The notes beneath the pieces are model-generated. The model did no database searches and was not told the DNA's origin. It saw nothing but the letters and a program-made list of their open reading frames with translations. A stretch of DNA of 64,000 bases from Arthrospira sp. PCC 9108. GTDB taxonomy: Bacteria; Cyanobacteriota; Cyanobacteriia; Cyanobacteriales; Microcoleaceae. Each line of letters begins with the position of its first letter. The stretch's first letter is position 1. Position numbers and translations under genes: made by a program. The stretch is taken from positions 2,542,501 through 2,606,500 of the forward strand of contig CP066886.1 of assembly GCA_016745315.1 (NCBI GenBank). Reading direction: 5' to 3'. Below, piece by piece: positions 1 to 64,000 of the stretch.

Positions 1-68
1 GCGACTATTGCGGTCATACCGGCGGCAAGGGAGGCACTAACTAAGAATTTGTTGATAAGTCCAGCCAT
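1..68 (-). CDS. N-terminus of a probable exported protein (partial)
   Basis: Only the first 22 codons are inside the window; the gene continues past the left edge. The ATG at 68 is preceded by a GGAG ribosome-binding site about ten bases upstream. The visible peptide has a lysine near the start followed by a small-residue/hydrophobic stretch (LVSASLAAGMTAIVA), which looks like a signal peptide. An exported or surface protein is likely, but the family cannot be named from this fragment. It has a long AT-rich 5' region of about 400 bp with no other gene. Confidence 0.6.
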   Translation of the reverse strand, partial: MAGLINKFLVSASLAAGMTAIV

Positions 69-468
69 GATTGAAGTCTCCTAAAGTTAATAGTTGAGGG
101 TTGAGTTAGTCCTTTTGGGGAAGCTGTAATCAGCTTTACCTGAAAAGGGATTTTGTTTAATTATTATTAGTTTTTCGTAGATGACACCGCTTTTTTCATC
201 GGTTTCGCGCTTTTAAGTTAGGGCGCAGAGTCTTTAATATAGACATAAATTTAACGCCTGCTGTTTTTTGACTCTGTGTTCATTATAGTTGACGGTCTGG
301 GAAAAGTCTATAAAGGTTCTGTAAAGTTATGGTGATTTTATATAAAGTTATCGGCAAATTTGATGGTGTCTAAGATTGGTCTGATGATGGTTAAAAATAC
401 TCCGTATTTCTACGAAAAATTACAGTTTTTTGGGGGTGATGTTTAAGAGATTGATCGGTATATTTAAA
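69..468. other. Gene-free 5' region of the left-edge gene, with a CGTA/TACG dyad
   Basis: No credible gene is seen in this AT-rich stretch; the overlapping reading frames have no recognisable product. At about 401-417 it carries TACTCCGTATTTCTACG, an inverted repeat (CGTA/TACG around TTTC). A closely similar motif lies upstream of the giant surface protein at about 59006-59022. It may be an operator for the exported protein at the left edge; that is inference. Confidence 0.4.
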
Positions 469-469
469 G

Positions 470-525
470 GGGGCCGGACTCGATGAAACCCAGAGTAGTG
501 CTGGGAATTGTCGAGAACCGGCCCC
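470..525 (-). terminator. Large nested hairpin after the aminotransferase gene
   Basis: GGGGCCGG (470-477) pairs with CCGGCCCC (518-525). Inside it CTCGA (479-483) pairs with TCGAG (511-515), and CCAG pairs with CTGG further in. The 56-base element sits 35 bases past the stop codon of the minus-strand aminotransferase. On that strand it is followed by only a short T run (CCTTTAAATA), so it is a terminator or RNA 3'-stability element with imperfect intrinsic-terminator features. Confidence 0.55.
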
Positions 526-560
526 TATCATTAGTTGTAGTAAGTTAGGTGTTAGCTGGT

Positions 561-1760
561 TTAGGGCTGGTGGGACTGCAAGAATTGGGCAATCCGGTCT
601 ACGGCGACTTTTAAGACTTCTGGGGGATGAACGAGAGCAAAGCGGACATATCCTTCGCCGGATTTGCCAAAGCCAACGCCGGGAGATACGGCGACTCCGG
701 TTTGTTGGACTAATTGGGCGCAGAAGCGGATAGAATCTTGACTCCAGGGTTCGGGGAGTTTTGCCCAAATGTAGAGGGTGGCTATGGGGGTAGGTACATC
801 CCAACCGATGTCATGGAGGGCTTTAACAAAGACATCGCGCCGCTCTCGGAAGGTATCAACGGTGTAGCTAATTAATTCTTGAGGGCCGGTTAAAGCAGCG
901 ATCGCACCATTAAGAATGCCACGATACTGATTAAAGTCGATCGCCGCCTTGACCTGTCGCAGAGCGAGAATCAATTGAGGATTTCCGACGGCGAAACCGA
1001 TACGGAAGCCCCCCATATTATAGGACTTGGAAAAGGTAAAAAACTCTATGGAGACGGTTTTCTGGGGGTCTGCTTGCAAGATAGAGGGGGCAATGGCATC
1101 ATTATTGACGGCATTGCCTTCTGGGAAGACAAAATCCCCGTAGGGGAAATCATGAACGAGGACGAGATCATTTTTTTGACAGAAGGCTACGGCTTCCTGA
1201 AAAAATGATAAGGGAGCGATCGCGGTTGTGGGATTATGGGGATAACTCAAGACCATCATTTTGGCTTGAGACAATACGGCTTGGGGAATTTCCTCAAACT
1301 TTGGCAGGAAGCCATTTTCAGCCAACATGGTCATGGGGTAAATTTGTCCGCCAGCTATATATACTCCGCCGGCGTGGGAAGGATAGCCCGGATCTTGTAA
1401 TAGGGCAAAATCTCCGGGGTCAAGAATAGCTAAAGGCAGATGTCCTGTTCCTTCCTGACAGCCTATGAGTTGGAGAACTTCGGTTTCTGGGTCAACTGGC
1501 ACGCCATACTTTTGGGTGTACCAGTGAGCGGCGGCATCTCGAAAATCCTTAGTATTGCGGAATAAAGCGTAACCGTGGGTTGTAGTATCGTCGAGGGAGT
1601 CCCGAATGCGATCGATAATGTGATTAGCCACAGGTACATCAGAAGAACCCAAAGACAAGTCAATCAGATCTTGTCCGGCGGCCAATGCTTTGGCTTTGGC
1701 TCGATCCATATCAGCAAATACATTAGACCGTAGAGGTTCTAGTCGCTTAGAAAATTGCAT
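561..1760 (-). CDS. Class I/II PLP-dependent aminotransferase (LL-DAP aminotransferase-like)
   Basis: A fold-type I PLP aminotransferase of about 399 residues. Visible motifs are YPHNPTT near residue 173, the PLP-ring aspartate in VHDFPYGD near 204, and the Schiff-base lysine in FTFSKSYNMGGFRIG near 245. The motif pattern fits the group often annotated as LL-diaminopimelate or aspartate-type aminotransferases in cyanobacteria, so lysine/peptidoglycan precursor or general amino-acid transamination is likely; the exact substrate is not readable. I chose the ATG at 1760, which has GGAG nine bases upstream, over the TTG three codons earlier. It lies 48 bases downstream of the thioredoxin gene on the same strand and is probably co-transcribed. 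Confidence 0.85.
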   Translation of the reverse strand: MQFSKRLEPLRSNVFADMDRAKAKALAAGQDLIDLSLGSSDVPVANHIIDRIRDSLDDTTTHGYALFRNTKDFRDAAAHWYTQKYGVPVDPETEVLQLIGCQEGTGHLPLAILDPGDFALLQDPGYPSHAGGVYIAGGQIYPMTMLAENGFLPKFEEIPQAVLSQAKMMVLSYPHNPTTAIAPLSFFQEAVAFCQKNDLVLVHDFPYGDFVFPEGNAVNNDAIAPSILQADPQKTVSIEFFTFSKSYNMGGFRIGFAVGNPQLILALRQVKAAIDFNQYRGILNGAIAALTGPQELISYTVDTFRERRDVFVKALHDIGWDVPTPIATLYIWAKLPEPWSQDSIRFCAQLVQQTGVAVSPGVGFGKSGEGYVRFALVHPPEVLKVAVDRIAQFLQSHQP

Positions 1761-1808
1761 AGCATTCAACTCCGACGCAAACGGGACTCAATAAGAGATT
1801 TACAGATT

Positions 1809-2138
1809 CTACAGGTGAGGGTCAATCCACTCAATTAGTTTGTCTTTGGTAATTGCTCCCTCAAAGGAGGCGATAATTTCTCCGCCCCTAAATAGTCTCA
1901 AGGCTGGGACTCCTTCCACTTGACAGAGTTTAACTGCTTGGGGGTTGGGGTCGATTTCTAGTTTAACTACTTTTAGGCGATCGCTGTAAGTATTTGCTAC
2001 AGCTTCGACGGAGGGGGAAACCAAACGACAAGGGCCACACCAGCCAGCCCAGAAGTAGGCTAAAGTCGGCTGTCCAGTATTACCTAGGACTTCGGTTTCA
2101 AATTGGGAGTCTTGAATGACAATGACGTTGCTACTCAT
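1809..2138 (-). CDS. Thioredoxin family protein
   Basis: A 109-residue single-domain thioredoxin, the usual length. It has the redox-active WCGPC motif (W33, C34, C37) and the cis-proline in GVPALRLF (P78). There is no signal peptide, so it should act in the cytosol as a dithiol reductant or regulator of target enzymes. It is the first gene of a probable two-gene unit with the aminotransferase downstream. It diverges from the usual m-type sequence in places (AYFWAGWCGPCR), so which thioredoxin class it belongs to is uncertain. Confidence 0.9.
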   Translation of the reverse strand: MSSNVIVIQDSQFETEVLGNTGQPTLAYFWAGWCGPCRLVSPSVEAVANTYSDRLKVVKLEIDPNPQAVKLCQVEGVPALRLFRGGEIIASFEGAITKDKLIEWIDPHL

Positions 2139-2407
2139 TAAAGCTGCTCGGCTAGTACGACTTCCTGATCACTAATTAGATTACCATAGTGCAAAATTGT
2201 GACGAGGGCAGTCCTGAATGGGGGTGCGATCGCCCAAATGCAACAAAATTTAACTTTTGAGGGGGACAGAAGGGTGGGAGAGTCGGCGGAGGGTGATTTA
2301 CCAAAGATCCTGGGTCACTAGCCCGGTCGCTTCGGCTTTGCTCAACAAGCCTTGTAGGACGGCTTTTTATGTTATACTATTATGCTTAGGCGTGTTGTCC
2401 CATATAA

Positions 2408-3165
2408 ATGATTGTACTGGAGTTTAAAGCCAAAGGGAAGTCAAATCACGTGCATTACCATTGATGAGGCGATCCGAACTGCTCAGTTCATCGGCAATAA
2501 ATAAAGCGATCGGTTTCTGGATGGATAATTCAGGAATTGGACAGAATAATTTGTATGGTCTAGGGCAAAACACGCTCGAGATGAATTTCCTTTTGCTAAA
2601 AACTTAAACTCCAGCGCCTGTCAAGCGTCCATTGAAAGAGCATATTCGGCAATAAGGAGGTTCTACGAGAACTGCCGGAAAGCCATTCGAGGAAAGAAAG
2701 GTTTTCCCAAGTTCAAAAAGAACAGCCGTTCAGTTGAATACACAACTTGTGGTTGGAAGTTATCAGAAACTCGTAATCAAATCACCATTCCCGTCGATTA
2801 ATGATGCAAGTTGGTATCAGTTCAGGAAGCTAGAGTATTTTGGGGTGAAGTTTGGCAAGGTGACGGTTGCGGTTAACCCGGCTTATACTTCCCAAGAATG
2901 CTCTAACTGTGGTGCAGTGGTCAAAAAAGCCCTATCCACTCGAACTCATGTTTGTCAATGTGGGTTAAACTTGGATCGGGATGGGAGTGCTGCGCTCAAC
3001 ATCCTGTTCGCGCAGCGTTGCGCAGCAAAGTCAGCCTTGTGTACGCTAGGGCAAGCGCGAAGGGTCTTATACCCGAACGCTTCAGGAGATTCGACCATTA
3101 CTCGGGCTGGAGCAATCCTGTCAAAGCAAGTTGGGTCTATGAATGAAGAATCCCCTCGCCTTTAG
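2408..3165 (+). pseudogene. tnpB: tnpB (IS605 OrfB / RuvC-like RNA-guided nuclease) remnant
   Basis: The gene starts like TnpB (MIVLEFKAKGKS at 2408) and loses frame soon after. Recognisable pieces follow in other frames: TIDEAIRTAQFIGNK (about 2459-2502), DEFPFAKNLNSSACQ with RRFYENCRKAIRGKKG (2580-2697), and KKNSRSVEYTTCGWKL. After ITIPVD a large central part, including most of the RuvC core, is missing. The sequence resumes as the C-terminal zinc finger (TSQECSNCG, then THVCQCG) and the RuvC-III-like motif LDRDGSAALNIL. Several frameshifts and the central deletion make it non-functional. The 143-residue open frame starting at 2734 is only the surviving tail. Confidence 0.85.
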
Positions 3166-3180
3166 GCAGGGGAGTGTCAA
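3152..3180 (+). repeat. Right-end hairpin of the IS605-type element / omega-RNA scaffold region
   Basis: CCCCT-C-GCC-TTTA-GGC-AGGGG forms a hairpin at 3152-3172 overlapping the tnpB stop codon, followed by GAGTG and TCAA. In this family the tnpB 3' end plus the right end gives the omega (guide) RNA, whose guide is the flanking DNA from 3181 onward. The hairpin is seen directly; transcription as a guide RNA is inferred from the family. Confidence 0.65.
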
Positions 3181-3361
3181 GATTTGTTAAGATTATTAAG
3201 AGGATTTCAATTCCCTGCATATAGGCTCTCAATAACCTGATAGACTTGAACACTGGGAGTGCTTAGGGACGGGTTCACGAATAACGGGCGTGCAAATCGA
3301 GGCTGTTTACTGAACCCACCCTTACAATCAGGCAATCTCAGATGTTGGGAGGATAAAACTC

Positions 3362-4399
3362 GTGGATAACGCTATTGGTTTAGAGATTATTGAGGTAGTC
3401 GAGCAAGCGGCGATCGCTTCGGCTCGATGGATGGGTAAAGGCGAAAAAAATACCGCCGACCATGTGGCTGTGGAAGCCATGCGCCAACGGATGAATCAAA
3501 TTCATATGCGCGGTCGTATCGTCATCGGTGAAGGGGAGCGCGATGAGGCTCCTATGCTCTACATTGGTGAAGAGGTAGGTATCTGCACCCAGGAAAATGC
3601 GGGGGCATTTTGTAACCCAGAAGAATTGGTAGAAATTGACATCGCGGTTGACCCCTGCGAAGGAACTAACCTGGTAGCCTACGGTCAAAATGGCTCGATG
3701 GCTGTGCTGGCTATTTCTGAGAAGGGGGGACTTTTTGCGGCTCCTGATTTCTACATGAAGAAACTAGCAGCCCCTCCGGTAGCTCGTGGTCATGTTGATC
3801 TTAACAAATCAGCTACAGAAAACCTCCAGATTATCTCGGACTGCATGGGTCGCGCGGTTGAGGAATTAGTGGTTGTGGTTATGGATCGCCCCCGCCACAA
3901 GGAACTGATTAAGGAAATTCGGGAAGCTGGTGCTAGGGTTCGTCTGATTAGTGATGGGGATGTGTCTGCAGCTATCTCCTGTGCTTTCTCTGGAACTAAT
4001 ATTCATGCTCTGATGGGTATTGGTGCGGCTCCTGAAGGGGTGATTTCGGCTGCGGCTATGCGCTGTCTGGGAGGTCACTTCCAAGGACAATTGATCTATG
4101 ACCCAGAAGTTGTCAAGACTGGTCTGATCGGGGAAAGCAAGGAAAGCAACATCGCTCGCTTGAAAGAGATGGGGATTGAAAATCCTGATAAGGTCTATAA
4201 TGCGGAAGAACTGGCTAACGGCAGAACTGTTCTATTTGCTGCCTGTGGTATTACTTCTGGTACTCTGATGGAGGGGGTTCGCTTCTTCGGTGGTGGGGCT
4301 CGGACTCAGAGCTTGGTAATTTCGTCTCAGTCGAAAACAGCTCGCTTTGTAGATACTATCCATATGTTTGAGAAGCCGAAAAATATTCAGCTTCGCTAG
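3362..4399 (+). CDS. glpX: Class II fructose-1,6-bisphosphatase / sedoheptulose-1,7-bisphosphatase
   Basis: A 345-residue GlpX-type phosphatase, full length for the cyanobacterial bifunctional FBP/SBPase of the Calvin cycle. It dephosphorylates fructose-1,6- and sedoheptulose-1,7-bisphosphate in the cytosol. Visible motifs are [18 protein letters not shown] and the metal/substrate motif [24 protein letters not shown] and [20 protein letters not shown] follow. The start is the GTG at 3362, with GGGAGG nine bases upstream (3347-3352). hemA follows 135 bases downstream on the same strand. Confidence 0.95.
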
Positions 4400-4497
4400 T
4401 TTCCCCAGTGGAAACGGGATCAGGGAAATTGCACAGATTTTGGTGAATTGATGTGAGTTGACAGCAGAAACACCGGAGATGGCTTCGACCTGATCCC
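4399..4497 (+). other. Structured glpX-hemA intergenic region
   Basis: A perfect hairpin GTTTCC-CCAGT-GGAAAC (4399-4415) begins within the glpX stop codon. It is followed by a 9-bp inverted repeat, GGGATCAGG (4416-4424) and CCTGATCCC (4489-4497), enclosing 64 bases and ending 37 bases before the hemA ATG. There is no T run, so a plain intrinsic terminator is unlikely. It may be an RNA leader or processing structure for hemA; I recognise no known riboswitch class. Confidence 0.4.
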
Positions 4498-4534
4498 ATA
4501 CACTAATAAAAAAACCGAAACACTAAACCGTTTT

Positions 4535-5833
4535 ATGAATATTGCAGTCGTAGGTCTTAGTCACAAAACGGCTCCAGTTAACGTCCGTGAAAAACTCAGT
4601 ATTCCAGAACCTCAGATAGAAGGGGCGATCGCCAGTTTGTTGAGCTATCCTCATTTGGAAGAGGTGGCGATTCTTAGTACCTGTAATCGCTTGGAAATCT
4701 ATTTGGTCACAGTTGAGGCTCAACCGGGAATTAGGGAAGTAACCCAATTTCTGTCGGAGTCGAGTCAACTAACCCTGGCTGAACTGCGTCCCCATCTATT
4801 TACGCTTCTCCATGATGATGCGATTATGCACCTAATGCGAGTGGCGGCGGGATTGGATAGTTTGGTTCTGGGAGAAGGACAGATCCTCGCCCAAGTTAAG
4901 CAAACTCACAAGTTGGGTCAGCAATACAAGGGAATAGGGCGCATTCTCAATCGTTTATTTAAACAAGCCTTGACGGCTGGGAAACGGGTGCGGACAGAAA
5001 CTAGCATTGGTACGGGGGCGGTTTCTATTAGTTCTGCGGCTGTGGAATTGGTGCAGATGAAAGTGGAGGATCTGTCTGATTACCGAGTGGCTATTGTTGG
5101 GGCGGGTAAAATGTCTCGCCTATTGGTACAACATCTGCTCTCTAAGGGGGCTAACCACATCTCTATTATAAATCGTTCGTTAAAGCGATCGCAAGAGTTG
5201 GCGGGTCAATTTAGAGAGGCGGATTTGAACTTGTGTCCTCTGTCGGAAATGATGGCTGTTGTGGCTAATTCCGATATCGTCTTTACTAGCACAGGTGCGA
5301 CGGAACCGATTTTAGATAGAGCTAAATTAGAGGAGACTTTAGCCCCTAACCAGTCTCTAATGTTGGTTGATATTTCTGTTCCTCGCAATGTGGCGGCTGA
5401 TGTCACGGAGTTACCAGGAATTAAGGCGTTTAATGTGGATGACTTAAAGGCGGTGGTAGCCCAAAACTATGAAAGCCGCCGGAGAATGGCGCTGGAGGCG
5501 GAGGTTCTTCTTGAAGAAGAAGTGGAAGCCTTTGATGTCTGGTGGCGGAGTTTGGAAACAGTCCCGACAATTAACTGTCTGCGCGATAAGATTGAAGGGA
5601 TTAGAGAACAGGAACTGGAAAAAGCGTTATCTCGTTTGGGATCGGAATTTGCGGAAAAGCATCAGGAGGTGATTGAAGCCCTGACTAGGGGTATTGTCAA
5701 TAAAATCCTTCATGATCCTATGGTACAATTGCGATCGCAGCAGGATATTGAAGCCCGCCGCCGGGCTATGCAAACCCTGCAAACTCTGTTTAACCTTGAC
5801 CCAGAAGCAGTATCTGGTCAACAGTACAGTTAG
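4535..5833 (+). CDS. hemA: Glutamyl-tRNA reductase
   Basis: A 432-residue enzyme of the C5 pathway. It reduces glutamyl-tRNA(Glu) to glutamate-1-semialdehyde with NADPH, the first committed step to haem, chlorophyll, bilins and cobalamin. The N-terminal catalytic domain carries [16 protein letters not shown] and the nucleophile C50 in STCNRLEIY. Then come [15 protein letters not shown], the NADPH-binding [16 protein letters not shown], and a helical C-terminal dimerisation domain. The length is normal. The region between glpX and this gene has strong inverted repeats that might affect its expression. Confidence 0.96.
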
Positions 5834-5852
5834 ACTCTCAAGATTACCAGTC

Positions 5853-5874
5853 CCCCCATCCTCCATTAAGGGGG
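5853..5874 (+). terminator. Possible terminator after hemA
   Basis: CCCCC (5853-5857) can pair with GGGGG (5870-5874) across a 12-base loop, 20 bases past the hemA stop codon. There is no clean T run, so the call is weak. The rest of the 271-base gap before valS shows no recognisable gene. Confidence 0.3.
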
Positions 5875-6104
5875 TTCGGGGTGGGTCTGGGCTGCCAAGA
5901 CAAGAGGAGAGGAAAAGCAGGTAGGCGGGGCTGAATAGGATTGGGAAGGCGGTTAAGATACTTCCCATGGCGATATGGTAGCGGCTAGGATGACGGCGAA
6001 GCGCGACGATAACTAATAATCTAATCATCTACTGTAATTTAAGCCTTGATGTGGCAAAATATTTAGGAACGAGCAATCAGCTTAAACTGTCGATATAATC
6101 TGCT

Positions 6105-8831
6105 ATGACTGCAACTATTCCCACCCTAGCACCCCAATACGACCCTTTCTCCACTGAAGCCAAATGGCAGCAATACTGGGAACAGAAGCAGGTCTTTAAA
6201 GCAGACCCTAACCATCCCGGTGAACCCTACTGTATCATGATTCCGCCTCCGAACGTGACGGGAAGCCTGCACATGGGTCACGCTTTCAATAATTCTTTGA
6301 TTGATGCGTTAATTCGCTATCATCGGATGCGTGGTTATAATACGCTATATTTGCCGGGAACTGACCACGCTAGTATAGCAGTACAGACTATTTTAGAGCG
6401 ACAATTGCGAGAAGAAGGTAAAACTCGCTATGATTTGGGAAGGGATAAGTTTTTAGACCGGGCTTGGCAGTGGAAACAAGAGTCGGGTGGTAAAATTGTT
6501 AATCAATTGCGACGTTTGGGGGTGTCCTGTGACTGGACTCGTGAACGGTTTACGCTGGATGAAGGATTATCAAAAGCGGTAATTGAAGCGTTTGTGCGTT
6601 TATATGAAGATGGCTTAATTTATCGTGGGGAATATCTGGTTAATTGGTGTCCCGCCAGTGAGTCGGCGGTGTCGGATCTGGAAGTGGAAAATAAGGAAGT
6701 TAATGGCAAGTTATGGCATTTTCGCTACCCTCTGAGTGATGGTAGTGGGTTTGTGGAAGTGGCGACTACTCGCCCAGAAACTATGTTAGGTGATACGGCT
6801 GTGGCGGTTAATCCTAATGATAAACGCTATCAAAATTTGATTGGGAAAACTCTGACTTTACCAATTATGAATAGGGAAATTCCTATTATTGGTGATGAGT
6901 TAGTTGATCCAGAATTTGGGACGGGCTGCGTTAAGGTTACTCCCGCCCATGACCCCAATGATTTTGAGATGGGTAAAAGGCATAATTTGCCGATGATTAA
7001 TATTCTAAATAAAAATGGTTCTTTGAATGAGAATGGGGGAGAGTTTGTCGGACAAGATAGGTTTGTGGCGCGCCAAAATGTGGTGAAACGTTTGGAAGCG
7101 GAAGGGTTTTTGGTGAAAATCGAAGACTATAGCCATTCTGTACCTTATAGCGATCGCGGAAAAGTTCCGGTTGAACCGCTATTATCTACTCAGTGGTTTG
7201 TCAAGATTAGACCGTTGGCTGATGGGGCTTTGGTATGTTTGGATAATGACCATAGCCCTAATTTTGTCCCCCAAAGATGGCAAAAAGTCTATCGTGACTG
7301 GTTGGTGAAATTAGAAGATTGGTGCATTTCTCGTCAACTGTGGTGGGGACATCAAATTCCGGCTTGGTATGCGGTTAGTGAAACTGGGGGAGAAATTACT
7401 GATGATACTCCGTTTATTGTGGCGCGGACAGCAGCAGAAGCCCAGGAAAAAGCGATCGCTTCCTTTGGAGAAGGGGTAAAACTTCAGCAAGATCCTGATG
7501 TTCTCGATACCTGGTTTTCCTCTGGTTTGTGGCCGTTTTCGACTTTGGGATGGCCGGAAAAAACGGCAGATTTGCAAACCTATTACCCGACGAATACTCT
7601 GTCTACGGGGTTTGATATCATCTTTTTCTGGGTGGCTAGAATGACGATGATGGGGGGATATTTTACGGACAAAATGCCTTTTCAAACGGTTTATATCCAT
7701 GGGTTAATCCTGGATGAAAATGGCAAAAAGATGTCGAAATCAGCGGGAAATGGTATCGACCCTTTATTGTTGATTGATAAATATGGGACTGATGCGCTGC
7801 GTTATACTTTAATGCGAGAGGTGATCGGTGCAGGACAGGATATCCGTTTAGAGTATGACCGCAGCAAGGATGAGTCGCCGTCGGTGGAGGCTTCCCGGAA
7901 TTTTACTAATAAACTCTGGAATGCGGCCCGGTTTGTGTTGATGAACCTGAAAGGACAAACTCCGGCACAATTGGGAACACCTAATTTGGAGGAGTTGGAA
8001 TTAAGCGATCGCTGGATTTTGTCTCGGTTTAACCAAACTGTCAAGCAAACTTGTGATTATATGAATGCTTACAGTTTAGGGGAAGCAGCTAAAGGCTTAT
8101 ATGAGTTTATTTGGGGTGATTTTTGCGACTGGTATATTGAGTTAGCCAAGTATCGTTTACAGGGAGATGGCGGCGTTTCTCAGAAAGTAGCCCAGCAGGT
8201 ACTCGCCTACATTTTAGAAGGCATTTTAAAGCTATTACATCCTTTTATGCCACACATTACCGAGGAAATTTGGCATACTTTAACCCAAACCGGGGAACAA
8301 GATTGTTTGGCGGTGCAGACTTATCCAGTATTGCAAGAACAGATGATCAGTTCCGACTTAGAAACCGATTTTGATTTAATTATCGGCACAATTCGCACTC
8401 TCCGAAATTTGCGCGCTGACGCTGATATTAAACCCAAAGTCAAAGTTACGGCGATTCTGCAAAGTGAAAATGCCAAAGAAAGGGAGATTTTGCAACGGGG
8501 AGAGGTCTATATTAATAAAATTGCTGGGGTGGATAACTTGGTGATTACAGAAGCATTAACGGGAAATGAAGGTCAAACTATCGCCGGGGTGGTGGGTACT
8601 ATTCAGGCCTTAATTCCTTTGGCTGGGGTGGTTGATTTAGAAGCCTTGAAGCAGCGGACCGAGAAGAAATTGGCAAAAATTCAGAAGGAAATTGATAGCT
8701 ATACCAAGCGTTTAAGTAATCGTAATTTTGTCGATAAAGCTGACCCCCAGGTTGTACAGGGTGCGCGAGATGCTTTAGCGGAAGCTGAGAAACAAGCGGA
8801 AATTCTCCAAAGCCGTTTGAGTGGTTTTTAG
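6105..8831 (+). CDS. valS: Valyl-tRNA synthetase
   Basis: A 908-residue class I aminoacyl-tRNA synthetase that charges tRNA(Val) with valine. Visible are [14 protein letters not shown] with the HIGH-type motif HMGH at 56-59, [17 protein letters not shown] of the CP1 editing domain, and [22 protein letters not shown] lies at 542-546. An anticodon-binding domain is followed by the valine-specific C-terminal coiled coil (about 845-908, rich in K/E/A). The length is normal. The start ATG lies at 6105 and a perfect hairpin follows the stop codon. Confidence 0.97.
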
Positions 8832-8844
8832 GGTTTTCCTAACT

Positions 8845-8862
8845 GTGGGGAATTTTCCCCAC
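8845..8862 (+). terminator. Perfect hairpin after valS
   Basis: GTGGGGAA-TT-TTCCCCAC forms an 8-bp stem 14 bases after the valS stop. No T run follows, so termination efficiency is doubtful, but the position fits a transcript 3' end. Confidence 0.5.
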
Positions 8863-9018
8863 TTACCATCATCTGGGTTAAGTTTAACTAATATATACTG
8901 GCAAAGTATTTTGGATTTCCAAGGATTGTTAACAGATGCAATCCCGGAGGCTGAGACTCCCAAGACCCGTACCATAGCAGAGTCATAAAAATCTAAAACT
9001 CTCACACTTAAATTATTC

Positions 9019-10419
9019 ATGAAAATCAAGGTTCAAAATTTAGGTGTTATCAAACAAGCCCAACTAGAATTAGGAGATCTAACGATTATTTGTGGGCAAA
9101 ATAACTCTGGGAAAACTTATGTGACCTATGCTTTGTTTGGATTTTTATCGACATGGAGAGATGGCTTTGAGGTGGAAATTGCCAATGATATTATTGACCA
9201 GATTTTAAATCAAGGATTGGCGACGATCAACCTCCTAACTGATATTGATTCCCCAGAAAAAATCCTATCCCAAGCCTCCCAAGCCTACGCAGACAGTCTG
9301 GGGGAAATCTTTGGGACAAACGGAGCCAGGTTCGCCCAGACAACCTTTGAAGTTTTTTTAGATTTAAATAGAGATTTTTTTGATGATGGCTATGAAACCA
9401 ATATAGGAGCCAGAGGTTCTGATCAGCAAATCTTTTCACTAATCAAACCTGTAAATAGCCCAGAATTGACGGTTACACTCCTAGCCACAAAGGAAAATCT
9501 GAATTTTCCTCGACAAATCATCAATAAAATTATTAGTGATTCGATTAAAAATATCCTGTTTTCTCGATTTTTTCCGCGTCCTTTTATCGCGAGTGCGGAA
9601 AGAACAGGTGCGGCTATTTTTCGGAAAGAACTCAATTTTGCCCGTAATCGCCTCCTAGATGAACTGAGCCAAGTTGAAGGGGAAAAAGATAGGTTTCAAC
9701 TGCTGCTTTCTAAGGGGTATGGAGATTATGCGTTGCCGATTCATAAAAATGTTGAGTTTCTGCGTAATTTAGAGGGAATATCTAAACGCAGCAGTGATTT
9801 AAGCGAAATCAATCCTGGTATTTTGGATGATTTTGATGATATTATTGGCGGTCGTTATGTGGTGACCAAAAATGATGAACTCTATTATATTCCTATGGGT
9901 AATAAAAAAGCTCAGTTAACGATGGATGAAAGTTCTAGCGCAGTTCGTTCTTTACTGGATATTGGCTTTTATTTAAAACATATTGCCAAAATCGGTCAAT
10001 TACTAATTATTGATGAACCCGAACTAAATTTGCACCCGGAAAACCAACGTCGAATCGCTCGTTTAATTGCTCGGTTAATTAACAGTGGCATCAAAGTATT
10101 GATGACGACCCACAGTGATTATATTGTCAAGGAATTGAACACCCTAATCATGCTCAATTCCGATAAACCCCACATTCAGAAAATCGCTCAACAAGAAGGC
10201 TATAAACAAGATGAAATTCTCGATGCTAGTCGTGTTAGAGTTTATATCGCGGAAGAAGCCCTTGTTCAACTACCCGGTAAATCGAGGCGGAGTCGCTGCC
10301 AAACGTTAACTGTTGCCAAGATTACACCGGATTTCGGTATAGAAATTTCCAGCTTTGACACTGCGATTGAAGCCATGAATAAAATTCAAGAAGCGATCGT
10401 TTGGGGAGAAGAGTTCTAG
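9019..10419 (+). CDS. AAA/ABC-type ATPase of the OLD/RecF-like 'predicted ATPase' group
   Basis: A 466-residue soluble ATPase. Walker A is GQNNSGKT at 26-33. A signature-like MDESSSAVRSLLDIG sits near 306-320. Walker B is LLIIDEPELNLHPENQ with D332-E333, and the H-loop is MTTHSDYIVKEL with H365. The long insertion between the two nucleotide-binding halves is typical of OLD/AAA_15/AAA_21 ATPases that partner with nucleases or toxins. The stop codon TAG overlaps the GTG of the next gene (TAGTG), so the two are translationally coupled. In known defence systems such ATPases sense phage or DNA and license an effector. That role here is inference from architecture and neighbours. Confidence 0.8.
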   Translation: MKIKVQNLGVIKQAQLELGDLTIICGQNNSGKTYVTYALFGFLSTWRDGFEVEIANDIIDQILNQGLATINLLTDIDSPEKILSQASQAYADSLGEIFGTNGARFAQTTFEVFLDLNRDFFDDGYETNIGARGSDQQIFSLIKPVNSPELTVTLLATKENLNFPRQIINKIISDSIKNILFSRFFPRPFIASAERTGAAIFRKELNFARNRLLDELSQVEGEKDRFQLLLSKGYGDYALPIHKNVEFLRNLEGISKRSSDLSEINPGILDDFDDIIGGRYVVTKNDELYYIPMGNKKAQLTMDESSSAVRSLLDIGFYLKHIAKIGQLLIIDEPELNLHPENQRRIARLIARLINSGIKVLMTTHSDYIVKELNTLIMLNSDKPHIQKIAQQEGYKQDEILDASRVRVYIAEEALVQLPGKSRRSRCQTLTVAKITPDFGIEISSFDTAIEAMNKIQEAIVWGEEF

Positions 10420-11039
10420 TGTGGAAGAGAGATTATAAAATTCTGTCAGAGTTAATTGATGAATCAGCACAAATTAAAGCGATCGCTCTACCCTATAACA
10501 GTCGAGAAGTAATCCTAACTGAAGCAGATCAAGATGTTAAATATTCCATTAAAATTAAGGGATTTCCACCAGAATTTTTCATTATTAAATCCGATAAGTT
10601 TGCACCACCAGTAGGATTTATTCAAGGATTACAAGGAGAATGCAAACGTTCAGATTATATCATTTTGGTTAACATTTTGCTTAACCAAAAATCACAAAAA
10701 ACAGCTATTTTTTTAGAACTCAAGCGAGGCAACCCAGATAATCAAGATATTATTAAACAACTTAAAGGTGGTTTTTGTCTATTTAAATATTTGCAAAAAA
10801 TCGGGCAAGTTTTTTGGGGAAAGCCTGATTTTCTCAAGGATTATGATATTAAATTTGTGGTGATTAAAAATATACCCATGCCAGGTAATTTGAATAAACG
10901 TTCATCACAATTCAAACGAGAAAATCTGGTGAAGTCCCTTAAAATAGACGGTGACAATATAGAAGAAATACCGAAGCACTATTTATCGGTTAAGCATCAG
11001 AAAGAAATTTATTTCCGAGTTTTCTTAGAAAAAGCATGA
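10419..11039 (+). CDS. PD-(D/E)XK nuclease-like partner of the upstream ATPase
   Basis: I do not recognise a named family. With the GTG at 10419, which overlaps the ATPase stop codon and has GGAG just upstream, the protein has 206 residues. The stretch CKRSDYIILVN followed by TAIFLELKRG gives D79, E100 and K102, i.e. D-X20-E-X-K inside beta-strand-like sequence, with Q114 following. This is the signature of a PD-(D/E)XK nuclease core. A small nuclease-like protein coupled to an OLD-like ATPase looks like an effector/sensor pair. The alternative is a non-catalytic regulatory subunit. A TTG six codons earlier is a less likely start. Confidence 0.6.
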   Translation: MWKRDYKILSELIDESAQIKAIALPYNSREVILTEADQDVKYSIKIKGFPPEFFIIKSDKFAPPVGFIQGLQGECKRSDYIILVNILLNQKSQKTAIFLELKRGNPDNQDIIKQLKGGFCLFKYLQKIGQVFWGKPDFLKDYDIKFVVIKNIPMPGNLNKRSSQFKRENLVKSLKIDGDNIEEIPKHYLSVKHQKEIYFRVFLEKA

Positions 11040-11070
11040 TTTGAGATGCGATCGCCTCAATACCAGTAAC

Positions 11071-11285
11071 CTCAAATACTTGACGACAGAATGGAGGTTT
11101 TGCTATACTGACGGAAATCGCTTCCGAGGGGTTATTGTGCCTACACCCAAAAAAAAGCCGGAAACCCTATATAGATCGTGAAATATTAATATTTTGTGGC
11201 TACAATTTAAAATGGCGATGCACGAGTTTTTGAGGATTTAGTCCAGGCTGAAAATTAGGCTATTGACAAAATAGACATTTTATGA
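11071..11285 (+). repeat. Leader copy A, shared by the two AAA-WD40 genes
   Basis: A stretch of about 215 bp, clearly similar to 15056-15270 (my alignment by eye suggests roughly 80%). Conserved blocks include CTCAAATACTTGACGACAGA, TTATTGTGCCTACAC, AAGCCGGAAACCCTATATA, the dyad AAATATTAATATTT, GCGATGCACGAGTTTTT and TTGACAAAATAG. It contains no reading frame and lies upstream of the start codon at 11337. It is probably a common promoter/regulatory leader duplicated together with the gene. The rest of the 11040-11336 gap holds nothing recognisable. Confidence 0.7.
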
Positions 11286-11336
11286 AATTACCGTTGTGGT
11301 GGGCTAATAATTAACTATAATTATCGATATAATCTC

Positions 11337-14300
11337 ATGATACTTGAGTCCCAATCAATTTATCAAGTTGGTGGTAGCCTTCATAGGGACTCACCGACCT
11401 ATGTGGAGAGGGCGGCGGATAGGGAACTCTATCAAGCCTTGAAATCCGGGGAATTTTGCTATGTTCTCAATAGTCGTCAAATGGGTAAATCGTCCCTGTT
11501 GGTGCGGACTTCCTATCGGCTACAACAGGAGTCGCTGAAATGTATCAGCTTAGATATGACTTGTATTGGTAGTGAAAATGTGACACCTTTACAGTGGTAT
11601 AAAGGGATTTTAACATTTTTATGGACAGGTTTTAAGCTGACCAGTAAATTTCCACTGAAAAGCTGGTGGAATGAACGAGAAGACCTATCTTTATTGCAGC
11701 GTTTAAGTCAATTTATTGAAGAGTTATTAAAACATTTACCAGACGAACACCTGTTTATATTTGTGGATGAAATCGATAGCATTTTAAGTTTACCATTCCC
11801 GGTGGATGATTTTTTTGCTTTCATTCGTTATTGTTATAATGAAAGGGCTGTTAATCCCGAATATAATCGGATTACTTTTGCGATTTTTGGAGTAGCTACA
11901 CCTTCGGATTTAATTAAAGATAAAAATCGCACGCCGTTTAATATTGGGAAAGCTATACAGTTATCAGGATTTACTTTAAAGGAAGCTGAACCTTTAATGA
12001 CAGGTTTAATTATTCCGGGTAAAAATTCTCGTCGTTTGCTGAAAAGTATATTAAATTGGACGAGAGGACAGCCTTTTTTAACTCAGAAAATTTGTAATAT
12101 ATTATGTGTGGAGATATTGAAAGAAGGTAAACATAAGTTCTGGGAGTCTAAATCCGAAGAAAAGATTATCTATAAAATTGTTCAAGATTACATTATTGAT
12201 AATTGGGAATATCACGACGAACCGGAACATTTACGAACTATCTCTAATCGGTTATTAGATAATCACAAAACTCTGGCAAATTTGCTAAGTCTTTATCAGC
12301 AAGTTTTAATAGGTATAATAGTTGAAGCTGATGGTAGTGCTGAACAAACGGAATTAATTATGTCTGGCTTGGTGATTAAATACCATAATTATTTAATTGT
12401 GAAAAATAAGATTTATAAAAGCATTTTTAATCACGATTGGGTAGATAAAAAGTTAAGTAATTTACGACCCTATTCTCAAACTCTTGAAGCCTGGGTGATT
12501 TCTGGTAAAACTGATGAATCTCGACTGCTGCGAGGACAGGCTTTCAAAGATGCTCAAAAGTGGATGGTAGGTAAGGTTTTGAGTCCGGTAGATTATCAAT
12601 TTTTAAATGCTTCGGCTGAACTGGAACAAATGCAAGTTAGACAGCAACTAGAAATTGAGCGATCGCAAGCTATTGCCAACCAATTAAAAGAACAGCAAAT
12701 CAGATTATTAGAGCAACAAAAAAATGCCCAAAAACAAAAACTTTTTATAGGAGTTTTAACTATTGGTTTTGTGATAAATTCTCTGTTGGTATTTCAGACA
12801 TTTAATTTATATATGAGAGCTTCAATTAATGAAAAACAAGCTAGAATTAACGAAATTAGTGCTGTTTTAAATTCTGCAAATACTTTATTCACTCAAAATT
12901 ATCACTTGGATGCTTTATTGTCGGCTTTAGCAGCACATCAAAAAATTGCAACTATAAAATCACCTAATCCCGCCATTATCGAGAGGGTAAAGCAGACGGT
13001 TAGCCGGGCATTTTTTAGGGCTGATGAGTTCAATAGAATTGTAGCCCATGACCATTTGATTTGGCGAGTTACTTTCTCTCCTGACGGTGAATATATCGCT
13101 ACTAGCAGTAATGATAATACTATTAAACTCTGGGATAAGCGAGGTAATTTATTACAGGTTTTTGCTGGTCATGAAGGGGACGTTTTTGATGTGGCTTTTT
13201 CCCCAGATGGTCAATTTTTAGCCTCAGCGAGTTTAGACAAAACGGCTAAGATCTGGACTGTTGATGGTAATTTAGTTACTACCCTAAGTCTCCATAAAAA
13301 TGGTGTCAGGGCGATCGCTTTTTCTCCAGATGGTCAGACCATAGGAATAGCTAGTCAAGACAAAACAGCGCAACTGTGGCGACGGGGTGACCAGGGATGG
13401 GTTGATGCTTATCTTCACCTGACTTTAACAGGTCATGATGATGCTGTAGAGGCGATCGCTTTTTCTCCAGATGGTCAAAATATCGCCACCACTAGCAAAG
13501 ACCACACCGTGAAACTATGGGGAATAGATGGCAGTCTAGTTAATACCTTTAGCGGACACCAAAACCCGGTCTGGGACGTGGTATTCTCCCCGATGGCAAA
13601 ACTATCGTTTCTGGTAGTAATGACGGTACAGCTAAAGTGTGGGGACTTGATGGCAGTCTGATTACTACTTTACCCTCCCAGGAAGGTTGGGTTTGGTCTG
13701 TGGCTATTAGTCCTCCCGATAGCATTATCCGCCGTTTAGGTATTGTTTTCGCCACTGCTGATTTAGCTAATAATATTAAGCTGTGGGATATAGATGGTAA
13801 TTTGCTATACACCCTAGAAGGTCATCAACAACAGGTCTGGAATGTTAGCTTTAGCCCTGATGGTAAAACGCTGGCTTCGGTAAGTAATGATAAAACTCTT
13901 CGACTCTGGGGTTTTGAACACCCTAGCCTCACTATTTTGAGGGGACATAATAGGGGTATTTTAGATGCGGTATTTTCTGAGGATGACAGTTTTGTGGTAA
14001 CTGGTAGTGATGATAAAACTCTCAGAATTTGGCGACCTAATGGGGAGTTATTACAGACTATTCCTACTAGCGACGGGGGAGTTTTGTCGGTCAGTGTTGC
14101 TTCTCAATATCAAATTTTGGCTACTGGTAGCTATGACCAAATCATTCAACTGTGGCAAATTTCCCCTGACGGAACCAACATAACTTTACTAAACACTTTA
14201 ACTGAACATACTGGACCTGTTTGGTCGGTGGCTTTTAGTCCCAATGGTGAATTTCTGGTGAGTGGTAGTGGTGATAGCACTATCAAACTTTGGAATAAAG

Positions 14301-14920
14301 ACGGGGTTTTGCTCAAAAGTTGGTCTTCACAGGGACAGACTATCCGCACGATTGCTATTAGCCGAGATAATCAGTTAATTGCTTCTGGTGGTAGTGGTGG
14401 AATGGTGAAAATTTGGGGAGTTGATGGTAGCCTGAAACGGGAACTAAGTCCATACCACAGGGGAACTATCTTAGGCTTAGATTTTTCTCCTGATGGTCGC
14501 TTTTTGGTTTCTGCTGCTGAAGATGATATGGTTATGCTGTGGGATATAAATGGCAATCTAATTAATGATTTTAAAGCTGATCATAATGATATTGTATCGG
14601 ATGTGACTTTTTCCCCAGATAGTCAAATACTGGCGACAGCGGGGACAGATGGAAGTGCGAAAATTTGGAGTCTTGATGGGGAAAATTTGGCGATTTTTAA
14701 TGGTCATCGTACCCATCAAACTCGGGTTTTGTCGGTGAATTTTAGCCATGATGGTCAACGGTTAATTTCTACTGATATTGATGGGGTGGCTATCCTGTGG
14801 AATATTAAGGATTCTATTAATTATCAAACAGTGCGTAATTATGCCTGTGACTGGATACGGGATTACTTACAAATTCATGCCGACACTGAAAATGGCGATC
14901 GCCAAATATGCCAAAATTGA
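11337..14920 (+). pseudogene. AAA-like ATPase with WD40 propellers, interrupted by one frameshift
   Basis: The N-terminus is the cyanobacterial AAA-like domain (PF14516 type): [17 protein letters not shown], the Walker A-like [12 protein letters not shown] near residue 50, and a Walker B-like [13 protein letters not shown] charged coiled coil and one membrane segment ([21 protein letters not shown]) follow. Then come about 14 WD40 blades marked by repeated SPDG...LWD/LWG, and a conserved tail (YACDWIRDYLQIH). At 13588-13591 a run of four Cs has lost one base relative to the expected SPDGK codon string. The frame therefore ends at 13661 and continues in another frame from about 13592. Restoring one C gives a protein of about 1194 residues. 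It is paralogous to the intact gene downstream. Its function is unknown; a STAND-like or scaffold/sensor role is a guess. Confidence 0.8.
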
Positions 14921-15055
14921 ACAGATCCGGTTTTGGATACCCTGACCTACAGCCTTTAAATACCCCAATTAATAATTTGTACTAATATTTTCATCAAAAG
15001 AGTTTTGATTTTCAAAATAATGTTAAGATTTAATACAATTTAATTGATAACTCCT
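14921..15055. other. Gene-free spacer between the two AAA-WD40 genes
   Basis: An AT-rich spacer with no reading frame, RNA gene or clear hairpin. It precedes leader copy B. Confidence 0.4.
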
Positions 15056-15270
15056 CTCAAATACTTGACGACAGAATGGGGGTTTTGCTATGCTTATATA
15101 AATGCCATCCAAGGGCTTATTGTGCCTACACGCCCCAAAAAAGCCGGAAACCCTATATATATCGTGAAATATTAATATTTTTTGGTGAAAGTTTAAAATT
15201 GCGATGCACGAGTTTTTAAGGATTGAGCCAGGGTCAAAAATTAGCCTCTTGACAAAATAGCGATTTTGTG
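15056..15270 (+). repeat. Leader copy B, shared by the two AAA-WD40 genes
   Basis: The counterpart of 11071-11285, with the same ordered blocks: CTCAAATACTTGACGACAGA, TTATTGTGCCTACAC, GCCGGAAACCCTATATA, AAATATTAATATTT, GCGATGCACGAGTTTTT and TTGACAAAATAG. It ends about 100 bases before the chosen start codon. Conservation of non-coding blocks in the same order suggests selection for a shared control element, or simply a recent duplication. Confidence 0.7.
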
Positions 15271-15371
15271 CGTATCATGCTTTGTTTACAAAAATTGAAG
15301 ATAAAGCTGTTGATTATTTTATTAATTGTAATAGTGAGATAATTATCAGAATTGACGATGAGATTTTAATT

Positions 15372-18300
15372 ATGATAACTGAATATCGATCAATTTATCA
15401 AGTCGGAGGTAGTCTGCATACCGACTGTCCTAGCTATGTTAAGCGACAAGCAGATACAGACCTGTATGAAGCCTTGAAGCGGGGAGAGTTTGGTTATGTT
15501 CTCAACTCTCGTCAGATGGGTAAATCTTCTCTGTTAGTGCAAGCCCGCCACCGTTTACAAGCAGAAGGAATACGTTGTGCGACGTTAGACATGACGGTTA
15601 TTGGTAGTGAAGATGTTACCCCAATGCAGTGGTATAAGGGAATTTTTGTAGAACTTTGGCGAGGGTTTGGGTTATTAAAATATATGCCATTTAAAGTATG
15701 GTGGAAAGAACAAGGCGAACTTTCATTGGTACAGAAATTAAATCAGTTTATAGTTGAGGTTTTACTGCCAACTTTTCCCCATGATATATTTTGCATTTTT
15801 ATTGATGAGATCGACACTATTTTAAGTTTACCATTTCCGGTAGATGATTGGTTTGCATTTATTCGATTTTGTTATAACCAAAGGGCAACTGAGGCAGCAT
15901 ATCAACGGTTAAATTTTGCGATTTTCGGGGTAGCTAATCCCTCCGATTTAATTAGAGACCGCACCCGAACCCCTTTTAATATTGGCACAGCGATCGCACT
16001 TTCTGGGTTTACCCTAGAGGAAGCAAAACCCCTACAAAAGGGATTAAATGTTCCGGGTTTTAATGGGGAAATTTTGCTGCAAGAAATCTTAAACTGGACA
16101 GGAGGACAGCCGTTTTTAACTCAGAAGTTATGTAATCTCATATATTACCAATATCATCAAGATATTAATCCGCTAAATCGTGGTCAAATAGCATCGGAAA
16201 AAGAGTTTATAAAAACATTGGTGATTGACCAGATAATTACTAATTGGGAAAAGCAAGACGAACCGGAACATTTGCGAACCATTAGAAATCGAATTATTAG
16301 CAATCCTCAAATCTGCTCAAGATTATTAGGTATTTATCAGAAAATACTCCTAGAGACCGAAATACCCTTTGATGGTAGTCGGGAAGAAACGGAGGTTTTA
16401 CTATCGGGATTAATTGAAAAATCCGGGAGTGTGCTAAAAGTTAAAAATCCCATTTATGAGCATATTTTTAACTTAGAATGGACGCAAAAACAGCTAAATT
16501 TACTACGTCCATATTCCCAAAACTTTGAGGCTTGGATAGCTTCTTGTCAAACAGATGATTCTCGACTTTTACGAGGTCAAGCCTTGTTAGAAGCGCGAAA
16601 TTGGGCGTTAGGAAAAAGTTTAAGTGATGGTGATTATCAATTTTTATCAGCTTCGGAAAAATGCGATCGCGCTGCCATGCAACAGGCTTTAGAAGCGGAA
16701 AAATTAATCGCGGTAGAAGCGAGACTTTTAGAAGAATATAAAAACTCAAGACTACAGCGGCGACTGTTAACCACGGTAGTTTTATCACTATTGTTCTCCC
16801 TAGGGTTAGCGGGTTTAGCTTACTCCCAATATCGTCGAGCGATCGCCAGCTACGAAATCACCAAAGTCCGAGAAATTGAGGCCCTAATTTCCGCCACAGA
16901 GGGTCAGTTTTTATCACAAAATAGCTTCAATGCTTTAATTAATGCTGTACGGGCAAAAATGAGGATTAAGGATGTCAAAAATCCCGATTATAATATCCAA
17001 AATAAAGTAAATTCTGTCTTGATTCAATCTGTTTATGGGATGAATGAATATCATAGTTTTGGTCGTCAGGAAGACCGAGTTTGGTCTTTAGATTGGAGTA
17101 AAGATGGTGAACAGATAGCGATTATTACCCGCACTAATTCTCAAGATGTTGACCGAAGGGATAAAATTATTGCAGAAAATAATCAGATTATGATTTTTAA
17201 TCGGCGGGGAAAACTACTGAATATTATCCCAAATTTTGCCTATGAATTACGAACTATAGCTTTTTTCCCAGACGGCTATATAGCCACGGGACACAGCAAT
17301 GGGGAAATCAGAATTTGGTCTAATGAAGGTGATTTGGTGTTCACGTTTTCCGCCCATGAGGAAGAAATATGGGATCTGATAATTCGGGAGCAAGACACCA
17401 TAGCCACTTCTAGCACTCGTGGTTCTATAAAACTTTGGCGCAGAGATGGCACTTTATTAAATGAATTTGTGGGTCATACTCAAGTGGTGAAAAAGATAGC
17501 CTTTTCTCCAGACGGTAACCGCCTGGCTTCTGTGAGTGATGATGGTACAGTGAAACTGTGGGACATAACAGGAGAATTATTAGCTGATTTTGAACATTCT
17601 CAAGAACCTGTGGAGGCTTTGGCTTTTTCTCCTGATGGTCAGTATCTAGTGGCTGGAGGTCATAATAGAGAATTGAAATTATGGTCTATTAATGAAAGGT
17701 CTGCTATTGTCCTCGGAAAACATGACAATAGTATTAGGACTGTGGCTTTTTCTCCTGATGGTAATATAATTGCTTCTGGGAGTTGGGATCAGACTATCCG
17801 TTTATGGAGTCCTGACGGTAGACACCTGCAAACTTTTGTTTCCCATACTGCGCCGCTTACTCAACTCGCCTTTAGTCCTGATGGTGAAACTCTGGCTTCT
17901 GCTGATTTCAATGGGGAGGTTAAACTATGGAAAGTTAAGAGTCCGTTTTTGACTGTGTTATCAGGACATGAAACCCATCTGCGGAGAGTAGCTTTAACTC
18001 CAGACCATCAGCAAGTTTTCTCTGTTAGTTGGGGTGGAGAAGTTTATCGCTGGGATATGCAGGGTCGTTTACTGGGAAGACTAGAAGGTCATGATAAGGG
18101 TGTAATTGGTCTAGGGGTTTCTCCTGATGGTGAAATTGTGGCGACGGGTAGCTGGGATGAAAGTATTCGCCTCTGGAATATGGAGGGAGAGTTATTAAAG
18201 GTGATCAATAATGCTCATTCTATGGGGGTAAATCAATTAGCTTTTTCGCCAAATGGTGAGGTGATAGCTTCGGTGGGAAATGATAAGAAAGTGAAATTGT

Positions 18301-18911
18301 GGAGTCGAGTTGGGGAGTTTATACGGGAGTGGGAATATTCGGAAGTGATTACGGGGGTTGCTTTTAGTCCTGATGGTAAAATGGTGGTTACGGGTAGTGA
18401 GGATAAGGAGGTCAGAGTTGTATATATAGACGGGTCTGGGACGCGGTTAATTGGTAATCATCAGGGTAGTGTTTGGGGGGTGGCTTTTAGTCCCCAAGGT
18501 GATATGATTGCTTCTGCTAGTACAGATAACACGGTCAGATTATGGTTTTTAGATGGTAGAAAATCGATAGTTTTGCATCATCAGGGAATTGTTGATCACG
18601 TGGCTTTTTCGCCAGATGGTGAGATGATTGCTTCGGCTAGTTGGGATGGCACTATTCAACTTTGGACTAATGAAGGGGTGAAACTTAAAACGTTAATCCG
18701 ACATCAAGGACCAGTGCGGACTGTGGCTTTTAGTAATGATGGGAAATGGATTATTTCTGGGGGAGATGATCATAAGGGGATTATCTGGAATGTGGCTGAG
18801 ATTATGGCTTTGGATGAGTTGAGTTATGCTTGTTATGTCATCCAAGACTACCTTAATTATCACCCGGGATTAAAGGATGAGGAAAGAAATTTGTGCGATC
18901 GCTTTAATTAA
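15372..18911 (+). CDS. AAA-like ATPase with C-terminal WD40 propellers (intact paralogue)
   Basis: 1179 residues from the ATG at 15372. This start was chosen because [16 protein letters not shown] aligns with the N-terminus of the upstream paralogue; the frame is open back to a TTG at 15282. The AAA-like domain has [12 protein letters not shown] and FCIFIDEIDTIL. One membrane segment (LLTTVVLSLLFSLGLAGLAY) separates it from about 15 WD40-type repeats, many with SPDG and LW dipeptides, enough for two seven-bladed propellers. The tail (YACYVIQDYLNYHPGL) matches the paralogue. It is probably a membrane-tethered NTPase with a large protein-interaction surface. The biological role is not readable. 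Confidence 0.85.
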   Translation: MITEYRSIYQVGGSLHTDCPSYVKRQADTDLYEALKRGEFGYVLNSRQMGKSSLLVQARHRLQAEGIRCATLDMTVIGSEDVTPMQWYKGIFVELWRGFGLLKYMPFKVWWKEQGELSLVQKLNQFIVEVLLPTFPHDIFCIFIDEIDTILSLPFPVDDWFAFIRFCYNQRATEAAYQRLNFAIFGVANPSDLIRDRTRTPFNIGTAIALSGFTLEEAKPLQKGLNVPGFNGEILLQEILNWTGGQPFLTQKLCNLIYYQYHQDINPLNRGQIASEKEFIKTLVIDQIITNWEKQDEPEHLRTIRNRIISNPQICSRLLGIYQKILLETEIPFDGSREETEVLLSGLIEKSGSVLKVKNPIYEHIFNLEWTQKQLNLLRPYSQNFEAWIASCQTDDSRLLRGQALLEARNWALGKSLSDGDYQFLSASEKCDRAAMQQALEAEKLIAVEARLLEEYKNSRLQRRLLTTVVLSLLFSLGLAGLAYSQYRRAIASYEITKVREIEALISATEGQFLSQNSFNALINAVRAKMRIKDVKNPDYNIQNKVNSVLIQSVYGMNEYHSFGRQEDRVWSLDWSKDGEQIAIITRTNSQDVDRRDKIIAENNQIMIFNRRGKLLNIIPNFAYELRTIAFFPDGYIATGHSNGEIRIWSNEGDLVFTFSAHEEEIWDLIIREQDTIATSSTRGSIKLWRRDGTLLNEFVGHTQVVKKIAFSPDGNRLASVSDDGTVKLWDITGELLADFEHSQEPVEALAFSPDGQYLVAGGHNRELKLWSINERSAIVLGKHDNSIRTVAFSPDGNIIASGSWDQTIRLWSPDGRHLQTFVSHTAPLTQLAFSPDGETLASADFNGEVKLWKVKSPFLTVLSGHETHLRRVALTPDHQQVFSVSWGGEVYRWDMQGRLLGRLEGHDKGVIGLGVSPDGEIVATGSWDESIRLWNMEGELLKVINNAHSMGVNQLAFSPNGEVIASVGNDKKVKLWSRVGEFIREWEYSEVITGVAFSPDGKMVVTGSEDKEVRVVYIDGSGTRLIGNHQGSVWGVAFSPQGDMIASASTDNTVRLWFLDGRKSIVLHHQGIVDHVAFSPDGEMIASASWDGTIQLWTNEGVKLKTLIRHQGPVRTVAFSNDGKWIISGGDDHKGIIWNVAEIMALDELSYACYVIQDYLNYHPGLKDEERNLCDRFN

Positions 18912-18931
18912 AGTGGGATGAAAGGTTAACT

Positions 18932-18952
18932 TAGCCCCTAAAATTGGGGCTA
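18932..18952. terminator. Bidirectional hairpin between converging genes
   Basis: TAGCCCC (18932-18938) pairs with GGGGCTA (18946-18952) around a 7-base AT-rich loop. It lies between the ends of the AAA-WD40 gene and the minus-strand YrdC gene. Confidence 0.55.
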
Positions 18953-18957
18953 TTGGG

Positions 18958-19626
18958 CTATTCTTCTGGCAGATCCCAATCAGCGATCGCCTCCCATCCT
19001 TTTCCGCGCCGCACCAGGACAGGATCATCAGCACTTAAATCAATAATTGTCGAGACTTGATAATCCAAATCAGCGCCATCATCAACAATAATATCAACCA
19101 AATTCTCCAAGGCATCAAAAAGCTGAAACTTATCATAATTTTGGGGAATTTTCCGAATTAAAGCCGAGGGTTCATCTTCTTCTTTAATATGTGCAGAAGT
19201 AGAGATGACCGGATTTCCTAGAGATTCCAAAATCGCTAAACACACGGGATGATCAGGAACCCTAATTCCGGTGGTTTTCCGCTTAGGTGACATGACCAAT
19301 TTGGGCACTTGTTTAGTGGCGGGAAGCACAAAAGTATAACTCCCCGGAATCAATTTTTTGATGGTGCGATAAGCCTCGTCAGTAACTATGGCATAATCGG
19401 CAATATTGGATAAGGATGAACACAAGAAGGTGAGAGGTTTATCATTGGAAATCTGCTTAATTTGTCGTACCTTTTGGACTGCAGATTTAACGGTGAGGTC
19501 GCAACCGATCGCATAAACAGTATCAGTAGGGTAAAGCATCACCGCCCCACGTTTAAGGGCATCGTTAATTTGTTCAATGGTGCGTTTTTGAGGATTTTGG
19601 GGATGAATTTCGTACAGAGTAGCCAT
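18958..19626 (-). CDS. L-threonylcarbamoyladenylate synthase family protein (YrdC/Sua5/YciO)
   Basis: 222 residues from the ATG at 19626 (MATLYEIHPQNPQKR); the open frame extends 53 codons further upstream, but that part is not YrdC-like. The YrdC fold is marked by AVMLYPTDTVYAIGCD, a KPLTFLCSSLSNIADYA block, PGSYTFVLPAT, TTGIRVPDHP and GNPVISTSAH. The family makes threonylcarbamoyl-AMP for t6A37 in ANN-decoding tRNAs. The KR pair of the classic KxR/SxN set is less clear, so it could be the YciO branch. It diverges from larC with a 135-base spacer. Confidence 0.8.
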   Translation of the reverse strand: MATLYEIHPQNPQKRTIEQINDALKRGAVMLYPTDTVYAIGCDLTVKSAVQKVRQIKQISNDKPLTFLCSSLSNIADYAIVTDEAYRTIKKLIPGSYTFVLPATKQVPKLVMSPKRKTTGIRVPDHPVCLAILESLGNPVISTSAHIKEEDEPSALIRKIPQNYDKFQLFDALENLVDIIVDDGADLDYQVSTIIDLSADDPVLVRRGKGWEAIADWDLPEE

Positions 19627-19761
19627 ATAATAAAGTCCATGAACTCGAATAATTATCGAACAATTAAAGTTTAAAGTCAGAATGACGATCTGATCATGCC
19701 CAATTTTTGAGTAAAATAACTTTAAACTAAAATCGATACCACTTAAACCAGACCGCCGAAA

Positions 19762-21024
19762 ATGATCAATATAGCCTACCTTCAATGCCCCACTGGAATA
19801 GCTGGGGATATGTGCCTCGCCGCCTTAGTTCATGCCGGGGTCCCTCTGGAGTATCTCACGACACAGTTAGAAAGGCTGGGAATGGCTGAGGAATATCGGC
19901 TATGGGCTGAAAAGGTAACTCGCCAGGGTCAACAAGCGACGAAGGTTCATGTAGACCTAACTCGCCACGATCATCACACTCGCCACCTACCAGATATTGA
20001 AGCCATTATCAAAGCTGCAAAACTTCCCCCAAGGGCAGAAAACATGAGTTTAGCTGTATTCCGCAAGCTGGCGGAAGCGGAAGGGGCGGTTCATGGTATT
20101 GACCCGGAAAAGGTACATTTTCACGAAGTGGGGGCTACAGATGCGATCGTGGATATTGTCGGAACCTGTTTGGGGTTGGACTGGCTAAAAATCGATCGCC
20201 TCTATTGTTCTGCTTTTCCGGTAGGTGGGGGCACATTCCGGGCTGCCCATGGAATTTTGCCAGTACCTGCCCCTGCTGTTCTGAAACTCTGGGAAATGCG
20301 TAGTGTTCCAGTTTATAGCAATGGCATTGAACGAGAATTAGTTACCCCAACGGGGGCGGCGATCGCTGTAACTTTGGCTACAGAATTCGGACCGCCACCG
20401 CCGATGATTCTGAAACGGGTGGGACTAGGGGCCGGTTCGTCAAATTTTCCCATCCCTAATATTCTCCGCCTATGGTTAGGGGAAACTGAGGACACAGATA
20501 AACCCAAGGCGGAAAGTCATGGTTTGGGGGGGACTTTCCATGATCATGATGAGGAAATGGTGGCGGTATTAGAAACTCAAATTGATGACCTTAGCCCCCA
20601 AGCGATCGCCTATGCTTCTCAGGCTTTATTATCGGCGGGGGCGGTGGATGTTTTTGTGCAACCTGTGACGATGAAAAAGTCTCGCCTTGGGGTATTATTA
20701 ACTGTGATTTGTCACCCGGAAGCTGTGGATACTTGCCGGAATATTCTGTTTGCAGAAACCACTACTTTAGGGATTCGTCAAAGTTGGCAATGTCGGACTA
20801 TTCTTAACCGCGAATTACAGACGGTTGACACTGAATATGGTTTGGTGAGAATTAAGGTGGCTTTTTCAGGCGATCGCATTATTAATGTGCATCCCGAATA
20901 TGAGGACTGCGCTACCCTCGCCCAACAGCATCAAATCCCCTGGTTAGATATTCATCAAAAAGCCATACAACATTGGCAGTTAATACAACAACAGCAAGCC
21001 GAATCAATTGCTCCTCAATTATAA
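19762..21024 (+). CDS. larC: Nickel-pincer cofactor biosynthesis protein LarC
   Basis: 420 residues with YLQCPTGIAGDMCLAAL at the start, VHFHEVGATDAIVDIVG, then GIERELVTPTGAAI. The C-terminal half has VAVLETQIDDLSPQ and DVFVQPVTMKKSRLGVLLTV. LarC inserts nickel into the pyridinium bis-thiocarboxylate mononucleotide to give the Ni-pincer cofactor of lactate racemase-like enzymes. Here LarC1 and LarC2 are one continuous frame, unlike the frameshift-dependent fusion in Lactobacillus plantarum. No larA, larB or larE is in the window, so the recipient enzyme is unknown. Confidence 0.88.
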   Translation: MINIAYLQCPTGIAGDMCLAALVHAGVPLEYLTTQLERLGMAEEYRLWAEKVTRQGQQATKVHVDLTRHDHHTRHLPDIEAIIKAAKLPPRAENMSLAVFRKLAEAEGAVHGIDPEKVHFHEVGATDAIVDIVGTCLGLDWLKIDRLYCSAFPVGGGTFRAAHGILPVPAPAVLKLWEMRSVPVYSNGIERELVTPTGAAIAVTLATEFGPPPPMILKRVGLGAGSSNFPIPNILRLWLGETEDTDKPKAESHGLGGTFHDHDEEMVAVLETQIDDLSPQAIAYASQALLSAGAVDVFVQPVTMKKSRLGVLLTVICHPEAVDTCRNILFAETTTLGIRQSWQCRTILNRELQTVDTEYGLVRIKVAFSGDRIINVHPEYEDCATLAQQHQIPWLDIHQKAIQHWQLIQQQQAESIAPQL

Positions 21025-21045
21025 AGGATTTCTGGCTAGTTTGTC

Positions 21046-21066
21046 AACCCCCAAATCAAGGGGGTT
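21046..21066. terminator. Bidirectional terminator between larC and uvrA
   Basis: AACCCCC (21046-21052), a 7-base loop, then GGGGGTT (21060-21066), followed by TTCTGTTTG on the plus strand. It lies between two converging genes. Confidence 0.65.
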
Positions 21067-21076
21067 TCTGTTTGTC

Positions 21077-23980
21077 CTAGGAAGTTGTTAAGACTTGTTT
21101 TAAATAAATTCCGGTGTAGGAATGGGGGTTATTAGCGACATTTTCAGGGGTTCCGGTGGCGATAATTTGACCACCGCGATCGCCTCCTTCGGGTCCCAAG
21201 TCCACCACCCAATCAGCACAACGAATCACATCTAAATTATGTTCAATCAAGATAATAGAATTACCCTTATCGACCAACCTTTGTAAAACATTCAATAACT
21301 GATGAACATCATAAAAGGATAAACCGGTAGTGGGTTCATCAATTAAATATAGAGTTTTACCAGTAGCGCGCTTTGACAATTCAGAAGCCAATTTAACCCG
21401 TTGTGCTTCTCCCCCAGAAAGGGTAGGCGCGGGTTGTCCTAACTGAATATAACCCAAACCGACATCAACCAAAGTTTGCAGCCTAGTGTTAGCGCGGGGA
21501 ATGTTTTCAAAGACTTTTAAAGCCTCGTCAACCGTCATATTCAAGACATCAGCGATAGAATAGCCTTTATATTTAACCTGGAGAGTTTCCCGGTTATATC
21601 GTGCGCCTTTACATACTTCACATTGAACATAAACATCAGGGAGAAAATTCATTTCAATCACATTTACGCCCTGTCCGCCGCAGGCTTCACAGCGTCCGCC
21701 TTTAACATTAAAAGAAAACTGTCCTGGCTTATATCCCCTAGCTTTCGCCTCAATGGTTTCTGCAAATATTCCTCGGATAATATCAAACACTCCGGTATAG
21801 GTAGCGGGGTTAGAACGTGGAGTGCGTCCAATGGGAGATTGATCAATGACAATGACCTTATCTAAAGCATCTAATCCCCGAATTTTATCTAATTGTTTAG
21901 GAAAGGCAATTTTCCCGTAAAAATGATGTTGGAGGGCGGGATATAATAAGTCATTAATTAAGGTAGATTTCCCGGAACCTGATACACCAGTAATACAGAC
22001 AAATTTACCGAGGGGTAATTCAACATCGATATTTTGCAGATTATTACAATGGGCGTTTTGGAGAAATAGCGATCGCCCATTTCCGGGACGGCGACTGGTG
22101 GGAGTTTCAATTTTTTTGCGTCCAGAAAGATAAGCACCCGTGAGGGATTTTTCAGTAGTTAATAAAGTTTTAAAATCTCCTTGGGCGACAATTTCTCCCC
22201 CATTAACTCCCGCCCCCGGACCGATATCAACCAACCAATCAGCGGCGCGGATAGTTTCCTCGTCATGTTCAACTACAATTAAGGTATTGCCTAAATCTCG
22301 CAACTTTATCAAGGTCTTTAATAGTCTGCCATTATCCCGTTGATGTAAGCCAATACTAGGCTCGTCTAAGACATATAAAACACCGGTTAAACCCGCGCCA
22401 ATTTGAGTAGCCAATCGAATCCTTTGGGCTTCTCCCCCAGACAAGGTAGACGCGGATCTAGCGAGGGTCAAATAATCCAAACCGACATCTATCAAAAACT
22501 GTAATCTTGCCTTAATTTCCCGTAAGACTAAATCCCCTATTTGGGCTTGGCGATCGCTCAATTGTAGCTGATTAATTTTAGCCAAACAATCCCGAATGGA
22601 AACCTCTGTTAAATCTGCTATATTATACTGTCCCAAATAGACAGATAGCGCCTCTGGCTTCAATCGTTTACCGTGACAAACTTCGCAGGGCTGGTCAATC
22701 AAATAAGGTGCTAATTTCTGCTTTTGCGCCTCGGAACCTGTTTCCTCATATTGTCGGAGTAACATGGGAATTGCACCGAGATAGGGGCGGTAATAACTGC
22801 GACTTTCTTGGTAGCGGGAATCAGTTTCTATTAAAATGGGTTCCTCACTCCCATAAAGAATAATATGCTGTTGTTCAGATGTCAGTTTTTTCCAGGGTGT
22901 CGAAATCTCGAAATCGAAGGCTTGGGCGACACTATGAAGTAGGGATAAATAAAAGGAATTGTCCTTATCTGACCAAGGGGCGATCGCATTATAAACAGGT
23001 TGTGAAGGGTCAGGAATAATCAATTCTGGGGAAAAAGTCCGCCAGTGTCCCAAACCATGACAAGCGGGACAAGCGCCATAGGGAGAATTAAAAGAAAATA
23101 GACGGGGTGAAAGTTCTTCCATAACCGCGCCATGTTCAGGACAAGCAAAGTTTTCGGAAAAGACCAATTGCTGAGGTTTGGGGAAGTTTTCTTCTGGTGA
23201 TATATTGAGGTTATCCAAAATCTGAATAATGGCAATACCTTCGGAATGGCGTAAACAGGTAGTTAAGGAATCAACTAAACGTTCCTGTAAACCTGGTTTT
23301 ACAATGAGTCTATCAATGACAATTTCAATATCATGGAGATGATTTTTGTCTAAGTCTATATGGTCAGACAATTCGAGAATTTCCCCATCAATTCTGACCC
23401 GGACAAAGCCTGAAGATGCTAAACTAGATAAGAGTTTGCGATGAGTGCCTTTTTTCCCTCGGACGACAGGCGCAAGAATGAGAAACTTAGTGCCTTCAGG
23501 AAGTGCCATAACTTGATCGCACATTTGGTCAATAGTTTGGGGGGCAATATTGCGATCGCATATAGGACAATGAGGGGAACCCGCCCGACCAAATAATAGA
23601 CGTAAATAATCATAAATTTCGGTGACTGTTCCGACGGTAGACCGAGGGTTATGGGAGGTAGATTTTTGGTCAATAGAAATGGCGGGACTCAACCCCTCGA
23701 TCGCATCAACATCAGGCTTATCTAATTGTCCTAAAAATTGTCTCGCATAGGCACTAAGGGACTCGACATAACGCCGTTGTCCTTCGGCAAAAATGGTATC
23801 AAAAGCGAGGGAAGATTTCCCAGAACCTGAAACGCCAGTAAATACAATGAGGCGATCGCGGGGAAGTTCCAGATTGATATTTTTGAGGTTATGTTGTCTC
23901 GCGCCAATAATTCTAATAGTGTTCAGACTAGCGGGGGATATGGTAGATTGGAGATCGGAAAATTTCGCAGGTTTAGCCAT
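21077..23980 (-). CDS. uvrA: Excinuclease ABC subunit A
   Basis: 967 residues, full length. UvrA is the damage-recognition ATPase of nucleotide excision repair, acting as a dimer with UvrB. Walker A-1 is TGVSGSGKSSL near 48-58 and Walker A-2 is TGVSGSGKSTL near 660. Two ABC signatures (LSGGEAQRIRLA and LSGGEAQRVKLA) are present. The zinc-finger cysteines CPICDRN/CPEHG/CPACHGLG and CEACGGQG/CEVCKG are visible. The two domains are in the usual ABC-half order. It diverges from mtnW with a short intergenic gap. Confidence 0.97.
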   Translation of the reverse strand: MAKPAKFSDLQSTISPASLNTIRIIGARQHNLKNINLELPRDRLIVFTGVSGSGKSSLAFDTIFAEGQRRYVESLSAYARQFLGQLDKPDVDAIEGLSPAISIDQKSTSHNPRSTVGTVTEIYDYLRLLFGRAGSPHCPICDRNIAPQTIDQMCDQVMALPEGTKFLILAPVVRGKKGTHRKLLSSLASSGFVRVRIDGEILELSDHIDLDKNHLHDIEIVIDRLIVKPGLQERLVDSLTTCLRHSEGIAIIQILDNLNISPEENFPKPQQLVFSENFACPEHGAVMEELSPRLFSFNSPYGACPACHGLGHWRTFSPELIIPDPSQPVYNAIAPWSDKDNSFYLSLLHSVAQAFDFEISTPWKKLTSEQQHIILYGSEEPILIETDSRYQESRSYYRPYLGAIPMLLRQYEETGSEAQKQKLAPYLIDQPCEVCHGKRLKPEALSVYLGQYNIADLTEVSIRDCLAKINQLQLSDRQAQIGDLVLREIKARLQFLIDVGLDYLTLARSASTLSGGEAQRIRLATQIGAGLTGVLYVLDEPSIGLHQRDNGRLLKTLIKLRDLGNTLIVVEHDEETIRAADWLVDIGPGAGVNGGEIVAQGDFKTLLTTEKSLTGAYLSGRKKIETPTSRRPGNGRSLFLQNAHCNNLQNIDVELPLGKFVCITGVSGSGKSTLINDLLYPALQHHFYGKIAFPKQLDKIRGLDALDKVIVIDQSPIGRTPRSNPATYTGVFDIIRGIFAETIEAKARGYKPGQFSFNVKGGRCEACGGQGVNVIEMNFLPDVYVQCEVCKGARYNRETLQVKYKGYSIADVLNMTVDEALKVFENIPRANTRLQTLVDVGLGYIQLGQPAPTLSGGEAQRVKLASELSKRATGKTLYLIDEPTTGLSFYDVHQLLNVLQRLVDKGNSIILIEHNLDVIRCADWVVDLGPEGGDRGGQIIATGTPENVANNPHSYTGIYLKQVLTTS

Positions 23981-24043
23981 TAGGTTAAGGTAGGATAATA
24001 CAATAATCAGAGAAGTGATAATTTGAGGGCTAGGAATTTATCT

Positions 24044-25141
24044 ATGCTTAGAAGTATCGAGGTAGACTATCGATTTCCCCCGGGAATAGATCCAGAACGT
24101 CAAGGGAAAGTTATCGCCATTGGACAAACAGCGGGAACTTGGGATGCACGTTTTCAACACCGGGAAGAGGTGATGCGATCGCATTTAGGAGAGGTGATCA
24201 ATATCCAAACTGATAATCAAAAATATAGCATTGTTACCATTGCTTTTCCAGAGGCTAATGTAGAAAACGATATCCCCAGCCTACTAACGATGATTTTTGG
24301 TAAATATTCCATGGCGGGTAGTGGAAAGGTAATTGCAGTCCGGCTGGGGGAAAATTACGGGAAACGCCCCAAACTAGGAATTACAGGAATTCGCGATCGC
24401 CTGGAGGTCCCGAAGCGACCCCTAATTATGGCGATTTTTAAACCCGCCTTGGGGTTGTCCGCCGCCGACCACGCGGATATTTTGGAACAGGTGGCTTTTG
24501 CGGGATTAGACCTAATTAAGGATGATGAAATCCTGCCAGACTTGCCCACAGCGCCCACTCTTGAACGCTTAAAGGCTTGTCGAGGGGTGTTAGATAGGGT
24601 GAGAAGCGAAACGGGTCGCAACGTCCTCTATGCGGTAAATATCACGGGTTCTGCGATCACCTTAATCGAAAAAGCGAGGACTCTAGTTAAGGCGGGCGCA
24701 AATGCCCTATTATTAAATGTCCTAACCTACGGATTTTCGGTATTGGAGGCGATCGCCAGTGACCCAGAAATCAATGTTCCGATTTTTGTGCATCCTGCGT
24801 TTGCTGGTAGCCTCTGTGCATCACCGGATCACGGTTTAGCTTATTCTGTGGTTTTGGGGACTCTCATGGCCCATGCTGGGGCGGATGCGGTTTTGTATCC
24901 AGCCCATTATGGTAGTTTACCGTTTGACCCCACGGAAGAAGCCAAAATTCGGGATACTTTGCGATCGCGTAATATTTTCCCAGTCCCTTCTGCTGGTATC
25001 CATGCGGGAATTATTCCCCAGGTTTTAGCCGACTATGGCAATGATGTTATTCTCAATGCTGGAACTGGTATCATGGATCATCCAGATGGTCCCGCCGCTG
25101 GTGTTCAAACCTTCAAGGAAGTAATAATGGATAATTTATAA
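24044..25141 (+). CDS. mtnW: RuBisCO-like protein, 2,3-diketo-5-methylthiopentyl-1-phosphate enolase
   Basis: 365 residues from the ATG at 24044, with AGGA eight bases upstream. This is a RuBisCO large-subunit fold without carboxylase function. It keeps the equivalent of the catalytic lysine in FKPALGLS and the carbamylated-lysine/metal motif in LDLIKDDE. It is about 100 residues shorter than true RbcL, and the phosphate-binding segments (GTLMAHAGADAVLYP and LNAGTGIMDHP) are recognisable. Together with mtnB downstream, the context fits the methionine salvage pathway, where MtnW enolises DK-MTP-1-P. Other RuBisCO-like subfamilies cannot be fully excluded. Confidence 0.85.
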   Translation: MLRSIEVDYRFPPGIDPERQGKVIAIGQTAGTWDARFQHREEVMRSHLGEVINIQTDNQKYSIVTIAFPEANVENDIPSLLTMIFGKYSMAGSGKVIAVRLGENYGKRPKLGITGIRDRLEVPKRPLIMAIFKPALGLSAADHADILEQVAFAGLDLIKDDEILPDLPTAPTLERLKACRGVLDRVRSETGRNVLYAVNITGSAITLIEKARTLVKAGANALLLNVLTYGFSVLEAIASDPEINVPIFVHPAFAGSLCASPDHGLAYSVVLGTLMAHAGADAVLYPAHYGSLPFDPTEEAKIRDTLRSRNIFPVPSAGIHAGIIPQVLADYGNDVILNAGTGIMDHPDGPAAGVQTFKEVIMDNL

Positions 25142-25440
25142 TTGATATTGATAATGGATAATCGTAGGGGCGGGTTCCGCAGTTAATTAGAAGATCCACC
25201 GACCATATTAATAAACCCGCCCCCCACCCGGTAATTAATGGATAATGGATAATTGTAGGGGCGGGTTCCGCAGTTAATTAGAAGACCCACCGACCATATT
25301 AATAAACCCGCCCCTCTCACCGACCATATTAATAAACCCGCCCCTCTCACCGACCATATTAATAAACCTGTCCCTCTCACCGACCCGATTAATAAACCCG
25401 TCCCCACCCACCCGGTAATTAATGGATAATGGATAATGTA
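25142..25440. repeat. Tandem 30-bp repeats and GGGGCGGGTT/AACCCGCCCC inverted repeats
   Basis: Two copies of an 80-110 bp block each hold a 10-bp perfect inverted repeat: GGGGCGGGTT at 25167-25176 and 25258-25267, AACCCGCCCC at 25214-25223 and 25305-25314. Then four head-to-tail 30-bp units run from 25291 to 25410 (CGACCATATTAATAAACC plus a C-rich end); the last two are diverged. Short AATGGATAATGGATAAT tracts flank the blocks and run into the mtnB start. There is no spacer sequence, so it is not a CRISPR. Confidence 0.85.
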
Positions 25441-26064
25441 ATGAATACAGACCCCCGTGAATCTTTAATTGAAGCATCTCGCCAATTTTATCAGCTAGGA
25501 TGGATGGCTGGGACGGCTGGTAATTTGTCGGCTAGGGTGGAAGATGGCAGTTTTTGGATTACTGCTAGTGGTAAACAAAAGGGGAAATTGGCGGCGGATG
25601 ATTTTGTGCGGGTTTCTCTCACGGGGGAATTGCTAGAAACCCCTAAGCCTGAGAATAAACCCTCAGCGGAAACGAGTATCCATCAGGCGATTTATTCCTG
25701 TTTTCCTGATGCTAAAGCCTGCTATCATGTCCATTCGGTTGAGGCGAAATTGGTGACTAATTTTGTGGAAGGAGACCAATTGCCTTTACCTCCGATTGAG
25801 ATGTTAAAAGGTTTGGGGGTGTGGGAGGAAAATCCCCAGGTGTTTATGCCGGTTTTTAAAAACCATTTACAGGTTCCCAAAATTGCTAAAGAAATAAGCG
25901 ATCGCTTTCACCAAGAACCCCCGCAAGTCCCGGCTTTGTTAATTCGTAATCATGGGGTGACAGTCTGGGCTAATTCCGCCGCCGAAGCGGAAAATCATGT
26001 AGAATTAGCCGAATATATCTTTAGATATATTGTAGCAGCCCGTCAGGTAGGCATCAAGTTTTAA
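25441..26064 (+). CDS. mtnB: Methylthioribulose-1-phosphate dehydratase
   Basis: 207 residues of the class II aldolase/adducin fold. Visible motifs are GWMAGTAGNLSARV, the zinc ligands H96 and H98 in CYHVHSVEA, and NHGVTVWANSAAEAENHVELAEY. MtnB dehydrates methylthioribulose-1-P to DK-MTP-1-P, the substrate of MtnW, which is encoded just upstream. The start is uncertain: ATGs at 25429 and 25441 both lie at the edge of the repeat tract and neither has a clear ribosome-binding site; I prefer 25441. The stop overlaps the converging permease gene by four bases. Confidence 0.85.
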   Translation: MNTDPRESLIEASRQFYQLGWMAGTAGNLSARVEDGSFWITASGKQKGKLAADDFVRVSLTGELLETPKPENKPSAETSIHQAIYSCFPDAKACYHVHSVEAKLVTNFVEGDQLPLPPIEMLKGLGVWEENPQVFMPVFKNHLQVPKIAKEISDRFHQEPPQVPALLIRNHGVTVWANSAAEAENHVELAEYIFRYIVAARQVGIKF

Positions 26065-27392
26065 AACATCGCCATAATCCCCCCATAGATGATACCACTA
26101 ATGGTAGCCATAGCGACGACCAGCGCCACAAAGACGACAGTTTTTTGGGTGCCGATAATATTACGAATAACCAGCATATTAGGAAGGGATAAAGCCGGAC
26201 CTGCTAATAATAAAGCCAAGGCGGGTCCGTCTCCCATACCATTACCAATTAATCCCTGTAAAATGGGCACTTCTGTTAAGGTAGCAAAATACATAAAAGC
26301 ACCAGCGATCGCCGCAAAAAAATTCGCCCAAATGGAATTACCACCCACCGCCGTAGCGACCCATTGAGAAGGAATTAAGGCTTCCTGACCGGGACGACCT
26401 AATAAAGCGCCCGCAATTAATACCCCTAGCAATAATAGGGGTAAAATTTGTTTAGCATAATCCCAGGAAGACTCAAACCATTCTCCCGCCTCATTTTTAT
26501 CGGTACTGGTCAACCAAGATAAACCGACCACGGCAAAACTAAAGGCAATCAAAGGGTATTGATGGAACTGTAATGATAATACCACAGTGACAGCACCAAT
26601 TAACAAAACTTTTCCCAGGTTGAGATTTAACCAAGCGACTAAAATGGCAGCCAAGGCGATACCAAACAAGCCAGTTATCCACCATTTTAAGGAATAGATA
26701 AGATACCACAAACCAGTATTAACATCTGGCGGACTCCAATTAGCAAAAACTAGGATGCCGACCAGGACGGCAAAAAATACGGCATTTTGCCATAAGGGGC
26801 GAGTCTCTTCGGGTTCAGACAACAGGGAAGCGGCTTTGACTTTTTCGATTTCTTCATGGCGGAAAAACCACTGCATTGATAAGCCGATAATAATGCTAAA
26901 AATAATGGCACAAATTGCCCTGGCTAGACCTAATTGCCATCCTAAAACTCTAGCAGTGAGAATAATGGCTAGAACGTTAATGGCGGGTCCTGAGTACAGA
27001 AAAGCGATCGCCGGACCCAAACCGGCCCCCATGCGGTAAATTCCGGCAAATAAAGGGAGTACAGTGCAGGAACAAACTGCTAAAATAGTACCGGATACAG
27101 AGGCGACACCATAAGCCAGCCAAGGGTTAGCCTTGACTCCCAGATATTTCATTACTGAGTCTTGGCTAATGAAAACGGCGATCGCACCCGCAATAAAAAA
27201 CGCCGGAATTAGACACAGCAAAACGTGTTCTTGAGCGTACCAGCGGACTAGATAAAGAGACTCCCAGAAGGCATTTTGTAGCCTTTCCGACTGTTGTATG
27301 GCTTCTACAGGGAGATAAAAGCACAGTAAAAATATAGCGATAATGAAGGCGAGAGGCTGCCACTGTTCCTGCCAAAAAGTGGAAATTCTCAT
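26061..27392 (-). CDS. Permease of the YraQ/DUF318 (ArsP-like) family
   Basis: 443 residues with about ten membrane segments, from the ATG at 27392 preceded by GGAG (CGGAGTAAACAC); a longer frame upstream lacks a credible start. Family hallmarks include the cysteine motif AVCSCTVLPLFAGIYRMGAGLGPAIAFLYSGPAINV and the second-half repeat FMYFATLTEVPILQGLIGNGMGDGPALALLLAGPALSLPN. Related permeases export organo-arsenicals or act in thiol/metal resistance. It lies in a cluster with a small CXXC thioredoxin-like gene and a MerR regulator, as in other bacteria. The transported substrate is inferred, not shown. Confidence 0.85.
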   Translation of the reverse strand: MRISTFWQEQWQPLAFIIAIFLLCFYLPVEAIQQSERLQNAFWESLYLVRWYAQEHVLLCLIPAFFIAGAIAVFISQDSVMKYLGVKANPWLAYGVASVSGTILAVCSCTVLPLFAGIYRMGAGLGPAIAFLYSGPAINVLAIILTARVLGWQLGLARAICAIIFSIIIGLSMQWFFRHEEIEKVKAASLLSEPEETRPLWQNAVFFAVLVGILVFANWSPPDVNTGLWYLIYSLKWWITGLFGIALAAILVAWLNLNLGKVLLIGAVTVVLSLQFHQYPLIAFSFAVVGLSWLTSTDKNEAGEWFESSWDYAKQILPLLLLGVLIAGALLGRPGQEALIPSQWVATAVGGNSIWANFFAAIAGAFMYFATLTEVPILQGLIGNGMGDGPALALLLAGPALSLPNMLVIRNIIGTQKTVVFVALVVAMATISGIIYGGIMAMF

Positions 27393-27430
27393 GTGTTTAC
27401 TCCGGGCGATTTTCCGCAGTTTAGATGTAT

Positions 27431-27520
27431 AAAAAAAACCTGGTGGAAAGGGTAAAATTGTGGGCAATTTTCGGCAAGACATGGTATAATGAGATGGGAT
27501 AATCCCAACGCACCAGGTTT
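27431..27520 (-). promoter_or_regulatory. Terminator-like or attenuator hairpin inside the permease transcript
   Basis: On the minus strand AAACCTGGTG (from 27520) is separated by 65 bases from its perfect complement CACCAGGTTT (27445-27436), which runs straight into eight Ts. A small GGGATTATCCC palindrome sits inside the loop. The layout is that of a Rho-independent terminator with a large folded loop, placed between the thioredoxin-like gene and the permease start. It could terminate the first gene or act as a regulated attenuator. Confidence 0.5.
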
Positions 27521-27539
27521 CCTAGGGTATAGACTTAAA

Positions 27540-27782
27540 TTAAGGTTTGAGATGAGTTTGGATCTGTTCAGGGGTGGCTACTTTCCCCTGACTGACTACC
27601 ACATCATTAATCACCAAGGCGGGAGTTTTCATAACTCCTCGTTCAGCTATTTTGATGGGTTCGGTAATGTGTAAAACTTCCGCGTCGATATTTAGGGAGG
27701 CGATCGCCTCTTTAGCGTTGGCTTCTAGTTACTGACACTTTTTGCAGCCAGTCCCTAGGACTTCGATTTTGACAGCAGTCAT
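27540..27782 (-). pseudogene. Small thioredoxin-like redox protein with a premature stop after CXXC
   Basis: The frame from the ATG at 27782, with AGGAG upstream, encodes MTAVKIEVLGTGCKKCQ. It then meets TAA at 27731-27729 (codon 18), after which it continues in the same frame as LEANAKEAIASLNIDAEV and PALVINDVVVSQGKVATPEQ to 27540. The whole is an 80-codon MTH895/TM0996-type redox-active disulfide protein with C13 and C16. A single CAA-to-TAA change would explain the stop. It is the usual partner of YraQ-type permeases. It is either a recent nonsense mutation or a sequence error. Confidence 0.8.
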
Positions 27783-27818
27783 GATTTGAGTTCTCCTGAA
27801 CTATAACTGATGCCGACT

Positions 27819-27850
27819 ATTGTAGAGCTTATACTTAGGTATAATGTCAA
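27819..27850 (-). promoter_or_regulatory. MerR-type promoter with operator dyad
   Basis: Reading the minus strand, TTGACA (27850-27845) and TACAAT (27824-27819) are separated by 20 bases. Most of that spacer is a perfect dyad, TTATAC-CTAA-GTATAA on the minus strand (27844-27829). An over-long spacer (19-20 bp) filled by a dyad is the hallmark of promoters twisted open by MerR-family activators. It overlaps the end of the MerR gene and points at the thioredoxin-like gene and permease. Confidence 0.8.
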
Positions 27851-28269
27851 GGGGTAGGCGGGTGTTTGTGGCTATAATTATCTAGGATGACACATTGTTG
27901 GTCGGAATTAGTGCGATCGAGATTAGTCTGACATTCCTGCACTAGGGGCAATAATTCATCATGTAAGGCCTGTAATTGGTCAATTTTATCGCGAATTTGA
28001 GTAAGTTTACAATTCAAACGTTCATAAACAGCCTGACAAGTAAGCGATCGCTGATTTTTCAGTTCTAAAATATCCTTAATCTCCAGCAAAGTTAAGCCCA
28101 AAGACTTCGCCCTAATAATAAAGCCAATTCTCTGCAAATCCTCCTGAGTAAATAGGCGATAACCCGCCTCATTCCGTTGAGGAGAAGGGATTAATCCTCT
28201 CCGTTCATAAAAATAAATCGTTTGTGGATTAATTCCCAAAATATCAGATACTTCACCCACCTTAAACAT
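27847..28269 (-). CDS. MerR family transcriptional regulator, metal/thiol-sensing type
   Basis: 140 residues. The N-terminal winged helix has VGEVSDILGINPQTIYFYERRGLIPSPQRNEAGYRLF. A dimerisation coiled coil follows, then a C-terminal sensor part with C78, C113 and C126. Their spacing resembles the metal-binding cysteines of MerR/ZntR-type proteins, and C87 is extra. It probably activates the overlapping dyad promoter downstream and so controls the thioredoxin-like gene and permease. The inducer (arsenical, mercury, other thiophile) cannot be told. Confidence 0.88.
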   Translation of the reverse strand: MFKVGEVSDILGINPQTIYFYERRGLIPSPQRNEAGYRLFTQEDLQRIGFIIRAKSLGLTLLEIKDILELKNQRSLTCQAVYERLNCKLTQIRDKIDQLQALHDELLPLVQECQTNLDRTNSDQQCVILDNYSHKHPPTP

Positions 28270-28407
28270 AAGTATTTCCCCCCTAGCCGACAGAAAGCGA
28301 ATTTTTGCAATACTTGACCAGAGCCAGCCATGTCCTTAATAAAGTTATCGATAAAACTGCCCTAAATCGCAAATCTTTGATAAGATACCCCCATAACCGA
28401 TAATAAA

Positions 28408-28500
28408 GAGGCGCAACCAGCGCCACTGTGGTTCTGGCTAACACCGGAACCAATTATAGGACACCCAACAGCGGCGAGTCAGGATGGAATGGCATATCAC
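28408..28500 (+). promoter_or_regulatory. Candidate cobalamin (B12) riboswitch-like leader of cobH
   Basis: The leader holds GCGCCACTGTG (28420-28430) and AGTCAGGA (28477-28484), two conserved cobalamin-riboswitch boxes in the right order. Between them is a perfect hairpin GGTTCTGG-CTAACA-CCGGAACC (28430-28451). The AGTCAGGA box overlaps the start ATG at 28484, which suits translational control. The expected upstream core (GGTG...AATCC) is shortened to something like GGCGCAACC, so it is a variant or a remnant. Confidence 0.5.
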
Positions 28501-29113
28501 CGATGCCCAAAGTTTGGGTATCATCGATCGCGAAATCGGTACTCATGTGTTTTCTCCCGCAGAGTACGAAATTGTCCGGCGGGTGATTTACACCACGGCC
28601 GATTTTGAATATAAAAGCCTTGTGCGCTTTTCAGACCAAGCCCTGCAAGCCGGAGCAGCGGCTCTAGCTGCCCGTACTACAATTATAGTAGATGTACCCA
28701 TGGTGCAGGTGGGTATCACTCCCCAAATTTTGTCAACCTTTGCTAATCCAGTGTACTGTTCCCTGGACACGGTGACTCGACCCCAACGGGAAAAAAGTCG
28801 CACGGCTTGGGGTATTCAAACCCTAGCCAAACGTTATCCAGAGGGAATTTTTGTCGTGGGTCAGGAACAAACGGCCCTATCAGGGTTAGTAGATTTAATT
28901 GAGGCTGAGGAAATTAAACCCGCCTTAGTCATTGCTACGCCATCGGGGTTTGTGGGGGCGGATGTAGCCAAATCGCGCTTAAATGATTCTATGGTATCTC
29001 ATATCCGTATAGACGGCCGCAAGGGTAGTTCAGTGGTCGCTGTAGCCATAGTTAATGGCTTGGTAGACCTAGCTTGGCAAGCCTACGGCAGAAATGAGTC
29101 AGGAGGCGGTTAA
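28484..29113 (+). CDS. cobH: Precorrin-8X methylmutase
   Basis: 209 residues, the family length. It catalyses the 1,5-methyl shift from precorrin-8X to hydrogenobyrinic acid (CobH), or the cobalt equivalent (CbiC), in cobalamin synthesis. Visible are SPAEYEIVRRVIYTTADFEY, TTIIVDVPMVQVGIT, VGQEQTALSGLVDLIE, and PALVIATPSGFVGADVAKSRL with a conserved tail. The place where other CobH/CbiC proteins have the catalytic histidine (VIH or VHA) reads Y36 here. I believe this also occurs in other cyanobacteria but could not check. No other cob gene is adjacent. A B12-riboswitch-like leader precedes it. Confidence 0.9.
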   Translation: MEWHITDAQSLGIIDREIGTHVFSPAEYEIVRRVIYTTADFEYKSLVRFSDQALQAGAAALAARTTIIVDVPMVQVGITPQILSTFANPVYCSLDTVTRPQREKSRTAWGIQTLAKRYPEGIFVVGQEQTALSGLVDLIEAEEIKPALVIATPSGFVGADVAKSRLNDSMVSHIRIDGRKGSSVVAVAIVNGLVDLAWQAYGRNESGGG

Positions 29114-29817
29114 TCATAGGCTTGCTGACGGGGAGAGGGAGTCCGACGAGGCGATCGCGATTGGGGACGGCCATAACGCGATCGCATCTCCCGGGTAATT
29201 TCCATAAACATATCCCGCCGTAAATAGGGATATGACCCCACCCAAATATTTTGACTAGGAATATACACATCAGATACCTCATTAATGCTGCTGAGGTCAT
29301 CCAGATAGGAAGTTACCAACATCACCGCCACCTGACCCCGACTAAGTCGTTTATGGTTGCGGTTAAGGGGGGCTTCAATTTTCACCACAAACCCGGTCTT
29401 ATCCCCCACTTCTACATTAATCCGCCGCTCTAAGTTTTCAATGATAATTAAATCACCCTTAGAGTTAACAGATTCCTGCTCATTAGTTACCGCTTCGGAA
29501 ATATAATAATCCAAAACTTTACCCTGCCAAAATCCACAATAGGGATATTTGCGAAACTGGCGATTTCGTATACTAGCGTCCCAAATGGGACCCCACAGCC
29601 AATATAAAGCAAACATCACCAAAGGAATTAACAAAATTTGCCGGCCTTCAAATTGTACTGATAACTCCACTAAGGCGAGAATTAACGTCCCCACAGCGGA
29701 CACTAACAATCTTCTGATAAATTGCGATGGTTTCCCCCAACAGTGTTGATACTGTTCGCTAGTAGCCACAGCCGGGACGAGTTCATGGAAAGTTTGACGG
29801 GTGAGTGGAATTAGCAT
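29110..29817 (-). CDS. Conserved cyanobacterial membrane protein of unknown function
   Basis: About 235 residues from the ATG at 29817 (MLIPLTRQTFHELVPAVAT); an ATG eight codons earlier is possible. Two hydrophobic segments (LLVSAVGTLILALVELSV and ILLIPLVMFALYWLWGPIW) are followed by a soluble domain of about 150 residues and an Arg/Ser/Pro-rich tail. Similar proteins in cyanobacteria are sometimes labelled phosphate ABC transporter permease, but I see no transporter motif. The stop overlaps that of cobH by four bases in a converging arrangement. Confidence 0.75.
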   Translation of the reverse strand: MLIPLTRQTFHELVPAVATSEQYQHCWGKPSQFIRRLLVSAVGTLILALVELSVQFEGRQILLIPLVMFALYWLWGPIWDASIRNRQFRKYPYCGFWQGKVLDYYISEAVTNEQESVNSKGDLIIIENLERRINVEVGDKTGFVVKIEAPLNRNHKRLSRGQVAVMLVTSYLDDLSSINEVSDVYIPSQNIWVGSYPYLRRDMFMEITREMRSRYGRPQSRSPRRTPSPRQQAYD

Positions 29818-29906
29818 AGAATCAACGCCTAATATGAGCAATGCCTAATCTGAGACACAATCCAGGGGCGGGTAGTCATTAATCATCCATTATCCATTAT
29901 CCACGA

Positions 29907-30734
29907 TTAGAGAATTTTCTCTAATCCATACACCAAACTTTTCAGGGATAAGACTTGACGAATTGCCAGCAAGACACCGGGCATATAGCAACCGCGATCG
30001 GTGGTATCGTGGCGGAGGGTATAAATTTGACCAGCCGCCCCAAAAATTACCTCTTGGTGAGCAATTAAACCAGGTAAACGGACACTATGAATGCGGATTT
30101 GTTCATCAGCGATCGCACCTCTAGCGCCGGGTAGTTGTTCGGTTTCTTTAACTTGGCTTTGGTTATAGGTTTTCCCAAACTCTGCCAACATTTGGGCAGT
30201 TTTAACCGCCGTGCCGCTAGGTGCATCAGCCTTTTGATTATGGTGTAACTCAATAATCTCTACATGGTCAAAATATTGAGAAGCAGCGATCGCCGCCTGT
30301 TGTAAAAGTACAATGCCAATGCAAAAATTAGGAATCAATAAACATCCCATGCTGGCTTTATCAGCAAATTCGGCCAAATCCTGAATTTGGGCTTCACTTA
30401 ACCCAGTAGTCCCCACCACCGGACGGACACCATAGGCGATCGCCGCCCGAATATTGTCATATACTGACTCTGGGTGGGTAAAGTCCACCATCACCGCTGG
30501 CTGCTTTTCCTGGGCCGCCATAGCCAGCATTCCTTCGCGATCGTTTGTAATGGGAATCTCTAAAGGTTCCATCCCCGCCAAGGTTCCAGCATCTTCATTC
30601 AGATAAGCCGGATTTCTATCAATCGCCCCCAACAGGGTCATATCCTGTGCAGCAGCCACCGCTTTGACCACCTCGCGACCCATTTTACCGCCAGCACCAT
30701 TGACCACCACTGGAATTGGAAATTGACCTACCAT
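29907..30734 (-). CDS. dapB: 4-hydroxy-tetrahydrodipicolinate reductase
   Basis: 275 residues, full length. It reduces HTPA to tetrahydrodipicolinate with NAD(P)H in the diaminopimelate/lysine pathway. The N-terminal nucleotide-binding motif is [14 protein letters not shown] (13-19). The DapB signature with the catalytic histidines and lysine is [23 protein letters not shown] is the loop before the substrate domain. It stands alone, with gaps on both sides. Confidence 0.96.
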
Positions 30735-30865
30735 GACTTTAAACCAGAAACATCCTTGATTAGACTATTATTAGACTATCCAACCACTTTCTGTCTATAG
30801 AAGCTAGAGAACTGCCCCATCTAAATTGGGTATGATAGAATGGGATAGTCCATTTCTGCTGATTA

Positions 30866-33402
30866 ATGCTGCGTCACAACTCTGCTTCCCAATGGTCACG
30901 GCTATCTCAATGGCAATTGCTGGTCTTACGGATTACTCCCCCATTGTGGTTGATTATTAGCCTCACCAGCACCTTATTACTAACTGGGATTAAACTCAGG
31001 GGAGATTTGCAACCAGTAGAATTGAGGTTGTTTGACGGGTTAGTTCGCCTCCGACCCGAATCGGAACCTGATGACCGCATTTTGATTGTAGCCATTACCG
31101 AATCAGATATTGCCGCCCAAGAACAATGGCCTATGTCCGATGCCGTATTAGCCCAAGTTTTAGCTAACCTACAACAGCATCAACCGAGGGCGATCGGTTT
31201 AGATATATATCGGGATCTACCTCACCCACCAGGTAGCGCCGAACTAGGTCAACAGTTCCAAGCTCCTAATGTATTTGGGATCACCAAAATTGGCAACCCC
31301 GACAATCCCAGTATTCCCCCCCTCCTCAACTACCACCCAAGCAAATCGGCTTTAATGACCTAATTCTCGACCCAGACGGGGTAGTGCGCCGCCAACTGTT
31401 ATTTGCTGAATCCCAGGGAAATACCTTTTTTTCCCTCGGTTTACGATTGGCATTACATTATCTCAAATTTGAGGATATCGAACCCAAAAATTATCACAAA
31501 AAGCCCGAATATATGGAGTTAAATAATCGGGTATTTGTGCCTTTAAGGTCTCATAATGGGGGCTACTCCAATATTGACGATCGCGGTTATCAAATCCTGC
31601 TCAACTATCGGGCAGTTCAACCCGCCCCCGTCGTCACCTTGAGCCAAGTCTTAGCCGGTACAGTTTCCCCGGATTTAATTAATGATAATATTGTCTTAAT
31701 CGGAGCCACTGCACCCAGTATTAAAGACGAATTTTTTACCCCCTATAGTGTCAGTGAATCCACAGCACCGAAAATGCCAGGTGTTTTTATTCATGCCAAT
31801 ATAGTTAGTCAGATTTTAGGGGTAGATTCCGGTAATTCTCAGACCTCTAATTTATTCTGGTTTGTGCCTCAGTGGGTAGAAATTATCTGGTTGAGTCTTT
31901 GGGGAATTTGTGGCGGTTTTCTGGCTTGGCGTATCCACCATCCAGGAATGCAAGGATTGTACTTTTTCCTAGGGATATTCACAATTTTTGGCACTACCTA
32001 CGTCCTGTTTTTATTTAATGCTTGGATTCCCCTAGCTTCTCCGGTTTTAGCCCTGACTTTAGCCGCCACTGGGGTAATTGCTTATAAACAAATTCATAAC
32101 TTCCTTCATGATTCCTTAACTGGATTGCCTAATCGTTCCCTATTTCTCGATCGCACTCAACAAGCGATCGCCAAATCTCAACGGAATAAATCTATCTGTG
32201 GCGTATTATTTATTAATGTTGATAATTTCCGCCTAATTAATGACAGCTTAGGAGACTTAGCCGGTGATCAACTGCTCCTCCAATTAGTAGAAAGACTAAA
32301 AAACTCTGTCCGATTAGGGGATACTATAGCACGTTTGGGCGCTGATGAATTTGCCATTTTGCTGAGGAATTTACAATCAGTAAATAATGCGACCATCGTG
32401 GCTGAACGCATCCAAAAAGACTTAACTTATCCCTTTATTCTCAATGGTCATGAGGTATTTAAAACCGTGAGTATTGGCATTGCTTTAGCCGATACAGCCG
32501 AAACTCGCGCCGAAGATTTACTCCGTAATGGTAACACCGCCATGCTGAGGGCGAAGTCTCTCAAAAATATTCGATATCAAGTATTTGAACGCACTATGCA
32601 GGTGGGTGGCTTGGATCGCCTGCAATTAGAAACTGACCTGCGTTTAGCCGTAACCCGTGGGGAATTTGTCATGTATTATCAACCTGTCATTTCCTTAACA
32701 ACTCGGGAAATCGTCGGTTTTGAAGCCTTAGTACGTTGGCAGCATCCTCGTCAAGGCTTGGTGACACCAGAACGGTTTTTAAAAGTCGCTAAAGAAACCG
32801 GATTAATTATTCCTATTGGTCGCTGGGCTATGCAAGAGGCTTGTCATCAATTGGCAATTTGGCAGCAGTCTTTAAAATCTGATTGTCAGATTATTGTGGG
32901 CGTGAATTTATCGGGCAGACAGTTTATTCACCCTGATTTAGTTACTGAAATTCAGGGAATTATTCAAGATTCGGGCATTGACCCCAGTGGCTTACGATTG
33001 GAGATTACCGAAAGCGTGATTATGGATGATGTGGAAGCTACTATTCGCCTCCTTCATCAGTTAAAGAATTTGCAAATCAAGTTAAGTATTGATGATTTTG
33101 GCACCGGGTTTTCATCCCTGGGTTATTTACCTCGTTTTCCCGTGGATGTCCTGAAAATTGACCGCTCATTTATTGCTCATATTGGGGAAGCCACAGAGGT
33201 GGAAAATTTGGCAATTGTCAGAACTATTTTGATGTTAGCACAGGCTTTAAATTTAGATGCGATCGCCGAAGGAGTAGAAACCCCTGAACAATTGGAACAA
33301 TTGCGATCGCTCGGTTGTGAATATGCTCAAGGCTACTATTTCCAAAGACCTATATCGGCTGACCATGCTACACAATTCTTTACATCTCATCCCCATTGGT
33401 AA
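30866..33402 (+). pseudogene. CHASE2-GGDEF-EAL cyclic-di-GMP signalling protein, broken by one frameshift
   Basis: The first frame (30866-31363) holds a membrane segment (LWLIISLTSTLLLTGIKL) and the start of a CHASE2 sensor (LRLFDGLVRLRP, DDRILIVAITESDI, PRAIGLDIYRDLP). The gene continues in another frame as IGFNDLILDPDGVVRRQLLF through 33402. That part has the rest of CHASE2, three membrane segments, a GGDEF domain with the degenerate signature RLGADEF (near 32335-32352), and an EAL domain. The EAL domain keeps EALVRW (32722 onward), LEITES, DDFGTGFSSLGYL and AIAEGVET. A seven-C run at 31316-31322 is one base short. If the shift is real the sensor is lost; if it is a sequencing error the protein is intact and probably a phosphodiesterase. 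Confidence 0.82.
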
Positions 33403-33513
33403 ATACATTTTCGGGAACCAATGCCCTAATATTTACGTCACCAGTTGAGTCGATTTTGTGATCACCTCTTTGATTGAGGTCAAAAATATCTAGGAGTTTA
33501 TTCTTTTGATGTC

Positions 33514-34647
33514 ATGGTTCATTCTGCTTCTATTCTCACCGTAGGCGATCCGGCTCCCTGGTTCAGTTTACCGGACTCCAACGGCAAAAATATTGTCCTC
33601 CGTTCCCATGCTGGGAAACCAATTCTGTTAGTATTTTATGCAGGGGATCAAATCTCAGAATGCGAAAAAATCGCTTGTCGATTGCAAGATATTATGTCCC
33701 TGTGCGATCGCTTTGATCTTCAGATTTTTAGCATCAGTCTCAACCCCCCCTCAACTCGCAAAACCTTCGCCGAAAATCATCACCTTAATTATTCCTTACT
33801 CTCCGATTTCAAAGGAGAAGTTAGCACCAAATACGGAGCCTATATTTGCGACGGCAAAAATAGCAACACCATCGTTTATAACCGTGTCGCTTTCCTGCTC
33901 GATCGCAATCTTCGCATTCTCAAAATTTACCCATTACATCCCCTCGAAGAATTTACCCAACAATTCCTAGGAGAAATTCAAGATTTAGTCGCCCAAGAAC
34001 CTCCTCGCCTCATCAAAATGCAGGCTCCTGTGTTGCTAATCCCTAAAGTTTTGGATTTACGTTTCTGTCGGGAACTCATCCATATTTGGGAAACTCAAGG
34101 TAATGATGAATCAGGGTTCATGAAAAAAGAGGGAGAAAAAACCGTCGGCTATGTTGACCCCAGTTTCAAGCGACGGCGCGATCACTTTATACAGGACGGA
34201 CCCGTTAAAAATTACATCGATTCTATTATGCAGCGCCGGGTATTTCCCGAAATTCTGCAAGCCTTTCAATTCCAGCTAACTCGCCGTGAATGCTACAAAA
34301 TAGGCTGCTATGATAGTGAATCAGGGGGCTTTTTCCGACCCCATCGAGACAACACCACTGGGGGAACTTTCCATCGGCGATTTGCGATGACTATTAACCT
34401 TAATGCTGAAGAATACGAAGGTGGTTGTTTAAGATTTCCTGAACACGCACCCCATTTGTATAAACCTGCCACAGGGGATGCTGTCATCTTTTCCTGTTCG
34501 ACCATGCACGAGGCTACTGATGTGACATCGGGGCGACGTTTTGCCTTGCTTTCCTTCTTCTATGGTGATGAAGATGCCGAAAAACGCAATGCTTACGAAA
34601 GCCGGGTCAGAAATGATTACAGTCGTGTCATTAAGCTGAATGCTTAA
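33514..34647 (+). CDS. Peroxiredoxin-like domain fused to a 2OG-Fe(II) oxygenase
   Basis: 377 residues. Residues 1-155 form a thioredoxin-fold peroxiredoxin of the BCP/PrxQ pattern, with C50-X4-C55 in FYAGDQISECEKIACRLQD. Residues 170-377 form a prolyl-4-hydroxylase-like 2-oxoglutarate/Fe(II) dioxygenase. Its iron triad is H277-X-D279 (RPHRDN) and H332 (STMHEATDV), followed by the 2OG-binding arginine in SGRRFALLSFFYG. The role may be peroxide-linked hydroxylation of a protein or small molecule, but the substrate is unknown. The gene is monocistronic and followed by a hairpin. Confidence 0.85.
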   Translation: MVHSASILTVGDPAPWFSLPDSNGKNIVLRSHAGKPILLVFYAGDQISECEKIACRLQDIMSLCDRFDLQIFSISLNPPSTRKTFAENHHLNYSLLSDFKGEVSTKYGAYICDGKNSNTIVYNRVAFLLDRNLRILKIYPLHPLEEFTQQFLGEIQDLVAQEPPRLIKMQAPVLLIPKVLDLRFCRELIHIWETQGNDESGFMKKEGEKTVGYVDPSFKRRRDHFIQDGPVKNYIDSIMQRRVFPEILQAFQFQLTRRECYKIGCYDSESGGFFRPHRDNTTGGTFHRRFAMTINLNAEEYEGGCLRFPEHAPHLYKPATGDAVIFSCSTMHEATDVTSGRRFALLSFFYGDEDAEKRNAYESRVRNDYSRVIKLNA

Positions 34648-34660
34648 TTAAGCATCATTT

Positions 34661-34686
34661 GGGGGGTTAAGTTAGCCCCCTATTTT
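34661..34686 (+). terminator. Terminator after the peroxiredoxin-oxygenase gene
   Basis: A GGGGGG run at 34661-34666 pairs with CCCCC at 34676-34680, and TATTTTG follows. It lies 13 bases past the stop codon. Confidence 0.6.
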
Positions 34687-34717
34687 GTGAAGTTTAACCA
34701 GGGTGAGAATTAATTTT

Positions 34718-35545
34718 ATGAAAGTTCTAAAGCAGTCGCCATCTCTGAAAGCTAAATTTAAGCAAAATATTAATCGCAAAGTATCCAGCCAACGGGAGGA
34801 AGCTAGTCAGGCTTGGGGTGGTGGTTTCTTGGGGATGATAGGCGCAGGAGTATTTGAATTTAAGCAAATCCGAAATCAAGTTAAGGGTAGTTTAGGGGAA
34901 AATTTAATTGCTCTGTTGCTGATGACCTTTCCTGATAATTGGGTATTATTTAAAAATGCCCTGATTCCTGCTACTTCTGGCAGTTTAACAGAAATTGATT
35001 TGCTAGTGATTGGGAACCGAGGTATTTTTTTAATTGAAGTGAAAACCTGGAAGGGTTCCTTGGCGGCTAATCAAGATAACTGGAAACGGCGTGAGGGTTC
35101 CCAGTGGGTTCCTGTATCTAACAGTCCTACTTCCCAAAGTCTCTATCATCAACAGATGTTTCAGCGGTGGATTTTTTCAGAAATACCTGACTTACCTACT
35201 GATTGTATTACTGCGCCGGTGGTTTTTCCTATAGCTAAATGGGTGGGGGCTAAAAATTGTTCTGTGCCAGTTTTAACGAGTATGACAGATTTAATATCGA
35301 TGATATCGAAATCTCCCGCATATCTCACAGATGAACAGGTTTTTAGGATTAGTAAACATATCCAAGAATATGAATTGTCACCCTTATCTAAACCGCAACC
35401 GCAACCGCAACCAGAAACGAAGCCTAAGCCTAAGCCTCGCAATTCTCAACCGGAACCGGAACCGGAACCGGAAACGGAACCTAAACCTAAACCTAAACCT
35501 AAACCCAAACCTAAGCCTAAGCCTAGGTTAAAAAAAGATATGTAA
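34718..35545 (+). CDS. NERD-domain (nuclease-related) protein with a Pro-Lys/Pro-Glu tail
   Basis: 275 residues from the ATG at 34718; a GTG five codons earlier is also open. The NERD domain is marked by KGSLGENLIALLL, LTEIDLLVIGNRGIFLIEVKTWKGSL and SQSLYHQQMFQRWI. It is related to restriction-endonuclease folds, with D...E-X-K in EIDLLVI...LIEVK. The last 50 residues are low-complexity: PQPQPQPETKPKPKP, then PEPEPEPE, then a KP run. They are encoded by AAACCT/CCGGAA-type hexamer repeats that can change length. It is followed 11 bases later by the first Opp-type ATPase. The function is unknown. Confidence 0.8.
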   Translation: MKVLKQSPSLKAKFKQNINRKVSSQREEASQAWGGGFLGMIGAGVFEFKQIRNQVKGSLGENLIALLLMTFPDNWVLFKNALIPATSGSLTEIDLLVIGNRGIFLIEVKTWKGSLAANQDNWKRREGSQWVPVSNSPTSQSLYHQQMFQRWIFSEIPDLPTDCITAPVVFPIAKWVGAKNCSVPVLTSMTDLISMISKSPAYLTDEQVFRISKHIQEYELSPLSKPQPQPQPETKPKPKPRNSQPEPEPEPETEPKPKPKPKPKPKPKPRLKKDM

Positions 35546-35556
35546 ATCAATTTTTA

Positions 35557-36531
35557 ATGATGATATCACCACTGCTACAAGTTAAAAATTTAGAAACTCG
35601 TTTTATCACGACTGATGGGGTAGTTAAGGCTGTTAATGGCATTTCCTATCATGTTAATGCTGGGGAAACTCTTGGCATTGTCGGAGAATCGGGTTCGGGG
35701 AAAAGTGCGGGAGTGTTATCAATTTTGCGGCTAATTTCTGCCAATTCCGGCCGGATTTCTGGGGGAGAGATTTGGTTTGAGAAGCAGGATTTACTTAAAG
35801 TCAATAAATCGGCATTAAGAAGGATTCGGGGTAACAAAATTTCGATGATTTTTCAAGACCCGATGACTTGCTTAAATCCGGTTTTAACTATTGGTAAACA
35901 AATTACTGAGGCTATACAAGTGCATTCTGGGGCTACTAAATTAGAGGCACAACAACAGGCGATCGCCCTTTTAGAAAAGGTCGGTATATCGTCAGCAAAA
36001 CGCCGACTTGGTAGCTATCCCTATCAATTCTCTGGGGGAATGCGACAGCGAGTTATGATTGCTATGGCATTAGCCTGTCATCCACAATTATTAATTGCTG
36101 ATGAACCGACAACCGCCTTAGATGTAACTGTGCAAGCCCAAGTTATTGAGATGATTAAACAGTTGCAAAATGAAATGGGAATGGCGGTAATTTGGATTAC
36201 CCATGATTTAGCACTTTTGGCGAGATTTGCCGATCGCATTTTAGTCATGTATGCAGGTCAAATTGTCGAAGAAGCGCCCGTTAATCAACTCTATAAGCAT
36301 CCTCGTCACCCCTACACAATGGGATTGTTAAAAAGCCTCCCCCGTCCTGACCGCGACATGGGAGAGACTCTCCCGGCTATCCCAGGGACTCCCCCAGATT
36401 TGATTAACTATCCTCAAGGTTGCCCCTTTGCGCCTCGATGTCAATATGCGATCGACCGTTGTTTTCAGGAAGATCCGATTTTAGAATTAGTCGCCACCCA
36501 TCATCAAGTCGCCTGTTGGGTTAAACCATGA
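35557..36531 (+). CDS. OppD/DppD-type peptide/nickel ABC transporter ATPase
   Basis: 324 residues. Walker A is GESGSGKSAGV, with the Q-loop in MIFQDPMTCLNPVLTIG, the signature FSGGMRQRVMIAMALA, Walker B LLIADEPTTALDVTVQAQV and the H-loop ITHDLAL. The C-terminal oligopeptide/dipeptide transporter extension (PGTPPDLINYPQGCPFAPRCQYAIDRC) has the iron-sulfur-like cysteines of DppD. It powers import of peptides or related solutes together with the OppF-like gene downstream. No permease or binding-protein gene is nearby. Confidence 0.9.
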   Translation: MMISPLLQVKNLETRFITTDGVVKAVNGISYHVNAGETLGIVGESGSGKSAGVLSILRLISANSGRISGGEIWFEKQDLLKVNKSALRRIRGNKISMIFQDPMTCLNPVLTIGKQITEAIQVHSGATKLEAQQQAIALLEKVGISSAKRRLGSYPYQFSGGMRQRVMIAMALACHPQLLIADEPTTALDVTVQAQVIEMIKQLQNEMGMAVIWITHDLALLARFADRILVMYAGQIVEEAPVNQLYKHPRHPYTMGLLKSLPRPDRDMGETLPAIPGTPPDLINYPQGCPFAPRCQYAIDRCFQEDPILELVATHHQVACWVKP

Positions 36532-36596
36532 CTTGACAAAAGGATGATTTTATGCTACCTAAAATCTATCTATTTTCTTGGAATTTTTGATACCTG

Positions 36597-37628
36597 ATGG
36601 TTGCCAAAACACACCCCAGTAAGCCAGAAACAGATACCCTATTAAGGGTTGAGAATTTGCAGGTACACTTTCCAGTCAGTGGGGGTATATTTCGACAGAA
36701 ACAGGTAGGGATAATTAGGGCAGTAGATGGTTTAACATTTGAGATAAAACGGGGTGAAACTCTTAGTTTAGTTGGGGAGTCTGGCTGTGGGAAAAGCACG
36801 ACAGGTAGGGCGATTTTACAGCTTCAAACTCCCACAGGTGGCCAGGTTTATTTTAATGATATTGATCTGACTAAATTAGATGCCCAAAAGTTGCGGATCA
36901 TGCGCCGCCAAATGCAGATAATTTTCCAAGACCCCTACGCTTCCCTAAATCCGCGAATGACCCTAAAAAAAATCATTGGGGAACCCCTATTAATTCATAG
37001 ATTAGCTAAGGGTGAATCCCTGATTAATCGAGTGCAAGAGTTATTAGAATTAGTGGGACTGAATCCCCAATTTATTAATCGTTATCCTCACGAGTTTTCG
37101 GGTGGTCAAAGACAGCGAATAGCTATAGCTAGGGCTTTAGCAGTTGACCCGGATTTTTTGGTCTGTGATGAACCGATCGCCTCTTTGGATGTTTCTATTC
37201 AAGCACAGGTGGTTAACTTAATGCGATCGCTACAAAAACGCCTGAATTTAACCTATCTATTTATCGCCCATGATTTAAGTATAGTCCGCTACATTTCCAG
37301 CCGGGTAGCAGTCATGTATTTAGGTAAAATAGTGGAAATAGGGGAGTGCAATTCTGTCTATGATTATCCCCTTCATCCCTATACTAAAGCGTTACTTTCT
37401 GCTGTTCCTATTCCCGACCCAGAAATCGAAGCCAAACGGGAACGAATTATCCTGAAAGGAGATGTTCCCAGCTTTTTATTACCCTCGTGTGGATGTCGAT
37501 TTTATAGCCGCTGTCCTTCGGCGAATTTAGTTGGCGATCGCTGTCGGGTCGAGGAACCCCAATTGCGAGAAATTAACCCCGGACATTTTGTTTCCTGTCA
37601 TTTATGGGATTCCCAAAACCCTCTATAA
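36597..37628 (+). CDS. OppF/DppF-type peptide ABC transporter ATPase
   Basis: 343 residues. Visible are VGIIRAVDGLTFEIKRGETLSLVGESGCGKSTTGRAIL, the Q-loop IIFQDPYASLNPRMT, the signature FSGGQRQRIAIARALA, FLVCDEPIASLDVSIQAQV and IAHDLSIVRYI. The C-terminal extension has CGCRFYSRCP and DRCRVEEPQL. It follows the OppD-like gene by 65 bases and should form the heterodimeric ATPase with it. The transmembrane subunits must be encoded elsewhere. Confidence 0.9.
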   Translation: MVAKTHPSKPETDTLLRVENLQVHFPVSGGIFRQKQVGIIRAVDGLTFEIKRGETLSLVGESGCGKSTTGRAILQLQTPTGGQVYFNDIDLTKLDAQKLRIMRRQMQIIFQDPYASLNPRMTLKKIIGEPLLIHRLAKGESLINRVQELLELVGLNPQFINRYPHEFSGGQRQRIAIARALAVDPDFLVCDEPIASLDVSIQAQVVNLMRSLQKRLNLTYLFIAHDLSIVRYISSRVAVMYLGKIVEIGECNSVYDYPLHPYTKALLSAVPIPDPEIEAKRERIILKGDVPSFLLPSCGCRFYSRCPSANLVGDRCRVEEPQLREINPGHFVSCHLWDSQNPL

Positions 37629-37631
37629 ATC

Positions 37632-37829
37632 CTATGATTCTGTAGTATGACCAGCTTTAGCGATCGCCGCCCTTAGCGCCGACTCAGAAGCAGTTGCTTC
37701 CACAGTCACCACCTTTGTATTTAAGTCAATATTGACAGTAGCATCACTATCAACAGTATGAATAGCCTTGGTTACACTGTTAGCACAAACATCACAAACC
37801 ATTGAAGAAACCGTAAGTTTTATAGTCAT
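37632..37829 (-). CDS. Heavy-metal-associated (HMA) domain protein, copper-chaperone-like
   Basis: 65 residues, a single ferredoxin-like HMA domain. The metal site is C12-X2-C15 in SSMVCDVCANSV. This matches Atx1/CopZ-type chaperones, which carry Cu(I) to P-type ATPases, although the usual MxCxxC reads MVCDVC. GAGG lies about seven bases upstream of the ATG. It converges with the OppF-like gene, three bases apart. Copper is the likeliest metal; other soft metals are possible. Confidence 0.85.
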   Translation of the reverse strand: MTIKLTVSSMVCDVCANSVTKAIHTVDSDATVNIDLNTKVVTVEATASESALRAAIAKAGHTTES

Positions 37830-38010
37830 AACTAGCCTCGTAAAATACCCGTATAGTATAGCATTATAGTAGGATTTGAGAATTGTATTAAGAGAAATCC
37901 CCTCAAATCCAGGTAAATATCATAACCTGAGACCTCCCGAATCACACTGATAGGCTATAATCGTAAATATCCATACTTAATCAATGTTCCATTATAGTCT
38001 TAGTTAACCC

Positions 38011-38697
38011 ATGTCTCTAGTTCCTCCTAACAATCTCAGGCAAAAAATTATCGAAATGGTCGAAAATTCTCAATCCCATCCTACCGCGTGGTTTGAAACC
38101 CTTTATGCTGAATCCCAAGGCGATCCGTCTTTGATTCCTTGGGCCACATTGGTGGCTCATCCCCAACTGCAACAATGGCTAGAAAATCATGCAATTGAGG
38201 ATGATAATAAAACCGCTTTAGTGTTGGGTTGCGGGTTAGGAGATGATGCGGAAGCCTTAGCAGATTTTGGCTTTCAGGTGACAGCTTTTGATATTTCTCC
38301 AACGGCGATCGCTTGGTGTCGCGAAAGGTTTCCCAATTCTCAGGTAAATTATACAGTCGCCGACTTGTTAGACCCCGATCCTAATTGGCGAGAAAAGTTC
38401 GATTTTGTACTCGAATCTAGGATTACTCAATCCATGCCTTTACAAGTCCGATCCCAAGCAATTAAGGCGATCGCCAATCTGGTAGCCACCGATGGTATTT
38501 TATTGTTAATTACCCGATTTCGTGACACCGAAGCCGCACCGGACTGCCCCCCATGGCCTTTATCTGAGACAGAATTATCAGCCTTTAAAACCTGCGGCTT
38601 GACCGAAATAAATCGCCATGAATTTGTAGCCGAAAACCGTCCTGATGCCCGGCAATTATGTATTGAATATAAATCAATAAATGAACCCTTCAGTTAA
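38011..38697 (+). CDS. Class I SAM-dependent methyltransferase (thiopurine/thiol MTase-like)
   Basis: 228 residues. Motif I is TALVLGCGLGDDAEALADFG (about 68-87). The acidic residue after strand 2 is in VTAFDISPTAIAWCRERF, and motif III-like segments are VADLLDP and FDFVLES. The N-terminus with WFETLYAESQGDPSLIPWA fits the TPMT-like group, which methylates thiols, halides or metalloids. The substrate is not readable. Its end overlaps the start of the esterase gene by 17 bases, so the two are probably co-expressed. Confidence 0.8.
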   Translation: MSLVPPNNLRQKIIEMVENSQSHPTAWFETLYAESQGDPSLIPWATLVAHPQLQQWLENHAIEDDNKTALVLGCGLGDDAEALADFGFQVTAFDISPTAIAWCRERFPNSQVNYTVADLLDPDPNWREKFDFVLESRITQSMPLQVRSQAIKAIANLVATDGILLLITRFRDTEAAPDCPPWPLSETELSAFKTCGLTEINRHEFVAENRPDARQLCIEYKSINEPFS

Positions 38698-39625
38698 TCC
38701 CGAAACCCAATCATTTCTCAATCATGTATCAGCATCTAATCACCCCCCAATTAGTGCCATGGAACCCGCCGAATTGAGAAACCTTAATCAGATGTTTGTT
38801 AAAGCCAGTCACCCACCGGAAGCGATCGCCAAAGTCGAAAATCGCACCATTGCGGGTCTCGGTGGAGAATTACCAATCCGCATTTACACCCCCAAGGGAA
38901 ACCAACCCTTTCCGGTTCTAGTTTATTTCCACGGTGGCGGTTATGTAATCGGTAATTTAGACATGGTAGATAGTATTTGTCGCAGCCTCGCCAATGGCGC
39001 AGAATGTGTGGTTGTCTCAGTAGACTATCGCCTCGCACCAGAACATCCATTTCCAGCCGCCATTGAGGATGGTTTGACCGCGACGGAGTGGGTGTTTAAT
39101 CAGGCTAAAACTTACAACTGGGATAGCGATCGCATTGCGGTGGGGGGAGAAAGTGCGGGGGGAAATTTAGCGGCGGTGGTAGCCTTAAAACGGCGAGATA
39201 AAAAACTAGCCCCCCTAGTTTATCAATTGTTAATTTATCCTATAACTCAGGTAGAAATTGACAGCGAATCTCGCCGCCTATTTGCCGAAAATTACTTTCT
39301 GAGAACCGATGATATTAGGCATTTGTGTAGTTTTTATATCACCAACCCTGCTGATAAAAATAATCCCTATGCTTCCCCCCTGTTAGCCGAAGATTTATCA
39401 AATTTGCCTCCCGCTTTGATTATCACTGCGGAATTAGACCCCCTACGGGATGAAGGACAGGCTTATGGCGATCGCCTCCAAAAAGCCGGAGTTCCCGTCA
39501 AAATATCTTGCTATTCAGGAACCATTCATGCTTTCATTAATTTAGCCAAATTTATCAGTCAAGGACAGGAAGCACTAGCCGAATGTGCGATCGAATTAAA
39601 ACAGGGATTTTCCCATAAAAGTTAA
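38681..39625 (+). CDS. Alpha/beta hydrolase of the HSL (type IV esterase) family
   Basis: 314 residues. The oxyanion-hole motif is HGGGY (84-88), the nucleophile elbow is GESAGG with S158, the acid is D253 in ELDPLRDEG, and the base is H283 in GTIHAF. It shows the classic bacterial hormone-sensitive-lipase layout with YRLAPEHPFPAAIED. It hydrolyses short acyl esters; the natural substrate is unknown. It has no signal peptide and overlaps the methyltransferase gene upstream. Confidence 0.88.
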   Translation: MNPSVNPETQSFLNHVSASNHPPISAMEPAELRNLNQMFVKASHPPEAIAKVENRTIAGLGGELPIRIYTPKGNQPFPVLVYFHGGGYVIGNLDMVDSICRSLANGAECVVVSVDYRLAPEHPFPAAIEDGLTATEWVFNQAKTYNWDSDRIAVGGESAGGNLAAVVALKRRDKKLAPLVYQLLIYPITQVEIDSESRRLFAENYFLRTDDIRHLCSFYITNPADKNNPYASPLLAEDLSNLPPALIITAELDPLRDEGQAYGDRLQKAGVPVKISCYSGTIHAFINLAKFISQGQEALAECAIELKQGFSHKS

Positions 39626-39686
39626 TCCCATCTATTCTGCGCCCATTTACCCGAATTTAATCATCAGCCAGAGGTGATAATTAATC

Positions 39687-41399
39687 ATGGCAACCCTAAA
39701 TTTCCACACCACCAACACCACCTTCCGCCAACTTCTGGGTAATGGCTTAATCTATCATGTACCTCCCTTTCAGCGTGACTATTCCTGGGGAAATGACGAA
39801 TGGGACGACCTGTGGCAAGATCTGACTGCTTTATTTGAAGAAGATAGCGAACCCGCTCATTATATGGGCTACCTCGTGCTACAATCATCTGATAGCAAAC
39901 ACTTCGATATTATTGATGGTCAACAACGAATGACTACCATCAGTATTATGATCCTGGCTGGTTTGTCTTATTTACAAGATTTAGTGAAGGCGGACTTGGA
40001 TGCACTCAACAACAGTCGTCGCCAATACCAACTGCAAAATAGCTACATTGGTTATGTCGATCCTGTCACCCTCATTCCCCAATCAAAACTCAGACTAAAT
40101 CGCCATAATGATCGTTTTTATCAAACCTACCTAGTCCCCCTAGAACCCCTCCCTCAACGAGGTCTAAAAGCCTCTGAACATCAACTACGCCAAGCATTTA
40201 TTTGGTTTAAAGAAAAAATCAGACTCCGACTGGGAAATCAATCTGATAGTGGACAAAATTTTGCGGCTTTTATTGATTCCCTAGTAGACAAACTCTTTTT
40301 TACTGTGATCACCGTTACAGATGAATTGAACGCTTTTAAGGTTTTTGAAACTCTTAACGCCAGAGGGGTGCGTCTTTCCGCCACGGATCTACTCAAAAAC
40401 TATTTATTTTCACTCATTAGTAACGCAGATACCCATGATATAGAAATGCGTAGCCTCGAAGATAAATGGGAGCGGATTGTGGGTTTATTGGGTAGTGAGA
40501 GTTTCCCGGAATTTCTGCGTATTTTTTGGAATAGTCGCCATAGACTTGTCCGTAAATATGATCTGTTCAAAATCATTCGACGACAGGTGAAAAGCCGTAA
40601 AGATGCCTTTGGCTTAGTCCGCAGTTTGGAGCATGATGCTGGGGTTTATGCGAGTCTTGGAGACCCATATGATGCTAGTTGGAAACCCGATGAAAAACAA
40701 GCCTTAAAGCAACTGTTAATGTTTCGTGTGCGTCAGCCTTTGGCAATACTGTTAGCTTGTTATCATCAATTTTTTGACAACGATAGAGATGCCTTTACCC
40801 GCATTCTGAAAGCGATCGCTGTGATTTCATTTCGCTATAATGTTATTTGCAACTTGCAGACCTATGAACAAGAACGTTTGTATAATGAGATTGCTGTGAA
40901 GGTTTCCCATGGTCACTATAAGACTGCTGAGGAAGTTTTGGCGGCGCTGGGTGTTGTGTATCCAGATGATCATCAGTTTAAGGGAGCTTTTACTCAAAAA
41001 GAACTCCGCACTACGGATACTCGCCATAAGAAAATTGTCCGCTATATTCTCTTTGAAATTGAGAAACAGCGCTCCGGGAAAGCGTTTGATTTTGAGAGTT
41101 CCACCTATAATTTAGAGCATATTCTCCCGGAAAATCCCTCGGATGCCTGGGCTTATATCGAGGAAAGTAAACAGGAACGCTTAATCTACCGCCTCGGTAA
41201 TATGACCCCCCTCGAAGCGACTAAAAACCGTGAAGTTGGCAATCAGGATTATGGGACTAAGCGGGATGTTTATGCCCAGAGTAATTTTGAAATTACTAAA
41301 GCGATCGCCGAACATTATGATACCTGGGATGAACATAAAATTGAGTCTCGGCAAAAGCGATTAGCTGCCATAGCTGCGGGCATTTGGCGCATTGGGTAA
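39687..41399 (+). CDS. DUF262/DUF1524 (GmrSD-like) protein, probable type IV restriction enzyme
   Basis: 570 residues in one chain. The N-terminal DUF262 domain (ParB/GmrS-like NTPase) has VPPFQRDYSW and IIDGQQRMTT (DGQQR at 77-81). A helical middle includes FETLNARGVRLSATDLLKN. The C-terminal DUF1524 domain (GmrD-like, HNH-type) has YNLEHILPEN with H478, then RLGNMTPLEATKNREVGNQDY. Family members such as GmrSD and BrxU cut modified phage DNA in an NTP-dependent way. Anti-phage defence is the likely role here. It is a stand-alone gene. Confidence 0.85.
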   Translation: MATLNFHTTNTTFRQLLGNGLIYHVPPFQRDYSWGNDEWDDLWQDLTALFEEDSEPAHYMGYLVLQSSDSKHFDIIDGQQRMTTISIMILAGLSYLQDLVKADLDALNNSRRQYQLQNSYIGYVDPVTLIPQSKLRLNRHNDRFYQTYLVPLEPLPQRGLKASEHQLRQAFIWFKEKIRLRLGNQSDSGQNFAAFIDSLVDKLFFTVITVTDELNAFKVFETLNARGVRLSATDLLKNYLFSLISNADTHDIEMRSLEDKWERIVGLLGSESFPEFLRIFWNSRHRLVRKYDLFKIIRRQVKSRKDAFGLVRSLEHDAGVYASLGDPYDASWKPDEKQALKQLLMFRVRQPLAILLACYHQFFDNDRDAFTRILKAIAVISFRYNVICNLQTYEQERLYNEIAVKVSHGHYKTAEEVLAALGVVYPDDHQFKGAFTQKELRTTDTRHKKIVRYILFEIEKQRSGKAFDFESSTYNLEHILPENPSDAWAYIEESKQERLIYRLGNMTPLEATKNREVGNQDYGTKRDVYAQSNFEITKAIAEHYDTWDEHKIESRQKRLAAIAAGIWRIG

Positions 41400-41416
41400 A
41401 TTGAGAATATCAGCGA

Positions 41417-42309
41417 CTAAACACTTGAACGTAAAATTTGCTGAATCATCTGATTGGCTTGGGAACCATAACTGCCACCAAATAGGTTAAAATGATTCAA
41501 AATATGGTAGAGATTGTAAAGAATTTTGCGGCGAGAATAACCTTTATCTAAAGGGTAAATTTGATTATAGCCCTGATAAAATGCGGGGGAAAATCCGCCA
41601 AATACTTCGGTCATGGCGATATCAACTTCTCGATCGCCAAAATAGGCAGCCGGGTCAAAAATGACTGGTTCTCCATCATGGGTAACAGAGGCATTACCCC
41701 CCATAAATCCCCATGCACTAAAGCGGGTTTAGGGTGATGACCGGACAACAATTCTGGTATTTTGTCAAGGAAGCGATCGCTATTTTCAAAAGTTCCTCCC
41801 CGCCGTCTGGCGAGTTTCAGTTGATAACCAATGCGATGATCTCGCCAAAACTCTCCCCAGTCAGTAGTCCAGGTATTAATTTGAGGAGTTGATCCGATCG
41901 TGTTGTTGATATCCCAACCAAACTGTTGATATCCCCGATAGTCTGGCTGGGGAGTCCACTGGTGTAGTCGCGCCAATTGCCGCCCCATTTTCTCCATAGC
42001 CTGAGAATTGCTACGACCCCCTAGCTCTAACCATTCTAGGACGATATAAGCGGAATTGCCAGCAGTACCCCAACAAATGGGTTTAGGGACGCGGATAGTT
42101 TGGGTTTCCCACATTTGTTGAACTCCCCAGGCTTCCGCTTCAAACATGGCAACCTGAGAGGCGCTATTGAGTTTCACAAAATAGCTGCGATCGCCATCAT
42201 TAAGGCGATATCCCTGGTTAATGCAGCCACCACCTACAGAAGTAGGGTTATTAGCTGTAAAGGTGTGGGAGGTAGCAGTGGTTATGTGTTCGCAAATTTG
42301 ATTCCACAT
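41417..42309 (-). pseudogene. Fructosamine kinase family protein, broken by one frameshift
   Basis: The first frame (42309 down to about 41700) gives GGGCINQGYRLNDGDRSYFVKLN and AWGVQQMWETQTIRVPKPI. It continues with AYIVLEWLELGGRS, MGRQLARLHQW and the catalytic ALVHGDLW, then derails. The expected continuation GGNASVTHDGEPVIFDPAAYFGDREVDIAMTE is in another frame and runs to 41417. A six-base C run (plus strand 41697-41702), G on the coding strand, is one short of the seven needed for W-G-G-N. A repaired protein of about 297 residues would be a ketosamine-3-kinase-like deglycating enzyme. Real decay or base-calling error are both possible. Confidence 0.85.
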
Positions 42310-42418
42310 GGTAATTTTTAGCGATCGCTTCAGGCTATATTTTAGATCAACTGTGACTCGGCTCTGAACAACCCCATGGGATTATCGGAATTTCCGCCAT
42401 GAAATCGGGGGTCATATT

Positions 42419-43315
42419 TTAGGCGATCGCTTTAATTCCCCATAATACCAAAGGCAGAGTTAGGAACGATAATATAGTAGAAACTACCACCACGCGGGCG
42501 GTGCGTACTTGGTCGCCGCCAAATTCATTAACCATCAGAAAAGCCGTGATAGCTGTCGGCATAGCACTCTGTAAAATTAACACCTGTAAATCCAAATCAC
42601 TGAGTCTTAATAGGGAACCCACACCATAGGCAATAATCGCACCACCGATTAATCTGAGAAAACTGGCTCCCACTTCATAAAGGCTAATTTTCCAGTGACT
42701 TTCGGCAATTTCTAACCCCAGCAATAATAAGCCGAGGGGAATAGCCGATTCCGCTACTAAATTCAATCCCTCATCAATATTAAAAGGCAATTTTATTGGA
42801 AGTGCGTAAAGTACCAAAGCCGCGATAATTGACCAAAATAGTGGTAATCTGAGGGTGAATTTTAAGGATGATTGCCAACCTTCCCCTTTGATGATAGCTG
42901 GCGCTGTGATTAAAACTACTAAATTCCAGGCGATTAAATAAACAATCGCCCTTTCTAGTCCGGCTTCTCCTAAAGCGAAGAGGGTGACAGATAACCCCAT
43001 ATTGCCAACATTTGATAGGGAGGTGGTGGCAATTAAACTTTTTTCGGTTGACCGAGACAGGTTTAAATAACGTGCGATCGCCCAAGCTACCAAACACAAT
43101 GATATATAAGTCAAAATAAACCCTATTCCCATTCCTGCCATATTTTGGGGGGTAAGACTTGTCCGATATAGTGTATCAATAATCAGTATGGGAAACAGAA
43201 CATACAGCAGCAGACGGGATATGGTTTGGCGATCTATAATCAGGGTTTTACCGGCAATAAAACCAATCATAACAATGCACCCAACGGGGATAACAGCAGA
43301 AAATAAAGCAATCAT
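42419..43315 (-). CDS. AEC (auxin efflux carrier) family transporter
   Basis: 298 residues from the ATG at 43315 (MIALFSAVIPVGCIVMIGFIAG). The open frame extends 28 codons further to a TTG, which I judge unlikely. It has about ten membrane segments with an inverted-repeat layout. Family features include LLLYVLFPILIIDTLY, TSLSNVGNMGLSVTLFALG, AIPLGLLLLGLEIA, and QSAMPTAITAFLMVNEFGGD. Bacterial members move small organic anions such as malate. The substrate is unknown. Confidence 0.82.
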   Translation of the reverse strand: MIALFSAVIPVGCIVMIGFIAGKTLIIDRQTISRLLLYVLFPILIIDTLYRTSLTPQNMAGMGIGFILTYISLCLVAWAIARYLNLSRSTEKSLIATTSLSNVGNMGLSVTLFALGEAGLERAIVYLIAWNLVVLITAPAIIKGEGWQSSLKFTLRLPLFWSIIAALVLYALPIKLPFNIDEGLNLVAESAIPLGLLLLGLEIAESHWKISLYEVGASFLRLIGGAIIAYGVGSLLRLSDLDLQVLILQSAMPTAITAFLMVNEFGGDQVRTARVVVVSTILSFLTLPLVLWGIKAIA

Positions 43316-43416
43316 CAAAGGTGGTAAAGGCTGCCAAAAACCAGCCAGATATGATCTGACTGCTATACTTTGGCGATAGTCTAACGCAACTCCAGACAAT
43401 TGGGGAAGGTATCAGA

Positions 43417-44106
43417 CTAATACATTCCCTCAAAGGGTCCTAGGAAGGTGGGTTTAGGGCGAAGAATATGGACTTGGACAACAGCTTTGACAACGGCTAG
43501 AAGTTCTCGGCGGGTATAGAATCGCATGGAATCATCCCGAAATTTGCCCCAGTCCGGTGTGCCAAAACCGATCGCATCAATCCCTAAACGATTGCATATA
43601 TACACCGCGCGGGGTAGGTGGTATTGTTGGGTGATTAGTACCGCCGTCTCGATGCCAAAAATTTCCCGGGCGCGATAACAGCTTTCGTAGGTACTAAATC
43701 CCGCATAGTCCAGGCGAATGTCGTTTGAGGGAACTCCTTGGTCGATCGCATATAGCTGCATGGCCACCACTTCGTTATATTCGGGAGTGCCATTGTCTCC
43801 GGTCATTAAAATCTTTTCAACCCGTCCCAGTTTGTACAGGTCGATCGCCCCCTGAATGCGATCGGCTAACATCGGTGTAGGGGTTCCATCAGCCCAAAGT
43901 CCCGCCCCAAAGACGATCGCCACAGGTTTTTCTGGAACATCGGCGATCTCAGTATAGCGACGAGTTTGGGTGAGCAAGTTAATATATAAGTTCAGCACAA
44001 ATGGCGTGAGCAGTCCGCCAATAACTGATAACACCAATAATAAACGCCAGTGTATTATTAACCATTTAGGGAACATAGTTTGGATCTGAGCGTAGAAGTT
44101 CAACAT
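43417..44106 (-). CDS. SanA/YdcF-like DUF218 envelope protein
   Basis: 229 residues with one N-terminal membrane anchor (LLLVLSVIGGLLTPFVLNLYI), then a DUF218 domain. It shows AIVFGAGLWADGTPTPMLADRIQGAIDLY, KILMTGDNGTPEYNEVVAM, IRLDYAGFSTYESCYRA and AVLITQQYHLPRAVYICN. SanA-type proteins affect envelope permeability and vancomycin sensitivity; the biochemical activity is unknown. The domain should face the periplasm. Confidence 0.85.
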   Translation of the reverse strand: MLNFYAQIQTMFPKWLIIHWRLLLVLSVIGGLLTPFVLNLYINLLTQTRRYTEIADVPEKPVAIVFGAGLWADGTPTPMLADRIQGAIDLYKLGRVEKILMTGDNGTPEYNEVVAMQLYAIDQGVPSNDIRLDYAGFSTYESCYRAREIFGIETAVLITQQYHLPRAVYICNRLGIDAIGFGTPDWGKFRDDSMRFYTRRELLAVVKAVVQVHILRPKPTFLGPFEGMY

Positions 44107-44274
44107 TTTACCAAAAAATTGCAGTAGCCGGGGAGCCTAGCTGATTTTTATAATTTACCCCCCCAGTTGCCTAGTTTCGGCAACATTCCCGAAATATAAA
44201 CTATTCCCAGATACGGGAAAAATCCCTGTGGGAGAGGGTTTGACATAAATTTGCCAAAAATTTGCTCAAAGGGG

Positions 44275-44303
44275 TTGACATATATCTGATAACCTACTAC
44301 TAT
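44275..44303 (+). promoter_or_regulatory. Consensus sigma-70-type promoter for the 5S rRNA gene
   Basis: TTGACA (44275-44280), a 17-base spacer, then TACTAT (44298-44303), about 78 bases before the mature 5S 5' end. The match to the -35 consensus is perfect and the spacing ideal. The remaining 44107-44274 interval holds no recognisable gene; a 60-codon frame on the minus strand is not credible. Confidence 0.7.
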
Positions 44304-44380
44304 TATTAATTGTGCGAGGGAAACAAGCAAGAGCGACAGCGAGAGCGAGTTTCCGGCAACCTCGAAAGATTTTAAGTCTT

Positions 44381-44499
44381 TCCTGGTGTCTATGGCTCAG
44401 TGGAACCACACCGATCCATCCCGAACTCGGATGTGAAACGCTGAAACGGCGAAGATACTTGGCGGGTAGCTGCCTGGGAAAATAGCAAGATGCCAGGAT
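44381..44499 (+). rRNA. rrf: 5S ribosomal RNA, stand-alone copy
   Basis: The 119-base sequence begins CCTGGTGTC, which pairs with GATGCCAGG at its end (helix I). It contains GGAACCACACCGATCCATCC, CGAACTCGGATGTGAAACG and GGCGGGTAGCTGCC, all typical of cyanobacterial 5S rRNA. No 23S or 16S sequence precedes it: the upstream neighbour is a protein gene on the other strand. AAAGA/TCTTT complementarity just before the 5' end may be a processing stem. Confidence 0.93.
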
Positions 44500-44512
44500 T
44501 AATATAAACTAT

Positions 44513-44553
44513 AGCTTCCTTCCAGTGATAAACGGAGGGAGGCTTTAGTTTTT
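44513..44553 (+). terminator. Rho-independent terminator of the 5S rRNA gene
   Basis: AGCTTCCTTCC (44513-44523) pairs with GGAGGGAGGCT (44534-44544) over 11 bp with two G-U pairs, followed by TTAGTTTTT. It closes a short transcription unit that starts at the promoter at 44275-44303. Confidence 0.8.
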
Positions 44554-44566
44554 AAGGAAAAATCCC

Positions 44567-45481
44567 ATGAAGAAACCCAAATCAGCAATTTTACCGCCCT
44601 GGATAGTCCTAGACCCTCTGCTAAAACAGTGGTTAACGGAAGATATTGGTAGGGGCGATCGCACTACTGATGGTCTGTTGAGGGGGGAAAATTTATGGGG
44701 AACAGCCCATTGGGAGGCGAAAGCCCCAGGAATTGTGGCGGGGTTACCAGTGGCGGCGCGGGTTTTTCAACTGTTAAGCGATCGCCTTCAGGTGAAACCA
44801 ACGGTTAAAGATGGCGATCAGTGCGATCGTGGACAAGTAATTCTACAATTAGAAGGACCCCTAGATGCTTTGTTGATGGGGGAAAGGGTAGCCCTAAATT
44901 TGGCGATGCGACTGAGTGGGGTAGCCACTTCCACAGGTGAATATGTCGATGCGATCGCTGATTTACCGACTCAACTGGTGGATACCCGCAAAACTACCCC
45001 AGGACTGCGACTGTTGGAAAAATATGCCATTCAAGTCGGGGGGGCGAAAAATCATCGCATGGGACTTGATGATGCGGTTTTGATTAAAGATAATCATATT
45101 TTGGCGGCTGGGGGTATTGAAAAGGCGATCGCCCTAATTCGCGAAACTATGCCTTATCCTCTGACTATTGAGGTGGAAACCGAAACTATTGAACAGGTGA
45201 AAACGGCGGTAAATGCGGGGGCGGATATTATCATGTTAGATAATATGTCCCTAGCTATGATGCAAGAGGCGATCGAGATTATTCGCCAGTATAATAGCCG
45301 CATTAAAATTGAAGCATCGGGAAATATTACCCTACAAACTATTCGCCAAGTTGCCGAAATTGGTGTTGATTATATCTCCACTAGCGCCACTATTACCCGT
45401 TCCCCCTGGTTAGATATCAGCATGAATTTGGGACCTGGAAACTTGGGGATTAATGACCCTTCCAAAATTAGAATGATTTAA
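44567..45481 (+). CDS. nadC: Nicotinate-nucleotide pyrophosphorylase (carboxylating), QPRTase
   Basis: 304 residues. It converts quinolinate and PRPP to nicotinate mononucleotide, the last step of de novo NAD ring assembly. Visible motifs are WLTEDIGRGDRTTDGLL, LMGERVALNLAMRLSGVAT, DTRKTTPGLRLLEKYA with the substrate-binding arginine and lysine, KNHRMGLDDAVLIKDNHI, and IMLDNMSLAMM. IEASGNITLQTI follows. The length is normal. It begins directly after the 5S terminator and converges with the next gene, two bases apart. Confidence 0.95.
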   Translation: MKKPKSAILPPWIVLDPLLKQWLTEDIGRGDRTTDGLLRGENLWGTAHWEAKAPGIVAGLPVAARVFQLLSDRLQVKPTVKDGDQCDRGQVILQLEGPLDALLMGERVALNLAMRLSGVATSTGEYVDAIADLPTQLVDTRKTTPGLRLLEKYAIQVGGAKNHRMGLDDAVLIKDNHILAAGGIEKAIALIRETMPYPLTIEVETETIEQVKTAVNAGADIIMLDNMSLAMMQEAIEIIRQYNSRIKIEASGNITLQTIRQVAEIGVDYISTSATITRSPWLDISMNLGPGNLGINDPSKIRMI

Positions 45482-45483
45482 CC

Positions 45484-46674
45484 TCAAACATCACAGCGCA
45501 CTTGACAGGATGTTAAACCCAGATCCTCTAGCATCTGGGTGATTTCCTGTTCATAAATAGGGTTCATAATAATCACCACATCTGGTTTATAGTCTACTAA
45601 AAATGCAGGAGGGACAATTTTTTGACCAGTTCCCGCTACATACATTCCCTGTTTGCGAGGGTTAATATCAACAACATATTCAATGGCTGTCTTGGCGGCT
45701 TTCATAAAGTTTAAGAATGTCACACCTTTGGAACCACTGCCCCAAATCACCACCCGCTGACCTTGATTAACCATATCTCCTAGTTTTTGTTCCCACTCTG
45801 ATAACTTATCCTCAAACTTTTGTGAAAATTCAGCAATGGTGTTAGCTAACTGATTAACCTGTTCGGTTTCGGGTTTAATGGTGCTATGGGTATCAAGATT
45901 AGGCTGGGCTTCCAGACATAAAAATTGCCCTCGGAATTCCTCCGTTATTTGTTTAACCTCAAAACCACAGGATGAGAAAGCATAGCCTAGGCTGACGGGC
46001 GCAAAATAACAGCAATGTTCATAAATAATATCCCAAACTGCCAGATTACGAAAGATATCTAAGGCATTGGGAACCTCAAAGAAAATTCCGGTTTCTGGTT
46101 TATTTCCCACTATTTGTGCGAGGGATTTTAGCAGGTTTGTGGGGGTGGGTATGTGTTCTAATGTGTGGCGACAGCAGATAAAATCTCCTTGGTAATTAGC
46201 ATATTTTTCCGAATATAAATCCTGAATAAATGTCAGGCGATCGCTAAATGCTTCATGGTCAGCTAAAGGCACATAAGTCGGGTCAAAACCGATGCCGCGA
46301 TTGTTCCCTAATTCACACAATAGGCTAAGAAATTCACCTTTACCACATCCAATCTCAATAATAATCTTTTCCTGTAAATTGTAGGTATTGATTAATCTGG
46401 TAGCTAAATTATGAGCATACTGCTGAAACCGAGGGGAAAAATCCAGAGCATTTTCATAAACTTGGGTATATTCTAAACGTTCTGGATCAAAAGCTATATT
46501 ATCAATAAAACCGCAATCTTGACAAAAAGCCAGTTTCAAGTCGCCACGATTACAATTAATAGCCCCATCACGCTCCGACCATAATATATTACAAAAAACC
46601 GGAATATCCAACATTTCCCAAAATACTTGGCGATGTTCCGAACCGCATACCGGACAGATAGATTTTTCTAGCAT
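45484..46674 (-). CDS. Zinc-binding SAM methyltransferase (TylCIII/NovU-type sugar C-methyltransferase-like)
   Basis: 396 residues in three parts. The N-terminal zinc-binding domain has CPVCGSEH and FCQDCGFIDN. The central Rossmann methyltransferase has IIIEIGCGKGEFLSLL (about 117-132), GIGFDPTYV and CRHTLEHIPTP. The C-terminal Methyltransf_14-like domain has VVIWGSGSKGVTFLNFM and YVVDINPRKQGMYVAGTG. This layout is that of nucleotide-sugar C-methyltransferases, so it may methylate a deoxysugar for the surface polysaccharide made by nearby genes. Confidence 0.82.
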   Translation of the reverse strand: MLEKSICPVCGSEHRQVFWEMLDIPVFCNILWSERDGAINCNRGDLKLAFCQDCGFIDNIAFDPERLEYTQVYENALDFSPRFQQYAHNLATRLINTYNLQEKIIIEIGCGKGEFLSLLCELGNNRGIGFDPTYVPLADHEAFSDRLTFIQDLYSEKYANYQGDFICCRHTLEHIPTPTNLLKSLAQIVGNKPETGIFFEVPNALDIFRNLAVWDIIYEHCCYFAPVSLGYAFSSCGFEVKQITEEFRGQFLCLEAQPNLDTHSTIKPETEQVNQLANTIAEFSQKFEDKLSEWEQKLGDMVNQGQRVVIWGSGSKGVTFLNFMKAAKTAIEYVVDINPRKQGMYVAGTGQKIVPPAFLVDYKPDVVIIMNPIYEQEITQMLEDLGLTSCQVRCDV

Positions 46675-46874
46675 AGTTAGAGGTGCTAATATTTACCTAC
46701 TAACATATCATTGTCCTCATGATTTGCCTAGTCAGGTTTCCTAAGAAAGATACAAATCACAATCTAAGTTAATCAAACTTGATTTGCCAAAAAGCTATGG
46801 AGTCGATTATACTGGCAGTAAACCTATGGCTTGATTTTTTTTAAACTTAGTTATATTCAAGTTATATATCAACT

Positions 46875-48074
46875 ATGAGCTTACCTATTCGCCAAGTTAA
46901 AGTTGTAGGATCTTATATTACAGCTCTCCAGTTCAGCGACCAAATCGAAACTATTTTGGAGTGGGGTTCTCGGCGACAAAGCCGAGTCGTTTGTGTAGCA
47001 AATGTTCATATGCTGATGGAAGCCTATTGGAATCCTGTATTTGCTCGGATCTTAGAAAATGCTGATATGGTGACTCCTGACGGAATGCCTCTAGTCTGGA
47101 TGATTCGGCAAGTAGGTATTCCTCAAGACCGGGTAGCAGGAATGGATATGCTCCTTAGTCTGTGTAACTTAGCACCTTTATATAACGTCAGCGTTTTTTT
47201 CTTAGGTTCTAAACCAGAAGTGCTGGAAAAAATGCAAACCAAGATGAGCCATGAATTTCCCCGTTTAAAAGTCGCGGGGTTTAAATCTTTGCCATTTCGC
47301 CCCCTGACTCCGGCCGAAGATGAGGCATTAATCCAAGAAATTCACAATAGTGGGGCGGGGTTAGTCTTTGTTTCTCTGGGATGTCCTAAACAAGAAAAAT
47401 TTATTCATCAGCATCGCGGCAAAATTCGGGCTGTGATGATCGGAATTGGGGCGGTATTTCCGGTTTATGCTGGTTTTCAGACTCGCGCCCCAGAGTGGGT
47501 GCGAGAGTCCGGGTTAGAATGGTTTTACCGATTAGTTCAAGAACCCAATCGTTTGTTTGGTCGCTATGCTAAGACAATTCCGCCGTTTATGTTATTAGCA
47601 ACTAAACAACTATTAACTGAGTATCATTGGTTAAACCGGGTTAAAAAACAATACTCGGAAATTCCTAGTAATGTATTGATTGAATCGCCTAGGGGTTTAA
47701 TTTATCGACCTGTGGGGCGTGTCTTACAAAGGGCGGGTTTACTTTCCCCAGATCAAGTACAGATGGTTTTACAAACTCAGCGAGTCCGAAAAAACCTGCG
47801 TTTTGGAGACATTTTAAATTCTCAAGGTTTACTGAAACCGGAAACGATAGAGTTTTTCACTGAGAAGTTACCAGAATTAGCTCTTAACAGAGAACAGCAT
47901 CCTTTAGGATACTATTTAAAATCAGCGGCTTTATTAAATGAAAAGCAAATTGATATGATTTTACAAAACCAACATAAAACCGGACTCAAGTTTGGAGAAA
48001 TGGCTATTAATAAGGGATGGGTTAAACCGGAGACTGTGGACTTATTTTTAGAGTTTATGGAACCGAAAATTTAA
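46875..48074 (+). CDS. WecG/TagA/CpsF glycosyltransferase fused to two MshEN-like domains
   Basis: 399 residues. Residues 5-240 are a GT26 enzyme: VVCVANVHMLMEAYWNP, the catalytic-region MVTPDGMPLVWMIR (65-78), VSVFFLGSKPEVLEKM, LVFVSLGCPKQEKFI, and MIGIGAVFPVYAGFQTRAPEW. It adds a ManNAc-type or related sugar to a lipid-linked glycan. The C-terminus carries two tandem copies of a two-motif domain (278-331 and 342-394). Each has the pattern xLGxxLxxxxLLxxxQhxxhLxxQ, a short spacer, FGxhLxxxGhhxxxTh. That pattern is that of MshEN, the cyclic-di-GMP-binding N-domain of type II/IV secretion ATPases. Ligand binding is inferred. Confidence 0.8.
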   Translation: MSLPIRQVKVVGSYITALQFSDQIETILEWGSRRQSRVVCVANVHMLMEAYWNPVFARILENADMVTPDGMPLVWMIRQVGIPQDRVAGMDMLLSLCNLAPLYNVSVFFLGSKPEVLEKMQTKMSHEFPRLKVAGFKSLPFRPLTPAEDEALIQEIHNSGAGLVFVSLGCPKQEKFIHQHRGKIRAVMIGIGAVFPVYAGFQTRAPEWVRESGLEWFYRLVQEPNRLFGRYAKTIPPFMLLATKQLLTEYHWLNRVKKQYSEIPSNVLIESPRGLIYRPVGRVLQRAGLLSPDQVQMVLQTQRVRKNLRFGDILNSQGLLKPETIEFFTEKLPELALNREQHPLGYYLKSAALLNEKQIDMILQNQHKTGLKFGEMAINKGWVKPETVDLFLEFMEPKI

Positions 48075-48089
48075 TTAATAGGTTATGAG

Positions 48090-48114
48090 CATCAAAGGGG
48101 GAAAGTCTTTGATG
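48090..48114. terminator. Hairpin between converging genes
   Basis: CATCAAAG (48090-48097) pairs perfectly with CTTTGATG (48107-48114) around a 9-base loop, just after the WecG gene and before the end of the GT2 gene. There is no long T run. Confidence 0.5.
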
Positions 48115-48126
48115 GCTTGAGCCAAT

Positions 48127-49071
48127 TTAAGTGTTTTGGGTTTTTTGGAAATATACACTAGGGGCTTGGACAGCAGCTTGCATCAACTCAAAACCGAGCC
48201 TTTTCCACTTCCAAGAGACCCACCTACCCATTTGACCATAGCAATATAGCTTTTCGGAAAATTTGATAGGAACCCGATTAATCACTTTGATATATTCCCA
48301 TAAAAGCGTCCAATTTGTGAGTGCAAACTTTCTAGTTGTCTGAGAGTTATACCAATTCAAAAGAGCCGAACTACCAGCATCTTTGCGGATGGCTCGTGAG
48401 GTTTGGGAATGCTCTCTATAAAAGAAAAGAGGTTCGGGAATTTCATAAAATTCTCCCCGCAGCGCCAACTCAGCCGCCAAGGGTAAATCTGCCCATATAT
48501 AATCTCCAATTAGCTGAGTTTTTCTAAGTTCATCACTTCTCATTAACCCAAATACCATGTGTCCTGGCATATACTTACGTTCTTGCCAAAGGTCATGATA
48601 TTGTTTAAATCGCTCCGTTGGTTTTGGCGATCGCAAATTGAGAATATCAGCATGAGATTTCAGCGGATTTCCTTGTTCATCAATCCAGTATTCTTGAGGG
48701 TAACACAAAACAGTAGACGGGTGAGTATCCAAGGCTTCTACACAGCGTTCTAAAAACTCGGGAGCATATAAATCATCGTGTGCTGCCCACTTAAAATATT
48801 CAGCGGTAGACAATTCAAAAGTTCGATTATAATTTTTAGCAGCACCCAAATTTTCAGGATGGCGATAATAACGGATACGCTTATCCCTAGCGGCATAATC
48901 TCGGCAAATTTCCTCGGTCCGGTCTGTGGAAGCATTATCACAAATAATCAGTTCAAAATCATCAAAAGTCTGAGACAATAGACAATCTAAAGTTTCCTGT
49001 ATAAAATTTTCCCCATTGTAGACAGGTAGACCAATGCTAACGCGGGGATGAGGAGGATAAGTTTGTGCCAT
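48127..49071 (-). CDS. Family 2 glycosyltransferase
   Basis: 314 residues of the GT-A fold. PRVSIGLPVYNGENFIQETLDCLLSQ starts the domain. The nucleotide-binding aspartate is in LIICDNASTDRTEEIC, and KWAAHDDLYAPEFLERC carries the DXD-like motif. It transfers a sugar from a nucleotide donor, probably to the same surface glycan as its neighbours; donor and acceptor are unknown. It lies just downstream of the giant surface protein gene on the same strand (gap 62 bases). Confidence 0.9.
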   Translation of the reverse strand: MAQTYPPHPRVSIGLPVYNGENFIQETLDCLLSQTFDDFELIICDNASTDRTEEICRDYAARDKRIRYYRHPENLGAAKNYNRTFELSTAEYFKWAAHDDLYAPEFLERCVEALDTHPSTVLCYPQEYWIDEQGNPLKSHADILNLRSPKPTERFKQYHDLWQERKYMPGHMVFGLMRSDELRKTQLIGDYIWADLPLAAELALRGEFYEIPEPLFFYREHSQTSRAIRKDAGSSALLNWYNSQTTRKFALTNWTLLWEYIKVINRVPIKFSEKLYCYGQMGRWVSWKWKRLGFELMQAAVQAPSVYFQKTQNT

Positions 49072-49133
49072 GTTTTACCTGTAGCCTCTTATGTGAACAA
49101 CCGTCAATAAACCAGGAATGCTGTAATTAGGGA

Positions 49134-52100
49134 TTACACATAGACAAACGAGGAACTATTCAAACTGATATTGTTGACTCCTTGCACAATACCAATAAGT
49201 TCATCAGTAACATCACCTTTATAGAAGATAGCCAACCCAGTAGGTAAACCTTGGGGACTATCTGCCAGGCGATAATCTTCTGAGCTACCGTGAAGCTGAA
49301 TCACATCATTGTTAAAATCAGTAATCAGAGCATAATCTTGCCAACCGGGTTGGTCATCAATGCCATCATCATAGTAAACAGAATTACTATCACCTAAGAC
49401 AAAGGTATCAAAACCGCCATTTCCTGTCAATATATCTATTTGTCCGCGTCCCGGAGTGGCGGAATTGGGGTCTGTTCCATTCAGCCAATCATCGCCTTGA
49501 GTACCAACTATGGTATTAATGGGAACGCGATTTAAAGAGGTAGAACTGTAGTAGCCAGGAAGTCCCACAGTTCGTCTGGTTTCCAGGTTCTGAATTTCCT
49601 CTACTCCGACAGCGGGTAAAGGCTCACCCTTGAAAGTTCGGAAACTGGCTGCGACATAGCTTAGAGAGGATTCATTATTAATAAAAACGGGGATATCTCC
49701 AAATTCTCCATGGAGGATATAAGCGCCCAAAACTTCAGTTTTTCCACCATTAACAGTCTCAACTAATGTCCCCTCATCCTCAGTTTTGTAGCCAAGAATC
49801 CACAAATTACCGCCATCATTCTTAATGCGGGGAGTGTGAATATTCTCTGGGTTAATCTGACGTGCCCAAACATTTTGATTAGTGAAAGACCAAGGACCGC
49901 CACTGATATCTTCAATATATAAATCCCCAGTTCCTTGACTGGTATTAAAATACTGATTAATAATCATATTGGACATAACCATAGTCCGATCGCTGTCTTG
50001 AATAAAGGTAATATTTGGGGCTTCCAAACGCTCCACAGAGACGACATCGGCACTGCCATCAGCGACGGTAATTGTGCCACTACCTAGAATAGTAGCTTCC
50101 GTGCCAATAAAGCGCTGTAGATTATTTCTTAACTGAAGATTACCGCCAATATTCCATACCCCATTAGGTAGGTAAACGGTACTAGCACCAGAATCGATCG
50201 CCGCCTGAATTGCCAGGGTATCATCAATGCCATCATTAGGTAAACCACCAAAAGCCAAAGGACTGACCCAATCAGATAAATCATCCCAAGGGACTACGGG
50301 AGTCGGCAAAACTTCCAGTTCAAAAGCCTGATTGGGAGCATCAAATAGGGTATTAAAGCCACCATGCGCCATCCACTCAGCCACATAACCATCAGGTTGA
50401 GACAAGTTACCTCGTCCATTATCATCCTGTCGAATAGCGAGTTGATAACCAGAGGTATTCAGATTATTAACATACATCCCTTTTTGATTATAAATAGCTG
50501 GTTGAGTGGCGGCTGCACCGACCCCGGTTAAGTTAGCATCCATAATCGTAAAATCACTGGAACCATCAGGCATATTCCAAATGACGGGAACGGCATTAGT
50601 GCTTTCTAAGTCTCGCACAAACAGAGTTTGATTAAAATTCTGCCAACCATAAACATTTTGATTAACAAGTTTAACGCCTTCGAGTGTTTGAGTAGCGGTA
50701 GGATTCCAAGTCCGAATACCGACATCAAATCCGACGACTTCGACATCCTTAACCAGTAGAGGTCCATTTTCATCGGTAGCGAGATCAAGACCGATCGCAC
50801 CTTGTCCATCACGGGAAACTATGCGAACATTATTGATAGTTCCCTGGTTGTTGGCGATAAAACTAATAGCGATCGCATCTGGGTTTCCCTCGCCCACATC
50901 AACAGTCAAATCCCTGATACTATTACGGAACCGTTGAGCGGGTGGATTTCCGGTATCAATAACGGCAGTATCAAAACCCAAATTATCTTGAAGTCTAATA
51001 ATAGTGCGATCGCGGCTTTCACCCTGAAGAATATTGCGCTTTTGACTACCAGGGTATGTAATCTGACCACTAACATCATAAACCCCATTAGGGAAGTAAA
51101 TAATCCGATTTTGACCCGCATTCTCATTAATAGCCTGCTGAATAGCGGCAGTATCATCTATACCATCATTAGGAATCGCTCCATAATCCCTAACATCAAC
51201 CACACCCGCATCAGCCGGGAACACAATATTTTGAGTTGTATTAGTGCCAAAATCAATGGTAAAACTACCCAAGGTGGCAGTTGGGACAAAATTACCCACC
51301 ACATCACTAACGGCATTGGGTTCCATTATGACCGTATAAGTTCCGCCGTCGGAGACATCCCAAACGCCGCCAGAAGGTGCAATTTGATAGGTAGCATTCC
51401 GCGTGTTTCCATTGTCCTCACCGTAGACACGCACCAAACTAGCCAGTTGCTGAACCCCTAATGGTCCTATAACCCGAATATCGGCATCATCCAAAGTAGA
51501 TTCTTGAATTTCCCAGTCATCAGAGTAGCTAACCGTGAAAGCATATCCGGTATCACTACCCAAGATAGGAGTCAAATCAGGAGCCAGTAAAGCCGCCGTT
51601 GGAGGTAACAGGTCGGGGGTATCTTCTGGAATAATGGGGGCGGCTGTATTGAAAAAGTAATCCACCTGGGAGGTAAACGGCGGAGATGATGAACTTCCCG
51701 CATTTCCCGCAAATAACCCCACCTGTTGCACTTGTAAGGCTTCCGTAAAACTCCCGGCTGTCGTCCAACTCACACCATCAGGGGAATAGTTGAGAGTCCA
51801 TACATCCCCTTCTCGGTTAACTTTCAGGTGTCGGGCTTGTCCGGGTTGTACCCCCATACGAATCATAGACCGGGAACCACCGTTACGGGTTGAAGCCGCA
51901 AATAAGGCTAAACCTGAATTAGTCTTAAAGACATCAAACCTGACCCAGTTACTATCATCTTGTTCTACCAAAATCCCCTGTATTTGCTTATCTAAGGCGG
52001 GGTCGGCAGCAAATTTGATTTCTAACTCAAAATCTTGGTTTTGAGCGGGCTGCATGAGTCTGGAGGCGCTACGGTTGCGATTCCACATATCAGTAGCACC

Positions 52101-55100
52101 GGGAACTGATAGTTCTACATAAGCATCTGGTGTACCAGTTCCGGTGAGTAGGTAGGAACTATTATTGCTGGGACTGATAAAATTCCAGCGGGGGTCTAGG
52201 CTGTTGGTGTTGAAGTCGTCGGACTGGAAGGCTAAGTCTAACTCGGAAACGGTGAGGGAGACGGTGGCTGGGTTAGAGATAGCGCCATCATTATCTTCTA
52301 CGGTATAAGTAAAGCTATCCGTACTGGTAGATGAACCGTCATGGCTATAGGTGATTGTTCCATTAGGGTTAACGGTGATATTACCGTAGTTGGGAGAGTC
52401 AACTACGGTGACGGTATCTGGGATTAAAACACCATCAGGGTCGCTATCGTTACTAAGGACGTTAATGGTAACGGCGTTACCCATCATCACTATGGCGTTA
52501 TCATCATTAGCGGTGGGGGGTTGATTTTCTTGGATAGTCAGGGAGACGGTGGCTAGGTTAGAGATAGCGCCATCATCATCTTCTACGGTATAAGTAAAGC
52601 GATCGCTATTGGTAGATGAACCGTCATGGCTATAGGTGATTGTTCCGTTAGGGTTAACGGTGATATTACCGTAGTCTGGTGAGTCAACTATGGTGACGGT
52701 ATCTGGGATTAAAACACCATCAGGGTCGCTATCGTTATCGAGGACGTTAATGGTAACAGCGTTTCCGGTGCGGACCGTGGCGTTATCATCGTTAGCGGTG
52801 GGGGGTTGATTTTCCAGTTGTTCATCTTCTGGAATAACAGGCGATTCGTCTTCGTCTGGTGGAATCACAACCTGACCATCTTCTGGAATAATGGGGGCGG
52901 CTGTATTGAAAAAGTAATCCACCTGGGAGGTAAATGGGGGAGATGATGAACTTCCCGCATTTCCCGCAAATAACCCCACCTGTTGCACTTGTAAGGCTTC
53001 CGTAAAACTCCCGGCTGTCGTCCAACTCACACCATCAGGGGAATAGTTGAGAGTCCATACATCCCCTTCTCGGTTAACTTTCAGGTGTCGGGCTTGTCCG
53101 GGTTGTACCCCCATACGAATCATAGACCGGGAACCACCGTTACGGGTTGAAGCTGCAAATAAGGCTAAACCTGAATTAGTCTTAAAGACATCAAACCTGA
53201 CCCAGTTACTATCATCTTGTTCTACCAAAATCCCCTGTATTTGCTTATCTAAGGCGGGGTCGGCAGCAAATTTGATTTCTAACTCAAAATCTTGGTTTTG
53301 AGCGGGCTGCATGAGTCTGGAGGCGCTACGGTTGCGATTCCACATATCCGTAGCACCGGGAACTGATAGTTCTACATAAGCATCTGATGTACCAGTTCCG
53401 GTGAGTAGGTAGGAACTATTATTGTTGGGACTGATAAAATTCCAGCGGGGGTCTAGGCTGTTGGTGTTGAAGTCGTCGGACTCGAAGGCTAAGTCTAACT
53501 CGGAAACGGTGAGGGAGACGGTGGCTGGGTTAGAGATAGCGCCATCATTATCTTCTACGGTATAAGTAAAGCTATCCGTACTGGTAGATGAACCGTCATG
53601 GCTATAGGTGATTGTTCCATTAGGGTTAACGGTGATATGACCGTAGTTGGGAGAGTCAACTACGGTGACGGTATCTGGGATTAAAACACCATCAGGGTCG
53701 CTATCGTTACTAAGGACGTTAATGGTAACGGCGTTACCCATCATCACTATGGCGTTATCATCATTAGCGGTGGGGGGTTGATTTTCTTGGATAGTCAGGG
53801 AGACGGTGGCTAGGTTAGAGATAGCGCCATCATCATCTTCTACGGTATAAGTAAAGCGATCGCTATTGGTAGATGAACCGTCATGGCTATAGGTGATTGT
53901 TCCGTTAGGGTTAACGGTGATATTACCGTAGTCTGGTAAATCAACTACCGTCACCGTATCTGGGATTAAAACACCATCAAGGTCGCTATCGTTATTAAGG
54001 ACGTTAATGGTAACGGCGTTTCCGGTGCGGACCGTGGCGTTATCATCATTAGCGGTGGGGGGTTGATTTTCTTGGATAGTCAGGGAGACGGTGGCTAGGT
54101 TAGAGATAGCGCCATCATCATCTTCTACGGTATAAGTAAAGCTATCCGTACTGGTAGATGAACCGTCATGGCTATAGGTGATTGTTCCGTTAGGGTTAAC
54201 GGTGATATTACCGTAATCTGGTAAATCAACTACCGTCACCGTATCTGGGATTAAAACACCATCAAGGTCGCTATCGTTATTAAGGACGTTAATGGTAACG
54301 GTGTTTCCGGTGCGGACCGTGGCGTTATCATCATTAGCGGTGGGGGGTTGATTTTCTTGGATAGTCAGGGAGACGGTGGCTAGGTTAGAGATAGCGCCAT
54401 CATCATCTTCTACGGTATAAGTAAAGCTATCCGTACTGGTAGATGAACCGTCATGGCTATAGGTGATAGTTCCGTTAGGGTTAACGGTGATAGTACCGTA
54501 GTCTGGTGAGTCAACTACCGTCACCGTATCTGGGATTAAAACACCATCAGGGTCGCTATCATTGCTCAATACATCAATGATAACGGACTGGCTTGGTTCT
54601 ACTCTGACTGTATCATCGTTGGCTATGGGTGGCTGATTTCCGAGGGAGACATCTTCGGGGACAATGGGAGCCGCCATATTGAAAAAGTAATCGACCTGGG
54701 AGGTAAACATGGCTGGTGATTTTCCAGCATGACCTGCAAATAACCCCACTTCTTGGACTTGTAAATCACGGATAAAACTGCCAACTGTATTCCAATTTAT
54801 ACCATCTCCAGAAGATTTGAGAGTCCATAAGTTTCCTTGTCGATTTACATTCAAATATCGAGCTTCTCCCGTAGCCACGGAACCAGAAACCATCACACGG
54901 GAACTACCATTAGTGGTAGAAGCACCAAATACTGATAAACCTGACCCAGTTTGAGATACATTAAACCTTAACCAATTCCGCTCATCTTGCTCTACCAAAA
55001 TTCCCTGCATTTGCTTGGCTACAGTGGGGTCGGAAGCGAATTTAATTTGTAACTCAAAATCTTCGTTGGCGGCGGGTTGCATGAGTCGCGCAATGGTCCG

Positions 55101-58100
55101 ATTTTGATTCCACAAATCAGTATTAGCGGGGACAGAAAGTTCTAAATAAGCATCACTTGTCCCGGTTCCTGTTAAAGCATAGGAGGAATTGGCTAGAGGT
55201 TTAATAAAATTCCATTCTGGCTTGAGGTTGCTGCTATTAAAGTCATCGGAGTTGAAGGCTAAATCTAATTCCGAAATACCCAGAAATACAGTGGCTTCGT
55301 TGGAGGTAGCACCATGATTATCTTCGACGGTATAAGTAAAGCGATCGCCACTGATATAGGAACCATTATGATTGTAAGTAACTACCCCATTTTGAATACT
55401 AACAGTGCCGTGGTTGGGTTCAGTAACGATAGTTACAGTATTCGGCATCAAGCTACCGTCAATATCTTCATCATTACTAAGAACTCTAATATTAACACTA
55501 TTTCCTTGGCTAACTCTACTGTGATCATTATTGGCGATCGGTGCGAGGTTTGGTCGCTCTTCTCCATAGGGAACAACTGTAACATCACCAAAAGTGGCAT
55601 CATAATAGTGAGCAACTAGGAGCAATGAACCATGAGACAAGGCTCTGAAATCTGATGATGATTTAAAGGATTGACGATCCCATTCTGTGGGTTCCGGTTC
55701 GCTTTCTTCCCAAACTTTAAAGCTATAAATACTACCATCATCTACCGTCTGCGATCGCATCTTGAAATTGTAGGTATTCCCGGCTTCGAGAGTGATGTTT
55801 CTGCCACTATTAAAGAAGGTTGATCCTTCTAAAGACAAGCCACTGCTCATGTGATAAAAACCAATTTCCCCATGAGTGCGCCACTGAACATAAGGCTGGG
55901 TTCCACCATCGGGTTGATGTCCTTTCCATCGCATTAACAGACCGATTATCCCATTAGTATTAGTTTCATGAATCGTAATGGGAACAGTGGCTTCGTAATC
56001 ATCCCATCCAATGTCACCAATAGCAATTAAGCGGTCATAACCTGTTTCAGCGGTGCGGACTCCATCATCTGTTAAAGTCCACAGACCATCTACCACTTGT
56101 GCTACATCGTTAATTTGATCAACTTCACTCCAGTCAATGGAATAAGTTTTCGGCCAAGCATTTCCTAATTCATGTTTAATAGTGACAGATTCGGTAGCAA
56201 TATGACCCAGTGTATCAACTGCTGTAATGACAACTATATCATCGTGATCAGATGCGGGGTTGAGATCAGTGTAAGCAATTTCAACGTTAAAGTCGCCATT
56301 TCTTGATAAACGAGGATTCCTCGATTCACCATGAACATTAAGACGAAGAGGAATTTCTGGTCCTCCATTGAGTGAGTAGCTTAGAGAAGATATACCGTCT
56401 GGGTCGAAAGCGTAACCAAGGATATTGACCCAAACTAGAGGCTTACCAATATGACCAAAACTCTGTTCTGAACCATACCAGATATCAAGAACGGTGGGAT
56501 TTGGGTCTGCTGATGGTTCTTGAATGGTGATGCTAACATTCGCTAGGTTAGAGGTAGCGCCATCATTATCTTCTACGGTATAAGTAAAGCTATCCGTACC
56601 GCTAGATGAACCGTCATGGCTATAGGTGATTGTTCCGTTAGGGTTAACGGTGATATTACCGTAGTTGGGAGAGTCAACTACCGTCACCGTATCCGGGACT
56701 AAAACACCATCAGGGTCGCTATCATTACTAAGGACGTTAATGGTAACAGTGTTTCCGGTGCGGACTGTGGCGTTATCATCATTAGCGGTGGGTGGCTGAT
56801 TTTCCTCGATAGTCAGGAAAACGGTAGCTTCGTTAGAGGTAGCGCCATCATCATCTTCTACGGTATAAGTAAAGCGATCCGTACTGGTAGATGAACCGTC
56901 ATGGCTATAGGTGATTGTTCCGTTAGGGTTAACGGTGATAGTACCGTAGTTGGGAGAGTCAACTACCGTCACCGTATCTGGGATTAAAACACCATCAAGG
57001 TCGCTATCATTATTAAGGACGTTAATGGTAACGGCGTTTCCGGTGCGGACCGTGGCGTTATCATCATTAGCGGTGGGTGGCTGATTTTCCTCGATAGTCA
57101 GGAAAACGGTAGCTTCGTTAGAGGTAGCGCCATCATCATCTTCTACGGTATAAGTAAAGCTATCCGTACTGGTAGATGAACCGTCATGGCTATAGGTGAT
57201 TGTTCCGTTAGGGTTAACGGTGATATTACCGTAGTTGGGAGAGTCAACTACCGTCACCGTATCTGGGATTAAAACACCATCAAGGTCGCTATCATTATTA
57301 AGGACGTTAATGGTAACGGCGTTTCCGGTGCGGACCGTGGCGTTATCATCATTAGCGGTGGGTGGCTGATTTTCCTCGATAGTCAGGAAAACGGTAGCTT
57401 CGTTAGAGGTAGCGCCATCATCATCTTCTACGGTATAAGTAAAGCTATCCGTACTGGTAGATGAACCGTCATGGCTATAGGTGATTGTTCCGTTAGGGTT
57501 AACGGTGATAGTACCGTAGTCTGGTAAATCAACCACCGTCACCGTATCCGGGACTAAAACACCATCCGGGTCGCTATCATTGCTCAATACATCAATGATA
57601 ACGGACTGGCTTGGTTCTACTCTGACTGTATCATCATTGGCTATGGGTGGCTGATTTTCAACTGGTTCTGGAGTAACAACCTGACCATCTTCTGGAATAA
57701 TAGGAGCCGCTGTATTAAAAAAGTAATCCACCTGGCTGGTAAACTGAGGAGATGATGAACTGTCAGCATTTCCCGCAAATAACCCCACCTGTTGGACTTG
57801 TAAGGCTTCCGTAAAACTCCCGGCTGTCGTCCAAGTTGAACCATCAGGGGAATAGTTGAGAGTCCAGACATCCCCAGTGCGGTTAACTTTCAGGTGTCGG
57901 GCTTGTCCGGGTTGTACCCCCATACGAATCATAGACCGGGAACCACCGTTACGGGTCGAACCCGCAAATAAGGCTAAATCTGAATTAATTTTAAAGACAT
58001 CAAACCTGAGCCAGTTGTTATCATCTTGCTCTACCAAAATCCCCTGCATTTGCTTATTTAAGGCGGGGTCGGCGGCAAATTTGATTTCTAACTCAAAATC

Positions 58101-58892
58101 TTGGTTTTGAGCCGCCTGCATGAGTCTGGAGGCGCTACGGTTGCGATTCCACATATCAGTAGCACCAGGGACTGATAGTTCTACATAAGCATCTGATGTA
58201 CCTGTTCCGGTGAGTAGGTAGGAACTGTTATTGTTGGGAGTGATAAAATTCCACCAGGCATTGAGGCTGTTGGTGTTGAAGTCGTCGGACTCAAAGGCTA
58301 ATGTGTGGCTGTAGGTTGCCATTGTGACTTGGGAAAATATCGAATCAGTATCGATAGGGTTTCCTATGCTGGCCTGAAAATCCCAGTCTCCCCCTAATTG
58401 GTGATTACCTGTGGGGGTAGTTGAGGCGCTAATATTGGCACCAGTGAGTTGATGCAGTTGTTTGAGGAAGGTTTCCCCCCTGGGTCCGGCGGCGACTCGG
58501 CAACTATAGAGGATAATAGAGCTATGGTGCAGTTTATGGTTGAGGGTTTCGAGGTGTTGGCTGTAGTGGGGAAGGGTTTCTGAGGTGAGTTCCACATTTC
58601 CCAATTTCAGACAACCTGGTGAGCCGTGGCAGATGATGTGAATTTGTGCGATCGTATTATATTGGTGTAGGGTCTCCGCTATCTGTAGGACACCATCTCT
58701 GTTGGGGTCTAAAATTATGACATCTACAACTGCGCGAAGGCCCCTAATTAACTCCCGATAATCTTCAACCCCGGAGTCAATTATCACTACCTGTTGACCA
58801 GTGTTAAGGCTTTCCGATACTCTGAACGCCGACAATGGCCATTCCACGGGGAAAGACCTTGAGTTAATATCAGTGGCCATGGGGTTAATCAT
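49134..58892 (-). CDS. Giant modular surface/secreted protein (DUF4347, cadherin-like repeats, beta-helices)
   Basis: 3252 residues, with no classical signal peptide. Order: DUF4347 (about 20-190); four concanavalin/DUF1349-like modules beginning SDDFN (near 200, 1211, 1801 and 2220); and 11 cadherin/VCBS-type repeats. The repeats (PPxANDD...INVLxNDxDxDG...TVVDxPxYGxITVNPNGTITY) are grouped 4+1+4+2. A unique laminin-like segment spans about 795-1110 and an Ig-like segment about 2430-2550. Two pectate-lyase-3-type beta-helices follow (VRDYGAIPNDGIDDTAAIQQAI near 2560; PLAFGGLPNDGIDDTLAIQAAI near 2870). The C-terminus is RTX-like (GDDWLNG, DILTGNGGFDTFVLGD), suggesting type I secretion and calcium binding. 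Adhesin or sheath component with possible glycan-cleaving activity is the likely role. An alternative start is the ATG at 58880. Confidence 0.85.
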   Translation of the reverse strand: MINPMATDINSRSFPVEWPLSAFRVSESLNTGQQVVIIDSGVEDYRELIRGLRAVVDVIILDPNRDGVLQIAETLHQYNTIAQIHIICHGSPGCLKLGNVELTSETLPHYSQHLETLNHKLHHSSIILYSCRVAAGPRGETFLKQLHQLTGANISASTTPTGNHQLGGDWDFQASIGNPIDTDSIFSQVTMATYSHTLAFESDDFNTNSLNAWWNFITPNNNSSYLLTGTGTSDAYVELSVPGATDMWNRNRSASRLMQAAQNQDFELEIKFAADPALNKQMQGILVEQDDNNWLRFDVFKINSDLALFAGSTRNGGSRSMIRMGVQPGQARHLKVNRTGDVWTLNYSPDGSTWTTAGSFTEALQVQQVGLFAGNADSSSSPQFTSQVDYFFNTAAPIIPEDGQVVTPEPVENQPPIANDDTVRVEPSQSVIIDVLSNDSDPDGVLVPDTVTVVDLPDYGTITVNPNGTITYSHDGSSTSTDSFTYTVEDDDGATSNEATVFLTIEENQPPTANDDNATVRTGNAVTINVLNNDSDLDGVLIPDTVTVVDSPNYGNITVNPNGTITYSHDGSSTSTDSFTYTVEDDDGATSNEATVFLTIEENQPPTANDDNATVRTGNAVTINVLNNDSDLDGVLIPDTVTVVDSPNYGTITVNPNGTITYSHDGSSTSTDRFTYTVEDDDGATSNEATVFLTIEENQPPTANDDNATVRTGNTVTINVLSNDSDPDGVLVPDTVTVVDSPNYGNITVNPNGTITYSHDGSSSGTDSFTYTVEDNDGATSNLANVSITIQEPSADPNPTVLDIWYGSEQSFGHIGKPLVWVNILGYAFDPDGISSLSYSLNGGPEIPLRLNVHGESRNPRLSRNGDFNVEIAYTDLNPASDHDDIVVITAVDTLGHIATESVTIKHELGNAWPKTYSIDWSEVDQINDVAQVVDGLWTLTDDGVRTAETGYDRLIAIGDIGWDDYEATVPITIHETNTNGIIGLLMRWKGHQPDGGTQPYVQWRTHGEIGFYHMSSGLSLEGSTFFNSGRNITLEAGNTYNFKMRSQTVDDGSIYSFKVWEESEPEPTEWDRQSFKSSSDFRALSHGSLLLVAHYYDATFGDVTVVPYGEERPNLAPIANNDHSRVSQGNSVNIRVLSNDEDIDGSLMPNTVTIVTEPNHGTVSIQNGVVTYNHNGSYISGDRFTYTVEDNHGATSNEATVFLGISELDLAFNSDDFNSSNLKPEWNFIKPLANSSYALTGTGTSDAYLELSVPANTDLWNQNRTIARLMQPAANEDFELQIKFASDPTVAKQMQGILVEQDERNWLRFNVSQTGSGLSVFGASTTNGSSRVMVSGSVATGEARYLNVNRQGNLWTLKSSGDGINWNTVGSFIRDLQVQEVGLFAGHAGKSPAMFTSQVDYFFNMAAPIVPEDVSLGNQPPIANDDTVRVEPSQSVIIDVLSNDSDPDGVLIPDTVTVVDSPDYGTITVNPNGTITYSHDGSSTSTDSFTYTVEDDDGAISNLATVSLTIQENQPPTANDDNATVRTGNTVTINVLNNDSDLDGVLIPDTVTVVDLPDYGNITVNPNGTITYSHDGSSTSTDSFTYTVEDDDGAISNLATVSLTIQENQPPTANDDNATVRTGNAVTINVLNNDSDLDGVLIPDTVTVVDLPDYGNITVNPNGTITYSHDGSSTNSDRFTYTVEDDDGAISNLATVSLTIQENQPPTANDDNAIVMMGNAVTINVLSNDSDPDGVLIPDTVTVVDSPNYGHITVNPNGTITYSHDGSSTSTDSFTYTVEDNDGAISNPATVSLTVSELDLAFESDDFNTNSLDPRWNFISPNNNSSYLLTGTGTSDAYVELSVPGATDMWNRNRSASRLMQPAQNQDFELEIKFAADPALDKQIQGILVEQDDSNWVRFDVFKTNSGLALFAASTRNGGSRSMIRMGVQPGQARHLKVNREGDVWTLNYSPDGVSWTTAGSFTEALQVQQVGLFAGNAGSSSSPPFTSQVDYFFNTAAPIIPEDGQVVIPPDEDESPVIPEDEQLENQPPTANDDNATVRTGNAVTINVLDNDSDPDGVLIPDTVTIVDSPDYGNITVNPNGTITYSHDGSSTNSDRFTYTVEDDDGAISNLATVSLTIQENQPPTANDDNAIVMMGNAVTINVLSNDSDPDGVLIPDTVTVVDSPNYGNITVNPNGTITYSHDGSSTSTDSFTYTVEDNDGAISNPATVSLTVSELDLAFQSDDFNTNSLDPRWNFISPSNNSSYLLTGTGTPDAYVELSVPGATDMWNRNRSASRLMQPAQNQDFELEIKFAADPALDKQIQGILVEQDDSNWVRFDVFKTNSGLALFAASTRNGGSRSMIRMGVQPGQARHLKVNREGDVWTLNYSPDGVSWTTAGSFTEALQVQQVGLFAGNAGSSSSPPFTSQVDYFFNTAAPIIPEDTPDLLPPTAALLAPDLTPILGSDTGYAFTVSYSDDWEIQESTLDDADIRVIGPLGVQQLASLVRVYGEDNGNTRNATYQIAPSGGVWDVSDGGTYTVIMEPNAVSDVVGNFVPTATLGSFTIDFGTNTTQNIVFPADAGVVDVRDYGAIPNDGIDDTAAIQQAINENAGQNRIIYFPNGVYDVSGQITYPGSQKRNILQGESRDRTIIRLQDNLGFDTAVIDTGNPPAQRFRNSIRDLTVDVGEGNPDAIAISFIANNQGTINNVRIVSRDGQGAIGLDLATDENGPLLVKDVEVVGFDVGIRTWNPTATQTLEGVKLVNQNVYGWQNFNQTLFVRDLESTNAVPVIWNMPDGSSDFTIMDANLTGVGAAATQPAIYNQKGMYVNNLNTSGYQLAIRQDDNGRGNLSQPDGYVAEWMAHGGFNTLFDAPNQAFELEVLPTPVVPWDDLSDWVSPLAFGGLPNDGIDDTLAIQAAIDSGASTVYLPNGVWNIGGNLQLRNNLQRFIGTEATILGSGTITVADGSADVVSVERLEAPNITFIQDSDRTMVMSNMIINQYFNTSQGTGDLYIEDISGGPWSFTNQNVWARQINPENIHTPRIKNDGGNLWILGYKTEDEGTLVETVNGGKTEVLGAYILHGEFGDIPVFINNESSLSYVAASFRTFKGEPLPAVGVEEIQNLETRRTVGLPGYYSSTSLNRVPINTIVGTQGDDWLNGTDPNSATPGRGQIDILTGNGGFDTFVLGDSNSVYYDDGIDDQPGWQDYALITDFNNDVIQLHGSSEDYRLADSPQGLPTGLAIFYKGDVTDELIGIVQGVNNISLNSSSFVYV
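51621..52680 (-). repeat. Long direct repeat inside the giant gene, copy 1
   Basis: Nearly identical to 52878-53937 with an offset of 1257 bp (419 codons). It encodes a concanavalin-like module plus most of two cadherin-like repeats. By eye only a few bases differ. Confidence 0.85.
52878..53937 (-). repeat. Long direct repeat inside the giant gene, copy 2
   Basis: The partner of 51621-52680. The two copies diverge just after 53937/52680, where the following cadherin-like repeat differs. The high identity indicates a recent in-frame duplication or ongoing gene conversion. Confidence 0.85.
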
Positions 58893-59308
58893 CGGTTAGT
58901 TAATAAGAAGCTAAAAAGCTGATGCCAAGCTGCGGGAAGAATCACTCAAGTCCCAGTCTCAACTGACTGATGGGCTTAATTTTTTAAATTTTGTCATATA
59001 TCCGTGAAAATACGGAGTAGTTTACAGAATCTTTACTTAAAAGTTTAAATAAGGGTGCTGATTGTAAAGCTAGGCTGAGATTTAACCCGTTCTTCCGTCT
59101 GGGGTTGACTGTAGGGTAGTATGAGACATCAGTTATCAACTTGATAGTCCGGTGGTTAGTCAGACAGTGGCAGACTTTACATAATATTTTCTATTGCTAT
59201 AGTAGGGTAAAGTCAATATAATGGGTGGCTATTATCTAAAATATCATGGTACGGGTAAATTTTGGGCATTCCAAATATCCAAGGCATTGGGAGTAAAAGA
59301 GAGCGCAA
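58893..59308. other. Divergent control region between the giant surface gene and the exporter gene
   Basis: A 416-bp AT-rich gap with no gene. It contains CCGTGAAAATACGG (about 59002-59015), an inverted-repeat motif continuing into AGTAGTTTACAG, similar to the motif near 401-417. It probably holds promoters for both divergent genes; I could not place -10/-35 boxes with confidence. Confidence 0.4.
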
Positions 59309-61108
59309 ATGCAGAATTTTATCAATCGGTTTTTTTTCATTCTTCCGGCTTCCCCCAAACAGTTAGTAATTTTAGTGATTTTATTTGTCCTAATGTCAGT
59401 GCTGGAAGCCTTTGGAATTGGCATGATAGGACCTTTTTTAAATCTGGCTAGTAATCCCGATTTAGTTAAGGAGAGTGAATTTGTCGCCTCTGTATATGCG
59501 GGATTAAATTTAACAGAAGCATCCCAAGGAATAGCATTATTGGGATTATTTATTATTGGTTTATTTACGGTCAAATCTTTCTTAAACTGGCAGATTAAAA
59601 CCTATGTGTTTGGGTTTTGTCTGAAAGTTCGTGGGAAATTGTGTGAAAAATTAATCCAAGAATATCTGTCTGTACCTTATACTTTCCACTTGTCTAAGGA
59701 TAGTGCCTCGGTAATTCAATGTATAATTATTTATACCCAGTCTTTTGCTCTCGATATTCTAATGCCTATCCTCAATTCTGCTGCTAATTTAATGATTATT
59801 ATAGCTTTGAGTGGACTGCTATTGCTTACCAGTAAATTAGTGGTAATTGTTTTAATATTTCTGTTTGTACCTTTAATTGTCATCCTGAATGCTTTTAAGG
59901 ATAAAATTAAATACTGGGGAAAGCGTGTGAGTTATGCTGATGAATCGATTATTCGTATTGTTAATCATAGTTTAGGAGGTATTAAAGAAACTAAGGTAAT
60001 TGGCTGTTATGACTTTTTTGAAGAACAACTGAGTTATCAATCACGGGAATATATAGAGGCGGGAACTTTATTACTTTCTTTTCAAATTGTCCCTAGAATA
60101 TTAGTTGAGGCTATTTTAATTGTATTTTTAGTGGGAATCACATCAACTATGATTTTACTGGGACAAGATATTGATGGATTAATTCCGGCATTAAGTATAT
60201 TCGCTTTATCATCAATTCGTTTACTACCAGCTATTTCTAATTTGAGTAAAGATATGAGTAAATTGCGGAGTATGACCTATGTATTAGAAAGATTAAGTCA
60301 GGATTTGCGAGAAATTGAAACTCTCAAAAATAGCGAAGGTTTAAATCGAACCGTAGTTACAGAGGTTAGCCAATTAGCTGCGGATAAATTCCAGCATCAT
60401 GATTTTAATAATCAGATTATTTTTGAGGGAGTTACTTATCAATATCCTGGTTGTGAATTGCCAGCAATTTCCGATGTTTCTTTGTCGATTAACAAGGGAG
60501 AATCGATTGCTTTTATTGGTCAGTCTGGAGCCGGAAAGACTACATTAGTTGATATCATGCTGGGGTTATTAATACCCCAAGGTGGTGATATTAAAATTGA
60601 TGATATTTCTATTTATAATAATTTGCGATCGTGGCAAAATATGATTGGCTATATTCCCCAGTCTATTTTTCTAATGGCAGATACAATTGAGAGAAATATT
60701 GCTTTCGGGGTGGCTGATGATTTAATTGATCAAAAACGTTTACAACAGGCTTTAGAAATGGCTCAACTGATGGATTTGGTCAAAGAACTTCCCGATGGAA
60801 TAAATACCATGGTGGGGGAAAGAGGAGTGCGCCTTTCTGGGGGTCAACGCCAACGAATTGGTATTGCTCGCGCTCTTTATCATGAACGGGATATTCTGGT
60901 GTTAGATGAGGCGACTTCGGCGTTAGATAACGAGACGGAAAGTTTGGTTACTGAGTCGATTAAATCTCTGAGTGGAATTAAAACTATGATTATGATTGCT
61001 CATCGTTTGACGACTATACAACATTGCGATCGCCTTTATGTTATGGAAAAAGGCCGCATTGTTAGGTCGGGTACTTATAACGAAATTGTCCTAAGTAAAA
61101 ATCAATAA
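59309..61108 (+). CDS. ABC exporter with fused membrane and ATPase domains (PglK/MsbA-like)
   Basis: 599 residues. The N-terminal half has about six membrane segments (LVILVILFVLMSVLEAFGIG; LLGLFIIGLFTVKSFLNW; IIIALSGLLLLTSKLVVIVLIF and others). The C-terminal ATPase has Walker A GQSGAGKTTLVD (near 404), Q-loop YIPQSIFLMADTIERNIAFG, signature RLSGGQRQRIGIARAL (near 508), Walker B ILVLDEATSALD and H-loop IAHRLTT. The N-terminal style resembles lipid-linked oligosaccharide flippases such as PglK. It is followed by glycosyltransferase genes, so it likely exports a glycan or glycolipid. A type I protein-export role for the giant neighbour is a weaker alternative. Confidence 0.88.
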   Translation: MQNFINRFFFILPASPKQLVILVILFVLMSVLEAFGIGMIGPFLNLASNPDLVKESEFVASVYAGLNLTEASQGIALLGLFIIGLFTVKSFLNWQIKTYVFGFCLKVRGKLCEKLIQEYLSVPYTFHLSKDSASVIQCIIIYTQSFALDILMPILNSAANLMIIIALSGLLLLTSKLVVIVLIFLFVPLIVILNAFKDKIKYWGKRVSYADESIIRIVNHSLGGIKETKVIGCYDFFEEQLSYQSREYIEAGTLLLSFQIVPRILVEAILIVFLVGITSTMILLGQDIDGLIPALSIFALSSIRLLPAISNLSKDMSKLRSMTYVLERLSQDLREIETLKNSEGLNRTVVTEVSQLAADKFQHHDFNNQIIFEGVTYQYPGCELPAISDVSLSINKGESIAFIGQSGAGKTTLVDIMLGLLIPQGGDIKIDDISIYNNLRSWQNMIGYIPQSIFLMADTIERNIAFGVADDLIDQKRLQQALEMAQLMDLVKELPDGINTMVGERGVRLSGGQRQRIGIARALYHERDILVLDEATSALDNETESLVTESIKSLSGIKTMIMIAHRLTTIQHCDRLYVMEKGRIVRSGTYNEIVLSKNQ

Positions 61109-61173
61109 ACTCTCAAAGCGGTTAATTGGAGAGATCAAATCAAAAATCTACTGGTAAAATCACTATAAAAAAG

Positions 61174-62304
61174 ATGAAAAAACTAACAAAAATTTTGAGT
61201 CGTTTGCTGATACAGAAGACTAAAATTGAATATCTGTATAAAAAATCCTCTGCCAAACATCTGATTTGCGAGAACTATAGCCGACCCACACCAGAGACAG
61301 CGGAGATGAATTTTTGGTTAGATGCTCAATATTTACAACAACCAGAATACCGACTGCCAGATATTTATTCAGTAACCCTAGAAAATGTCATTTATTCTCC
61401 TAGAAACAATTTACTGTTAAGCAATTTTCCATGCCAAATTATTGCGGATTCTTTACCAACTCCATATATACCGAAAAATCCCACCGTCTTGGCAGATATT
61501 TATTTAAGAAAAACCGCTAAAATATCTGGTATTTGCACCGTGTTTGTTTCATATTATCAGGATTTCTATCATCAAATTATTGACAATATACCACGACTTT
61601 ATTTGCTTCAAAATGAGGAATATGCAAAACTAGAATCAATCCAAATTATCTGTCCGAGATTAACACCTTTTTATGAATTTGTGTTGCCTAAAATAATTCC
61701 CGAAAATGCACGAATAATCATGGTGGAAGAACACAAAAATTATCGCTTAGAAAAATTAATATTTACGAGTTTTTTAACTAAGTTTAATTCCGGATTCTTG
61801 CCCAAAGAATATCTCAGTTTTTTTGCCCAAAAAGTATATCCAGAGCGACCCAGAAAAAAGCAAAATAGGATCTTTATTTCTCGCCAAAAGGCGGCGAATG
61901 GCAAAAGAAATATTCTGAACGAAGAAGAATTATTTGAAATTTTAAGAAAATTTGGTTTTCAAAAGTATTTTCTTGAAGAAATGACTATCCGAGAGCAAAT
62001 GGATCTTTTTTATGATGCTGAAATTGTAGTGGGCGCACATGGTGCGGGTTTAACCAACATCATTTACTCTGACAAAATCAACGTGATTGAGATATTTGGA
62101 ACTAAATTTATATGGGCTCCTAATTTTTATTTTCTGGCTAAATCTATGAATCACAATTATTACTACTTATGTAGTGATGAAAATCTTGATTACAACGACC
62201 CCAATCTTTGGCAAATAAAATTATCAACTTATCATAGATTCAAAGACAGGGATTTTATGGTGAATGTCTCCAAAGTGAAAGAGTTGTTGAGTTCAATTTT
62301 ATGA
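61174..62304 (+). CDS. Family 61 (DUF563) glycosyltransferase
   Basis: About 376 residues from the ATG at 61174 (MKKLTKILSRLL); the frame is open to a TTG at 61126. The GT61 core is marked by FYHQIIDNIPRLYLL (nucleotide-binding half) and NRIFISRQKAANGKRNILNEEEL. The conserved VVGAHGAGLTNIIYSD and VIEIFG follow. GT61 members add xylose or N-acetylglucosamine in plants and diverse sugars in bacteria. The exact donor is unknown. It follows the exporter by 65 bases and is probably in one operon. Confidence 0.82.
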   Translation: MKKLTKILSRLLIQKTKIEYLYKKSSAKHLICENYSRPTPETAEMNFWLDAQYLQQPEYRLPDIYSVTLENVIYSPRNNLLLSNFPCQIIADSLPTPYIPKNPTVLADIYLRKTAKISGICTVFVSYYQDFYHQIIDNIPRLYLLQNEEYAKLESIQIICPRLTPFYEFVLPKIIPENARIIMVEEHKNYRLEKLIFTSFLTKFNSGFLPKEYLSFFAQKVYPERPRKKQNRIFISRQKAANGKRNILNEEELFEILRKFGFQKYFLEEMTIREQMDLFYDAEIVVGAHGAGLTNIIYSDKINVIEIFGTKFIWAPNFYFLAKSMNHNYYYLCSDENLDYNDPNLWQIKLSTYHRFKDRDFMVNVSKVKELLSSIL

Positions 62305-62413
62305 CAGGCAATGAAGCTGTGGTTATGGTTAAATATGTGATCCAGTAAAAATTGGTGTTGATACTCAACTAATTGGCTTAATTTTTGCAGATAAATTGGA
62401 TGATAAGTAAGTA

Positions 62414-63646
62414 ATGAAACCAGTAATTCTCAGTTCAACTGATGTCGAAGGCGGTGCGGCTAGAGCCGCATATAGAGTACATAGAGGTTTGATTTCTCTG
62501 GGGGTTGAATCTCGAATGTTGGTGCGGGGAAAATTTAGCGGCGATCGCACTGTTATAGCTGAAAAAAGTATGATCACTAAACTAGGTCCTGGTGCTAATA
62601 GTATCCCCCTGAGACGCTACCCAAAACGCGATCGCCTGCTTTTTTCTCCTCAATGGTTTCCTGATGTCATAGCTGCTAGGGTAGCTAAAATTAACCCAGA
62701 TGTGGTAAATTTACACTGGGTTTGTAATGGCTTTATCCAGATTGAAACTTTGGCTAAATTGAACAAACCTTTAGTGTGGACTCTCCAAGATATGTGGCCC
62801 TTTACTGGAGGTTGTCACTACAGCGAGGGATGCGATCGCTACCAAAATGCCTGCGGTCAATGTCCCCAACTCAAAAGTGATCGCGATCGGGATTTATCCC
62901 GACAGGTTTGGAAACGGAAATTTAAAGCCTGGAAAAATCTCAACTTAACTATTGTAACTCCTAGTAGTTGGATGGCGGATTGTGTGCGTTCAAGTTCCCT
63001 ATTTGGACAGCGACGAGTAGAGGTGATTCCTTTCTGTCTGGATACCCAAATTTATCGACCTATAGAAACCAAAATCGCCCGACATTTACTGAATTTACCC
63101 CAGGATAAACAACTGGTTTTATTTGGGGCGATCGCCGCCACTGCTGACACTCGAAAGGGTTTTAATTTGCTACTTCCGGCGCTGCAAAAGCTGAGTCAGT
63201 CAGGGTGGCAAAATCAGCTTGAATTAGTAGTTTTTGGATCTGCGGAACCGGAAAACCCAGTAGATTTAGGTTTTAAAGCTAATTATCTCGGCAGTTTCTC
63301 TGATGATATTGCTTTGGCTTTGGTCTATTCTGCCGCCGATGTGATGATTGTTCCATCCTTGCAAGAATCCTTTGGACAAACGGCTTCAGAAGCCTTAGCC
63401 TGTGGTACTCCGGTGGTGGCTTTTAATGCTACTGGACTCAAGGATATTGTCGATCACCAAGTTAATGGTTATCTGGTCAAACCCTATGAAATTGAGGATT
63501 TAAGCGAGGGGATTAAATGGGTATTAAATGATGGCGATCGCCTGCACAAACTCCAGGAAAACGCCAGAGAAAAAGCCGCAAGAGTCTTTCCCCTAGAAAG
63601 ACAAGCCCAGCAATATTTATCACTTTTTAATCAGATGATAACCTAA
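62414..63646 (+). CDS. Family 4 glycosyltransferase
   Basis: 410 residues of the GT-B fold. The N-terminal half has SSTDVEGGAARAAYRVHRGL, NLHWVCNGFIQIETL and WTLQDMWPFTGGCHYSEGC, with a cysteine cluster (GCHYSEGCDRYQNACGQCP) seen in a WcaC/colanic-acid-type subgroup. The C-terminal donor-binding half has the EX7E motif in PSLQESFGQTASEALACGTPVVAF. It probably transfers a hexose to the surface glycan. It lies 109 bases after the GT61 gene on the same strand. Confidence 0.9.
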   Translation: MKPVILSSTDVEGGAARAAYRVHRGLISLGVESRMLVRGKFSGDRTVIAEKSMITKLGPGANSIPLRRYPKRDRLLFSPQWFPDVIAARVAKINPDVVNLHWVCNGFIQIETLAKLNKPLVWTLQDMWPFTGGCHYSEGCDRYQNACGQCPQLKSDRDRDLSRQVWKRKFKAWKNLNLTIVTPSSWMADCVRSSSLFGQRRVEVIPFCLDTQIYRPIETKIARHLLNLPQDKQLVLFGAIAATADTRKGFNLLLPALQKLSQSGWQNQLELVVFGSAEPENPVDLGFKANYLGSFSDDIALALVYSAADVMIVPSLQESFGQTASEALACGTPVVAFNATGLKDIVDHQVNGYLVKPYEIEDLSEGIKWVLNDGDRLHKLQENAREKAARVFPLERQAQQYLSLFNQMIT

Positions 63647-63677
63647 TTTAATGAGAATTTACAACTAATAATGAGGA

Positions 63678-64000
63678 TTAATTAGGAGAATCAAGTCCTA
63701 AAATTTTCAGATATTCTTGGGTTGCCATTTCCTGGCTAAACTGTCCTAGCCATGAAGTGTTTACAGCCTGGGTGTTACCTTCGAGGGTGGCTAAAATCGC
63801 CTCTGCCATGGCTGTAGGATCGCCAACGGGAACCAGGGAACCATATCGACCCTCTGCTAAAATTTCCGCTGCCCCACTTTTGCAATTAGTGGAAATTACC
63901 GGAGTCCCAACCGCCATAGCTTCAATTAAAACCGTTGGTAAACCTTCCCAGCGAGAAGACAACACAAATACTGCAGCATTTGCCATATAAGGATAGGGAT
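63678..64000 (-). CDS. Family 4 glycosyltransferase, C-terminal part (gene runs off the window)
   Basis: The frame is open to the right edge ([19 protein letters not shown]), so the ATG at 63986 is internal. The visible 107 residues are the donor-binding end of a GT4 enzyme. The EX7E motif reads [24 protein letters not shown], followed by [19 protein letters not shown]. The upstream part lies outside the window. It converges on the preceding GT4 gene, 31 bases away, and extends the polysaccharide cluster. Confidence 0.85.

Follow-up and report, generated by a model that had tools for sequence, protein, structure and literature searches.

A translationally coupled ABC-type ATPase and predicted PD-(D/E)XK nuclease in Arthrospira, a divergent example of the catalogued PDC-M47 candidate defense system

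Two overlapping genes in a 64,000-nucleotide stretch of the Arthrospira sp. PCC 9108 genome (hereafter the window) raise the question of whether an ATPase and its small neighbor act together against phages and, if so, whether the pair is new. Read directly from the sequences (genes, motifs, conservation, pairing and family membership), the answer is that genes A and B are a divergent example of an already catalogued anti-phage family, not a new kind of system.

The ORF calls give an A protein of 466 aa and a B protein of 206 aa that begins with GTG, and both frames lie where the first-pass annotation had placed them, with the one-base TAGTG overlap that it had described. An in-frame TTG at 10401 would extend B to 212 aa, but the GTG is preferred, since 59 of the 79 relatives compared have a start codon exactly at the 1-nt A/B overlap. 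Both genes have a lower GC content (39% for A, 32% for B) than the window, at 43%. The features discussed below are collected in Table 1.

Table 1. Features of the A-B locus, in window coordinates.
Feature	Position	Strand	Basis or remark
Gene A, OLD/Septu-type ABC ATPase, putative sensor/regulator; PADLOC PDC-M47A	9019..10419	+	ORF, PADLOC, Pfam, model
Walker A GQNNSGKT, residues 26-33	9094..9117	+	K32 invariant in 73/73 rows
S192-A193-E194-R195	9592..9603	+	S192, E194, R195 invariant in 73/73 rows
S306-S307	9934..9939	+	Invariant, A alignment
Walker B LLIIDEPE, residues 328-335	10000..10023	+	D332, E333 invariant in 73/73 rows
H-loop histidine H365	10111..10113	+	Invariant in 73/73 rows
TAGTG stop-start overlap of A and B, 1 nt	10417..10421	+	A TAG 10417-10419, B GTG 10419-10421
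Gene B, predicted PD-(D/E)XK nuclease, putative effector; PADLOC PDC-M47B	10419..11039	+	ORF, PADLOC, model, HSDR_N_2 profile
443 bp present in the window, lost by deletion from G386, the other genome searched in the genus	10500..10942	+	Removes D79, E100, K102
D79 codon, predicted metal-binding acid	10653..10655	+	Just ahead of strand 80-88 in the model
E100-L101-K102 (ExK) codons	10716..10724	+	Strand 91-101 has E100 near its end and is directly followed by K102
Q114 codon, invariant glutamine	10758..10760	+	In the next helix (108-132) of the model

Protein A carries the Walker A, Walker B and H-loop motifs with which it had been credited, and their key residues are unchanged in every row of an alignment that covers 72 of the 80 related loci (alignment A3). 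It matches Pfam AAA_15 (E 2e-29). The invariant S306-S307 pair would presumably be the OLD-type ABC signature. R195, in turn, may be the counterpart of WonA R182, going by the WonA mutant list (PMC12137116).

Scored against the PADLOC models, both proteins match PDC-M47 over the full length and better than any other model: A aligns with positions 1-461 of 461 of PDC-M47A (E 6e-216, 716 bits) and B with positions 1-202 of 202 of PDC-M47B (E 2e-115, 381 bits), so that a second protein first described as unrecognised in fact has a catalogued family. The genes are adjacent and on the same strand, adjacency being our reading of what defines the system, and it is found here as the 1-nt overlap as well as in 79 of 80 relatives; none of the features tested sets the window pair apart. 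By these sequence matches, the pair is the PADLOC candidate system PDC-M47 (PDC-M47A plus PDC-M47B). A literature search found no paper naming PDC-M47, which is a catalogue entry.

The same comparison connects the pair to PD-T4-4, a system with the same two-gene layout that was found by T4-resistance selection in E. coli (PMC9519451) and that a review places under PD(D/E)XK nucleases and AAA_15 ATPases (PMC10952713). Residues 1-463 of A align with positions 1-457 of 460 of PD-T4-4_A (E 8e-164, 544 bits). The window B alone matches PD-T4-4_B weakly (E 0.0086), while 52 of 79 B rows match its model PDLC04037 at E<=1e-3, and the hhalign comparison of the B profile with two PD-T4-4_B proteins from small plasmids (E 2e-5, probability 77; E 3e-6, probability 88) sets the D and the (D/E)xK in register, pointing to homologous B families. 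The two systems differ in detail: both plasmid proteins carry D in place of the E of ExK, and their annotated genes lie 13 and 1 nt apart without overlapping, unlike the pair in the window.

A further relative, by its published description, is WonAB of the Vibrio WASA-1 prophage, likewise a two-gene combination of an OLD-ABC ATPase and a PD-(D/E)xK-variant nuclease, whose authors report similarity to PD-T4-4; WonB is smaller (16.1 kDa) than the 206-aa B (PMC12137116). The operon type of an OLD-ABC ATPase with a novel REase is grouped with WonAB as the same two-gene arrangement.

Septu and Gabija had been cited as examples of known anti-phage pairs with this sensor-ATPase and nuclease logic. 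In a structure search with the model of A (pLDDT 84), PtuA from Septu and retron complexes ranks first (E 1e-10, with 175 matches at or below 1e-3), although these matches, while significant, have TM-scores of just ~0.3-0.4 and large rmsd. The nearest solved structures are thus PtuA chains, of Septu (PtuA-PtuB) and of the retron Ec78/Eco7, and there too the nuclease is a separate protein. PtuB is an HNH nuclease, and the title of structure 9n69, among the matches of A, names an HNH nuclease; B, in contrast, matches neither HNH nor PtuB at E<=1, and Septu was rejected. OLD nucleases, Gabija and PARIS have an AAA_15/OLD-type ATPase related to A, but neither A nor B matches Toprim. Class 1 OLD nucleases, which carry Toprim as their C-terminal domain, were rejected on its absence from A at E<=1, and PARIS on the absence of Toprim or AriB matches in B at E<=1. 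Gabija was likewise set aside, since neither protein has a Toprim domain and no helicase is listed among the scanned neighbors. The general reading of an ATPase paired with a probable defense nuclease is supported, under a name, PDC-M47, that is neither Gabija nor Septu.

The nuclease assignment of B rests on its residues and its predicted fold. The first-pass annotation had singled out D79-X20-E100-X-K102, and these residues are conserved beyond what chance would give. In an alignment of the window protein with 22 B proteins, gathered by profile search and not by residue pattern (alignment A1), the invariant positions number 19 out of the 206 in the window protein and include all three named residues (p ~7e-4 for this to occur by chance, by our arithmetic); the 22 proteins come from the 27 other loci of a 28-row count, which does not include L029 and L030, where the B matches are only weak. 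In a second, larger set, D79, E100 and K102 are each conserved in 81 of 81 rows. This set was collected with two patterns, neither of which spans E100 or K102, whereas one spans D79 and so biases the D79 count. The B alignment A2 holds 78 of 80 loci, omitting L054, cut by a contig end, and L085, which is short.

The PD-(D/E)XK superfamily is defined by a conserved acid on one core strand and a (D/E)xK on the next. The model of B, a confident alpha/beta fold (pLDDT 91, pTM 0.89), places the invariant D79 and ExK on neighboring, successive strands and Q114 in the following helix, which is the expected order and agrees with the strand-like context attributed to the motif. Compared with HSDR_N_2, the B profile aligns with probability 92 (E 6.8e-7), its D, E and K all falling in register. 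Nitro_FeMo-Co is the Pfam family matched by most B rows (11 of 79 at E<=0.1, best 0.0018) and served as the control; its profile comparison gave probability 0.2 and E 0.29, and this identity for B was rejected. The comparison covers one positive and one control family, from alignments of 18 of 30 loci (HSDR_N_2) and 18 of 20 (Nitro_FeMo-Co).

Direct searches were less informative. Foldseek returned nothing at E<=1e-3 for B in PDB or BFVD, and its best PDB match, BsmI at 0.015, has an unusable superposition (rmsd 17) and stands amid gelsolins and SSBs. The weak top matches do include BsmI, Mus81-Eme1, FokI and a cap-snatching endonuclease, all of them PD-(D/E)XK enzymes. PDB sequence searches with the single protein and with the profile gave sub-threshold matches only: short ones to lactate dehydrogenase, which were discarded, and one to the Holliday resolvase Hjc (E 0.29), where ExK is in register and D79 falls opposite D38 of the chain, four positions before the catalytic D. 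A rival view, in keeping with the absence of significant Foldseek and PDB sequence matches, is that B is no nuclease and retains D, E and K for its structure or for some other catalysis. We consider this quite improbable in view of the HSDR_N_2 match with all three residues in register, the sub-threshold Hjc match with its ExK in register, the expected order of strands and helix, and the fact that WonB and PD-T4-4_B have already been modelled as PD-(D/E)xK by others (for WonB, PMC12137116). The fold prediction thus stands on the confident model and the profile match, if not on a significant structural neighbor, and B likely has a PD-(D/E)XK nuclease fold.

The pairing of A and B, which the first-pass annotation had proposed to check, is conserved. 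In 79 of 80 relatives the gene immediately preceding B, in the same orientation, is A, and it exceeds 430 aa in 72. The other 7 of the 79 upstream A frames are fragments, of which three run off the contig start (L063, L096, L109), one lies at a contig start (L068), two are split over two frames (L031, L072) and one has 399 aa (L073). Across the 72 pairs, A is the better conserved partner, with a mean identity of 62% vs 48% for B, and in a tree and distance test of 71 loci plus the window, the window B is the most divergent of the 72 B proteins. Taken together, the pairing, the residue conservation, the alpha/beta model, the HSDR_N_2 match and the homology to PD-T4-4 support, on sequence and model grounds, an ATPase of the ABC/OLD type whose translation is coupled to that of a nuclease of the PD-(D/E)XK type, with a probable anti-phage role.

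The distribution of the module is patchy and, like the lower GC content of both genes, speaks for mobility and dispensability. Of the 21 genomes examined from the taxonomic family, 10 carry A and all 21 carry valS, and among 386 genomes from the phylum a strong match (E<=2e-13) occurs in 28; at 20 valS loci examined with ~1.5 kb of flank, A lies beside valS only in two, both from the genus Arthrospira. One copy of the pair is plasmid-borne, in Annamia dubia. No phage-borne copy was matched in 50,697 phage records; in viral contigs, the alignment search gave no match and the single-protein search two weak ones (27% identity). The module also decays in places: in G386, the sole other genome searched in the genus, A is open and 95% identical while B has lost 443 bases, B is truncated in L028, and A is split in L031 and L072.

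This pattern bears on two alternatives. OLD-family ATPases can act in the cell cycle, as proposed for archaeal Cran1 (PMC12796447), and the pair could in principle be a housekeeping ATPase-nuclease for DNA repair or cell-cycle functions. This is very improbable for genes that are so unevenly spread, absent from this site in relatives, and broken (G386) or truncated (L028) in their nuclease; Cran1 is described, moreover, as undeletable and as combining ATPase and nickase in one protein (PMC12796447). The second alternative is addiction of the toxin-antitoxin kind, with B a nuclease toxin that A merely keeps inactive and defense a side effect. The small size and coupling of the two genes, the copy on a plasmid and the patchy spread would all suit it. 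Still, A is a 466-aa ABC ATPase better conserved than B, and a large ABC ATPase that outdoes its partner in conservation is unusual for an antitoxin; a lone antitoxin such as the intact A of G386 would be expected to decay, though the loss of B may be too recent for this to show. Overproduced WonB is toxic, in keeping with addiction, but according to the WonAB report this toxicity needs the ATPase, and its authors exclude simple sequestration (PMC12137116). We therefore regard addiction as unlikely.

The surroundings of the pair do not resemble a classic defense island: around it lie valS, AAA_35-WD40 genes, Sua5, a LarC-type protein and UvrA. Two giant AAA-WD40 genes do lie beside the pair as described, except that the first is split: it consists of two ORFs in different frames, with an overlap at 13637-13661. 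We searched for neighbor families among 408 ORFs (>=80 aa, within 3.5 kb) at 79 loci, with flanks longer than 3 kb upstream at 62 and downstream at 70 of them. None of these 408 ORFs is matched in blastp at E<=1e-5 by the AAA_35-WD40 neighbors in the window, which makes these neighbors improbable members of the module. Among the 12 largest families listed, the commonest occurs in 6 of 79 loci, all Microcystis, and a conserved third gene was rejected since the commonest families are confined to those six.

The first-pass annotation had proposed looking for the pair in defense islands, and no clear excess of other defense genes appeared around it. In 115 neighbor ORFs from 13 relatives and 126 control ORFs from the same 13 genomes, 88 PADLOC families (E<=1e-20) were counted near the loci and 88 in the control stretches, hence no enrichment in a small test. 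It is weak either way, because it counts families and not genes and 25 of the 88 families are listed per set. It used 13 of 20 regions fetched, including two look-alike loci under one genus code (L135, L143), with controls at ~1 Mb distance for 10 and at just 80-400 kb for 3, and four control ORFs were omitted (L156 and L157 together account for three, L159 for the fourth).

The neighbor search also bears on direct restriction, in which A-B would recognize phage or plasmid DNA and B would cut it, sparing the cell. HSDR_N_2 is a domain named for DNA restriction enzymes, and GajA, whose ATPase domain is related, introduces nicks into DNA (PMC10952713). However, among the 12 largest families listed, none, families confined to close relatives aside, is found beside the pair at more than 4 of the 79 loci, and a methyltransferase or specificity gene accordingly does not recur beyond that number; with WonAB, moreover, chromosomal DNA is reported as undegraded and phage DNA replicates with a 2.7-fold defect (PMC12137116). 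Direct restriction is, in our judgment, improbable.

The reading that we favor, and hold to be probable, makes the two genes an anti-phage module of the PD-T4-4/PDC-M47 kind, in which A controls the nuclease B and the outcome is abortive infection. Mechanistically, A would probably dimerize around ATP, sense a sign of infection and control B, while D79, E100 and K102 of a B with the predicted PD-(D/E)XK fold would bind metal and cut. Overlapping translation would balance the amounts of A and B and favor their assembly during synthesis. Upon infection, A would activate B, an essential nucleic acid would be cut and the cell would stop before the phage completes its cycle. Defense, ATP-dependent control and the abortive outcome are what we infer from the relatives, such as WonAB, which by its published account depends on residues of both the ATPase and the nuclease, causes abortive infection and halts translation (PMC12137116). 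By analogy with WonAB, RNA needed for translation is a leading candidate substrate of B, a tentative choice that we would not back at even odds, the rest of our expectation being split between DNA and other targets.

A broader picture, which we find rather doubtful as a whole, is that PDC-M47 forms a separate branch of a PD-T4-4/WonAB superfamily, widespread in cyanobacteria, where the ATPase is conserved and powers a quickly evolving PD-(D/E)XK nuclease whose target is an RNA needed for translation, and where lineages silence the module by deleting the nuclease and keeping the ATPase.

What looked like an anonymous gene pair is now placed in a family with two experimentally studied relatives, PD-T4-4 and WonAB, and two homologous PADLOC entries, PDC-M47 and PD-T4-4, are joined. 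The G386 locus, with its B deleted, offers a natural entry point to the role of the ATPase alone, and work on cyanobacterial phages gains a specific candidate pair of genes with identified residues to mutate.

The gene pair in the window is real, conserved and already catalogued, and belongs, as a divergent example, to the PDC-M47 / PD-T4-4 kind. The two coupled ORFs and their one-base overlap are present as the first-pass annotation had described them, but its view of the pair as unrecognised does not hold, since PADLOC catalogues both proteins. Gene A (an OLD/Septu-type ABC ATPase) matched PDC-M47A at 6e-216 and PD-T4-4_A at 8e-164 in PADLOC-DB, while gene B (a predicted PD-(D/E)XK nuclease) matched PDC-M47B at 2e-115 and PD-T4-4_B at 0.0086 only. 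B had no significant match in Pfam and none in NCBIfam; for A, no NCBIfam match lay above a cut-off among the best 25 of 61. We found no paper naming PDC-M47 in the literature searched, outside which subscription papers mostly fall. Krishnan and colleagues have reportedly surveyed ABC ATPases.

Features of the gene pair and of its surroundings in the window
Feature	Position	Strand	Detail
Gene A	9019-10419	+	ORF, 466 aa
Gene B	10419-11039	+	ORF, GTG start, 206 aa
A/B overlap		+	1 nt, TAGTG
Walker A	A residues 26-33		GQNNSGKT
Walker B	A residues 328-335		LLIIDEPE
H365	A		H-loop histidine
D79, E100, K102	B		Predicted nuclease residues
AAA_35 + WD40 gene, split	ORFs 11337-13661 and 13637-14920		Different frames
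372-aa protein	24023-25141		RuBisCO large-chain catalytic domain, 5e-36
Class II aldolase-like gene	25429-26064		Adjoins 372-aa RuBisCO-matching gene
GmrSD-type modification-dependent restriction gene	39687-41399		GmrSD_N 8e-37, GmrSD_C 1e-29; 28 kb from pair
3252-aa protein	49134-58892	-	DUF4347, many Ig/cadherin-like repeats, concanavalin-like and pectate-lyase-like domains

A scan of GTDB genome contigs for B yielded 151 relatives, and we used the best 80, which span Cyanobacteriota, Pseudomonadota, Thermodesulfobacteriota, Poribacteria and further groups. Among these best 80 of 151, a same-strand A lies directly upstream of B in 79, bearing out the conserved pairing that the first-pass annotation had proposed to look for; at the sole exception, L085, no credible A came up by tblastn either. 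Of the 79 A frames, 72 are longer than 430 aa and seven are fragments (contig ends or split frames). A start codon at the exact 1-nt overlap with the A stop is possible in 59/79 loci and a 4-nt overlap occurs in 4/79, with the nearest start 1 to 13 nt past the A stop in the remaining 16. The neighbours of the 79 loci include no conserved third gene.

Distances between A proteins correlate with those between B proteins (Mantel r 0.78, 72 pairs, 0/2000 permutations as high). A proteins average 62% identity and B proteins 48%; among the 72, the window B is the most divergent and the window A ranks tenth. The A tree requires two changes for Cyanobacteriota and eight for Pseudomonadota, and places the window on a long branch near which starred branches are few. 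Across the phylum, a PDC-M47B-type match (E<=1e-3) was obtained in 33/386 genomes, 28 of them strong (E<=2e-13), or 23/143 by genus, and A was present in all 30 B loci examined. Separately, a large protein recurs near the pair in 4/79 loci (L065, L069, L075, L107), upstream in three; three of its members measure 574, 763 and 771 aa. One genome of the window's family carries, besides its main copy, a second and more distant A (L238, G157:C45:251376-252716; 39% identity).

The Walker and H-loop motifs claimed for A are present, and G26, G31 and K32 of Walker A, D332 and E333 of Walker B, and H365 are invariant in 73/73 A rows, as are S192, E194, R195, S306 and S307. The A model (pLDDT 84.2; residues 195-211 and 223-235 below 50) gave 175 structural matches at <=1e-3, the best being PtuA of retron and Septu complexes (E 1e-10), which agrees, together with the Pfam match to AAA_15, with the OLD-like ATPase first suggested. 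With TM-scores of ~0.3-0.4, and with the heads of cohesin SMC and Rad50 also matched, A is placed among ABC-type ATPases of this kind and no closer. The Pfam search found no Toprim match in A, making it an OLD/Septu-type ATPase and not an OLD nuclease.

For B, profile comparison and modelling point to a likely PD-(D/E)XK fold. In the hhalign comparison with the nuclease family HSDR_N_2 (18 sequences; prob 92, E 6.8e-7), KRAD and IE-x-K of B each align with the same motif in the family, and D, E, K and Q do not vary within the HSDR_N_2 alignment. The rival Pfam family Nitro_FeMo-Co was rejected (hhalign prob 0.2, E 0.29). The proposed D79, E100 and K102 are kept in homologues, in 23/23 rows when the window B is aligned with 22 profile-collected proteins and in 81/81 rows of a wider set, although the search pattern used to collect that set biases its D79 count. 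The phylum set of 28 rows has D79 in 28/28 and E100 and K102 in 27/28; the exception is locus L028, whose truncated B shows a gap there.

The AlphaFold2 model of B (79 sequences; pLDDT 91.1, pTM 0.89) runs helix 2-12, strands 28-37, 40-47, 53-57, 80-88 and 91-101, helix 108-132 and strand 143-150, the element order expected of a PD-(D/E)XK core. D79 directly precedes strand 80-88, E100 lies near the end of strand 91-101 with K102 directly past it, and Q114 falls within helix 108-132. The restriction-endonuclease fold put forward for B is backed by the profile match and the strand order, but not by Foldseek, whose searches of PDB and BFVD yielded nothing at E<=1e-3.

Each of five PDC-M47B models is matched by 79/79 B rows, and the PD-T4-4_B model PDLC04037 by 52/79 (E<=1e-3). 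Small plasmids of E. coli (4.8 kb) and Klebsiella (4.3 kb) each carry a PD-T4-4-type pair, and hhalign of the B profile to their B proteins gave 2e-5 and 3e-6. Both the K-x-x-D block and (D/E)xK are in register there, and the plasmid proteins carry D where the window family has E. The PDC-M47B and PD-T4-4_B families are homologous. PD-T4-4 is classed under PD(D/E)XK nucleases in a review (PMC10952713).

In the single-contig genome (6.76 Mb) the only B match at E<=1e-3 is B itself. Both genes are poorer in GC (A 39%, B 32%) than the window (43%). Within the window's family, A was found in 10/21 genomes (one a partial match) and valS in 21/21, with A beside valS only in the two genomes of the window's genus (20 valS loci, ~1.5 kb flank or less). 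An Annamia dubia plasmid carries the pair. The genus search comprised two genomes; in the other one, G386, A is kept and open (95% identity, dN/dS 0.17 over the whole divergence), and B is without 443 bp (window 10500-10942), its active site gone and its frame shifted. This loss, seen in one genome, may be strain-specific, an assembly matter or the result of selection against B. In a second B-impaired relative, L028 (G051), A is intact at 462 aa and B is truncated to 91 aa, while in L031 and L072 A is split over two frames and B is open. L031, from a Limnothrix MAG, holds the B nearest to that of the window (49% identity, among the best 80 of 151 relatives).

Defence families showed no excess near the pair when ORFs beside 13 relatives' loci were compared with control stretches of the same genomes, nor do the surroundings of the pair in the window form a defence island. 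B was absent from phage records and had no match, or weak matches only, in viral contigs. The two giant AAA-WD40 genes noted earlier do adjoin the pair, but the first is split into two ORFs, a break not shared at that place by G386. Window 11071-12615 and 15056-16656 share 67% DNA identity over 1.6 kb, and the two genes look like a tandem duplication including upstream non-coding sequence; their WD40 parts match PADLOC HEAT-ARM_XIII via the repeat region. Elsewhere, the 3252-aa repeat protein is probably a surface protein and the 372-aa protein possibly RuBisCO-like.

PD-T4-4 was recovered in a selection for T4 resistance and sits on an integrative element (PMC9519451). The authors of WonAB liken it to PD-T4-4 and call it closely related to an operon of an OLD-ABC ATPase and a novel REase. 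WonAB requires WonA K34, R182, E300 and H333 and WonB K71, WonB toxicity depends on active WonA, and infection is aborted with translation stopped and chromosomal DNA intact (PMC12137116; review PMC12409358). By inference from this analogy, the cyanobacterial pair would work like WonAB: A would sense and license B, which would cut once licensed.
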